From NCBI GenBank assembly GCA_005502875.1, contig SCMV01000035.1, forward strand, positions 1 through 40,521: a stretch of DNA of 40,521 nt, read 5' to 3'. Under the pieces are notes generated by a model. The model saw only the letters and a list, made by a program, of their open reading frames with translations. It searched no databases and was not told where the DNA came from. The stretch is from Comamonadaceae bacterium 2PF (GTDB lineage: Bacteria > Pseudomonadota > Gammaproteobacteria > Burkholderiales > Burkholderiaceae_C). The position numbers were made by a program, and so were the translations under genes. Every line of letters begins with the position of its first letter. Position 1 is the stretch's first letter. Below are positions 1 through 40,521 of the stretch, piece after piece.

Positions 1-84
1 GGTCATGGCGGGGTGAATCGGTGGAGTCGGGGTCAGGGTGGGATGCTAACCGGGTTCGGTTTGTGCGGCGCAGCAAGTCAAGCT

Positions 85-108
85 GCGGCCCTGCAAGTTC
101 GGGGCCGC
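85..108 (-). terminator. GC-rich hairpin downstream of the EPS operon
   Basis: Perfect 7-bp arms (GCGGCCC at 85-91 and GGGCCGC at 102-108) enclose a 10-nt loop and start two bases beyond the stop codon of the flippase gene, the last gene of the leftward operon. No T-run follows on the minus strand, so this is a candidate terminator or 3-prime stabilising hairpin rather than a textbook intrinsic terminator. The rest of bases 1-109 shows no gene that I can support. Confidence 0.4.
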
Positions 109-109
109 C

Positions 110-1378
110 TCAGCTCACAGCCGATGCGGGAGGACGAGCTGGAGGGACCCAACGCAGCGCCGCCCACAAGGCCAGCGCCAGCAGGGCGTGGCCCAGCACG
201 AATGTGTGGGCAACGCCGTCAGCCCCGCCCCAGTGGGCACCCAACACCAGCACGAAGCCAAACCCCAGGGCGGACGACGTGGATATCAGCGTCCTCGCCC
301 ACTGCCGACCGGTCGCGGTCAGCGCATCTGCAGGCGGGTACTGCAACGCGATGAAAGGCAAGGCCCAGGCCAGACGAGACGTGGTGTCAACCGCCGAGCG
401 AAAAGACTCGCCCAGCACCCAAGGCGCCAATTGGCCCGCCAACGCCACGGCGACACCGGCCATCACGCCCACACCCAGCAAGGCAGGCGTGGCGGTTTTC
501 CAGGTGAAACGCCAGACCGCGTCGGCCCCTTCCGCGCCTTTTTGGAAAAAGCGTGGGTAGAGCATGCGGGTGACCACCTGGATCGGAAACAGGCCCAACT
601 GAATGAACCTCGTTGCCGCACCGTATGCACCCAGGGCAGATGCGTCGGCGTACCTGCTCAAGATCATGCGATCCATGTTGCCCTGCAGCGCCCGAGCCGT
701 CTGGTTCGCCGCGAACGTCATGCCTTGGCCCAAGTCGCGCCAGTGCGCCACCCACATGGGCGCCCCGCGCTCGCGGATGAGCCACCACCACAGCAGCACG
801 CTGACCAAAAGAGACTGCAGCAGCACCGCTTCGATCCAGGCCAGCAAATCGGTCACTTCAAACACCAGGAACACCACGGCTGCCAGCACCAGGCGACCCG
901 CAAAAACGGTCGATCGCACCCATGCCGCCGTTGAGACTTGCCGATGGGCCACCAGGGCCAACTCGACCGACGCCAGGGACCGTGCCTGGAGAACCTCACC
1001 GCCCAGCGCCATCGCAACATGTCCCCATGGGATGTCGACCATCATTGGGCCTGTGGCCAGCACCGTGCTGCCCACCAGCACCAGCGGAAAGGTGATGGCC
1101 GACCAGGTGAGCACCGTTCCCAACCAGGGGCGATGTTGATCAGGCTTGAGTGACACCGCGCGCACCAGCAAGTCTGCGCTGCCCAAGCCGATCAGCTCGA
1201 CCGCGACGCCCACGATGGCGACCAAGGCCGTGTAACGTCCAAACTGCTCAATGCCCAGGCCTCGGGCGGTCAAGGCAAACGTGACCAACTGCAGGCCCAA
1301 GGCTCCCACCGTTGGCAGCATGGACCAAAGGAATGTCGCGCCACGCATGGCTTGCCACCATGCCCCAAGCCGAATCAT
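110..1378 (-). CDS. Wzx-type polysaccharide flippase
   Basis: Integral membrane protein of 422 residues, almost wholly hydrophobic, with about 12 predicted membrane spans and short charged loops. The N-terminus (WSMLPTVGALGLQLVTFALTA followed by GIEQFGRYTALVA) is typical of the MATE/Wzx-like polysaccharide transporter family. Such proteins flip undecaprenyl-linked oligosaccharide repeat units to the periplasmic face of the inner membrane for polymerisation. It is the last gene of the 15-gene leftward operon. Its ATG overlaps the stop of the preceding glycosyltransferase by 4 bases (ATGA). Function is inferred from fold and context; the transported glycan is unknown. Confidence 0.85.
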   Translation of the reverse strand: MIRLGAWWQAMRGATFLWSMLPTVGALGLQLVTFALTARGLGIEQFGRYTALVAIVGVAVELIGLGSADLLVRAVSLKPDQHRPWLGTVLTWSAITFPLVLVGSTVLATGPMMVDIPWGHVAMALGGEVLQARSLASVELALVAHRQVSTAAWVRSTVFAGRLVLAAVVFLVFEVTDLLAWIEAVLLQSLLVSVLLWWWLIRERGAPMWVAHWRDLGQGMTFAANQTARALQGNMDRMILSRYADASALGAYGAATRFIQLGLFPIQVVTRMLYPRFFQKGAEGADAVWRFTWKTATPALLGVGVMAGVAVALAGQLAPWVLGESFRSAVDTTSRLAWALPFIALQYPPADALTATGRQWARTLISTSSALGFGFVLVLGAHWGGADGVAHTFVLGHALLALALWAALRWVPPARPPASAVS

Positions 1379-2352
1379 CTACAGGCCTTCTCTCCCGGCG
1401 CAGGGTTGCGAGCGTATTCCACGAACACATCACCCCAGTGAGACGCATAGCGCCCACGCACCTTGTCGTACTCCAGCAGCCACCCCACCCAGGGCGATTC
1501 GGGTTCGCGACGCAGCAAGGGATAAAACAACAACCTCGCGGTCAATCCAAATGTTTTGAGCAAGCTGCGAACGGGCCCACTGCCCACCATCTCCCAACGC
1601 ACCGCGTGGTTGCCGACACGGTAACGTCGCTGGCGCAACCATTTGAACGATGCACGCGACTCGGGGACTTCCTCGTTCACCAGGGCCTCCTTCGTCCAGG
1701 CCATCGGGTGGCCAGCGTAGAACAGCGTCCTGAAGAACACCGTGTCACCGCCCCCGGACAAGCCGAACGCGTCGTCGAACAACGGCCTGGGCGATCGTGC
1801 GATCGCAGCCATGTCGATCAGGAAGTTGCAGGTGCAAAAAACGAAGGGGCGCCCGTCCAGCGTCTGCTGCTGAACGGACCAGTAGCGGGCGTGACGCTGC
1901 AAGTGCTCGTGACGAGCCGGAAAGACCGGTGCCACTGGCCCTCCCACGACCGTCGCTTGGGCACGGGCCTGCTCCGCGAGCAACGCGGTCAGCCATGTTT
2001 CACTCGGCCACTCGTCATCGTCGATCATCGCCACGAATCGCACCTTCAAGAGGTCAGCGGTATCGAACACCAGGTTGCGCGCAGCAGAAATGCCAGGCCG
2101 ACGCTCGATCAGGTAATGGATCGTCAAACCCGAGTGCAGTCCAAAAGCCTCAACGGCCTTGCCCACCTCGGGGTCGTTGCCATCGTTGTCAACGACGATG
2201 ACCTGGGGAGGTTCAGCCAGCGACTTTGCAGCCACGGCGATGTGCTCCAACAAGCGTTGCAGGGAGGGCAGCCTTTTGTAGGTGCACAAGCCCACTGCCA
2301 GCCCATCCAAAGTCACCGCGTTCGCGTCCATGTTTGCTCCCGTGACAACCAT
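1375..2352 (-). CDS. Glycosyltransferase family 2
   Basis: GT2-type (GT-A fold) glycosyltransferase of about 325 residues, predicted cytoplasmic or membrane-associated, adding a sugar to the lipid-linked EPS repeat unit. Visible motifs are the N-terminal nucleotide-binding segment (GLCTYKRLPSLQRLL), VDNDGND, the metal-binding DDD within FVAMIDDDEWPSETWL, and a GGGDTVFF segment corresponding to the acceptor-side acidic motif. The reading frame stays open further upstream. I chose the ATG at 2352 because it forms a TGATG junction with the stop of the preceding GT2 and the family motif begins about 25 residues later. An in-frame ATG at 2331 is an alternative. Sugar specificity cannot be read from sequence. 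Confidence 0.85.
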   Translation of the reverse strand: MVVTGANMDANAVTLDGLAVGLCTYKRLPSLQRLLEHIAVAAKSLAEPPQVIVVDNDGNDPEVGKAVEAFGLHSGLTIHYLIERRPGISAARNLVFDTADLLKVRFVAMIDDDEWPSETWLTALLAEQARAQATVVGGPVAPVFPARHEHLQRHARYWSVQQQTLDGRPFVFCTCNFLIDMAAIARSPRPLFDDAFGLSGGGDTVFFRTLFYAGHPMAWTKEALVNEEVPESRASFKWLRQRRYRVGNHAVRWEMVGSGPVRSLLKTFGLTARLLFYPLLRREPESPWVGWLLEYDKVRGRYASHWGDVFVEYARNPAPGEKACR

Positions 2353-3302
2353 CAGGCCGTCTCTGCCTTGACATACCGACTGGTGCGGGCACCCGCCAGA
2401 CCAGCCAGGCGGCCTGCGTAATGCGCCGCCATCAGAACGTAGAGAGCAAAATCGGGGCCATCCAGCCGCAATCCACCCCAGGCCGCACGAAGAACCGACG
2501 TGAACAGGCCCTTGACCGCGCCGAACACAACACGCCACTTTCCGTCATAGCTGGCGTCGATCAAGGCCATGTACGAGCCGGTGGTCGCGTAACGCGAAAG
2601 CAAGGCCTTTCGGGTCAGGCGCTCGGCCGGAGCTGGCTCGATGACCACCGCCTCGTCACACCACACCAGCACGCCACCCGCCCTGGCCACTCGCCGAAAC
2701 AGGTCGTAGTCCTCTCCACCCGACGCTCCGTAGTCGTTGCGAAACAAGGGCAGTCCCAGTTTCTCGACCGTCGATCGGGCAATCAGCAGGTTCTGGGTGG
2801 TGTTCAACGTTTGAACCACGCCGGTGGGCCAGCGCTTGCGTTTGGCAAAAAGGCTGTTGCGCGCAAGGAGGTTGGCGCCAGGCGGCAGCTCGCCCTCCAC
2901 CGGACCACCCACGAGATCGGCACCCCAACGGCCAGCGGCACTCAGCAGTGCAGCCAGCCAGCCCGAGGTGACCCGTCCGTCGTCGTCCAGCATGATCAGG
3001 TGCTGCCAGCCGGGGCTGACGCGATCGGCCGCCGCCACGATGGCGTTGCGCACCTGGGAAACACCGCGCTCGCGAACCGCAATGCACTCGATGTGGGGAA
3101 ACAGCGCCTGGGCCGCTTCAACCACCGCCGGGGCGTCAGTGCCACATTCGTTGTCGGCGACGATCACCTTCACCCCGGTGCCAGACAACTCGGCAGCGAG
3201 GGAGCGCAACAAAATCGAGAGCAGCTCGGGTCGCCGGTACGTGGGGATGCCGATGACGACATCAGAGTGGGAGGTGTTCATGGAAATGGTTTGAGCAAGC
3301 AT
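2352..3302 (-). CDS. Glycosyltransferase family 2
   Basis: About 316 residues. Motifs of a GT2 enzyme occur in order: VVIGIPTYRRPELL, VIVADNECGTD, HLIMLDDDGRVTSGWL (the DDD metal site) and GGEDYDLFRR (the ED acceptor/catalytic motif), then a C-terminal part with a hydrophobic stretch. It is a relative of the neighbouring GT2 gene, sharing motif order and length, so the two may be old tandem duplicates acting at successive steps. The chosen ATG at 3302 overlaps the upstream acyltransferase stop as TGATG. A GTG one codon earlier and an ATG at 3281 (MNTSHSD) are alternatives. Donor and acceptor are unknown. Confidence 0.85.
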   Translation of the reverse strand: MLAQTISMNTSHSDVVIGIPTYRRPELLSILLRSLAAELSGTGVKVIVADNECGTDAPAVVEAAQALFPHIECIAVRERGVSQVRNAIVAAADRVSPGWQHLIMLDDDGRVTSGWLAALLSAAGRWGADLVGGPVEGELPPGANLLARNSLFAKRKRWPTGVVQTLNTTQNLLIARSTVEKLGLPLFRNDYGASGGEDYDLFRRVARAGGVLVWCDEAVVIEPAPAERLTRKALLSRYATTGSYMALIDASYDGKWRVVFGAVKGLFTSVLRAAWGGLRLDGPDFALYVLMAAHYAGRLAGLAGARTSRYVKAETA

Positions 3303-5191
3303 CACAACGCCGGCGACAAAGCGCCACCCAACCGCAGGCCCTTGACCGCCTCGATCGAGCCCTCGACGGTGAAATGGCCGTAGTCATACTGCATGGGAAC
3401 GTCTGCACCCGCCAAGGTCTTGCAAACATCGTTTCCGCAAAGCGATCGCAGCAGCGATTCGTAACGGATGCCCTGGCCCGAGGACACCGCTCGCATCTGA
3501 TCGTCAAGCGCAAACAGTTTGTCGACCAGGGCTTTGCGAACCGCTTGCGGGTCGCCGCCGGAGTTGACCAGCACACGAGGAAGGGCCGTCACGTACTGTG
3601 GCGCTGGCCCCACCAGCACCACCTCGCGCGCATGAGGCTTGACGGCCTGGAGGGTCGCTTTCAGGTGCGGCAGGTCCACCGAAGACCACCGCCCCGCGAG
3701 CACCAGCACGTCGACCGGGTTGTCCTTCATCCAATCGACCAGGATGTGGCGCATGAACTCGCGGCACGCAGGCACACCGTGGGGTGCGGACACCAATGGC
3801 CGGCACCCGGTCTCGGTGGCCTGCAAAACATGGAACTGCTTGCCCCACACCCCTTCGAGACCAGGCCAAAGGTGCGCGGCATGGCTGTCCCCCACCAGCA
3901 ACATGCGCGGCTTGTCAGCCGTGGAACGCAAGCAGCGCGCGCTGTCAAAGGTGCCTTTTTGACCGACGATGAAGCAGCTGCCGCCCCGATAGGCCGCATC
4001 CCCGTCGTACGCCACGTACCCCGCCAGCCTCAGCTGCCTGGCATCGAGGTCGGTGCGGGTGCTGTGCCCTTGGCTCAACCCCCAGGCGACACCACCGACC
4101 AGGCACCAGGGCAGCAACCCCAGCAACACGACCCTGCCTGGCGCCAGACCTGGCCAGGCCTGCCGCAAAGGCGCTTCGACGAAGCGATGGCTCACCTCCG
4201 CGAAGGCAAACGAGAGGCCCACGGTGAGTGCCACATGAGACCAGCCGTCCTCGCTGAACCAGACCATGCGGCTGAACACCATCACGGGCCAATGCCACAG
4301 GTACAACGCATATGAGCGCTGGCCCACCCAAGTCAGGACAGGGTGTCCCAGAGCCCGTGAAACCACGTTGCCTGTGCCGCTGTTGCGGCCTGCCCGGATG
4401 ACCAGCGCTGCCCCGATCACTGGAACGAGCGCAGCCAGCCCGGGGAACGCCGTCATGCTGTTGAAGCTGCGCACCGCATAGGCAATCATGAACAAGCCCA
4501 GCAGGGCCATCGGGGCGGCAGGAAGGTGCTTGCGCTCCCCTGTGCCGATGGGGGTCATGGCGAGCCAAGCGCCAACGCCCAACTCCCAGGCGCGAGAGAC
4601 CGCAAGGTAGTAGGCGGCATCGATGTCCCGCCTGACCATGAATTCGCTGACCCCCAGGGACAGCAAGATCCCCACCGCCAACCAGGTGCTGCTGCGCCAT
4701 CCGAGCCTGAACGCCACCAGCATCAACACCGGCCACACCAGGTAGAACTGCTCCTCCACCGCAAGGGACCAGGTGTGCAGCAACGCCTGGTCATGCGCCG
4801 CACCGGCAAAGTACCCAGAGGAGGACAGGAAATGATGGTTGGAGACGAAGAAAGCCGCCGACACGGCGGATGAGCCCAGCTTCTCGATGTCAATCGGCAG
4901 CAGCGTGAACGATGCGAAGGCCATCACCACCACCAGCAGGAAGATCATGCCGGGAAAGATCCGTCGCACGCGGCGCTCATAAAAGCGCAAAAGCGAGAAC
5001 GAGCCATCTGCCAGCTGATGCTTCAAGATGCCCGTGATCAGGAAGCCCGAGATCACGAAGAACACGTCCACGCCGACGAAGCCACCCCAGATACCGGGCG
5101 CGCCTGCATGGAAGAAAATGACGGCCAGCACGGCGATCGCTCGCAGGCCGTCGACGTCCGGACGGTGGGCAGGGCGCGTGCTCTGGCTCAC
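3302..5191 (-). CDS. Acyltransferase-3 / SGNH fusion (OafA-like)
   Basis: A 629-residue two-domain protein. Residues from about 10 to 370 form the acyltransferase-3 membrane domain: RPDVDGLRAIAVL start, FFHAG, GVDVFFVISGFLI, RRVRRIFPG, HTWSLAVEEQFYL and SYALYLWHWP, with about 10-11 spans. A C-terminal SGNH-hydrolase-like domain follows, with GDSHAAHLW (serine near 436) and a DYGH box near 605. Family members O-acylate cell-surface or exported glycans, the SGNH domain completing transfer on the periplasmic side. The GTG start is supported by an AGGAG ribosome-binding site and a 4-base GTGA overlap with the polymerase gene. The open frame extends 48 codons upstream but that part is not family-like. 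It is a paralogue of the fusion at 8578-10569. Confidence 0.9.
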   Translation of the reverse strand: MSQSTRPAHRPDVDGLRAIAVLAVIFFHAGAPGIWGGFVGVDVFFVISGFLITGILKHQLADGSFSLLRFYERRVRRIFPGMIFLLVVVMAFASFTLLPIDIEKLGSSAVSAAFFVSNHHFLSSSGYFAGAAHDQALLHTWSLAVEEQFYLVWPVLMLVAFRLGWRSSTWLAVGILLSLGVSEFMVRRDIDAAYYLAVSRAWELGVGAWLAMTPIGTGERKHLPAAPMALLGLFMIAYAVRSFNSMTAFPGLAALVPVIGAALVIRAGRNSGTGNVVSRALGHPVLTWVGQRSYALYLWHWPVMVFSRMVWFSEDGWSHVALTVGLSFAFAEVSHRFVEAPLRQAWPGLAPGRVVLLGLLPWCLVGGVAWGLSQGHSTRTDLDARQLRLAGYVAYDGDAAYRGGSCFIVGQKGTFDSARCLRSTADKPRMLLVGDSHAAHLWPGLEGVWGKQFHVLQATETGCRPLVSAPHGVPACREFMRHILVDWMKDNPVDVLVLAGRWSSVDLPHLKATLQAVKPHAREVVLVGPAPQYVTALPRVLVNSGGDPQAVRKALVDKLFALDDQMRAVSSGQGIRYESLLRSLCGNDVCKTLAGADVPMQYDYGHFTVEGSIEAVKGLRLGGALSPAL

Positions 5192-6456
5192 GTTTGTTTC
5201 TCCTGTGACTGCAGGCCCATGGAGCGGAACACGAAGATCAGGAACCAGTGAAAGCCTGCGTTGAAGACTTCGCGCGTTTCGGCCATTCCCGAAATCAGAA
5301 ACAACACGCCCAGCGAAGCGATGGCGCCAGCGCACAGGGGGTGAAGCTGATGCCCCAGGCCAAACACCAGCAGGAACACGGTGACCAGGAAGGTGGCGAG
5401 CCCCAAGAGCCCTGAATCACCCAGCACGGCGATGTACATGTTGTGCGGTGTGTAGATCTCACCAAGGTGTCCGAGCCGGTTGAGCAAGGCTTCGGTCACC
5501 ACGCTCTTGCCTGAGAACGTGCCAGGCCCCTGGCCAAACAAGGGGTGCTCCATCGCATGCTCGATGTAGATGCCCCAGATTTCGGTTCGCCCGGTCAGGG
5601 TCGGATCTTTGCCGAGCAGGTCCAGCGCGATGGGCATCACGAACTGGGACATGAGCACCAGGAACAACAGGTAGCAGACCTGCCACAACACGGACAGCCC
5701 CCATGAGACACGACCGGCCAGAGAGCGGTAGATCAAGACGTGCCCCAGCACGCACGCCCCGGCAACCAGGGACGTCGCCGACTTGGCGCCGATCAGGCTG
5801 ACGACCGCCAACAAACACACCGCAGTGGGCAGCCGCCAGTGTTGCCGTCTCCAGGTGGCAAGCCCGACCGCCAGCATCAGCGAGGCCACCCACCCAAAGG
5901 CATTCTTGTGAACAAACAACCCTCGCCATCCGGTCTGTTTCTGGATGTCGGCATCCTCTTGCAGCCCACTGCCGGACAGCACCACCGAAAGCGACAAGAT
6001 CACGAAGAAAACCCACAGCATGGTTGCAATGGCGTCCTCGGTCTTGAGGTGTCGACCGACCAGGCTGCCGCTGACGATCGTCACCACCCAAAGCAACGTC
6101 ACCCGCATGGACATCATGGGGTCTTCGCCGAACAAGGTGCAGGCCAGCGCCACGGATGCCAGGACCGTGACAGGCTTGAGGATGCTCACCATGGGGCCGG
6201 TTCCGTGGCTGCTCACGTCCCACACCAGTGCCGCCAGGATGGAGACCCAAAGGATCGATTGAAAGATGTAGAGCGGCACGTCGGTCTCGCGAAAGATGAG
6301 CCCAACGCTGGTCATCGTGCCCCCGGTCCAGATCCAGGAGTTGGAGAACTTGATCATGGCGGCAGCCATCAACGCCATCCACACCCACTTGATGTCCAGC
6401 GCGGGTGCCGTCGCGGTGCTCCGAAGTGCGCCTGTGTTCTTCATGCCGTGGTGCAT
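5188..6456 (-). CDS. Wzy/O-antigen-ligase family polymerase
   Basis: Polytopic membrane protein of about 422 residues with about 11-12 predicted spans. The Wzy_C-type signature is visible in its second half: LTGRTEIWGIYIEHAMEHP, FGQGPGTF, and PHNMYIAVLGDSGLLGL. In this family the large periplasmic loop acts either in polymerising lipid-linked repeat units (Wzy) or in ligating O-antigen to lipid A core (WaaL). With Wzx, a chain-length protein and an initiating transferase alongside and no lipid A core genes, polymerase is the better reading. The start is uncertain. ATG at 6456 is given; TTG at 6468 and ATG at 6444 are alternatives, none with a strong ribosome-binding site. Confidence 0.8.
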   Translation of the reverse strand: MHHGMKNTGALRSTATAPALDIKWVWMALMAAAMIKFSNSWIWTGGTMTSVGLIFRETDVPLYIFQSILWVSILAALVWDVSSHGTGPMVSILKPVTVLASVALACTLFGEDPMMSMRVTLLWVVTIVSGSLVGRHLKTEDAIATMLWVFFVILSLSVVLSGSGLQEDADIQKQTGWRGLFVHKNAFGWVASLMLAVGLATWRRQHWRLPTAVCLLAVVSLIGAKSATSLVAGACVLGHVLIYRSLAGRVSWGLSVLWQVCYLLFLVLMSQFVMPIALDLLGKDPTLTGRTEIWGIYIEHAMEHPLFGQGPGTFSGKSVVTEALLNRLGHLGEIYTPHNMYIAVLGDSGLLGLATFLVTVFLLVFGLGHQLHPLCAGAIASLGVLFLISGMAETREVFNAGFHWFLIFVFRSMGLQSQEKQT

Positions 6457-6483
6457 CCGCTGTTGCAAAGGTCAAGCCCGGGG

Positions 6484-7467
6484 TCAGCGCAGGCTGTCCG
6501 AGAGCTGATACGCCGCCACCCATTCGATGGACAGCACCGAGGGCATGGGGGTGTCCTGGTCGGCCTTTCCAACCATCGTCCCCCCAACGGCCAAGTTCAT
6601 CAGCATGTACATCGGTTGATCCAGTCCGGCGGGTGTTTTGAAGTGGGCAACAGGACGCCGATCGATGTAGTAAACCAGCCTGTCCGGGGTCCAAAGCACG
6701 CCGTACTGATGAAAGCCTTCTGTCGCACTCGCCAGGCGCGTCCTGCATGAAGACACCTTTCTGACGCCGCTTTGCGGATCCTTCCAGTGCGTGGTCTGAA
6801 CGATGACGTCGGGCTTGTGCCCCACCACCTCGAAAACATCGATCTCCGGAGGCCAGCTTTTGTTGTCGGGGAGCAGCCAGAAGGCTGGCCACAAGCCCTT
6901 GCCAGCGGGTATGCGAGCGCGCAGCTCAAAGAAACCGTGCTTCTGAGTGAACGACGGCCGGGAGCTCAGCAGGCCCGAGACAAACTCGTAGCCCATCAGG
7001 TGCGCCTTGGCCGATTCAGGTGTTCGCTGCGCCGTGATCTCCAGGCGTCCGTCCACCAGTCGGAACGGGTCCAGCTTCAACGCCTCCTTGCCTGTGCCCT
7101 TGTACCCTGGGTCAACGTAGATCTGTTGCTCCTGGTTGCCCTGCAGGGTGCGCTTGACAGGCCAGTCGTAACCCAGCCATCTTTGCTTGTTCGCGTCCCA
7201 GCCGCCGTCGTAGTGCGGATGCCATCTGCTCCAGCCCTTGTCGAGTTGCTCAAAGTCATCGAAGAACGTGCGCTTGAGCTCGACATCCAGGGTCGGTGCA
7301 CCAACGGCGGATTCACACGCCTGGTTGACCGCCGATGTTGTGAGTGGCAAGACAATGGCTTGCGCCGGAGCTTGTGGCGGCAGCGGACGGTCGAGGTGTT
7401 CACCTGAACACGCAGACATGGCGGCACCCAAGCCGCACAACAGAAAGAGCAAAAGGCCGCGTGTCAC
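6484..7467 (-). CDS. GH16 family glycoside hydrolase, lipoprotein
   Basis: A 327-residue predicted lipoprotein. A short N-terminal hydrophobic stretch ends at the lipobox-like AMSAC (Cys20), followed by a linker to about residue 65 and then a GH16 beta-sandwich domain. The catalytic motif is EIDVFE: nucleophile Glu208, Asp210 and acid/base Glu213. This is the longer EIDxxE form associated with laminarinase-like GH16 enzymes rather than the EIDIE form of lichenases. The frame stays open far upstream, but the GTG at 7467 forms a GTGA overlap with the preceding gene and starts the signal peptide. Placed inside an EPS operon, it probably trims or clears the polymer in the periplasm or at a membrane surface, as ExoK/ExsH do in succinoglycan systems (inference). 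Confidence 0.87.
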   Translation of the reverse strand: MTRGLLLFLLCGLGAAMSACSGEHLDRPLPPQAPAQAIVLPLTTSAVNQACESAVGAPTLDVELKRTFFDDFEQLDKGWSRWHPHYDGGWDANKQRWLGYDWPVKRTLQGNQEQQIYVDPGYKGTGKEALKLDPFRLVDGRLEITAQRTPESAKAHLMGYEFVSGLLSSRPSFTQKHGFFELRARIPAGKGLWPAFWLLPDNKSWPPEIDVFEVVGHKPDVIVQTTHWKDPQSGVRKVSSCRTRLASATEGFHQYGVLWTPDRLVYYIDRRPVAHFKTPAGLDQPMYMLMNLAVGGTMVGKADQDTPMPSVLSIEWVAAYQLSDSLR

Positions 7468-8588
7468 GCTGCCACCTTGCCGGCCTCGTCGGTGCGAGGA
7501 CGTTGCATGAGCGCCGCGTCCACCTTGCGACGCAACCAACGTGTCACGGGTTGCTCGATCCACTCGTGCACCCACTTGCCACCCAGGATCCCGGCGGCCA
7601 TGCAGACCACGATGTAGCCCTCCACAGAGGTCCAACCCATCCGGTGCCAGACCATGGCAGCCACCGTCAGGGAGAACGGGTGAGACAGGTAAATCGCGAA
7701 CGACCAGTCGCCCCCCCTGGAGAGCCAACGCTTCCAGGTTGGCAGCCGAGGGCTTTCGGGCAGGCACACGGCAGAAAGAACCAAGGCGGCGGCAGGCAGG
7801 CCCATCCACCAAGGCCTGGCCAGCCAGTTCGCACCGGTGATGCCAGACTGATGCGAGAAAACCATCCAGAGCAAGGCCACCGACGTCAAGGCCGCTGCCT
7901 GCATGCCCGAAAGCCTGAAGCCCCGCAGGCGCAACATGGCCACCCCGGCGCCCATGAGGAACTCCAGGACGATGGGGTTCCACCAGAAGTTCATGGGCGA
8001 CAGCAGTCCTGACCACGCCACCTTGTGCGCCCCACCCAAGCCAAGCACCCCGAGCACGGCGACCAATGCCATCAAGCCCCAACGCCTGGGCAAGAGCAAC
8101 GACAAGGTCATCAACAGGTAGAAGAACATTTCGAAGTTCAACGTCCAGCCCAAGATCAGGACCGGATAAAACTTTCCGTAGGCGTTCTCCCAGGGCAAGA
8201 ACACGTAGGAAGCGACAACGTGGGACCAGTCAACGCTCTTGTGGGAAACGTGTGCCGGGAACAGCAACAACGCCAGCAACATGAGGGTGGTGAACAACCA
8301 ATACATCGGCGCCACGCGCACGACACGCCGAACCAGGAAGCGCCAGGCCTCTGCGGGCTTGCCATAGCTGGCATGCCCCAAATGCAGCATGATGAAACCG
8401 CTCAGGACGAAGAAGATGTCCACCCCACCTGGCAGAAAAACCGGGGCCCAGGGGTCGAGGTCGCGACCACGCGTGAACAAGGCCTCGGTGGCCTCATGCT
8501 GGATGTGCCCGAAAAGCACCATGAACGCTGCAACGAAGCGCAAGATCTGCGCGTTGTGCAAGACGGATCGATCGGGGTCAGACGCCAT
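7464..8588 (-). CDS. Acyltransferase-3 family protein
   Basis: A 374-residue membrane protein without an SGNH domain. Motifs of the acyltransferase-3 family are ILRFVAAFMVLFGHIQHE, GVDIFFVLSGFIM, RRVVRVAPMYWLF, WTLNFEMFFY and SFAIYLSHPF, with about 10 spans and a basic C-terminal tail (RWLRRKVDAALMQRPR). It resembles ExoZ/OafA-type enzymes that add acetyl or other small acyl groups to polysaccharide. Its ATG lies 11 bases inside the end of the preceding acyltransferase/SGNH gene, and its stop overlaps the GH16 start (GTGA), so translation is probably coupled. Acyl group and target sugar are unknown. Confidence 0.88.
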   Translation of the reverse strand: MASDPDRSVLHNAQILRFVAAFMVLFGHIQHEATEALFTRGRDLDPWAPVFLPGGVDIFFVLSGFIMLHLGHASYGKPAEAWRFLVRRVVRVAPMYWLFTTLMLLALLLFPAHVSHKSVDWSHVVASYVFLPWENAYGKFYPVLILGWTLNFEMFFYLLMTLSLLLPRRWGLMALVAVLGVLGLGGAHKVAWSGLLSPMNFWWNPIVLEFLMGAGVAMLRLRGFRLSGMQAAALTSVALLWMVFSHQSGITGANWLARPWWMGLPAAALVLSAVCLPESPRLPTWKRWLSRGGDWSFAIYLSHPFSLTVAAMVWHRMGWTSVEGYIVVCMAAGILGGKWVHEWIEQPVTRWLRRKVDAALMQRPRTDEAGKVAA

Positions 8589-10569
8589 CGATCGCCCCCC
8601 GCAACCACTGACGCACGGTCAACGCGCCTGTGCGTGACAGGTGGTTGTCGTCGGCATAGAGCACCCCCGCCGAGCTTTGCACGTTGCACAACACCTGGTC
8701 GCAAAGGTGGCTGCCCAGGTCAACCACCTGAACTCGGTCTTTGGGCAGGCTGGCTTTCGCAAGAAGCTCTCGGAGTTCGCGCTGGCGAGCCTGATGTTCT
8801 TGCACGGTAACTGGCACCGACATCCTCATGTCGAACTGGTGCTTCATCGCCAAGGCCCTGGGAACGTCGTACTGCTGCTCAGGGATGTGGGCCACCAGGG
8901 TGATGCGTCGCCCCTCGAGTTCAGCGACGGTTCGCTCGATCGCCCGCACGAAAACCCGACGGTTTTCGGCATAGCTCTTCTCGAGGCTTTGGTCATCGGT
9001 GATGAAAATGTTGCCCTGATGGAACTGGCCGAACCTCGTGCCCAGCAGCGCGGAAGTCCAGCGACTCACCCAGACAACATCTTTGATTTCAGGGTTCGAC
9101 TTCAGGTATGCCACCGCAGCTTTGGCGAATTCCTCGCATCGGGGATCCTGCTGACGAACGCCTAACAGGGGAAAGCAGCCGCTGTGCGTGAGCACCACGC
9201 CTTGCTTGCCCCCATCCTTGCCCAGTTGATCAAGGCCCGGAGCCAGCGCGTCGCCAAAACTGTCACCCCACAAGGCATAACTGGGATTGATCAGTGTGCC
9301 CGACGGGTCAGCCGCCTGGCCCATTTCACAAGCGAGACCCTGCGTGACCTTGGACGGCTCCACCCTGTCACACCTTGCACGCAGCGGGTTCACGTCCAGG
9401 GCTGCGCGTGCCAACTCCTGAGCCACTGGATCCCAGCGCTGAGGCAAGCCGTGCGTGAGTTGCAGGCTCACTGCCCACACCACAGCCGCCACCGCCGACG
9501 CACCCACGAGCGACACAACCCTGGGACGGCTCCACCTGACCGCACCCAGCATGCCGCGTGGCGGGCTTTCAATCCACCGCCAACTCATCCATGACACCAG
9601 CCACAGAACCAAGCCGTAAGCCAGCAACTCGAACAGCTCAAGGTCTCTGAACAGGACGTACCTCGCCAGCACCAGCAAAGGCCAGTGCCACAGGTACATC
9701 GAATACGACACCCGGCCGATGTGCTGCAAAAAGCCGTTGGCCAAGGCACGCTGCGCCCAGCCATGCGGTTGAGGGCTCACCCCTGCTGCGAGCACCAGCG
9801 CGGTACCCAAACACGGCAGCATCGCCTGCCAACCGGGGTAGCCTTGAGGCGCAGGCATGCCGAACATGCACAGCAGCAACAGCGCCACACCTGGGTACGC
9901 CAGCCAGCGCTGCCCGCGCTGCAACCAGCCCCAGTGCGGCGCCGCCAGCGCCAGGCAGGCGCCGATGGACAACTCCCACCAACGAGACATGGGCAAGTAA
10001 AAAGCCCAATCAGGGCGGAACCAGCCGGCCCACGTCGACCAGGCAAACGACAGCACACCCAAACCACTCAGCAGGCGCAGTCGCGACGCCAATGTCCAGC
10101 TCCGCGACCACATCATCAGAATCGGGAACAGCAGGTAAAACTGCTCCTCGACCCCGAGGGACCAGGTGTGCAGCAGCGGCTTGAGTTCCGAGGCCGGGTC
10201 AAAGTAGCCCGCCTTGAAGTGGAAGTACAAGTTGGACGCAGACAAGACCGTGGCCAACACACTTTGGCCGTATGCCTTGAGGTCCACAGGCGCCAGGACC
10301 ACGGCAAAAATCGCGCTCATGACGGCCAGCATGAACACCATGGCAGGCCACAGGCGGCGAAAGCGCTGCACATAGAACTCGGACAACGCGAAGGCGCCCT
10401 TGGTCAGGGATTGGTCAATGGTGCCTGCGATCAGGAAGCCCGAAATGACGAAGAACACGTCCACGCCGACGTAGCCGCCCACCAGCGGGGTTCCCCCCAC
10501 GTGAAACAGCACGACTGGCAAGATCGCCAGCGCCCTCAGTCCATCGATGTCCGGTCGATGCGCGCTCAT
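8578..10569 (-). CDS. Acyltransferase-3 / SGNH fusion (OafA-like)
   Basis: A 663-residue fusion. The N-terminal acyltransferase-3 domain shows RPDIDGLRALAILPVVLFHVG, GVDVFFVISGFLIAG, RFRRLWPAMVF, HTWSLGVEEQFYLLFP and VSYSMYLWHWPLL. The C-terminal SGNH domain has GDSFGDAL (serine near 437) and a closing DDNH box. It matches the fusion at 3302-5191 in architecture, and some stretches match at nucleotide level (compare 5048-5090 with 10440-10482), so the two are paralogues with probably different acceptors. The ATG at 10569 begins the family motif. A GTG at 10587 forming a GTGA overlap with the upstream gene is equally possible. Predicted to O-acylate the exopolysaccharide at the inner membrane. 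Confidence 0.9.
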   Translation of the reverse strand: MSAHRPDIDGLRALAILPVVLFHVGGTPLVGGYVGVDVFFVISGFLIAGTIDQSLTKGAFALSEFYVQRFRRLWPAMVFMLAVMSAIFAVVLAPVDLKAYGQSVLATVLSASNLYFHFKAGYFDPASELKPLLHTWSLGVEEQFYLLFPILMMWSRSWTLASRLRLLSGLGVLSFAWSTWAGWFRPDWAFYLPMSRWWELSIGACLALAAPHWGWLQRGQRWLAYPGVALLLLCMFGMPAPQGYPGWQAMLPCLGTALVLAAGVSPQPHGWAQRALANGFLQHIGRVSYSMYLWHWPLLVLARYVLFRDLELFELLAYGLVLWLVSWMSWRWIESPPRGMLGAVRWSRPRVVSLVGASAVAAVVWAVSLQLTHGLPQRWDPVAQELARAALDVNPLRARCDRVEPSKVTQGLACEMGQAADPSGTLINPSYALWGDSFGDALAPGLDQLGKDGGKQGVVLTHSGCFPLLGVRQQDPRCEEFAKAAVAYLKSNPEIKDVVWVSRWTSALLGTRFGQFHQGNIFITDDQSLEKSYAENRRVFVRAIERTVAELEGRRITLVAHIPEQQYDVPRALAMKHQFDMRMSVPVTVQEHQARQRELRELLAKASLPKDRVQVVDLGSHLCDQVLCNVQSSAGVLYADDNHLSRTGALTVRQWLRGAIDGV

Positions 10570-10583
10570 GCTGGTCGCCCCGC

Positions 10584-11246
10584 TCACCAGTACCGCTCGA
10601 AGCGGTACTCGCCCTCGGCACGCTCGCGCAACACCTTGGCAGGCACACCAGCGATCACGGCGTTGGTCGCCTGCAGTCGCTTGGTGACCACTGCACCCAT
10701 GCCAACCATGCACCCATCGCCAACGCCTGAGCCGGGCACGAAACGAACCGCAGAGCCCAGGTAGCAGCGCTCACCGATGTGGATGTCACGCTCCACCGCA
10801 CTGGCCCCATGCGTCAAGAAGTGGGACTGGTATCCGGCGACCCAGGTTCCGGCACCGATGCGGACCTCGCCCACCACGTCAAAGATGTGGCTGTCATTGA
10901 TCAGCGCAGCTTCTCCGACCACCAGGCGACGTGCGTACCCCATGTGCGCCTGGGAAGGGTCGGCAACCGCTTCACCACACTCGAAGCGATTCCAGCGACC
11001 AATGAACACCTTGTCCGCCAACTCCACTGCGAAGGGCCCGATGAAAGAAGTGCCGCGGCGGATGACAACCCCCTGGCCGCACTTGAACCGCTGAACGGCG
11101 ATGATCACGCCCCACGCGATTCGCGCAGACGGGTGAATGTCCGCGCCAAACACCCACACCAGCAGGCTTCGGCGAACGATGGCAAATGGGAGCCAAGCAA
11201 CACCATAGGCAGCGAGCTTGAGGAGCTTTCGCCCGATTCCACTCAT
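10584..11246 (-). CDS. Hexapeptide-repeat acyltransferase
   Basis: A 220-residue protein with left-handed beta-helix (LbH, hexapeptide) repeats from about residue 40 on, such as ADIHPSARIAWGV, IGAGTWVAGYQ, IGERCYLGSAVRFVPG and VGDGCMVGMGAVVTK, ending in the classic ViaGVPAKVLRER. A His in the FLTHG segment is a plausible catalytic base. Such enzymes (LacA/WcaF/maltose-acetyltransferase-like) use acetyl-CoA to O- or N-acetylate sugars in the cytoplasm. This gives the operon a cytosolic acyl-transfer step besides its membrane ones. An N-terminal amphipathic or hydrophobic stretch (LLKLAAYGVAWLPFAIV) may tether it to the membrane. The ATG at 11246 overlaps the upstream stop (ATGA). Confidence 0.87.
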   Translation of the reverse strand: MSGIGRKLLKLAAYGVAWLPFAIVRRSLLVWVFGADIHPSARIAWGVIIAVQRFKCGQGVVIRRGTSFIGPFAVELADKVFIGRWNRFECGEAVADPSQAHMGYARRLVVGEAALINDSHIFDVVGEVRIGAGTWVAGYQSHFLTHGASAVERDIHIGERCYLGSAVRFVPGSGVGDGCMVGMGAVVTKRLQATNAVIAGVPAKVLRERAEGEYRFERYW

Positions 11247-12364
11247 GTGTTGTCCCCTTGCGGGCAGCGGACGCTCGATGCGTTCACAGGTCTGACGGCA
11301 CGCCTCATTTTTTTCGTCAAAGTGTCTTCCAGCCAACGTTGAGACAAGTGCGACACCAACAGGGTTGGCGCCAAGGAAAGGGCAAAAAACCAGAACTGAG
11401 CACCATCACCCACTGCATCGGTCAGACCAACGCGCGACATCGCGTGCTTGACCAGCGCCATCACAATGGTTTGCCACAGGTACAAGCTGAAGCTGATGGT
11501 GCCCAACCATTGAAGGGTGGGGCTCTTGAGCCAGCGGCTCACGGTGCCTGCTTGCAGCAAGATGCCTCCCATGCCCAAATATGCAAATCCGATGCCAAGG
11601 CTCAGGTACGACAGCGCGACGCAAGACACCCACAGAGGCTGGTCCGGCAAGTGGCTCACGCTCCAGGGCAAGTCCCAGCGCTCAAAGGCCTCGTACCAGG
11701 CCAACAGCGCCAACGAAAGCCAAAGACCGGGTCTGGACATGGCCTTTTGCACGAGGGGAGCCGCCTCAGCAGGGGGACGCCACACCAACGCCAGCCCAAC
11801 CAGGAAACAGGCCGCACGCAGGTGGGTGAGGATCAGACCGACCACCAGCGCGATCAGGATGGCCCTGGCCATCGGCCCTGGCATCCAACGGTTGAGCAGC
11901 GCATGGACCACGAACAAGCCGTAGAAGGCGAACTCGTAGCTGATGGACCATGCTGCCGGATGGATCAGTGGGATGGGCAAAAGCGGGGGCAACGCAAACA
12001 GGTTCGCCACCCAGACCTCCAACGAAGGCCTGGGCACCCCCTTGAACACCGACAGGACCGCGATCACCGACACCGTGACCCACAACACTGGGTAAATTCG
12101 GGTGACGCGGTTCCATGCAAAGTCGAACAGGGTGGGAGACGATCGGAACGATTGCAGGATGACCACACCACTGATGCAGAAAAACAGCTCCACCCCGAAC
12201 TCAAGGCACCTGAGAACGTGATCGAGTGCATCGGCGGCGAGCCCCTGAGGGCGGTCCAAACCCGAATTGGCAACGTGGAACAAAAAAAGGGCAAAAGCCA
12301 GCGCGCCCCTCAAGCCATGAAGGGTGGTTGACCTGGCCAAGGGGGGCGCAAGCGGCTGGGTCAC
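11243..12364 (-). CDS. Acyltransferase-3 family protein
   Basis: A 373-residue polytopic protein. Acyltransferase-3 motifs are LHGLRGALAFALFLFHV, GVELFFCISGVVIL, WNRVTRIYPVLWV, AAWSISYEFAFYGLF and ISFSLYLWQTIV. The C-terminal tail is basic (LTKKMRRAV). The GTG start at 12364 is well supported: a GGAGGG ribosome-binding site lies 7 bases upstream, and it overlaps the preceding stop by 4 bases (GTGA). It lacks an SGNH domain. It follows directly after another acyltransferase-3 gene but has clearly different loop sequences, so it is not a recent duplicate. Predicted to acylate a sugar of the EPS repeat unit; substrate unknown. Confidence 0.87.
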   Translation of the reverse strand: MTQPLAPPLARSTTLHGLRGALAFALFLFHVANSGLDRPQGLAADALDHVLRCLEFGVELFFCISGVVILQSFRSSPTLFDFAWNRVTRIYPVLWVTVSVIAVLSVFKGVPRPSLEVWVANLFALPPLLPIPLIHPAAWSISYEFAFYGLFVVHALLNRWMPGPMARAILIALVVGLILTHLRAACFLVGLALVWRPPAEAAPLVQKAMSRPGLWLSLALLAWYEAFERWDLPWSVSHLPDQPLWVSCVALSYLSLGIGFAYLGMGGILLQAGTVSRWLKSPTLQWLGTISFSLYLWQTIVMALVKHAMSRVGLTDAVGDGAQFWFFALSLAPTLLVSHLSQRWLEDTLTKKMRRAVRPVNASSVRCPQGDNT

Positions 12365-13458
12365 GCCAACGCCCTCCGCTTCCAGCCCGTGCGCAGCAGC
12401 GCACGCCTGCATGGCGCCTCCACCCAGCGCTGCACCACCTCAGCCAGAACAAGGGCCAACGCCAGCGCCAGCAACCCAAGCGCGACCGATCCAAAGACGT
12501 CCAGGTTCAGAGGCCCGTGACCGGCTTTCGCGGCCAGGCGCAAGCCTCCTTGCACCACGTACATTTCCACCAGCGCGTGGGTCATGTAGAGGCTGTAGGA
12601 GACCCTGCCAAGCCACACGCTGACCGGACTTGACAGCCCCCATGCGCCCGCTTGATTGGTCAAGGCCCACATCAGCATGGCCGGGCAGGCCAGCACGGCC
12701 AGCTCGGGCCAGGGCCCCGCCAGCACGAGGCACGTCAGGACGGGCGCAAGGCACAACCAGGATGAGCCCCAACGTGGCTGCGTGCAACACAGCATGCCGG
12801 CCAGGAACAAAGGCAGGGCTCGCAACATCAGAAGGCCGCCGTTGGTGGGGTGGGCGTCGTGACCATCAACGAGCGCGTACAACGCCAGCGGCACGGCACA
12901 ACACGCCCAAACAGCCCAACGCCCAGACACCGCACCGAGTCGTTGAAGAAGCCAGGCCAGCAATGGGAAGACAAGGTAGGCGTGCCACTCGGCACTGATC
13001 GACCACGCAGGGTAGTTCCAGCTGCGGGACTCGATCCAGGGCCCGTGCAGCATCAACAGCGATTTGACGAAGGCATCTGCGCTGTAGCGACCGTCTTCCA
13101 CCAGCCAGAGAGCCTCGTGATCAGGCATGCGCATGAAGCCCGGCAACATGAGCAACAGGGCCAGCAGGTGCACCGGGTAGAGCCGGGCAAACCTTGCTTT
13201 CATGAACCCCCAGCATGCGCCCACCTCGATTCGATGCGCGAAGACCTGCCGGTAGACGTGCATCATGACAAAGCCGCTCATGACGAAGAACATGTCCACC
13301 GTCCACCATGCCCCGCTCAGCCAGGCTTTGATGGGTGCGAGGGCCGAGCCAGGCGTCGTCAACGGAGCGGCCAGGTGATAAGCCGCCACATACAGGGCCA
13401 GCCAGCCCCGCAATCCGTCCAGGGCGTGAATGCGCTGAACCCCTTCACCCCCGCTCAT
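12361..13458 (-). CDS. Acyltransferase-3 family protein
   Basis: A 365-residue membrane protein. Motifs are IHALDGLRGWLALYVAAYHL, TVDMFFVMSGFVMMHVY, KARFARLYPVHLLALLLML, AWSISAEWHAYLVFPLLAWLLQ and VSYSLYMTHALVEMYV, with about 10 spans and a basic C-terminus (RRALLRTGWKRRALA). No SGNH domain. The ATG at 13458 lies 14 bases inside the end of the GT4 gene and is preceded by GGAG at about 10 bases. An earlier in-frame ATG at 13485 is possible. It is the first acyltransferase of the operon in transcription order. Family function is O-acylation of glycans; the acyl donor and acceptor are not readable from sequence. Confidence 0.87.
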   Translation of the reverse strand: MSGGEGVQRIHALDGLRGWLALYVAAYHLAAPLTTPGSALAPIKAWLSGAWWTVDMFFVMSGFVMMHVYRQVFAHRIEVGACWGFMKARFARLYPVHLLALLLMLPGFMRMPDHEALWLVEDGRYSADAFVKSLLMLHGPWIESRSWNYPAWSISAEWHAYLVFPLLAWLLQRLGAVSGRWAVWACCAVPLALYALVDGHDAHPTNGGLLMLRALPLFLAGMLCCTQPRWGSSWLCLAPVLTCLVLAGPWPELAVLACPAMLMWALTNQAGAWGLSSPVSVWLGRVSYSLYMTHALVEMYVVQGGLRLAAKAGHGPLNLDVFGSVALGLLALALALVLAEVVQRWVEAPCRRALLRTGWKRRALA

Positions 13459-14620
13459 GTCGCCAGGACTCCATGGCCTTGTCATACACCTGCCGGGTTC
13501 GGTCTCCGATCTCTGTCCAACTGCCACCGCCGCCTGCGGCGTCAGGAGAAGGCCGCGTGAGGCAGGCTTCTTCGATGGCGGCTGCCAGGGCCGCGACGTC
13601 TTCGCTGGGCACCAGCCGGCCTTCCTGGCCGTCCAACATGTCTTCCTTGAAGACGCCGACAGCGCTGGCGATCATCCAGCGTCGAAGCGATTTGGTCAGG
13701 TAATACACGCCGCTGGCGTCGATCTGTCGGTATGGAAAGACCAGGCTGTCGGCCACGGCAAAGAGGTCGGCCATCTCCTCGTCCGAAAGGCGGCGAGGGA
13801 CCCACTCCACAACGCCGTCGAGTTGCAGTTCACTCGCCTGGCGCTGCAATGGCTCGATGTCCATGCGAGGACGCCCGGCAACGATCAACCTCAAACTGGA
13901 TTTGATCTCTTGCGGCAGAGTGGCCATCGCACTCAGGATCACATCAACGCCTTTGTAGGGCTTGATCTCGCCGAACAAAACCAGGGTGTAGCGTCCCCGA
14001 TCCTCATGGAAGGCCGATGTGGCCGCGGCTGGCGGCGCCACTTTCAGTGCGAGGGGGCCATGGCGAACCACATCGATCTTGCTGGCGGGCAGGCCACGCG
14101 CCACCAGGTTGGCGCGCCCTGCCTGCGTGTGCACGATGAGGCGGTCCGACGACCACAGGGGTTGATCGAAGCCATTGTTGTGAAAGGTCGAGATCTTTTC
14201 ACCGTTGAAGGGCACTGTGTCGTGCACGGTGAGAACAACCGGAGACCAGCGACGAAGCTGCCGGATGAACCATGCGTCGATTTTCGGCAGCACCGCCCAC
14301 TGGAAATGGACCACATCAGGGCGACGCCTCCAGACCTTGAACAAAAGCTGGCTCAAGCCCCAGATGTGCGAAACACCCTTGAGCGCAAGACGCAATTTCT
14401 CGGGCAAGAAATCAAGCCCGTCCACCCAGCGGTAGAAGTACGGGTCAACGAATTCAGCCTCGATTTCTGCCTGGTCTCCCTTTCGCAGCGGTCGCGTGGC
14501 CCATTGCGGCAACACGTTGTGAGCAACCAAGCCTTGCGTGAGCGCACCATCGTACGGACCCGTGAACAGGGAAGGGTCCACCAGCATCACGCGCATGTTT
14601 GAAGCCATGGTGTCGCTCAC
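13445..14620 (-). CDS. Glycosyltransferase family 4 (GT-B)
   Basis: A 391-residue GT-B glycosyltransferase. The N-terminal acceptor half contains DVVHFQWAVLPKIDAW and SPVVLTVHDTVPFNG. The C-terminal nucleotide-sugar half contains YTLVLFGEIKPYKGVDVIL and the donor-site region SLVFPYRQIDASGVYYLT, where the usual GT4 EGFGL-type sequence is replaced by IDASGVYYL. It is cytoplasmic or peripheral at the inner membrane and extends the lipid-linked repeat unit. A GTG start at 14620 overlaps the EpsG-like stop (GTGA). In-frame ATGs at 14608 and 14596 are alternatives. The linkage made is unknown. Confidence 0.85.
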   Translation of the reverse strand: MSDTMASNMRVMLVDPSLFTGPYDGALTQGLVAHNVLPQWATRPLRKGDQAEIEAEFVDPYFYRWVDGLDFLPEKLRLALKGVSHIWGLSQLLFKVWRRRPDVVHFQWAVLPKIDAWFIRQLRRWSPVVLTVHDTVPFNGEKISTFHNNGFDQPLWSSDRLIVHTQAGRANLVARGLPASKIDVVRHGPLALKVAPPAAATSAFHEDRGRYTLVLFGEIKPYKGVDVILSAMATLPQEIKSSLRLIVAGRPRMDIEPLQRQASELQLDGVVEWVPRRLSDEEMADLFAVADSLVFPYRQIDASGVYYLTKSLRRWMIASAVGVFKEDMLDGQEGRLVPSEDVAALAAAIEEACLTRPSPDAAGGGGSWTEIGDRTRQVYDKAMESWRHERG

Positions 14621-15531
14621 GCGTCGTTCATGACCAGCCCGGCAACCGCCACCGGGTCTCGACCAATCGCCTGCACGAGCGCTTTGAGCGCCGGCTTGGG
14701 CGTCATGCCCTTGCGTCCGACCAGCAAAGCCGCGCCCGACTTGGCGGCAACCACGCGCGCATCCGCTCCCAATTCATGCGCTGGGGTGTCGACGATCACG
14801 AAATCGTATTGAGCCAACGCCTCGTTGATCACCGCATCCATGGTCACCGACTGCAGCAACTCCAGCGGGTTGGGCGGCACGATCCCTGCCGACAGGGCGT
14901 GCAGTGCAGGAAAAGACTTCAAAGGTCGCTCAGGCCGCAGCCCGGTGCGTCCCGCCAAGATGGCGGTCAACCCCCTGTCCGGATCCACCCGCAGCATCTT
15001 GTGAATCCGGGGCCTGCGCAGGTTGGCATCGATCAGCAACGTGCGTGCACCCATCTGACTGAAGCTCAAAGCCAGGTTGGCAGCAAAGAACGAACAACCC
15101 GCGCCGCTTTCCGCGCCAAGAACCGCAAGGGCTCGCTTGGCTGAGCGCGGGTTGAGCACGCCCATGATCAGCTGACTGCGCAAGTCGCGAAACACCTCCG
15201 ACGCCTGCGACATCGGGTCGGTCGCCACCACCAGTTCCTGGCAAATCGGTTCGCGCGCATCGGCCATCGGGTAGGCAAACTGCTTGGAAAGGGCCCAGAG
15301 CACCTCACCCTCGCTGACCATCTTCAAGGCGACAGCCGCCTCGCCAAAGCGCAGGCCTGTCTTGCGCTGGTGCTCGCCAATTTGGGCCAGCTGCTCTTCA
15401 GACAAGCGCCTGACGCTCTGCAGGTACGCGCCGATCGAGCGCTCTTCATTGGCTGGTGCCGCCAAGGGCCGCTCGTTGGACGGCAGACCGCGCGATGGAG
15501 GCAAGGCGAGGGATTCAGACATGTCGGCCAT
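14617..15531 (-). CDS. epsG: EpsG-type chain-length kinase-like ATPase with altered Walker A
   Basis: A 304-residue protein with the architecture of the EpsG/BY-kinase-like partner of chain-length proteins. Residues about 32-92 resemble the GspE/MshE N-terminal domain (RRLSEEQLAQIG, GLRFGEAAVAL). A MinD-like P-loop domain follows, with TLLIDANLRRP (Walker A-prime, near 164) and YDFVIVDTP (Walker B, near 242). The P-loop reads GAESGAGCS, so Cys146 (TGT) occupies the position of the invariant Walker A lysine. As far as I recall, EpsG relatives often carry Arg there. The C-terminus ends VAGLVMNDA with no tyrosine cluster, so autophosphorylation of the classical BY-kinase type is unlikely. It starts 3 bases after the EpsF-like stop. 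Confidence 0.85.
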   Translation of the reverse strand: MADMSESLALPPSRGLPSNERPLAAPANEERSIGAYLQSVRRLSEEQLAQIGEHQRKTGLRFGEAAVALKMVSEGEVLWALSKQFAYPMADAREPICQELVVATDPMSQASEVFRDLRSQLIMGVLNPRSAKRALAVLGAESGAGCSFFAANLALSFSQMGARTLLIDANLRRPRIHKMLRVDPDRGLTAILAGRTGLRPERPLKSFPALHALSAGIVPPNPLELLQSVTMDAVINEALAQYDFVIVDTPAHELGADARVVAAKSGAALLVGRKGMTPKPALKALVQAIGRDPVAVAGLVMNDA

Positions 15532-15534
15532 TCT

Positions 15535-16959
15535 TCAGCGAGGCAGGTGAAGGAAGGAGGCCGGCACGGTCAACGCGGGGCTCACTGCGCCGGATTTTTT
15601 AGCGATCGAAGCCACGTGAGACAACTCCGCCAGCAAGGGAATGTTCAGGTCGACTTCCACGTCCCTTCGGGTCAGCAGGCGAGGGGAGATGAGCTCCCGC
15701 ACGAACGCGGCAACCATGGCCAAAATCGCACCACCCAGGACGCCCAACGAGATGTTCCGCAGCAAGGACGGCGATGAGGCCCCCGCTGGCACCGAAGCAG
15801 CCTTGACCACTGTGACATTGGTTTGCGTGTTCTGACTTTCAAGGTCCACCTGGCTCATCCGGGCCTGGACCGCATCCAGGGCTTTTTGGGCACTGCTGAC
15901 GTCCTTGATGAGGATCGACGCCTGGTCCTGTTTTGACTTGAGATCCTGGATGCGGCGGCGCTGTTCATTGACTGCTTGCTGCAACTGAACCAACTTGGCC
16001 CGATTGATGGCACCGGTCACGTTCAACCCACTCGAGACGCGCGCAGACTCTGCCGCGATGCGTCCTTTGAGTTGTGCCACGTTGGCTGTCACGGCCTTGA
16101 GCTCAGGGTACTCAGCTCCATACCTCTGCATGAGCTCTTCTCGGCGAGCCTCTTGCCGAGCGAGCTCGGAGGTCAGCGCCGTCACCAGTTGGTTGTTGAG
16201 GATCTCCTGGGCATTGCCTGTCTGCGTTGACGTCAGTTGCTGCCTTGCAGCCGCCTCCGACGTGAGCGCCTGCAGCGCCACCATCTGAGAGTTGAGTTCC
16301 GCCAGCCTGGCACCTTCGATGTCCATGCGTTCATCGGTCGGAACAATGCCGTTTTGCTCCTGGTAGTCACGGACCTTCTTCTGCGCAGCGTCAAGTTGGC
16401 GCTTGAGGGCCTCAGCACGCTGCTCGAAGAAGGCTCGGTACTGCTTGGCAGGCTCGACACGCATGTCCAGGGTCAAATCAACATACGCCTGCACCACGGC
16501 ATTCGCCATCGCAGCGGCCATTTCCGGGCTGCGAGACGAGAACGACACCTGGATGACACTGGACTCGCGGCTCGGCTTGACCACAAGGTCTCGCCGCATG
16601 ACATCGGCTTGCCAAGCCTGTCGGTCGCCCACCCCACCGGTTGCCGCCTGCCATTGCTCCTTGAACGCATCGCTGGCGTCGAGCCCAGTGGCCCTGATGG
16701 CGCGCTTGATGACCCGCTCGCTTGCAATCAAATCGGTCTGCGTGGCGATGAATCCCGTGGCGACCACGCCAGGCAGCACCACACCAGCCATGGGATCGAC
16801 CGCCGCAGGCTTGCCGTCAACGTGGATGGCAGCAGAGGCGACGTAGGTCTTGGGCGTCACCAAGGTGATGACGATCACGGCCAACAGGACGAACGAGAAA
16901 ACGCCCAGCGCCAAGCGGCGTCTGGCAAAAATCATGGCGAGCAGTTGGTGAATCGTCAT
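15535..16959 (-). CDS. epsF: EpsF-type chain-length determinant protein (Wzz-like)
   Basis: About 474 residues. A cytoplasmic N-terminus (MTIHQLLAMIFARRR) is followed by TM1 (LALGVFSFVLLAVIVITLV), a long periplasmic domain with predicted coiled-coil helices (about 170-380, Q/E/A-rich), TM2 (ISLGVLGGAILAMVAAFV), and a short cytoplasmic tail (LTRRDVEVDLNIPLLAELS) of the Wzz/GumC form. The segment GVVLPGVVATGFIATQTDLIASERV matches the EpsF subgroup. It is predicted to set polymer length and bridge synthesis to export, working with the EpsG-like ATPase encoded next. ATG 16959 is chosen for fit to the family N-terminus; a GTG at 16983 would overlap the upstream gene by 14 bases. Confidence 0.87.
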   Translation of the reverse strand: MTIHQLLAMIFARRRLALGVFSFVLLAVIVITLVTPKTYVASAAIHVDGKPAAVDPMAGVVLPGVVATGFIATQTDLIASERVIKRAIRATGLDASDAFKEQWQAATGGVGDRQAWQADVMRRDLVVKPSRESSVIQVSFSSRSPEMAAAMANAVVQAYVDLTLDMRVEPAKQYRAFFEQRAEALKRQLDAAQKKVRDYQEQNGIVPTDERMDIEGARLAELNSQMVALQALTSEAAARQQLTSTQTGNAQEILNNQLVTALTSELARQEARREELMQRYGAEYPELKAVTANVAQLKGRIAAESARVSSGLNVTGAINRAKLVQLQQAVNEQRRRIQDLKSKQDQASILIKDVSSAQKALDAVQARMSQVDLESQNTQTNVTVVKAASVPAGASSPSLLRNISLGVLGGAILAMVAAFVRELISPRLLTRRDVEVDLNIPLLAELSHVASIAKKSGAVSPALTVPASFLHLPR

Positions 16960-16969
16960 GCTGTCTGAC

Positions 16970-17998
16970 TCAGGTTGTGCCACAGGCGTTCAAGGGCTGC
17001 GCCATGCCCGGCTCCCACCGGTCTTCGCGCTCTTTGACGAGCCCGCGCAAGAAGCCGAAAGCCCAAGCGTTGTGCAAGGCCAGGGCTGCGGGGAAAGCCA
17101 GCATCGCCTCCACTTGGCGGTGACGCGCCAGCAGATGAACGGTCGTGGCCGCGATGGCGCAAAGGTAGAGCAATGGCAAGAGCCAGAAAGCAGGCCAGAC
17201 GCAACCGAGGCCCAGGGCCATGACCTGCGCCAAGAAGTTCGCCGGGACCAGCAACTGCCTTGGTCGCCATGACCCAGGGTGCTTGCGGATCGTTCGTGAG
17301 CGGCCTGCTCCGTAGTTCTGGTACTGCCGCCACAAGCCACCGAAGCTGTCGCGCGGCAGGTACCCGATGCGGATGTCGCTGTCGAGGTAGATCTTCGAGC
17401 CCAGCGCACGCTGTCGGCAATCGAGTTCGGCGTCCTCGTTGTGACTGAAGGTTTCGTCGTACCCCCCGGCGCGGCAGAACGAGGCCATGCTGAACGCAGC
17501 GTGATGTCCGTGATCGACAAAGCCGCTTCGCGCGCCGCCACGGTGAGCAGAGCCACCCGATCCCACCAAGGTGTCAGAGACCCAGGCGATGGCCCTCTGC
17601 CAGGGCGACTCACCCACGGAGTCCATCGGGACCACCACGGCGTCAGCGCCATGCTCGACCATCGACTCGTGCAGGCGTTGCAGGAAGCCCGGCGGGTAGC
17701 TGGCATGGGCATCACATCGCACAAGCAGGCTGCGCCCCGCTGCATGGTGCCTGACAGCCAGGTTGACTGCGGCGCTTTGCAAGCGACGCGGGTTGTGCAT
17801 CAGCACAAGCGACCAGGGAAACGACGCTGAGAGCCTGCGCACGATCTCCGGTGTTCCATCGGTGCTTCCGCCATCGGCCACAACGAACTGCACGGGCGCA
17901 GCGGCAGGCAAACCGACGCACAACTCGCCAAGCACTTGTTCGATGTGCGCGGCTTCGTTGAGCGTGGGGATGACAACCAGGGTGTGGGGCAATTCCAT
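16970..17998 (-). CDS. ExoA-like glycosyltransferase family 2
   Basis: About 342 residues, first gene of the leftward operon. The GT2 domain shows VVIPTLNEAAHIEQVL, VVADGGSTDGT, VRCDAHASYPPGFL, and the HNEDAELDCR acidic motif followed by YGAGRSRTIRKHP. The C-terminal third has three predicted membrane spans. The order and the GGYDETFSHNEDAELD segment recall succinoglycan transferase ExoA. It probably adds an early sugar onto the lipid carrier primed by the transferase at 18312. The ATG at 17998 is preferred because it leaves a 5-prime leader of about 30 bases behind the candidate -24/-12 element at 18040-18055. An upstream in-frame GTG at 18022 would leave only about 7. Confidence 0.85.
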   Translation of the reverse strand: MELPHTLVVIPTLNEAAHIEQVLGELCVGLPAAAPVQFVVADGGSTDGTPEIVRRLSASFPWSLVLMHNPRRLQSAAVNLAVRHHAAGRSLLVRCDAHASYPPGFLQRLHESMVEHGADAVVVPMDSVGESPWQRAIAWVSDTLVGSGGSAHRGGARSGFVDHGHHAAFSMASFCRAGGYDETFSHNEDAELDCRQRALGSKIYLDSDIRIGYLPRDSFGGLWRQYQNYGAGRSRTIRKHPGSWRPRQLLVPANFLAQVMALGLGCVWPAFWLLPLLYLCAIAATTVHLLARHRQVEAMLAFPAALALHNAWAFGFLRGLVKEREDRWEPGMAQPLNACGTT

Positions 17999-18039
17999 GA
18001 TCGTGACGGGTTGAACGGGCACGGGTTTTCCAGAACATA

Positions 18040-18055
18040 AGCACAGGTCATGCCC
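18040..18055 (-). promoter_or_regulatory. Candidate sigma-54 promoter for the leftward EPS operon
   Basis: Read on the minus strand the element is GGGCATGACCTGTGCT. The invariant GG-N10-GC spacing is kept, and 9 of the 12 specified positions of TGGCACR-N4-TTGCW match. The predicted start of transcription, near 18029, lies about 30 bases before the ATG at 17998. On its own it is only suggestive. Its position divergent to a much stronger -24/-12 element adds weight. Confidence 0.42.
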
Positions 18056-18130
18056 ACTCGTGGTTCATCTTTGCGAGACGCCCCCCTTTGGCCGGGGGTG
18101 ACGCCCCGGACTTGCGCAACGTCAGGCCCT

Positions 18131-18147
18131 CGCCCCGCATCGGGGCG
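18131..18147. repeat. Short perfect palindrome in the divergent EPS promoter region
   Basis: CGCCCCG-CAT-CGGGGCG: perfect 7-bp arms with a 3-base spacer. It abuts and shares four bases (18144-18147) with the left arm of the 11-bp inverted repeat. It could be an operator or simply a structure-prone GC block. It is not followed by a T-run on either strand. Confidence 0.5.
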
Positions 18148-18196
18148 CACCAACAGCAGGCGCCTTGTGTCAAAAAGCATCCGGAGTTGGTGCGCC
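18144..18196. promoter_or_regulatory. 11-bp inverted repeat between divergent sigma-54 promoters (candidate enhancer)
   Basis: The left arm GGCGCACCAAC (18144-18154) and the right arm GTTGGTGCGCC (18186-18196) are exact reverse complements separated by 31 bases. Arm centres are 42 bases apart, about four helical turns, so both would face the same side of the DNA. Relative to the predicted rightward start near 18271 the arms lie at about -122 and -80. That is the range used by upstream activating sequences of NtrC-family activators. Binding by such an activator, for example one of the PrsR type, is inference; no such gene is in the window. Confidence 0.5.
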
Positions 18197-18244
18197 ATCG
18201 CGAGTGAAGACCCGTTCAGGCCGCGCCTCACCCATCCGGCCACA

Positions 18245-18260
18245 TGGCACACCACATGCA
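18245..18260 (+). promoter_or_regulatory. Sigma-54 (-24/-12) promoter of the sugar transferase gene
   Basis: The element TGGCACACCACATGCA matches 11 of the 12 specified positions of the sigma-54 consensus TGGCACR-N4-TTGCW, with exact GG-N10-GC spacing. The predicted transcription start near 18271 leaves a leader of about 40 bases to the ATG at 18312, which is preceded by AGGGAG. This implies RpoN- and activator-dependent control of the initiating step of EPS synthesis. Confidence 0.72.
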
Positions 18261-18311
18261 TTACAGAAAAGCAAGGCAGGAAAACCTGCATCCTCAAGGG
18301 AGCCTCCAGAC

Positions 18312-18989
18312 ATGCCCAGCTCAACGTCCTATGTGGTCACAGGCCTGAGCGTCAAGTCACGCCTGCGCGAGAAGAACCGCTTCGATCGCCTCATCACCTG
18401 GCTCAACCAGTTGGGCGCCGCCATCTTGCTCACGCTGTTCGCCCCGCTGATGGCCGTGGTCGCCTGGCTCATCTGGCGCCGAGACGGCAGCCCCATCTTC
18501 TTCGGGCACTACCGCGTGGGCCGCGACGGCCAGATGTTCAAGTGCTGGAAGTTCCGCAGCATGGTGCTGAACTCGGCCGAGATGCTGGCCGAGCTGCTCA
18601 AGAACGACCCGGCCGCCAAGGCCGAGTGGGACCGCGACCAAAAGCTCACCAACGACCCCCGCATCACCCCCGTGGGCGCCTTCCTGCGCAAGACCAGCCT
18701 GGACGAGCTGCCCCAGCTGTTCAACGTGCTCAAGGGCGAGATGCGGCTGGTGGGCCCCCGCCCCATCACCCTGGCCGAACTCGACCGCTACGGCGAAGCG
18801 CGCTGGCACTACCTCAACGCCATGCCCGGCATGACGGGCCTGTGGCAGGTCAGCGGCCGCAGCGACACCACCTATGAAGAGCGCGTCGAGCTCGACCGCG
18901 ACTACGTCGAGCAACGCAGCCTCTGGAGCGACGCGGTGATCCTGGTCAAGACCATCGCCGTGGTCCTGGGCAAAGGTGGCGCGCGCTGA
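18312..18989 (+). CDS. Undecaprenyl-phosphate sugar phosphotransferase (WcaJ/ExoY type)
   Basis: A 225-residue initiating glycosyl-1-phosphate transferase of the bacterial sugar transferase family, in the short ExoY-like form with no multi-span N-terminal domain. It has one membrane-embedded segment (AAILLTLFAPLMAVVAWLIW) followed by the catalytic core: FKCWKFRSM, ITPVGAFLRKTSLDELPQL, GEMRLVGPRPI and MPGMTGLWQVSGRSD. Members transfer a hexose-1-phosphate to undecaprenyl phosphate, starting the repeat unit. The ATG at 18312 has an AGGGAG ribosome-binding site and lies behind the sigma-54 element. The frame is open upstream to 18165, but that part is not family-like and contains the promoter. 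Sugar specificity is unknown. Confidence 0.92.
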   Translation: MPSSTSYVVTGLSVKSRLREKNRFDRLITWLNQLGAAILLTLFAPLMAVVAWLIWRRDGSPIFFGHYRVGRDGQMFKCWKFRSMVLNSAEMLAELLKNDPAAKAEWDRDQKLTNDPRITPVGAFLRKTSLDELPQLFNVLKGEMRLVGPRPITLAELDRYGEARWHYLNAMPGMTGLWQVSGRSDTTYEERVELDRDYVEQRSLWSDAVILVKTIAVVLGKGGAR

Positions 18990-19003
18990 ACCCCGTCGAC
19001 CCC

Positions 19004-20167
19004 ATGACCAACCTCTCCGACGTTCAACACGCCTTGTCGCCCCCACCAGGTCACGTCCTGCACATCGTGGGCGACCTCACCGAAGCCGTCTTCGGCTTCA
19101 TGGGCCCGGCCACCGACACCCTTGCGCGCGCCGGCTACCGGCAGAACGTGGTGATGCTCGACCAGCCCCGGCATCGCCACCTGCAAAGCCGCTTTCACAA
19201 AAGCATCCACCTCGTCACCGTGCCGTGTGAAGAACGCAGCCGTCGGCACTGGCTGACCCTGTCCGGCGTGGTGCAGCAGCAGATCGGCCAGCACGCCTTC
19301 AGCGCGGTGCACCTGCATGGCTTCCTGCCCTGGGCCCTGGGCACGCGCATGGGCCGGCTGCTGCCGCGCGAGACCCGTGTCTATTACTCGCCGCACGGCT
19401 CTCGCACGCTCGGCCTGCTGCGCCCGCTGCAGACCACGGTGGGCGCGCTGATGTCGATGGCCGGGGTGCGCCAGCCCGAGGTCATCGCCAGCAGCCTGTC
19501 CGACGCCCAGCGGCTCAAAGGCCTGGTCGCCGCCGCCATCAAGACGGCCGAGACGCCCGTTGACGAGCGCTTCTTCGACGCCGAGCGCCACGAAGCCCGC
19601 CGCCCCCTGCTCGTCTCGGGCGACGCGGAGGGCAACCCGCGCTCGGTCGAGCTGTTCTGCCGCCTGGCGGTGTTGCTCAGCGCCGCCGAGCTGGGGCTGA
19701 GCTTCAACTGGTTCGGCCCCACCGACGAGCTCACCGCCGCACGCCTGAAGGCGGCCAACGTGGGCGGCTACGCCATCGACGAAACCGCCGAGCTCGTCTC
19801 GCGCCTGTCTGCCGGCTGGATCTTCATGGCCGCCAGCGAGGCCGAGCAGTTCCCCGTCATGCTGAGCTGGGCCATGGCCCTGGGCCTGCCCTGCGTGGCC
19901 GCCGACACGCCCCACCACCGCGACCTGATCCGCGACGGCGCCACCGGCCTGCTCTACCGCTCCGAAGAAGAAGCGCTGGCCCAGGTCAGCCGCCTCATCG
20001 ACGACCCGGCCCTGCGCGACAAGCTCGGCCAGGCCGCGCGCCAGCAGGTGCGCGAGCGCCTGAGCCCCGCGCGCATGGACCAGGCCATCCTGGGCGCCTA
20101 CGCGGGCGCAGCCCAGCCCAGCGCAGCGGCAGCCCGCGTGAGCCCGCCTGAACAGAGCCCGGCGTGA
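19004..20167 (+). CDS. Glycosyltransferase family 4 (GT-B)
   Basis: A 387-residue GT-B protein 14 bases after the sugar transferase, probably cotranscribed. The N-terminal half has a Rossmann-like start (GHVLHIVGDLTEAVFGFMG) and HLHGFLPWALGTRMG. The C-terminal donor half has GWIFMAASEAEQFPVMLSWAMALGLPCVAA then HRDLIRDGATGLLY, the usual GT4 layout with an E-x7-type motif. The Ala/Pro-rich tail after about residue 365 looks disordered. It probably adds the second or a later sugar of the repeat unit. Codon use matches the genes to its right rather than the leftward operon. Confidence 0.85.
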   Translation: MTNLSDVQHALSPPPGHVLHIVGDLTEAVFGFMGPATDTLARAGYRQNVVMLDQPRHRHLQSRFHKSIHLVTVPCEERSRRHWLTLSGVVQQQIGQHAFSAVHLHGFLPWALGTRMGRLLPRETRVYYSPHGSRTLGLLRPLQTTVGALMSMAGVRQPEVIASSLSDAQRLKGLVAAAIKTAETPVDERFFDAERHEARRPLLVSGDAEGNPRSVELFCRLAVLLSAAELGLSFNWFGPTDELTAARLKAANVGGYAIDETAELVSRLSAGWIFMAASEAEQFPVMLSWAMALGLPCVAADTPHHRDLIRDGATGLLYRSEEEALAQVSRLIDDPALRDKLGQAARQQVRERLSPARMDQAILGAYAGAAQPSAAAARVSPPEQSPA

Positions 20168-20185
20168 TCACAACCTGACGATGCG

Positions 20186-20203
20186 CCCCGGAGCTGTCCG
20201 GGG
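20186..20203 (+). terminator. Hairpin after the EPS glycosyltransferase gene
   Basis: CCCCGGA-GCTG-TCCGGGG, perfect 7-bp arms with a tetraloop, 18 bases past the GT4 stop. No T-run follows, so it is only a possible terminator separating the EPS genes from rlmI. Confidence 0.4.
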
Positions 20204-20251
20204 GGCCTTGGAGGAGAATCGGGGTTTGCATGCGACCTGCGGACCCCGAAG

Positions 20252-21466
20252 ATGAAAACGATCACCCTGCGCGAAGGCAAAGAGCGCTCCTTGCTGCGCC
20301 GACACCCCTGGGTCTTCCAGGGCAGCATCGCCAAGGGCGGCGGTGATGCGGGCGAGACCGTGCGCGTGCAGTCCCACGACGGCCAGTTCCTGTGCTGGGC
20401 CGCCTTCAGCCCCAGCTCGCAGATCCGCGTGCGCGCCTGGAGCTTCGACGAGGCCGAGCGCATCGACGCCGCCTTCTTTGCCCGCCGCGTGCAGACCGCC
20501 GTGGCCTTGCGCCGGCGCCTGGCGATCGCCTCCAACGGCGTGCGCCTGATCCATGGCGAAGCCGATGGCCTGCCCGGCCTCGTCGTCGACCAGTACGACG
20601 ACGTGCTCTCGGCGCAGTTCCTGAGCACCGGCGCCGAGCGCTGGAAAAACGCCATCGCCGATGCGCTGGTCGCGGCCACCGGCTGCCCCTTCATCTACGA
20701 ACGCTCCGACGCCAGCGTGCGCGGCCTCGAGGGCCTGGCGCCGGTCACCGGCTGGTTGCGCCACCCCGACACCGCCGGCGTGGCCGACGGGGCCAAGCGC
20801 CCCACCGAAGTCACCATCGAGGAAAACGGCTGGAAGCTCACGCTCGACGTCGCCGAGGGCCACAAGACCGGCTACTACCTCGACCAGCGCGACAACCGCG
20901 GCCTGTTCGCCAAATGGGTGCGCGAGCTCAGTTGCCAGACCGTGCTCAACTGCTACAGCTACACCGGCGGCTTCAGCGTGGCCGCACTGGCCGGTGGCGC
21001 CTCGCACGTCACCAGCGTCGACTCATCGGGCCCCGCTTTGGTGCGCGCGACGAACCACGTCGCCCTCAACGGCTTCGACCCCGCAGCCCACACCGCGCTG
21101 GACGCCGACGTCAACGGCACGCTGCGCCAGTTCCTCCAAGACGGCCGCACCTTCGACGCCATCGTGCTGGACCCGCCGAAGTTCGCCCCCAGCGCCGCCC
21201 ACGCCGACCGCGCCAGCCGCGCCTACAAGGACATCAACCGGCTGGCCCTCAAGCTGTTGAACCCCGGCGGCCTGCTGCTGACCTTCTCCTGCTCGGGCGG
21301 CATCAGCGCCGACCTCTTCCACAAGATCGTCGCGGGCGCCGGCCTGGACGCCCAGGTCGACGGCTACCTGCTGCGCCGGCTGGAGGCCACCAGCGACCAC
21401 CCGACCACCATCACCTTCCCCGAGGGCGAGTACCTCAAAGGCCTGGCCATCGTCCGCAAGGCTTGA
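20252..21466 (+). CDS. rlmI: 23S rRNA (cytosine-5-)-methyltransferase RlmI
   Basis: A 404-residue class I SAM-dependent methyltransferase of the RlmI (YccW) family, which makes m5C1962 in 23S rRNA. It shows an N-terminal PUA-like domain (LREGKERSLLRRHPWVFQGSI, about 1-75) and a central domain with LPGLVVDQYDD. The SAM-binding motif is VLNCYSYTGGFSVAALAGGA, followed by DPPKFAPS and the catalytic-cysteine region LLTFSCSGG. KTGYYLDQRDNR is a hallmark of the family. Length is typical. The ATG at 20252 lies downstream of a GGAGGAG-like stretch (20210-20216), somewhat far, so the ribosome-binding site is unclear. It is a housekeeping gene unrelated to the EPS locus. Confidence 0.92.
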   Translation: MKTITLREGKERSLLRRHPWVFQGSIAKGGGDAGETVRVQSHDGQFLCWAAFSPSSQIRVRAWSFDEAERIDAAFFARRVQTAVALRRRLAIASNGVRLIHGEADGLPGLVVDQYDDVLSAQFLSTGAERWKNAIADALVAATGCPFIYERSDASVRGLEGLAPVTGWLRHPDTAGVADGAKRPTEVTIEENGWKLTLDVAEGHKTGYYLDQRDNRGLFAKWVRELSCQTVLNCYSYTGGFSVAALAGGASHVTSVDSSGPALVRATNHVALNGFDPAAHTALDADVNGTLRQFLQDGRTFDAIVLDPPKFAPSAAHADRASRAYKDINRLALKLLNPGGLLLTFSCSGGISADLFHKIVAGAGLDAQVDGYLLRRLEATSDHPTTITFPEGEYLKGLAIVRKA

Positions 21467-21504
21467 ATCGACGAACACCTGACGAATCTCACGGTATTGT
21501 TCAG

Positions 21505-21556
21505 TTGGACAACAATTGGACGGCCAGGGTCTTTGGCCCCTCGGACATAATCGGAT
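21505..21556 (+). promoter_or_regulatory. Direct-repeat pairs and -10-like element upstream of the AraC-type gene
   Basis: TTGGAC occurs twice with an 11-base period (21505-21510 and 21516-21521), and TCGGAC/TCGGAT twice with a 10-base period (21541-21546 and 21551-21556). A CATAAT hexamer at 21546-21551 resembles a -10 box but has no good -35. AraC-type regulators commonly bind direct repeats near weak -35 regions, so autoregulation is a reasonable guess. Confidence 0.35.
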
Positions 21557-21583
21557 GAGAATGTGAATCGTTTGGATGTAGCC

Positions 21584-22672
21584 ATGAACGCCAAAAGCCT
21601 TCCCAGGCAGTTGTGGGATTTCCGCCGAGGCATGGCCACGGCCCGCGTGCTCTGCCAACTTGGCCAGGACCATGGCCTGAGCCTGGAGCAACTGCTGCTG
21701 CACACCGGCCTGAGCCGCGCTCAGCTGGAAGATCCCAAGGGCGAGATCGAAGCCCAGCAAGAAATCCAGGTGATCCGAAACCTGATCAGCGCCCTGCCCC
21801 ACGTGCCCACACTGGGCATCGAGGCCGGCTGCCGCTACCACGTCACCACCTACGGCCTGTGGGGCTACGCCGTGCTTTCGAGCCCGACGCTGGGCATGGC
21901 CGTGAGCATGGCCTCGCGCATGCTCAACCAGACCTTCTCGCTGACCACCAACGAGGTCGAGCAGGTGGGCGAGCAGGTGCTCGTGACCTACCACGCCGAC
22001 CACCTGCCCCCCGAAATCCGCCAGTTCGTCGTGGACCGCGACCGCGCCGCCGTGCTGACCCTGCAGCGCGAAATCCTGGGGCAACCCATGCCCTACCTGG
22101 CCGTGCACATGCGCCGCGCCGAGCCCTCGGCCGAACTCACCCAGGCCTACACCGAGCTCTTCGGTGTGCGCCCGCAGTTCGGCCAGGCACACGACCGCAG
22201 CGTCTTCGCCGTCTCGCTGATGCACGAGCCACTGCCGCAAGCCGACCCGCACACCGCCGCCCTGTGCGAGCAGATGTGCAAGAAGCTGGTCGATGCGCGC
22301 AGCAGCCGCACCGGTGTGGCCGCCCAGGTGCGCGACCGCCTGATGCGCACCCCGGGCCGCATCCCCGACATGGAAGAGATCGCGGCCGAGATGAGCATCA
22401 CCTCGCGCACGCTGCGCCGCCACCTCACCACCGAGGGCGCCTCCTTCCGCGCCCTGCTCGAAGAGGTGCGCTCCACGCTGGCCGAAGAGCTGATGACCAC
22501 CGCCTCCCTGACACACTCGGAAATCGCCGAGCGCCTGGGCTACGCCGACGTCACCACCTTCATCGAGGCCTTCCGCCGCTGGAAGGGCGTGCCGCCCAGC
22601 GAATTCCGCAAGGCACAGGGCCTGCAGCGCCCGGGCGGGCCGGTGGTCAGGCGGCGCTTCATCCCACGCTGA
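21584..22672 (+). CDS. AraC-family transcriptional regulator
   Basis: About 362 residues. The N-terminal part (about 15-230) resembles the Arabinose_bd/OruR-type ligand domain, including GLWGYAVLSSPTLGMAVSMASR. The C-terminal AraC/XylS DNA-binding domain has two helix-turn-helix units, PDMEEIAAEMSITSRTLRRHL and THSEIAERLGYADVTTFIEAFRRWKGVPPSEFR, the latter the classic AraC signature. The C-terminal tail is basic. The ATG at 21584 is chosen; a GTG at 21563 in frame would add seven residues. Relatives of this subgroup often control catabolic genes. No obvious target lies next to it, so the ligand and regulon are unknown. Confidence 0.88.
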   Translation: MNAKSLPRQLWDFRRGMATARVLCQLGQDHGLSLEQLLLHTGLSRAQLEDPKGEIEAQQEIQVIRNLISALPHVPTLGIEAGCRYHVTTYGLWGYAVLSSPTLGMAVSMASRMLNQTFSLTTNEVEQVGEQVLVTYHADHLPPEIRQFVVDRDRAAVLTLQREILGQPMPYLAVHMRRAEPSAELTQAYTELFGVRPQFGQAHDRSVFAVSLMHEPLPQADPHTAALCEQMCKKLVDARSSRTGVAAQVRDRLMRTPGRIPDMEEIAAEMSITSRTLRRHLTTEGASFRALLEEVRSTLAEELMTTASLTHSEIAERLGYADVTTFIEAFRRWKGVPPSEFRKAQGLQRPGGPVVRRRFIPR

Positions 22673-22765
22673 AAGCCCATAAAGGCGGCTTGGATGCGAA
22701 CTGTTTCACGGTTCGCGGCGCCGTCACGCGCCTAGACTGCGGGCAAGCGACCGAGGTTTCCCGCC

Positions 22766-23596
22766 ATGAGCATCTCTCCCCAACTGCGCAACCTGAACAT
22801 CGACCTGCCGGCTTGTCCGAGCACGCTCGTCAAGCTGTCTTTGCTGATGTCCGACGAGAACAGCTCGACGGACCAGCTCGCCGCCTTGATCGAGACCGAC
22901 ATGGCCTTGTCCTCGGCCGTCGTGCGCACCGTCAACTCGGCGCTGTTCGGCCTGCTCAAGCGCGTCGAAACCGTGCACGAGGGCATCCGCTACCTGGGCA
23001 TGGCGCAGGTGGCGGGCCTGACCTACGAAATCGGCCTGCGTGGCGCCTTCCCGCCCAGCCCGCTGCTGCAAAGCATCTGGGACCGCGCCGGCGTGCGCGG
23101 CCTGGCCATGGGTCGCATCGCCCGCCAGCTTGATGTGGACCCTTGGCTGGCGCACACCACCGGCCTGTTCGCCGAAAGCGGCCGCGCCGTGCTCTACGCC
23201 TACGACCGCCAGCGCTACGCCGCGCTCGAGGTCGACCCGGCCGACGAATCCATGCTCTGCGCCGCCGAGATCGAAGCCTTTGGCGTCAGCCACTCCGCCC
23301 TGGGCGGCGCGCTGTGCCAGTCCTGGGGCCTCTCGCGCGAGGTCAGCGACTGCGTGCGCGCCCGCCCGAACAGCCCCACGCAGTGGGCCCAGGAGCGCCC
23401 TCCCGTGCAGAAGCTGCTGACCATCAGCGCCGCGGTGGACGCCCTGCTGCTCAACCCGGTTCGCTCCAGCGACCCGGCCAGCGTCTGGGCCGAGCTCGAG
23501 CCGATTTCGCACCAGGTGGGCCTGCACTTTCAGGCCTTCCAGCTGGCCACCATGCGGGTCTGCGAACGCCTGAACCTCGGCGCCAACGAGGTCTGA
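22766..23596 (+). CDS. HDOD-domain protein
   Basis: A 276-residue protein filled by a HDOD domain: LPACPSTLVKLSLLMSDENSSTDQLAALIETDMALSSAVVRTVNSALFGL is the typical opening, followed by RVETVHEGIRYLGM. The domain is related to HD hydrolases but lacks the metal-binding HD pair, so it is a signalling adaptor rather than an enzyme. HDOD proteins are common in motility, biofilm and c-di-GMP pathways. No partner domain (EAL, GGDEF, REC) is fused. A TAGACT hexamer at 22732-22737 could be a -10 box. A strong hairpin follows the gene. Confidence 0.87.
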   Translation: MSISPQLRNLNIDLPACPSTLVKLSLLMSDENSSTDQLAALIETDMALSSAVVRTVNSALFGLLKRVETVHEGIRYLGMAQVAGLTYEIGLRGAFPPSPLLQSIWDRAGVRGLAMGRIARQLDVDPWLAHTTGLFAESGRAVLYAYDRQRYAALEVDPADESMLCAAEIEAFGVSHSALGGALCQSWGLSREVSDCVRARPNSPTQWAQERPPVQKLLTISAAVDALLLNPVRSSDPASVWAELEPISHQVGLHFQAFQLATMRVCERLNLGANEV

Positions 23597-23614
23597 GCAC
23601 CCCAACCGCTGGCA

Positions 23615-23634
23615 CACCCCGTTTTCACGGGGTG
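23615..23634 (+). terminator. Hairpin terminator candidate after the HDOD gene
   Basis: CACCCCG-TTTTCA-CGGGGTG: perfect 7-bp GC-rich arms and a 6-base loop, 18 bases after the HDOD stop. There is no pronounced T-run, only AT-poor sequence after it. Confidence 0.5.
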
Positions 23635-23664
23635 GCAAAGCGGCGTTTCCCGATGTTTGTCCCG

Positions 23665-23693
23665 TTGACACGACCTGCCAGCCGTCGCAGGAT
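23665..23693 (+). promoter_or_regulatory. Candidate sigma-70 promoter of the hybrid kinase gene
   Basis: A perfect -35 hexamer TTGACA (23665-23670) is followed after 17 bases by CAGGAT (23688-23693), a poor -10 matching TATAAT at three positions. It lies about 75 bases before the hybrid kinase ATG and after the HDOD terminator, where a promoter is expected. Confidence 0.4.
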
Positions 23694-23768
23694 CGGTGTC
23701 CTAATTCACAAACATCAGGGCAGCCTGGACAGCGCACTGCGGGGCGCTTGCAGGGCAGGCCAGCCAGC

Positions 23769-25691
23769 ATGCCTTTCGGTTTCCCCGCCTTCATGCTTCC
23801 CCTGCTCGGGGGCGAGCCCCACACCGAGCCCGAAGACCCCGAGCTCAACCGCCAGATCCGGGGTGAACGCATCCGCATGCTGTTCGCGCCCACGGTGCCG
23901 GTGGCCCTCGTCAGCGCCCTGGTCTGCGTGGCGCTGGCGGTGGCCATCTCCGACCAGACCGGCCGCAGCTGGGCCATCGCGTGGGCGGTGCTGTGCGTGC
24001 TCGCGTCCATGGTGCGCCTGCTGCACCTGCGTGCCTACCGCCGCAGCAGCCAGCGCGACCACCCCATGTGGCTGCAAAGCCTGACGCTCATGTGCGCCCT
24101 GCATGGCAGCTGCTGGGGCCTGATCGGCATGATGATGCCCATCGAGGACATGGTGACCAGCGCCGTGCTCGCCTCCACCCTGGTGGGCGCCTGCGCGATC
24201 GGGACCTTCACGCTGCAGGCCCACCTGCGGCCCAACCTCGCCACCAACCTGCCCACCCTGGTGCCCGCCAGCCTGATGCTGCTGTCGCGCCAGGACACGT
24301 ATGGCTTCTTCGGCGGCCTGGGCCTGCTGTCGCTGATGGCGCTGATGCTGTTCGAGAGCCGCCGCGCCGAGCGCCGCATCACCGAGTTGCTGTGGCTGCG
24401 CTTCACCACCGACCGCATCGCCCGCGAGCGCACCCACGCCCTGGTGCTGGCGCAGCGCCACAGCGCCGTCAAAGACCAGTTCCTGGCCACCATGAGCCAC
24501 GAGATGCGCACCCCGCTGCACGGCATCCTGGGCCTGGCGCGCCTGCTGCGCGACCGCCTGCCCGAGCGCCCTGGCGTGCTGCACGAGTCGCGTCACCAGG
24601 TCGAGCTGATCGAGCGCGCGGGCGAACACCTGCTGCACATCATCAACGACGTGCTCGACTTCTCGCGCATCGAGGCGGGCAAGCTGCAGATCCAGCACGC
24701 CACCTTCGACCTGCGCACCTTGATCGACGAGATCGTCGAACTCCAGCGCGTCACCGCCCAGGAAAAGGGCCTGCGCCTGCTCGCCGACGTGCGCCTGCCT
24801 CACCCCTGCTGGGTCAGCGGCGACGCCTCGCGCCTGCGCCAGATGCTGCACAACCTGCTGGGCAACGCCATCAAGTTCACCGACGTCGGCGAGATCCGCG
24901 TGCGCGTGGCCACCGAGCCCCAGGGCGCAGGCAGCACGGTCGCTTTCCACGTCCAGGACACGGGTGTCGGCATCCCGTCGGACCAGCTCGGGCTCATCTT
25001 TGACGCCTTCCATCAGGTCGATGGCAGCTTCGTGCGGCGCCACAAAGGCACGGGCCTGGGCCTGACCATCACGCGCGAGATCGCACGCGCCATGGGTGGC
25101 GACGTGGCCTGTGACAGCGAAGTCGGCAAGGGCTCGGTGTTCACCTTGAAGGTGCCCCTGCACCCGATGGCCGCACCCGCCCAGGCGCCTGCCGCAGCGG
25201 TGTCCCCGGTCGCGGCGATGCCGGCCTTCGGCATGGCCCAGGCCGCACCGGCGGGCAACGAGATCGGTGCCACAGCGGTGCCCCGCTTCAGCGGCCGCAT
25301 CCTGCTCGTCGAGGACAACCCCGTCAACGCCCTGGTGGCCGAAGCCAACCTGGCCCGCCTGGGCCTGGACGTGACACGCGCCGAAGACGGGGCCCAGGCG
25401 CTGTCGATGCTTCAGCACCTGGAGCGGCCGTTCGACCTGGTGCTCATGGACTTGCAGATGCCCGAGCTCGACGGCATGGAGGCCACGCGCCGCCTGCGTT
25501 GCTGGGAGAACGACCAGCGGCTCGAACCCATCCCGGTCGTGGCCCTGACGGCCAATGCCCTGAGCACCGACCGCGCCCGCTGCCTGTCGGCCGGCATGGA
25601 CGACCACCTGCCCAAGCCCTTCCGCGTGGAAGAGCTCCTGGCGGTGCTGCAACGGCACCTGCCGCCGACGGCATCGGCCGTGGCGGCCTGA
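23769..25691 (+). CDS. Membrane hybrid histidine kinase with receiver domain
   Basis: About 640 residues. The N-terminal membrane region (about 35-200) has roughly six spans and little periplasmic loop. A helical linker leads to HisKA with FLATMSHEMRTPLHGI (phospho-acceptor His near 244). The HATPase domain has NLLGNAIKFTD, DTGVGIP and GTGLGLTI. An Ala/Pro-rich linker leads to a C-terminal receiver domain with LLVEDNPVNA, phospho-acceptor Asp in VLMDLQMPELDG (near 561), and LPKPF. The ATG at 23769 is chosen over a TTG at 23748. No Hpt or DNA-binding output domain is present and no response-regulator gene is adjacent, so the phosphorelay must continue elsewhere. The signal is unknown. Confidence 0.9.
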   Translation: MPFGFPAFMLPLLGGEPHTEPEDPELNRQIRGERIRMLFAPTVPVALVSALVCVALAVAISDQTGRSWAIAWAVLCVLASMVRLLHLRAYRRSSQRDHPMWLQSLTLMCALHGSCWGLIGMMMPIEDMVTSAVLASTLVGACAIGTFTLQAHLRPNLATNLPTLVPASLMLLSRQDTYGFFGGLGLLSLMALMLFESRRAERRITELLWLRFTTDRIARERTHALVLAQRHSAVKDQFLATMSHEMRTPLHGILGLARLLRDRLPERPGVLHESRHQVELIERAGEHLLHIINDVLDFSRIEAGKLQIQHATFDLRTLIDEIVELQRVTAQEKGLRLLADVRLPHPCWVSGDASRLRQMLHNLLGNAIKFTDVGEIRVRVATEPQGAGSTVAFHVQDTGVGIPSDQLGLIFDAFHQVDGSFVRRHKGTGLGLTITREIARAMGGDVACDSEVGKGSVFTLKVPLHPMAAPAQAPAAAVSPVAAMPAFGMAQAAPAGNEIGATAVPRFSGRILLVEDNPVNALVAEANLARLGLDVTRAEDGAQALSMLQHLERPFDLVLMDLQMPELDGMEATRRLRCWENDQRLEPIPVVALTANALSTDRARCLSAGMDDHLPKPFRVEELLAVLQRHLPPTASAVAA

Positions 25692-25702
25692 ACTTCAACG
25701 CA

Positions 25703-26290
25703 TCACTGCTGGATGGCTTCCAGCGAGATGGTGATGGTGACCTCGTCACCCACCATCGGTGCGTACTTGCCGGCACCGAAGTCGCTGCGCTTGATCAGCG
25801 TGCTGGCGTTGGCGCCGATGGCGTCCTTCTTGGCCATCGGGTGAGCCATGTTGGCGAAGTGGCTCACCTTCAACACCACGGGCTTGGTCACGCCCTTGAT
25901 GGTCAGGTTGCCTTCGATGGCCGAGGGCGCGTCGCCTTCAAACACCACCTTGGTCGACTTGAAGGTCGCGGTCGGGAACTTGCCCGTGTCCAGGAAGTCG
26001 GCGCCCTGGATGTGGCTGTTGAACAGGTTCGAGCCAGTGTCGACCGAGGTCATGTCGATGGTGATGTCCACCGAGCCGGTCTTGGCAGCCTTGTCGTAGA
26101 CGATCGTGCCGCTGGTCTTGTTGAACTTGCTGATTTGGGTCGACAAGCCCATGTGGTTGTACGAGAAGTTCGCGTAGGTGTGGTTGGGCTCGACGCCGTA
26201 GCTCACGGGTGCGGCGAAGGCCGAAGTGGCGAAAGCCGAGGCCAGGGCGGTGGCGGCAAACAGGCGGGTCAGGCTGGTGGTGCGGATCAT
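25703..26290 (-). CDS. YceI family periplasmic protein
   Basis: A 195-residue YceI-like lipocalin-fold protein. A signal peptide (MIRTTSLTRLFAATALASAFATSAFA) is cleaved before APVSYGVEPNHTYANFSYNHMG. The family signature continues with GSVDITIDMTSVDTG, NSHIQGADFLDTGKFPTATF and GNLTIKGVTKPVVLKV. YceI proteins bind isoprenoid-like lipids in a beta-barrel and often accompany cytochrome b561. The ATG at 26290 has AAGGAG 8 bases upstream; the frame is open further upstream but the signal peptide fixes this start. It is third in a leftward group cytochrome b561 - YceI - YceI, 131 bases after its paralogue. It converges on the hybrid kinase gene, with stops 11 bases apart. Confidence 0.92.
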   Translation of the reverse strand: MIRTTSLTRLFAATALASAFATSAFAAPVSYGVEPNHTYANFSYNHMGLSTQISKFNKTSGTIVYDKAAKTGSVDITIDMTSVDTGSNLFNSHIQGADFLDTGKFPTATFKSTKVVFEGDAPSAIEGNLTIKGVTKPVVLKVSHFANMAHPMAKKDAIGANASTLIKRSDFGAGKYAPMVGDEVTITISLEAIQQ

Positions 26291-26421
26291 GGAACGGCTC
26301 CTTGGTTGAACGGGGGAAGGCAAGAAAAAGGTCGAACGAATCGGCAAAGATCGAGCCCGATCGACCGGGGAAAAGGGCAAAAGCGTTGACGGGAAACGGG
26401 GTGGCGCAACGAGGTTTGCGC

Positions 26422-27012
26422 TCACTGCGCAGGCACCCCTTGCAGCACGAGCTTGAACTTGACCTGAACGTCGTTGGCCACGAAGGAGGTGTCGGCCCAG
26501 TCGCCCTCACCCACCTTGAAGTCCAGGCGCTTGATCGGCAGGCCACCGGTGACGGTGCTGACACCGCCGGCCTGCGCCAGCTGCATCGGCACCACCACGT
26601 CGCGGCTGTTGCCCTTGATGCTCAGCTTGCCAGCCACCTCGAACTTGCCGCCGCCCAGGGCCTTGATGCCCGTGGACTGAAAAGTGGCTTGCGGGAACTT
26701 GGCGGTGGCGAACCAGTCGGGCTTGCCCAGCTCCGGGTCGGCGTCGGCGCTGATCGTGGCGCTGGCGAGCTCGAAGCGCAGGCTCACCTGGCTGGTTTGC
26801 GGTGACTTCGGGTCGAAGTTGGTCTGAACCGCAAAACGCTTGAAGCGCCCGCTGACCGGCACACCCATCTGCTTGATGGTGAAGCCGACCTCGCTTTGCG
26901 GGGCCACCAGGGCGATGACCGGGCCGGCGGCGCCAGCGATCGGGCTCAGCGAGGCGAGCAACAGGCCAGCGGCGCCAAAGCTCAAGGCGCGCAGGTGAGA
27001 AGAAAAAGTCAT
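26422..27012 (-). CDS. YceI family periplasmic protein
   Basis: A 196-residue second YceI paralogue. Signal peptide MTFSSHLRALSFGAAGLLLASLSPIAGA is followed by the beta-barrel domain, including SEVGFTIKQMGVPVSGRFKRF, FATAKFPQATFQSTGI and GKLSIKGNSRDVVVPM. It differs strongly from the downstream YceI protein, so the pair is not a recent duplication and may bind different ligands. The ATG at 27012 has an AGGAG site 6 bases upstream. It lies 72 bases after the cytochrome b561 gene and is probably cotranscribed. Confidence 0.92.
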   Translation of the reverse strand: MTFSSHLRALSFGAAGLLLASLSPIAGAAGPVIALVAPQSEVGFTIKQMGVPVSGRFKRFAVQTNFDPKSPQTSQVSLRFELASATISADADPELGKPDWFATAKFPQATFQSTGIKALGGGKFEVAGKLSIKGNSRDVVVPMQLAQAGGVSTVTGGLPIKRLDFKVGEGDWADTSFVANDVQVKFKLVLQGVPAQ

Positions 27013-27084
27013 GTCAGGCTCCTGCAGGAGAAGGTGAACAAAGCGGCAAGAGGGGAACTCACGCTGGATGCGCAGACCCGCCCG

Positions 27085-27663
27085 TCAGGCACCGCGCCCT
27101 GGGCGCATGCGCTCGAGCAGGCCGTCGCGGTCGATGAACTGGTGCTTGAGTGCGGCGCCCACGTGCAGCACCACCAAGCCGATCAGGCCCCAGGCGGCCA
27201 GGCCGTGCAGCGGCTTGATGGCCTCGGCCAGATCGGGGTTCGGGGCCACCAGGTCAGGCAGCGGCAGCACACCGAACCACACGATGGGGAAGCCCTTGGC
27301 CGAGCTGTAGGCCCAGCCCAGCAGCGGCACAGCGAAGAACAGCAGGTACATCAGGTGGTGGGTGCCGTGGTGGGCCGCGCGCTGCCAGCCCGGCATGGCC
27401 GATTCGATCCTGGCGGGCAAGGCGGGCGGGCGGTGCATCAGGCGCCACAGCAGGCGCAGCACCGACAGCGCCAGGATCGTCACCCCGGCCCACTTGTGCC
27501 AGTTGATGAGCTTGAGCTTGGCCGGTGAAAACGGCAGGTCCTCAAGGTACAGGCCAACGAAGAAGGCCGTGAGGATGGCTGCGGCCAGCACCCAGTGCAG
27601 GGCGATCGCCGTGAGCGTGTAGCGTGCGGCGGCAGAACGGGCAGGAGCGGACGCGGGTTTCAT
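27085..27663 (-). CDS. Cytochrome b561 family protein
   Basis: A 192-residue four-helix membrane cytochrome of the prokaryotic b561 type. It has hydrophobic helices with candidate heme-ligand histidines in AIALHWVLAA, INWHKWAGVT, HHGTHHLMYLLFFAVPLLGW and PLHGLAAWGLIGLVVLHVGA. It is expected to transfer electrons between the quinone pool and a periplasmic acceptor. Linkage to YceI genes is widespread (yceJ-yceI in E. coli), supporting a quinone/isoprenoid-related role for the three genes. The ATG at 27663 has an AGGTGG-type site; a GTG at 27693 is a less likely start. Confidence 0.9.
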   Translation of the reverse strand: MKPASAPARSAAARYTLTAIALHWVLAAAILTAFFVGLYLEDLPFSPAKLKLINWHKWAGVTILALSVLRLLWRLMHRPPALPARIESAMPGWQRAAHHGTHHLMYLLFFAVPLLGWAYSSAKGFPIVWFGVLPLPDLVAPNPDLAEAIKPLHGLAAWGLIGLVVLHVGAALKHQFIDRDGLLERMRPGRGA

Positions 27664-27858
27664 GGCAGACCACCTGTGGGGCTTGTGGATCACAATGTGA
27701 AGCGTACGGTGCCTGGCTTCAGTTGGGTTGAGCGGGTTTGTCCCCTTGGTTCAAATTTTCTGAACTCACAACGCCAAGGCGGGGCAAATCAAGGGTTGAC
27801 CCTGATACAGGCCCCCCGTGCTGCGTCGAAGTCGTTTCCAACAGTGGTCAACAACCCC

Positions 27859-29109
27859 ATGGAATCCGCCGCCCCTTCGAAGTGGTCATCCTGGCTGTTC
27901 AGCAGCGAACCCCGGCAGCGATTGCGCATCAAGCGCTCGCTGCTGGCGGCCAATGTGTTCGGCGCCTGCGCCGTCATGGCCATTTACGCCGCGTGGATGG
28001 GGTTCATGGAGCCCCACGACGTGCGCCTGCTTTGCGCGGCCATCGCCGCCAACTGCGGGCTCTGGTACGCGGTGCTGCGCTCAGGCTTGAACAAGCGCTT
28101 TGCCGACCCGGCCCTGACCCTGCCCCAGATCATCGCGGCGCTGACGATCATCGTCGGGGCCTACTCCATCACCGGCCCCGTGCACGGCTCGACCATGATG
28201 CTGCTGGTGCTGGTGCTGGTCTTCGGCGTCTTCAACCTCAGCCCCAAGGGCGCGCGCATCGCCGCCACCTACACCGTGGGCCTGATGGGCTGCGCCCAGC
28301 TCATCAAGATGCAGACCGACCCGGTCAACTACCCCTTCAAGCTGGAGATCGTGCACTTCCTGCTGACGGCGGCCATCGTGCCGACCATCTCGCGCCTGGC
28401 CGCGCAGCTCAGCAGCATGCGCCAGCGCCTGCAAAGCCAGAAAGACGAGCTCGCGCAGGCGCTCACCCGCATCCAGATCCTGGCCACGCGCGACGAACTC
28501 ACCGGCTTGGTCAACCGCCGCCACATGATGGACGTGCTGCAGCAGCACCGCAAGCGCCTGCAGCGCTCGGGCTTTCACCGCTTCTGCCTGGCCATCATCG
28601 ACCTGGACCACTTCAAGCGCGTCAATGACACGCACGGCCACGGCGTGGGCGACGAGGTGCTGCGTCGCTTTGCGGCGGTGGCCCAGCAAGGCCTGCGCGA
28701 CACCGACGTGCTGGCGCGCTGGGGCGGCGAAGAGTTCCTGCTGCTGCTCAACGACACGACGGCCGAACAAGCCCAGATCGGGCTGGACCGCGTGCGCGAG
28801 CTGCTGACCGATGCGCGCCTGTCCAACGAGGTGCCCGAGCTGCGGGCCACCTTCTCTGCAGGCTTGACGGCCTACGACTCGGGCGAGCCGCTGGACGTCT
28901 GCATCGAGCGGGCCGACCGCGCGCTGTACGAAGCCAAAGCCGCAGGGCGCAACCGCACGGTCATCCACCACGGCCCACCACCCCGCAAGCCTGAGCCGAC
29001 CCACGCCACGGCGCCCCTGCCAGACGGCAGCGCCGACAGCGCCAGCCTGGTGGCCGCCGCCCTGCTGGGCCAGGACAGCGAAGACGACGACGGCCTCATG
29101 GCGCCTTGA
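27859..29109 (+). CDS. Membrane-bound diguanylate cyclase (GGEEF)
   Basis: A 416-residue protein. The N-terminal half has about six membrane spans (30-180) with short loops, then a coiled-coil linker (MRQRLQSQKDELAQALTRIQ), then a GGDEF domain. The active-site motif is GGEEF (289-293), compatible with synthesis of c-di-GMP. The RxxD inhibitory site (RDTD, 280-283) sits five residues before it, so product inhibition is predicted. A Pro/Asp-rich acidic tail follows. The frame is open upstream into the b561 region; I chose the ATG at 27859, though no clear ribosome-binding site precedes it. c-di-GMP commonly stimulates EPS synthesis, but a link to the EPS locus here is only inference. Confidence 0.88.
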   Translation: MESAAPSKWSSWLFSSEPRQRLRIKRSLLAANVFGACAVMAIYAAWMGFMEPHDVRLLCAAIAANCGLWYAVLRSGLNKRFADPALTLPQIIAALTIIVGAYSITGPVHGSTMMLLVLVLVFGVFNLSPKGARIAATYTVGLMGCAQLIKMQTDPVNYPFKLEIVHFLLTAAIVPTISRLAAQLSSMRQRLQSQKDELAQALTRIQILATRDELTGLVNRRHMMDVLQQHRKRLQRSGFHRFCLAIIDLDHFKRVNDTHGHGVGDEVLRRFAAVAQQGLRDTDVLARWGGEEFLLLLNDTTAEQAQIGLDRVRELLTDARLSNEVPELRATFSAGLTAYDSGEPLDVCIERADRALYEAKAAGRNRTVIHHGPPPRKPEPTHATAPLPDGSADSASLVAAALLGQDSEDDDGLMAP

Positions 29110-29115
29110 GCGCCT

Positions 29116-29143
29116 CGCCCGCATGGGCGCTTGTTGCAAGCGC
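29116..29143 (+). terminator. Overlapping alternative hairpins after the diguanylate cyclase gene
   Basis: CGCCC-GCAT-GGGCG (29116-29129) and GCGCTTG-TTG-CAAGCGC (29127-29143) both have perfect arms and share bases 29127-29129, so only one can form fully at a time. They begin 7 bases after the cyclase stop. A terminator is the simplest reading. The rest of 29110-29361 holds two further GC palindromes (29283-29297 and 29306-29319) and no gene that I can support. Confidence 0.42.
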
Positions 29144-29361
29144 GCCTTAACGGTTATCCTGACTGCGCGTTGCAGGGGTCTCTCTGTCGTGGGCCCTTCG
29201 GACACATCCAGACACACCTGCCTGCACGCAACGACAACATGACGGTCGCGCCGGGCACACCACCCCTGACGCGATGCAGTGGAGGCGGCCGCCGCCTGAT
29301 CAAACGCCCCGCAAGGGGCCTGGCAGGCGAGGGTCGTGGGTGGTGACGCTTCCTGCCGCCC

Positions 29362-30987
29362 ATGCCCAGCCAGCCACCCGGCACGCCACCTGCCTCGATC
29401 GACGACCTGCTGGTCGACCCGCAACAGGCCCTCGCCGACCGCCGTGAAGCGCCCTATCGCCTGATCTTCCATCGCGCGGGCATCGGCATGGTGCGCCTGA
29501 GCCTGTCGGGCACCATCCTCGAAGTCAACCAGCGTTTTGCCGACATCGTCGGCAGGCAGACGCGCGACCTCATCGGCCTGCATGCCGAAGACATCACGCA
29601 CCCGCAAGACATCGTGCCCTCCCGCGCGCACCTGGAAAACGTGCTGGGCGGTGGCCAGGAGGGCTTTCAGACCGAAAAGCGCTACGTGCGCCCCGACGGC
29701 CAGGCCGTGTGGGCCGCCGTCAACGTCGTGCTGCTGCGCGACGACAGCGGCCAGCCCCGCGAGCTGGTCGCCGTCATCGAAGACATCACCGAGCGCCAGC
29801 GCATGCAGGAGGCCATGAACTCCGCGCGCGCGGCCGAGCGCGCCAGCAAGGCCAAGACGGAGTTCCTCTCGCGCATGAGCCACGAGCTGCGCACCCCGCT
29901 CAACGCCATGCTGGGTTTCGCGCAGCTGCTGCGGGTCGACCCACGCCACCCGCTGCACGACGACCAGCGCACCAAGGTCGCCCACATCGAGCGCGCCGGC
30001 GCCCACCTGCTGGCCATGCTCACCGACGTGCTCGACCTGTCGCGCATCGAGGCCGGCAGCCTGCCCATGTCGATCGAGCCTTTGGCGGTCAACGACGTCA
30101 TCGAGGCCGCGCTGGCGATGACCAGCAACCAGGCCACCGACGCCAGCGTGCAACTGCTGGCCACCCCGCCCGAGGCCGGCTTGCGCGTGCGCGCCGACCA
30201 ACTGCGACTGCGCCAGGTGCTGGTCAACCTGCTGAGCAACGCCATCAAGTACAACCGCCGCTCGGGCCAGGTGCTGGTCGAGGCCATGGGCGTGGGTGAC
30301 GAGGTCGTCATCAGCGTCAGCGACACCGGCCGGGGCATGGACGCGCAGCAAATCGCCCACCTCTTCGAGCCCTTCAACCGCCTGGGCGCCGAGCGCACGC
30401 CCATCGAAGGCACCGGCATCGGCCTGGTCATCGTCAAGCGCCTGGTCGAGCTGATGCAAGGGCGCATCGAGGTCAGCAGCCAGCCCGAGGCGGGCACGCG
30501 CTTTCGCATCTGGCTGCCACGCGCGGCCCGCCAGGTCGAGGCCGAAGACAGCGACTTCGGTCAACGCATCCGCACCAACTTCGGCAGCCTGGACACCGGG
30601 GTCGATGCCACGCTGACCCTGCTCTACGCCGAAGACAACGCCATCAACGTCGAACTGCTGCGCCAGGTCATGCGCATGCGCCCGCAGTGGCACCTCGAAA
30701 TCGCCCGCGACGGCCACACCGCCATCGCCATGGCGCGGGCCGAGCCGCCCGACCTGCTGCTGCTGGACATGCACCTGGGTGACATGAGCGGCCTCGATGT
30801 GTCCGACGCCCTGATGATGGACACGCACACGGCCCTGATCCCGCGCGTGGCGCTGTCCGCCGACGTCATGCCCGACCAGATCGCCGAGGCGCGCCAGCGC
30901 GGCTTCGTCGAGTACCTGACCAAACCGCTGGACGTCTCGCGGCTGCTGAACCTGCTCGACTGTTGCGCGCGGGGCGAGGTGCCTTGA
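29362..30987 (+). CDS. PAS-domain hybrid histidine kinase, soluble
   Basis: A 541-residue cytoplasmic kinase without membrane spans. A PAS domain with PAC segment (about 30-145: RLIFHRAGIGMVRLSLSG, GRQTRDLIGLHAEDITHP, AVIEDITERQRM) is followed by HisKA with FLSRMSHELRTPLNAM (His174). The HATPase has NLLSNAIKYN, DTGRGMD and GTGIGLVI. The receiver domain has YAEDNAINVELL, phospho-acceptor Asp469 in LLLLDMHLGDM, and Lys521 in LTKPLD. PAS could sense redox, light or a small ligand; no cofactor-binding residue is evident to me. It has no adjacent response regulator. Its stop abuts the flavin reductase stop on the other strand (TGATCA at 30985-30990). Confidence 0.9.
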   Translation: MPSQPPGTPPASIDDLLVDPQQALADRREAPYRLIFHRAGIGMVRLSLSGTILEVNQRFADIVGRQTRDLIGLHAEDITHPQDIVPSRAHLENVLGGGQEGFQTEKRYVRPDGQAVWAAVNVVLLRDDSGQPRELVAVIEDITERQRMQEAMNSARAAERASKAKTEFLSRMSHELRTPLNAMLGFAQLLRVDPRHPLHDDQRTKVAHIERAGAHLLAMLTDVLDLSRIEAGSLPMSIEPLAVNDVIEAALAMTSNQATDASVQLLATPPEAGLRVRADQLRLRQVLVNLLSNAIKYNRRSGQVLVEAMGVGDEVVISVSDTGRGMDAQQIAHLFEPFNRLGAERTPIEGTGIGLVIVKRLVELMQGRIEVSSQPEAGTRFRIWLPRAARQVEAEDSDFGQRIRTNFGSLDTGVDATLTLLYAEDNAINVELLRQVMRMRPQWHLEIARDGHTAIAMARAEPPDLLLLDMHLGDMSGLDVSDALMMDTHTALIPRVALSADVMPDQIAEARQRGFVEYLTKPLDVSRLLNLLDCCARGEVP

Positions 30988-31506
30988 TCAGCCCGAGAAG
31001 TCGGTGACGAAGCGCCCGCCGTGGAACACCAGCGGCGCGGCACCCAGGCGGCGCCGGCAATGCTCGACCTCGCCCACGAAGATCACGTGATCACCCTCGT
31101 CGTGCTGGCTGCGGTGGCGGCACTCGAACACCGCCACGGCGCCATCGATGACGGGCGCGCCGGTGAGCCCAGCCCGCCAGGCCACGCCTTCGTAGCGGTC
31201 GATGCCCTTGCGCGAGAAGCGCTCGGCCAGCAGGCGCTGGTCGGCGGCCAGCACGTTGATGGCGTAATGCGTGGCGCCCAGGAAGCCCGGCATCGAGCTC
31301 GACTGGCGCGACAGGCTCCACAGCACCAGCGGCGGCGCCAGCGACACCGAGTTGAAGGAGTTGGCCGTCAGGCCCAGCAAGCGGCCGTCGGCCCCCCGCG
31401 CCGTGACGATGGTGACACCGGTGGCGAACTGGCCCAGCGCAGCGCGGTATTCCTCGGGCGTGAAGGGCGCGGTGGAACCGGGCGTGGAATCGGGCGTCGA
31501 CGGCAT
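30988..31506 (-). CDS. Flavin reductase family protein (FMN-binding)
   Basis: A 172-residue single-domain protein of the short-chain flavin reductase family. It shows YRAALGQFATGVTIVTARG, LGLTANSFNSVSLAPPLVLWSL, HYAINVLAADQRLLAERFS, a GAPVIDGAVAVFECR segment, and GDHVIFVGEVEH near the C-terminus with a conserved HGGRFV end. Members reduce FMN or FAD with NAD(P)H, often supplying a two-component monooxygenase. No monooxygenase is nearby, so the partner is unknown. The ATG at 31506 fits the family; upstream codons in the frame are not conserved-looking. Confidence 0.9.
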   Translation of the reverse strand: MPSTPDSTPGSTAPFTPEEYRAALGQFATGVTIVTARGADGRLLGLTANSFNSVSLAPPLVLWSLSRQSSSMPGFLGATHYAINVLAADQRLLAERFSRKGIDRYEGVAWRAGLTGAPVIDGAVAVFECRHRSQHDEGDHVIFVGEVEHCRRRLGAAPLVFHGGRFVTDFSG

Positions 31507-31666
31507 GGGCTGAGCGTACAAAAGCGCCCAGTTTAGTCGGCCGCTGAAAAGCCATGTGCTTTCGGCACTTTTCACGCCACGAACTCAGCGCCCCGGGCGG
31601 ACACTGGTTGTCCCTGCACCGCCGGGCCCACGTGCCCCCGGTGTCACACCGTTTCCGGAGTCCACC

Positions 31667-33208
31667 ATGCAAGTCTCCCTGCGCTGGAAGTTGTTCGCCA
31701 TCGCATTGCCGTCGCTCGTGTCCACCTTGGTCGTCACGGCCTTGGGGGTTCACCAGCTGGGCAAGCTCGATGACGCGGCGCACACGGTCTTCGTGGCCAA
31801 GGACGTCGTGGCCGACATCCTGCCGCCCCCGATGTACCTCATCGAGATGCGCCTGATCCTGTCTCAGGGCGTGGAACAGTCCATGGCACCCAAAGAGGTG
31901 CAGCAACAGTTCCAGCGCCTCAAGGGCGAGTACGAAGCGCGTGTGCAGCACTGGCAAAGTCACCCCCCGCACGGCCTGGAGAAGGACCTGCTGGGTGCCC
32001 AGCACGAAGCCGCCCAGGCCTTCATGGCCTCGGCCGAGCAAGGCGTGGTGAGCGCCCTGCTGCGTGGTGATGCCGCCGCCGCACGGGACAACCTGACGGC
32101 GGCCCACGCCTTGTACGCGCGTCACCGCGAAGGCGTGGACCGCACCGTGGCCTCAGGCAATGCCTTCGCCGCCTCCACGATGGCCGACATCGAAAGCCTC
32201 GCACCGCGGGTCAAGGCCATCCTGTTCGGCAGCACGCTGGTGCTGCTGTCGATCGCGGGCCTGCTTTATTTCCGCGTCTCCAGGCGCCTGCTGCAACAAG
32301 CCAGCGAAGGCGTGCTCCTGGCGCGCGCCGTGGCCGACGGCCACCTGCAGCGGCGCACGCACACGAGCTCCGGCGACGAGTTCGGACAGCTCATGGGCGA
32401 CCTCGATCGCATGACCGGCAACCTCGCCGACATGGTGGGACAGATCCGTGGGCAGGCAGCCGGCATCGCATCGTCCGCCGAGCAGATCAAGCACGGCAAC
32501 CGGGACCTGCACGACCGCACCAGCCACGCCGCACAGGGCGTGAGCGCCACACTCGAGGCCGTCACCTCGATGGCGTCGACGCTGGATCAAGCCAGCCGCA
32601 CCGCGGACGAGGCACACGAGCGCGTCTCACGCGCATCCGATGTGGCCACGCGAGGCGGAGCGGCGGTCAACGAGGTGGTCAGCACCATGAACGACATCCA
32701 GGCCGCCAGCCAGCGCATCAGCGACATCATCGGCGTGATCGATGGCATCGCTTTTCAGACCAACATCCTGGCGCTCAACGCCGCCGTGGAAGCGGCCCGG
32801 GCCGGCGAGCAAGGTCGCGGTTTCGCGGTGGTGGCCGCAGAGGTGCGTTCACTGGCGCAGCGCTCGGCCTCTGCCGCGCGCGAAATCAAGGAGCTGATCA
32901 GCAACAGCGTGACCAAGGTCGAGCAGGGGCACGGGATCGTTCAACGCGCGGGCACGACCATCGACGAGGTGGTGCAAGAGGTGCAAAGCGTGCAGCGCCT
33001 CATCAGCGAGATCCACCAGGCGGGCAAGGACCAGCAGCAACGCATCGCCGAGGTCATGCGCGCGGCCAACGCCCTGGATCAGGCCACCGCACGCAACGTC
33101 GACCTGGTGGGCGAGACCGCATCGGCGGTGGACTCGCTGGGTGACCGCGCACAGCAGCTCAACCACACGGTCGAGCGCTTCAAGCTGGCCCCGGGATCAG
33201 GCAGCTGA
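31667..33208 (+). CDS. Methyl-accepting chemotaxis protein
   Basis: A 513-residue chemoreceptor. TM1 ([20 protein letters not shown]) is followed by a periplasmic four-helix-bundle-like domain (about 30-180), TM2 ([21 protein letters not shown]), HAMP, and the cytoplasmic signalling helices. The hairpin tip and flanks match the family: [21 protein letters not shown] then [19 protein letters not shown]. The C-terminus ([16 protein letters not shown]) has no NWETF-type pentapeptide. The ATG at 31667 has GGAG about 8 bases upstream. No che genes are adjacent, so it is an orphan receptor with unknown ligand. Its last 12 bases overlap the end of the convergent methyltransferase gene. Confidence 0.92.
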
Positions 33209-34021
33209 GCGCCCCACCCGGTACACCCACACCGGCCGCTCGCCGCCCAGCTCCCAGCGCGCGACCGGCGTCCAGGCTCGGCCATCGGCGTCGCGTGCCT
33301 CGAACTCCAGGCTGACCAGCCAGGTGCCCGGGCGCATCTCGCGGCGGGCCTTGTCCATGGCCCGCGGCATGGTCTCCGGGCGCTGAAAGAGGTAGACCAA
33401 CTCGAAGGCCGACCAGTCGTCGGCCCACATGTCCCCTCGGCGCACGGTGGCCCAGGGGCAGCGCCAGGCGCTCACGGCTCGCCACAGGGCGCTCCATTCG
33501 ACGCCCTCAAGGCGCGCCTGGGGCAGCGCACGGTGCAGCTCGATCAGCCCGTCGCCCATGCCGCAGCCGGCGTCCAGCACGCGCGCGCCAGCAGGCAACT
33601 TCACGTGTTGGGTCAGCTCGACCAGCGCACCGCGCGGGGTCGGGAAGACGGGTGCGTCGCGCCAGGCACGGCGGGGGTAAGCCAGCAGCAGCAAGGCCAG
33701 CGGCGCGAGCCACCACCAGGCCGCGCTCGCCCCGCCCTGCCCGGCCGGCACGCCTGACACACCCGAGCCGCTCGTCAGGCCCAGCGCCAGCACGCTCAGC
33801 GGAAAACCCGCCGCCACGAACACGCGCCGCCAGGCGGTGGTGGCCACGAGGGGCAACAAGGCCGCGCAAGCCCCCAGGGCCGTGGGCAGCACCAGCGAGG
33901 CCCACAAGGGGGCGCCAGCGGCCCGCAGCGCCCAGGCCAGGGCCCAGGCCGCCAACCAGGTCAGCACGGCCGGCACGGGCCAGCCAAGGGCTTGGGTCAA
34001 CAGCGGCCGGATCGCGCTCAT
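33197..34021 (-). CDS. Membrane-anchored class I SAM-dependent methyltransferase
   Basis: A 274-residue protein. The first half has four hydrophobic spans (within about 10-120), and the second half is a small class I methyltransferase with the SAM motif [18 protein letters not shown] and motif-II-like [32 protein letters not shown] segment and a [15 protein letters not shown] segment follow. The membrane-plus-methyltransferase layout suggests a substrate at or in the inner membrane, such as a lipid or membrane protein; the actual substrate is unknown. It is upstream of parB's far end with an 81-base gap and on the same strand, but probably has its own promoter. Confidence 0.8.
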
Positions 34022-34072
34022 GGTCGCTCAGGTGGTGTCATGCCGTGAAGCACTGGCGCGAACGGCTCATCC

Positions 34073-34097
34073 TGCCAGCGCTGGCGCCCGCTTGGCA
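34073..34097 (-). terminator. Hairpin after parB
   Basis: On the minus strand TGCCA-A-GCG pairs with CGC-TGGCA around an 8-base loop, 6 bases past the parB stop. The stem has one bulged A and there is no T-run, so it is a weak candidate terminator of the parAB operon. Confidence 0.33.
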
Positions 34098-34102
34098 CCG
34101 GC

Positions 34103-35017
34103 TCAGGCCGCCTCGCCGCCGCCAGCGCGGCGCAGCTTGTCGATCAGGCCATCGAGCTCATCGAGGCTGCCGAACTGGATGGTGAGCTCGCCCTGCTCGC
34201 CGCGCAGCGACTTGCGACGGATGTGAATGCCCACTTGCGCTGTGAGCAAGTCGGAGAGCTCTTCCTCCAGGCGCAGCACGTCGCGCGTCTTCTCGCTTTT
34301 GACGCGCAGCAGCGGGGTCTGGCGGCCCAGGCCCTGGGCTTTGGCGACGAGCTTTTCGGTCTCGCGCACGTTGAGCTTTTTGGCCACCACCTCGGTGGCG
34401 GTGGTGATCTGCACGGCCTTGTCCAGCGGCAGCAGCGCGCGGGCGTGGCCCATGTCGAGGTCGCCGGCCATCAGCATGGACTGCACGGGCTCGGCCAGGT
34501 TGAGCAGGCGCAGCAGGTTGCTGGCGGCGCTGCGCGAGCGGCCCACGGCCTGGGCGGCCTGTTCGTGCGTGAGCCCGAACTCGGCCGTCAGGCGCTGCAG
34601 GCCCTGAGCCTCTTCCAGCGGGTTGAGGTCTTCGCGCTGGATGTTCTCGATCAGGGCCATGGCCGCGGCGGCCTCGTCGGGCACGTCCTTGACCAGCACC
34701 GGCACCTCGGTCAGGCCGGCCAGTTTGGCGGCGCGCGAGCGGCGTTCACCGGCGATGATCTCGTAGCGGCCGCCACCCACCGGGCGCACCAGGATCGGCT
34801 GCATGATGCCCTGGGCCTTGATGCTCTCGGCCAGCTCGTAGAGCGAGCCCTCGTCCATGCGCGTGCGCGGCTGGTACTTGCCGGGCTGCATGAGGTCGAG
34901 CCTCAAGGTCGAAGGGGTGCCTTCGCCCGGTGCGGTGCTCGAGGGGGTGTCGCTGACTTTGGGGCCCAGCAGGGCCTCCAGGCCCATGCCCAGGCCTTTG
35001 GATTTCTTGGTCGCCAT
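34103..35017 (-). CDS. parB: Chromosome-partitioning protein ParB
   Basis: A 304-residue ParB/Spo0J protein. It shows a short N-terminal ParA-interacting tail (KKSKGLGMGLEALLG) and the CTP-binding ParB/Srx domain with QPRTRMDEGSLYELAESIKAQGIMQPILVRP and the GERRSRAAKLAG box. ENIQREDLNPLEEA follows, then the DNA-binding helix-turn-helix (LTHEQAAQAVGRSRSAASNLLRLLNL) and a C-terminal dimerisation domain. It binds parS sites and slides as a CTP clamp to build the partition complex; three parS sites lie at 38296, 39443 and 39704. The ATG at 35017 begins the typical N-terminus. It is 113 bases downstream of parA. Confidence 0.95.
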   Translation of the reverse strand: MATKKSKGLGMGLEALLGPKVSDTPSSTAPGEGTPSTLRLDLMQPGKYQPRTRMDEGSLYELAESIKAQGIMQPILVRPVGGGRYEIIAGERRSRAAKLAGLTEVPVLVKDVPDEAAAAMALIENIQREDLNPLEEAQGLQRLTAEFGLTHEQAAQAVGRSRSAASNLLRLLNLAEPVQSMLMAGDLDMGHARALLPLDKAVQITTATEVVAKKLNVRETEKLVAKAQGLGRQTPLLRVKSEKTRDVLRLEEELSDLLTAQVGIHIRRKSLRGEQGELTIQFGSLDELDGLIDKLRRAGGGEAA

Positions 35018-35130
35018 GGGCGTGATTGTCCGACGTTTCCGCGGTGTTTCACGGCGGGTGAGGCAAGCAGGGTCACCCTTGACGTGGCGCAGGCGCCTGG
35101 GGACGCCCCCGAGCGGCGCCAGCCGATGGC

Positions 35131-35934
35131 TCAGGCGGACGCCGCCGCTGGGCGAGGCGCCTTGCGCTCGTTGGCCACGCGCTGCACCAGCTCCTGCGCG
35201 AAGGCCACGAAGGCCTGCGCGCCCTTGGACGACGGGTCGAACACCACGCCAGGCAAGCCGTAGCTGGGCGCCTCGGCCAGGCGCACATTCCGCGGGATCA
35301 CGGTGTCGAACACCTTGTCGCCGAAGTGCGTCTTGAGCTGGTCGCTGACCTGCTGCTGCAGCGTGATGCGCGGGTCGAACATGACGCGCAGCAGGCCGAT
35401 GAGCTGCAGCTCGCGGTTGAGGTTGGCGTGCACCTGCTTGACGGTGTTGACCAGGTCGGTCAGGCCCTCGAGCGCGAAGTACTCGCACTGCATCGGCACG
35501 ATCACGCCATGCGCGCAGGTCAGGCCATTGAGCGTGAGCAAGCTCAGGGACGGCGGGCAGTCGATGAGCACGAAGTCGTACTCGGTGGCCGCCGCTTCGA
35601 TGGCGGTCTTGAGTCGCCGGTCACGGCGCTCGAGGTTGACGAGCTCGACCTCGGCCCCGGCGAGTTCGCGGTTGGCGCCGAGCACGTCGTAGCCCACCTT
35701 CTCGCTGCGCACGCGGGCTTCGGCGATGGTGGCGTCTTCGAGCAGCACGTCATAGACGGACTGCGCGAGGGTGCGCTTGTCCACGCCCGAACCCATGGTG
35801 GCGTTGCCTTGTGGGTCGAGGTCGACGATGAGCACCCGCTGGCCGACCTTGGCCAGGCCGGCAGCCAGGTTCACCGTGGTGGTCGTCTTGCCCACCCCGC
35901 CCTTTTGGTTCGCGATGCAGAAGATGTGCGGCAT
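35131..35934 (-). CDS. parA: Chromosome-partitioning ATPase ParA
   Basis: A 267-residue ParA/Soj ATPase. The deviant Walker A motif is FCIANQKGGVGKTTTTVNLA, followed by Walker A-prime VLIVDLDPQGNAT and Walker B YDFVLIDCPPSLSLLT, with the expected ALEGLTDLVNTV segment. It acts on the nucleoid with ParB to segregate newly replicated origins. The ATG at 35934 lies just before the first conserved strand. Upstream lies a DnaA-box-like TTATCCACG (35942-35950). In many relatives parA follows rsmG closely; here two genes intervene. Confidence 0.96.
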   Translation of the reverse strand: MPHIFCIANQKGGVGKTTTTVNLAAGLAKVGQRVLIVDLDPQGNATMGSGVDKRTLAQSVYDVLLEDATIAEARVRSEKVGYDVLGANRELAGAEVELVNLERRDRRLKTAIEAAATEYDFVLIDCPPSLSLLTLNGLTCAHGVIVPMQCEYFALEGLTDLVNTVKQVHANLNRELQLIGLLRVMFDPRITLQQQVSDQLKTHFGDKVFDTVIPRNVRLAEAPSYGLPGVVFDPSSKGAQAFVAFAQELVQRVANERKAPRPAAASA

Positions 35935-35941
35935 GCAGGGA

Positions 35942-35950
35942 TTATCCACG
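35942..35950 (+). other. DnaA-box-like sequence
   Basis: TTATCCACG matches 8 of 9 positions of the strong DnaA box TTATCCACA and lies 7 bases upstream of the parA start codon. A single box does not make an origin, but it could couple parA expression to DnaA. Confidence 0.4.
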
Positions 35951-36020
35951 GCGCGCAGGCCAGCGCGCCGTGTCACGGGGCCTGCGGGGGCGAGAACGTT
36001 GTGGCCCGCCCCCTGCCCCG
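35949..36020 (-). terminator. Two tandem hairpins between the PEP-CTERM gene and parA
   Basis: Just past the PEP-CTERM stop, the segment 35976-36020 can fold with CGGGGC/GCCCCG and GGGGGCG/CGCCCCC arms (13 pairs, one internal loop). A second hairpin, CGGCGCGC-AGGCCA-GCGCGCCG, occupies 35949-35970. Neither has a T-run on the minus strand, but together they are a plausible transcription barrier before parA. Confidence 0.45.
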
Positions 36021-36026
36021 CTGGCG

Positions 36027-37520
36027 TCAGCCTTTGCGGCGACGCGCGGTCACGGCCAGCGCGCCCAGGCCAGCCAGCAGCAGGCCCAGGGTTTCGGGCT
36101 CGGGCACCGGGGCCATGTAGTTGCCCAGGTCCAATGCACCGGCCTTGTAGGCGTGCAGCACGCCGGGCAACAGGCGGTAGTCGCTCGTCAGGTCCACAGG
36201 GGTGCGGGTGGTATAGCCATCGGCATCGCTGACGGACGCGGTGGTGAAGCAACCCGTGGTCTGGTCCAGCGGGCACTGGATGCCATTGGCGAACGGGTCG
36301 GCGTCACCAAAGCGGAAGTACACGTCGAACTGGTCGCCGCTGGCGTTCTGCGTGACGCTGTAGTCGTTGTCGTTGCCGGCCAGCACCATGTAGCTGCCGT
36401 CGTTCAGGCGCGGGCCGACGGCCAGGCCTTCCCACTTCTCGGGCGACTTGCCGGCGGCCTCCACGCTGCCGTTGCCGTCCAGGTCCACGGTGTCGGCATC
36501 CAGGTCGATGACCTTGGCGCCCTTGGCCACCTTGGTGAAGGTGGCACCCGGCGCGTCAAGGTCGATGTTGCTCACGTCGGTGGCACCGCTGATGTCGACC
36601 TTGTAGACCTCTTTGTCGGCCACGTTGGCGCCGCCACCGCTGCTCAGCGCCGCACCGGCACCCAGGCCAAGGTTGTTGCGCTCGAGCACGAGGAACTCGT
36701 GGTCGTTGAGGGCCACCAGGGCCGAGATGCCCTGCCCCTGGCCGCTGCGCTTCATCTCGTAGGCGTACTGGCCCACGGCTTCACCGGTGGCGATGTCGAA
36801 CTTGACGATGCGGTTGATGCGGCCGTTGCCACCGCCTTCGTCCAGCGTGGCGCTTTGCAGCATGGCGTAGGCGAACTGGCCGTCAGGCGAGATGGCCAGG
36901 CCTTCGAAGCCGCGGTTGGTGCGCTTGCCGGCGGTGTTGCCGGTGTCGCCTGCAAAGTTGTTGACCCCGGTGCTGGCGTTGCGCGGCAGCAGGTTGGATG
37001 GGGTGTTGAAGCTGCGCAGCTTCTTGCCGCTGCGGTCGAACTCGTAGAGCGAAGGGCCGTACTCGTCGGACACCAGCAAGGTGCCGGTGCGGGGGTTGAC
37101 GACGAAGCCTTCGGGGTCGAAAGCGTTGCCCAGGTTGCTGCTGGGGCTGGGCGCCAGGCCGTTCATCGTGGCCGAACCGTTGCGGAAGACCACGGTCTGG
37201 GTGATCTGGAAGTTGGAGATGGCACCGGTCTGGCGGTCGACGTCCAGGCTGAAGCGCTGCACGCGGGTGTCGTAGCTCAGGCTGCCACCGCCCGGTCCGC
37301 GGTCGGACAGGCCCCACCACTCGTTGCGGCCTGCGTCGTAGTAGATGTCGGAAAAGTAGCCGACGCGGCCGTCGTTGGCCGAGGTGCCGCCGGACAGGTC
37401 ATGGAGGGCGCCAGGCAACACGAGGCCGTTGACGAATTCGATGGCCGCGTGGGCGGTGGGGCTGAAGGCCATGGCGGCGCTCAAGGTGGCGGCCAGGACG
37501 GTGCGGTTCAGGATGGACAT
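36027..37520 (-). CDS. PEP-CTERM-anchored phytase/esterase-like protein
   Basis: A 497-residue exported protein. Signal peptide MSILNRTVLAATLSAAMAFSPTAHA is followed by a beta-propeller-like domain of the esterase-like activity of phytase family (segments GYFSDIYYDAGRNEWWGLSDRG, FDPEGFVV, LLVSDEYGPSLYEF, GFEGLAISPDG, KWEGLAVGP). The C-terminal sorting signal is PVPEPETLG, then the hydrophobic LLLAGLGALAV, then TARRRKG. That tail is recognised by exosortase in PEP-CTERM/EPS systems, so the mature protein is probably processed and displayed or released with the polymer. Catalytic activity is unproven. The ATG at 37520 has AGGA 7 bases upstream. Confidence 0.9.
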   Translation of the reverse strand: MSILNRTVLAATLSAAMAFSPTAHAAIEFVNGLVLPGALHDLSGGTSANDGRVGYFSDIYYDAGRNEWWGLSDRGPGGGSLSYDTRVQRFSLDVDRQTGAISNFQITQTVVFRNGSATMNGLAPSPSSNLGNAFDPEGFVVNPRTGTLLVSDEYGPSLYEFDRSGKKLRSFNTPSNLLPRNASTGVNNFAGDTGNTAGKRTNRGFEGLAISPDGQFAYAMLQSATLDEGGGNGRINRIVKFDIATGEAVGQYAYEMKRSGQGQGISALVALNDHEFLVLERNNLGLGAGAALSSGGGANVADKEVYKVDISGATDVSNIDLDAPGATFTKVAKGAKVIDLDADTVDLDGNGSVEAAGKSPEKWEGLAVGPRLNDGSYMVLAGNDNDYSVTQNASGDQFDVYFRFGDADPFANGIQCPLDQTTGCFTTASVSDADGYTTRTPVDLTSDYRLLPGVLHAYKAGALDLGNYMAPVPEPETLGLLLAGLGALAVTARRRKG

Positions 37521-37539
37521 CTGGATTCCTGCTCAGGTT

Positions 37540-37553
37540 GTGACAAAAGTCAC
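37540..37553. promoter_or_regulatory. Palindromic operator-like site upstream of the PEP-CTERM gene
   Basis: GTGAC-AAAA-GTCAC on the plus strand: perfect 5-bp arms around an A4/T4 centre, 20 bases upstream of the PEP-CTERM start codon. Its size and position suit a dimeric regulator, but it could be chance. Confidence 0.38.
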
Positions 37554-37584
37554 CACTCTTGAGCCGGAACATGACGGGCGTTTG

Positions 37585-38238
37585 TCAGCGTGCGCGGCGG
37601 ACGGTTTCTTTTGTGTCGCCTCGGCCACCTTGGCGTGTGGCGCGCGTCGGAGGCGAGCGATCCGGCTTCGCGGATCGCGGGGCCTGCGGCGCAGCACGTT
37701 TGAGCCGGGTTCGCTCCTGTTTGGGTTGAACGGCAGCCGCCCCGCGCGGCCGCCGGACCTTGCTCGCAGCCGCCGCGAGGGTCTCGGGTTTTGCGGTGGC
37801 TTTTTTCTGCGTCAAGGCTGAGGCCCGCTGCTTGCGGACCTCGCGTGAAACGGCCTTCGAACTCGCCTTTTCTTTGCGCACCTTTTGGGCCACGTCGACG
37901 GGCGGATTTTTGGGCCTGGCCTGCCCTGCCGACTTGCTGGCCGACTTGCGCACCGGCTTGCCAGCAACGGCCGCACGGCCCTCACGGCTCTTGCGCAATT
38001 CCTTGGGTCGGTCCGCCATGCGCTGGACCGCAGGCGCCGGGGCTGCGCCGCCATCGATGGCGAACTGGGGGGCATCGGGATGCCAGTCGGCAGGCGGCGA
38101 CACCTCCACCGCACGGCTCACATCCGGTCTCACGGACTGTCCCAGGGGCGCGGCATGGATCGCCATCGACACCAAGCAGCACACCCCGAATGCCGAGGAG
38201 CACAACCATCGCTGCGGCACGTTCGACGCGGCGCTCAT
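37585..38238 (-). CDS. Exported, extremely basic Lys/Arg/Ala-rich protein, unknown
   Basis: A 217-residue protein that I do not recognise. The first 30 residues look like a signal peptide (SSAFGVCCLVSMAIHA then APLGQ). A short non-repetitive part follows (PPADWHPDAPQFAIDGG). From about residue 75 to the end the sequence is low-complexity and very basic, with runs such as KPVRKSASKSAGQARPK, VRKQRASALTQKKATAK and RTRLKRAAPQAPR, recalling histone H1-like tails. Disorder and binding to polyanions are expected. The ATG overlaps the rsmG stop (ATGA), so it is translationally coupled to rsmG and likely real despite its odd composition. If the signal peptide is not used, nucleoid binding would be an alternative. 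Confidence 0.65.
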   Translation of the reverse strand: MSAASNVPQRWLCSSAFGVCCLVSMAIHAAPLGQSVRPDVSRAVEVSPPADWHPDAPQFAIDGGAAPAPAVQRMADRPKELRKSREGRAAVAGKPVRKSASKSAGQARPKNPPVDVAQKVRKEKASSKAVSREVRKQRASALTQKKATAKPETLAAAASKVRRPRGAAAVQPKQERTRLKRAAPQAPRSAKPDRSPPTRATRQGGRGDTKETVRRAR

Positions 38239-39059
38239 CCGCGCACCCTCATCCAGACCAGGCACCGATCGGCATCCAACCCTGGCACGTGCAGTGGTTC
38301 CACGTGAAACACCTCCACGTCGTCGGGCAGCACGGCCTGCTCTTCGTCCGGGGTCTTGCCTTTCATGGCCATCCACACGCCACCCGGCGCCAGGCGCTCG
38401 CGCGTGAGCGCAACGAAATCTGCCAGGGAGGCGAAAGCACGGGACGTGACGATGTCGTGGCGGGAGTTGAGGTCTTCGACCCGAGCGTGTTCGGCTCGCA
38501 GGTTGGGCAGGCGCAACTCGGCCGCCACCTGGCGGATGAAGGCGGCCTTCTTGCCGACCGTGTCGACGCAACAAACCTGCACATCGGGCCGTGCGATGGC
38601 CAGCAGCACCCCGGGCAGCCCCCCGCCACTGCCAACGTCGAGCAAGCGCACCGCAGCCGCAGCCCGAGGCGCCCCACCCTGCCCCTCGGCGCCGTCACCG
38701 GCCTCACCCGACGCCGTTGCCAAGTGCTTCGCGAGGTGCGGCAGCACCGCCAGGCAATCGCTGAGGTGGTGGGTGAACATGTCCGGCGCGTCGCGCAAGG
38801 CCGTCAGGTTGTAGGTGGCGTTCCAGTGCGAGAGCATGCCCATGTAGGCCGCGCATCGCTGACGCTGAGCATCGTCCAGGAGCACCTCCAGGGCGCCCAG
38901 CACGGGCGCCATCGCCTCCAGCCACTGGGCCTCCGACCAACTCAGCACGCGGGAGGCGCCGGGCTTGGGGCCCTGTCGGGGTTGTGGCCTGGGGCCCTTG
39001 GGGGCGCCGTTGCCGGTGTAGTTGCTGTGCCCCAGCGGGCGCTTGAAGCCTTTGATCAT
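38235..39059 (-). CDS. rsmG: 16S rRNA (guanine-N7)-methyltransferase RsmG
   Basis: A 274-residue RsmG (GidB) enzyme making m7G527 in 16S rRNA. Family features are [36 protein letters not shown], the SAM motif [44 protein letters not shown], and [11 protein letters not shown]. The protein is longer than usual, with a basic and Pro/Gly-rich N-terminal extension of about 35 residues and an Ala/Gly-rich insert ([20 protein letters not shown]) before the SAM motif. A parS site at 38296-38311 is encoded in its C-terminal part (VFHVEPLH). Its ATG overlaps the mnmG stop (ATGA). Confidence 0.95.
38296..38311. other. parS site 1 (within rsmG)
   Basis: GGTTCCACGTGAAACA matches 14 of 16 positions of the ParB-binding consensus TGTTTCACGTGAAACA, keeping the central CACGTG. 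It lies in the rsmG coding sequence about 3.3 kb from the parB start. Confidence 0.75.
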
Positions 39060-40521
39060 GCCGCCTCCCCCGTCGCTTGCGCCTGCCCCTGTGGCGCCAA
39101 TTGCTCGCCAGGCTGACCGGTGAAGCCCTTGAACCGCCCTTTCTTCAGGTGGATCAACAGCAAGGAAATGGCGGCCGGCGTGATGCCCGACAGGCGTGAG
39201 GCTTGCCCCAGCGTCTCAGGACGGTGCTTGTTCAGCTTCTGCCGAGCCTCGTGGCTGAGGGCGCTCACGGCCATGTAATCCAGCTCGTCGGGCAGACGCA
39301 GGTTCTCGTAGTACGCAGCACGTTCCACCTCTTCGTTTTGCTTGTCGATGTAGCCTGCGTACTTGATGCTGATCTCGACCTGCTCGATCACAGCTTCGGC
39401 CAGCTTGGGTCCGAGCGCCTCACCCAAAGCCACGCGGCCGGCGGTTTCACGTGAAACATCGCGCGGCTCGCCCGACGAGAGCGGGACCGAGTTGGGCGAC
39501 TCCACCCTGCTGGCCTCAGCGCGCAACCTCGCCTGGTTGCCTGCCGCGATCGCACCCGCTTCGGCAACCTGGTCGTAGCCGACCCCTGGTCGGCGCAGCA
39601 GATCGGCCAGGTTGTATTCGCGCTCCAGGGCCTTGCCCACCAAGCGTTCGGCGTCGGCCGCAGGCAGCGTGGCCGGGCGCACCCAGGTGCCGCGCAGGCG
39701 CTCTGTTTCACGTGAAACAGCGTCGCGCTTGCGGTTGAATGCGCCCCAGCGTCCGTCGTCCACCAAGCCGATCTGGCGGCCCAATTCGGTCAGGCGCATG
39801 TCGGCGTTGTCCTCGCGCAGCTGCAGGCGGAACTCGGCCCGGCTGGTGAACATGCGGTAAGGCTCCGTCACGCCCTTGGTGATCAGGTCGTCGACCAGCA
39901 CGCCCAGGTAGGCCTGGTCGCGGCGCAGCGTGAAGGCTTCCTTGCCCTGAGCCTGCAACGCGGCGTTGGCCCCGGCGTGCAGGCCTTGGGCTGCGGCCTC
40001 TTCGTAGCCGGTGGTGCCGTTGATCTGGCCGGCAAAGAACAGCCCACCGATGGCCTTGGTCTCGAAGGTGGCCTTCAGCTCGCGCGGGTCGAAGTAGTCG
40101 TACTCGATGGCGTAGCCGGGGCGCAGGATGTAGGCGTTCTCCAGGCCCGGCATGGTGCGCAGCGCGGCCAACTGGATGTCGAACGGCAGCGAGGTGCTGA
40201 TGCCATTCGGGTAGAACTCGTTCGTCGTCAGGCCTTCAGGTTCCAGGAAGATCTGGTGCGAGTCCTTGTCGGCGAAGCGGTTGATCTTGTCCTCGATGGA
40301 CGGGCAATAGCGCGGCCCCACCCCTTCGATCACCCCGGTGAACATCGGGCTGCGGTCGAAACCCGAGCGGATGATGTCGTGCGTCTGCTGGTTGGTGTGC
40401 GTGATCCAGCACGGCAGTTGGCGCGGGTGCATCTCGGGCGTGCCCAGGAAGCTGAACACCGGCACGTCCGCACCCGTGGGCGCCGACAGCGGAGCACCGG
40501 GCTCGCCCCAGCCGCCCACCC
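39056..40521 (-). CDS. mnmG: tRNA uridine-5-carboxymethylaminomethyl modification enzyme MnmG (5-prime end missing)
   Basis: C-terminal part, at least 487 residues, of MnmG (GidA), which with MnmE and FAD modifies U34 of certain tRNAs. The frame runs off the window edge, so the N-terminal FAD-binding motif is not seen. Visible segments include [58 protein letters not shown] and [22 protein letters not shown]. The C-terminal signature comprises [11 protein letters not shown] and [18 protein letters not shown]. Two parS sites are embedded, each read as VSRET. One sits in an extended loop (about 30-35 residues longer than in E. coli as I recall it), and the other in a segment with no length change. 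Confidence 0.96.
39443..39458. other. parS site 2 (within mnmG)
   Basis: GGTTTCACGTGAAACA matches 15 of 16 consensus positions. It is read in mnmG as VSRET in an apparently inserted, Ser/Pro/Glu-rich loop. Confidence 0.88.
39704..39719. other. parS site 3 (within mnmG, perfect)
   Basis: TGTTTCACGTGAAACA matches all 16 consensus positions, and the palindrome extends one base on each side (39703-39720). It is read in mnmG as VSRETE within a helix-like segment. Confidence 0.95.

Follow-up and report, generated by a model that had tools for sequence, protein, structure and literature searches.

Which signals drive the two divergently transcribed halves of an exopolysaccharide (EPS) locus, and could a single short intergenic region switch on both? 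The locus in question lies on contig SCMV01000035.1 of Comamonadaceae bacterium 2PF, a member of the Aquabacterium group; of this contig we analysed the stretch from position 1 to 40,521 (the window), and its halves are separated by a gap (18023-18311) for which the initial annotation had proposed two divergent sigma-54 promoters.

The gap, its flanking genes and two candidate -24/-12 elements

The features of the gap and its surroundings are as follows:

14617-15531, minus strand: EpsG-type tyrosine kinase (236.5 bits, cut-off 313.8)
15535-16983, minus strand: chain-length determinant EpsF (422.7 bits, cut-off 422.75)
16970-18022, minus strand: GT2 glycosyltransferase opening the leftward unit, with GTG 18022 or ATG 17998 as start
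18039-18069, no strand: 31-bp block identical in the window and genome G028 (from the alignment), containing the left element and an adjacent CCAC-TC-GTGG dyad
18040-18055, minus strand: weaker putative -24/-12 element GGGCATGACCTGTGCT, 9 of 12 consensus positions, predicted start about 18029
18131-18147, no strand: short G+C palindrome CGCCCCG-CAT-CGGGGCG, present in G028 with a single change
18144-18196, no strand: inverted repeat GGCGCACCAAC ... GTTGGTGCGCC, located between the left and right elements, a candidate activator site
18245-18260, plus strand: putative sigma-54 -24/-12 element TGGCACACCACATGCA, 11 of 12 consensus positions, predicted start about 18271
18312-18989, plus strand: initiating sugar-phosphate transferase, WbaP-like, short form (PF02397)
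19004-20167, plus strand: GT4-type glycosyltransferase, next after the transferase

Profile searches place the GT2, EpsF and EpsG genes first in the leftward unit, whilst the rest of it, up to the window edge, encodes glycosyltransferases, acyltransferase-like proteins and a beta-glycanase-like protein, all of which score below their family cut-offs. This unit had been described as an operon of 15 genes: 15 leftward frames were indeed scanned between 110 and 18022, but because some of these overlap strongly the number is an upper figure. Two large proteins of the unit (3302-5335 and 8578-10713) resemble SucT-like acyltransferases, far below the SucT cut-off, and the EpsG-type kinase shows a weak N-terminal match to an MshE-related c-di-GMP-binding domain (33.7 bits, cut-off 38). 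Close relatives of the locus are found in Aquabacterium, with the transferase of A. parvum B6 exhibiting 99% identity. Elsewhere in the same genome (contig C19, locus L161) a second EpsF-like gene, recognised by eye, adjoins an exosortase, and the genome therefore probably holds another EPS locus of similar type.

Both elements were confirmed as the initial annotation had described them, with one mismatch to the consensus in the rightward and three in the leftward element, each at exact GG-N10-GC spacing. Scores were obtained with a matrix built on general literature frequencies of the sigma-54 consensus, and the matrix-free counts given below likewise use a general consensus. The rightward element is the sole one-mismatch match in the 40.5-kb window and its top-scoring sigma-54 site (17.0 bits), with about 0.011 sites of at most one mismatch expected per gap-sized stretch over both strands (rate taken from some 149 kb of the genome, window included). 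Its predicted start, 12 bases from the C of the -12 motif, lies 41 nt before ATG 18312. The second-best sigma-54-like site of the window (11582-11597, leftward, 14.6 bits) is located inside a predicted frame of the leftward EPS operon. Across the 4.18-Mb genome the exact pattern TGGCACNNNNNWTGCW occurs 16 times, the rightward element included, and a reversed control pattern twice; two of the other 15 sites precede genes for an MFS transporter and an NMT1-like binding protein, both of which we take to be nitrogen-related.

The leftward element scores 9.6 bits, and 0.36 sites as good by mismatches (three or fewer) or 0.24 by score (at least 9 bits) are expected per such gap; over the whole window, matches with up to three mismatches are no commoner than in shuffles (123, shuffle mean 143). 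As the element is thus not above chance when taken alone, its support comes solely from comparison with related loci. From its predicted start it is 31 nt to ATG 17998 but just 7 nt to the other possible start codon, GTG 18022, and of the two codons the latter seems by eye to be served by the better Shine-Dalgarno-like sequence.

The rightward element in orthologous loci

Orthologs of the transferase were sought in 80 relatives and in 399 genomes of the family, 33 of which (the own genome included) gave a match at E <= 1e-60. The 11 best loci of the former search (L022-L032) were scored, and five of the 35 listed matches of the latter had no locus and went unscored. The ortholog comparison comprised 40 scored loci. 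For the counts, 28 short-form orthologs were kept and 12 loci dropped (L030-L032 and L183-L191), these being mostly long-form transferases with an N-terminal extension, along with L186 at a contig edge. This choice was made after the scores had been seen; none of the dropped loci reaches 9 bits on either strand, and the result for all 40 loci is 14 forward and none reverse.

In 14 of the 28 short-form orthologs the 170 bp preceding the aligned start contain a forward element of at least 9 bits; a reverse-strand element occurs in none of them, and dinucleotide shuffles (200 runs) gave a mean of 1.69 and never more than 6. At 11 bits or more, the counts are 10 forward and 0 reverse out of 28 (shuffle mean 0.49, maximum 4). 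Matrix-free counting led to a comparable picture at up to two mismatches (12/28 forward, 0/28 reverse, 0/26 far upstream) and up to three (14/28, 1/28 and 1/26), with the contrast weak once four are allowed (18/28, 9/28 and 8/26). It is this forward excess that argues against both elements being unused chance matches, a possibility that we judge very improbable despite the 16 exact sites in the genome, several of which fall within predicted reading frames.

The scan of orthologous loci proposed by the initial annotation gave a divided answer: the rightward element is kept in 7 of 13 genera, whilst left-facing elements were seen, amongst the divergent loci tested, within Aquabacterium only, as detailed in the next section. 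By genus code, the rightward element is found in g1 (5/7), g92 (3/3), g128 (2/2) and g148, g130, g171 and g132 (1/1 each); it is absent from g90 (0/5), g84 and g147 (0/2 each) and g136, g101 and g37 (0/1 each). Amongst the seven Aquabacterium orthologs it tends to stay, being absent only from G021 and G004: A. parvum carries the identical 16 bases in the same place, G028 differs by one spacer change and G036 exhibits a two-mismatch form. Between genera, TGGC and GC are kept at most sites while the spacer varies, which speaks for selection as opposed to recent common descent. The rightward element is thus probably a working and fairly widespread sigma-54 promoter of the initiating transferase: cross-genus conservation supports its role as a promoter, and its predicted use of RpoN follows from the motif.

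Left-facing elements and the variable left unit

Left-facing elements were found in all five divergent Aquabacterium loci tested; G036 and G010 were left aside, as neither showed a left gene that was clearly divergent. The scores are 9.6 bits in the window, 9.6 in G028 (identical at all 16 positions), 15.1 in A. parvum, 12.2 in G021 and 11.5 in G004, and the corresponding fractions of 500 composition shuffles are 0.034, 0.036, 0, 0.006 and 0.006, the window and G028 not being independent of each other. None of the five divergent loci tested in other genera exhibits such an element (best 6.8 bits), and the left promoter is for this reason a genus-level feature at most.

The first left gene differs among these Aquabacterium loci. 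It is the GT2 gene in the window and G028, whereas in A. parvum it encodes an EpsF-type chain-length determinant (409.4 bits, cut-off 422.75), 30 bases before which lies the left-facing element TGGCACGCGGCGTGCT, stronger than that of the window; the left half of the A. parvum gap is unrelated to the window's. G021 and G004 have an exosortase gene in this place (PF09721 above cut-off in both); the G004 protein just passes the XrtB cut-off (275.8 bits, cut-off 275), and that of G021 is truncated where the contig stops. From the end of the G004 element it is 12 bases to the first ATG considered; since the XrtB profile starts at residue 25 of this frame, translation more likely begins at a later ATG, some 52 bases beyond the element. 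The transferase of G021 has a PEP-CTERM protein gene (L149:1225-2490; NF038126, 53.9 bits, cut-off 50; PF07589) immediately upstream, and the exosortase there is divergent.

A competing explanation is that the rightward element alone acts as a sigma-54 promoter and that the leftward operon uses another promoter, with 18039-18069 serving as a protein-binding palindrome that overlaps a poor -24/-12 match. The left element being within chance by itself is in line with this, as are its absence from the loci tested outside Aquabacterium and the conserved block, which extends 14 bp past the element and holds the palindrome CCAC-TC-GTGG. Nevertheless, in Aquabacterium left-facing elements precede three different kinds of left gene, three of them scoring at least 11.5 bits, and a simple scan of 17950-18350 returned no sigma-70-type promoter. 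We consider this explanation rather unlikely. The left element is, judging from the sequence comparisons, a probable promoter within Aquabacterium, and the reading that we favour and regard as likely is that the gap is a bidirectional control region, with an RpoN-dependent rightward promoter and, in Aquabacterium, a second one facing left. Against it weigh the orthologs and genera without the rightward element, the weakness of the left element and the closeness of its predicted start to GTG 18022, the absence of left-facing elements from the loci tested in other genera, and the Aquincola finding on EPS genes described below.

Comparison of the window with A. parvum (18039-18311 against L052) reveals that the 99% identical transferase and the last 80 or so bases before it are shared, while the remaining gap and the first left gene differ; there appears to be an exchange point inside the promoter region. 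The divergent region had no match in a plasmid collection.

Candidate activators, proposed mechanism and known systems

RpoN is encoded in the genome, as are 12 matches to enhancer-binding proteins, eight of them strong and none on the contig of the window. Of the strong ones, three pass family cut-offs, namely NtrC (683 bits, cut-off 558.6), NifA (693.6, cut-off 528.85) and PrpR (611.2, cut-off 499.2); the others are the PilR of a PilS/PilR-like pair, whose partner has a 6TM_PilS domain above cut-off, and four more. On contig C43 (L159), genes that look phage-tail-like by eye adjoin that of another enhancer-binding protein, which is short and shows no evident sensor domain.

The initial annotation had looked to PrsK/PrsR-type regulators and suggested a search of the full genome for them. 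Here the genome check went against it: neither PrsR (TIGR02915, best 366.2 bits, cut-off 502.6) nor PrsK (TIGR02916, best 86.8 bits, cut-off 300) passes its family cut-off. The best PrsK match of the genome is the histidine-kinase region at 30064-30519, within the window. Motif 1 of the PEP-CTERM box closes with TTTACA at its 3' side and lies 32-92 bases ahead of the -24/-12 motif (PMC1569441). Neither TTTACA nor TGTAAA occurs 30-230 bases upstream of the rightward element in the window, and TTTACA is found in one of the 14 element-bearing upstream regions. PrsR itself passes the cut-off in 5 of the 28 ortholog genomes but in only 2 of the 14 element-bearing ones (40 candidates scored per genome). 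Control by PrsK/PrsR through a PEP-CTERM box is hence extremely improbable, although the genome holds two exosortases and at least one PEP-CTERM protein, and PrsR-box promoters are of sigma-54 type (PMC1569441).

The activator would accordingly not be a recognisable PrsR, and co-occurrence leaves NtrC and the PilS/PilR-like pair as candidates. Orthologs of the activators were searched for in eight genomes (E <= 1e-40), and complete activator sets were compared for five element-bearing genomes: clear orthologs in every genome of the five were found for just two activators, NtrC (76-87%) and the PilR-like protein (62-72%), and each of the other six strong activators is missing or only distantly related in at least one. 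With NtrC as driver, EPS production would be linked to nitrogen status; with PilR, to the control of type IV pili. The co-occurrence is weak evidence, however, because both proteins may occur in most relatives anyway.

Binding-site searches bear on the same question. The shuffles for the ortholog counts and NtrC half-sites preserved dinucleotides, whilst those for motif discovery, the left element, TTGCTGCAGTGYRTCAA and the TTTACA and PilR tests preserved base composition only. Motif discovery, applied to all element-bearing upstream regions except L024 and L164 (12 of 14), gave only small gains over six shuffles per width, which were run with fewer restarts. The arms of the inverted repeat at 18144-18196 resemble NtrC half-sites. 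The 8-base core arms of this repeat occur nowhere else in the genome at a spacing of 15-45 bases, and its distance from the -24 motifs (some 50-100 bases on the right and 90-140 on the left) would make it a fair place for an activator. NtrC-like half-sites (GCACCA/TGGTGC) number 10 in the 14 element-bearing regions, the shuffle mean being 3.4, but the idea came from the window itself; without the window's clade there are 5 against a mean of 2.3 (shuffle fraction 0.098), and element-negative loci hold 6 (fraction 0.073). The best match in the window to the full NtrC dyad agrees at 10 of 14 fixed bases, so that no full dyad is present there, and the NtrC site was set aside as the shared activator site. 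In case of PilR, TGTCAA, which was picked after motif discovery and resembles the PilR half-site, occurs 4 times compared to 0.74 in shuffles (fraction 0.007), whereas the PilR consensus [CG]TGTC shows no clear enrichment (17 against 11.3, fraction 0.083); the literature search found this consensus in no paper. Taken together, NtrC or PilR as the driver is a possibility to which we attach somewhat less than even weight.

A further pattern, the dyad TTGCTGCAGTGYRTCAA, is exact once per genome in G132 (L249), G243 (L164) and G188 (L251), each time in the EPS gap, the pattern having been derived from these three genomes themselves; in the nine genomes searched there are six one-mismatch places, including one in the genome to which the window belongs, and a control pattern gave two. 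As a shared activator site it was rejected, being strong in only 3 of the 14 element-bearing regions and absent from the window; weaker matches are found in L180 (12.1 bits), L023 (9.0) and the element-negative L171 (10.8). It may instead be a lineage-specific activator site in the three relatives.

Returning to the favoured bidirectional reading, RpoN holoenzyme would occupy the rightward -24/-12 element, and ATP hydrolysis by an enhancer-binding protein that had been loaded upstream would open the promoter, with transcription from about 18271 covering the initiating transferase and the GT4 gene. In Aquabacterium the second, left-facing element would serve the divergent EPS operon likewise, and one activator placed between both elements could fire both promoters. 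A bolder version, which we put forward as speculative and on balance doubtful, is that of a sigma-54 switch with an exchangeable cassette: a single RpoN activator would fire both EPS initiation and a variable assembly or modification operon, each arriving left unit bringing its own left-facing element and a right element tending to remain. If this activator were PilR, EPS would be coupled to type IV pili.

If the favoured reading is correct, EPS synthesis itself is under RpoN control in several genera of the Burkholderiales, with its first committed step as the target, and this would suggest how such bacteria link matrix production to nutrient or surface signals. A search of titles and abstracts found no sigma-54 promoter before this transferase in Aquabacterium. 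In E. coli, the hyc/hyp genes are served by two divergent sigma-54 promoters under one activator, an arrangement that was tested experimentally; these are hydrogenase genes, whereas here the genes are those of EPS synthesis and the promoters are predicted from sequence.

Sigma-54 promoters have generally been tied to genes for exterior polysaccharides including EPS by Francke and co-workers in 2011, with the words undecaprenyl and sugar transferase absent from the main text (PMC3162934). In the 2006 work of Haft and co-workers, a PEP-CTERM box of sigma-54 type was predicted along with PrsK/PrsR; it is similar to the present case in that a sigma-54 motif lies upstream of genes from the world of EPS and exosortases (PMC1569441). 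Unlike in that system, motif 1 was not found upstream of the rightward element in the window, nor were PrsR and PrsK above cut-off in the genome. In Burkholderia cenocepacia, a bacterium of the Burkholderia group, RpoN and the enhancer-binding protein BerB control berA and the bep EPS and raise EPS expression; the RpoN target there is the regulator gene berA, whereas here the element precedes the biosynthetic genes themselves (PMC5552954).

For floc formers, the initial annotation had taken RpoN control of both EPS and PEP-CTERM genes as reported, which holds for the latter only: in Aquincola tertiaricarbonis RN12, a strain with four rpoN paralogues, an RpoN1 promoter was mapped before the PEP-CTERM gene pepA, while the rpoN1 mutant still makes EPS and transcription of the EPS genes seems independent of RpoN1 (PMC9850573). 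The pepA promoter is likewise of -24/-12 type, with a mapped start and TGGCAC as -24 motif, and an enhancer sequence had previously been predicted upstream of it (PMC9850573). Its product is reported to be a protein that keeps EPS cell-bound (PMC9850573), so that in Aquincola RpoN1 is reported to act on EPS retention, in contrast to the control of EPS synthesis proposed here. Against these systems, the bidirectional and modular arrangement suggested by our comparisons would represent an interesting twist on a known promoter type.
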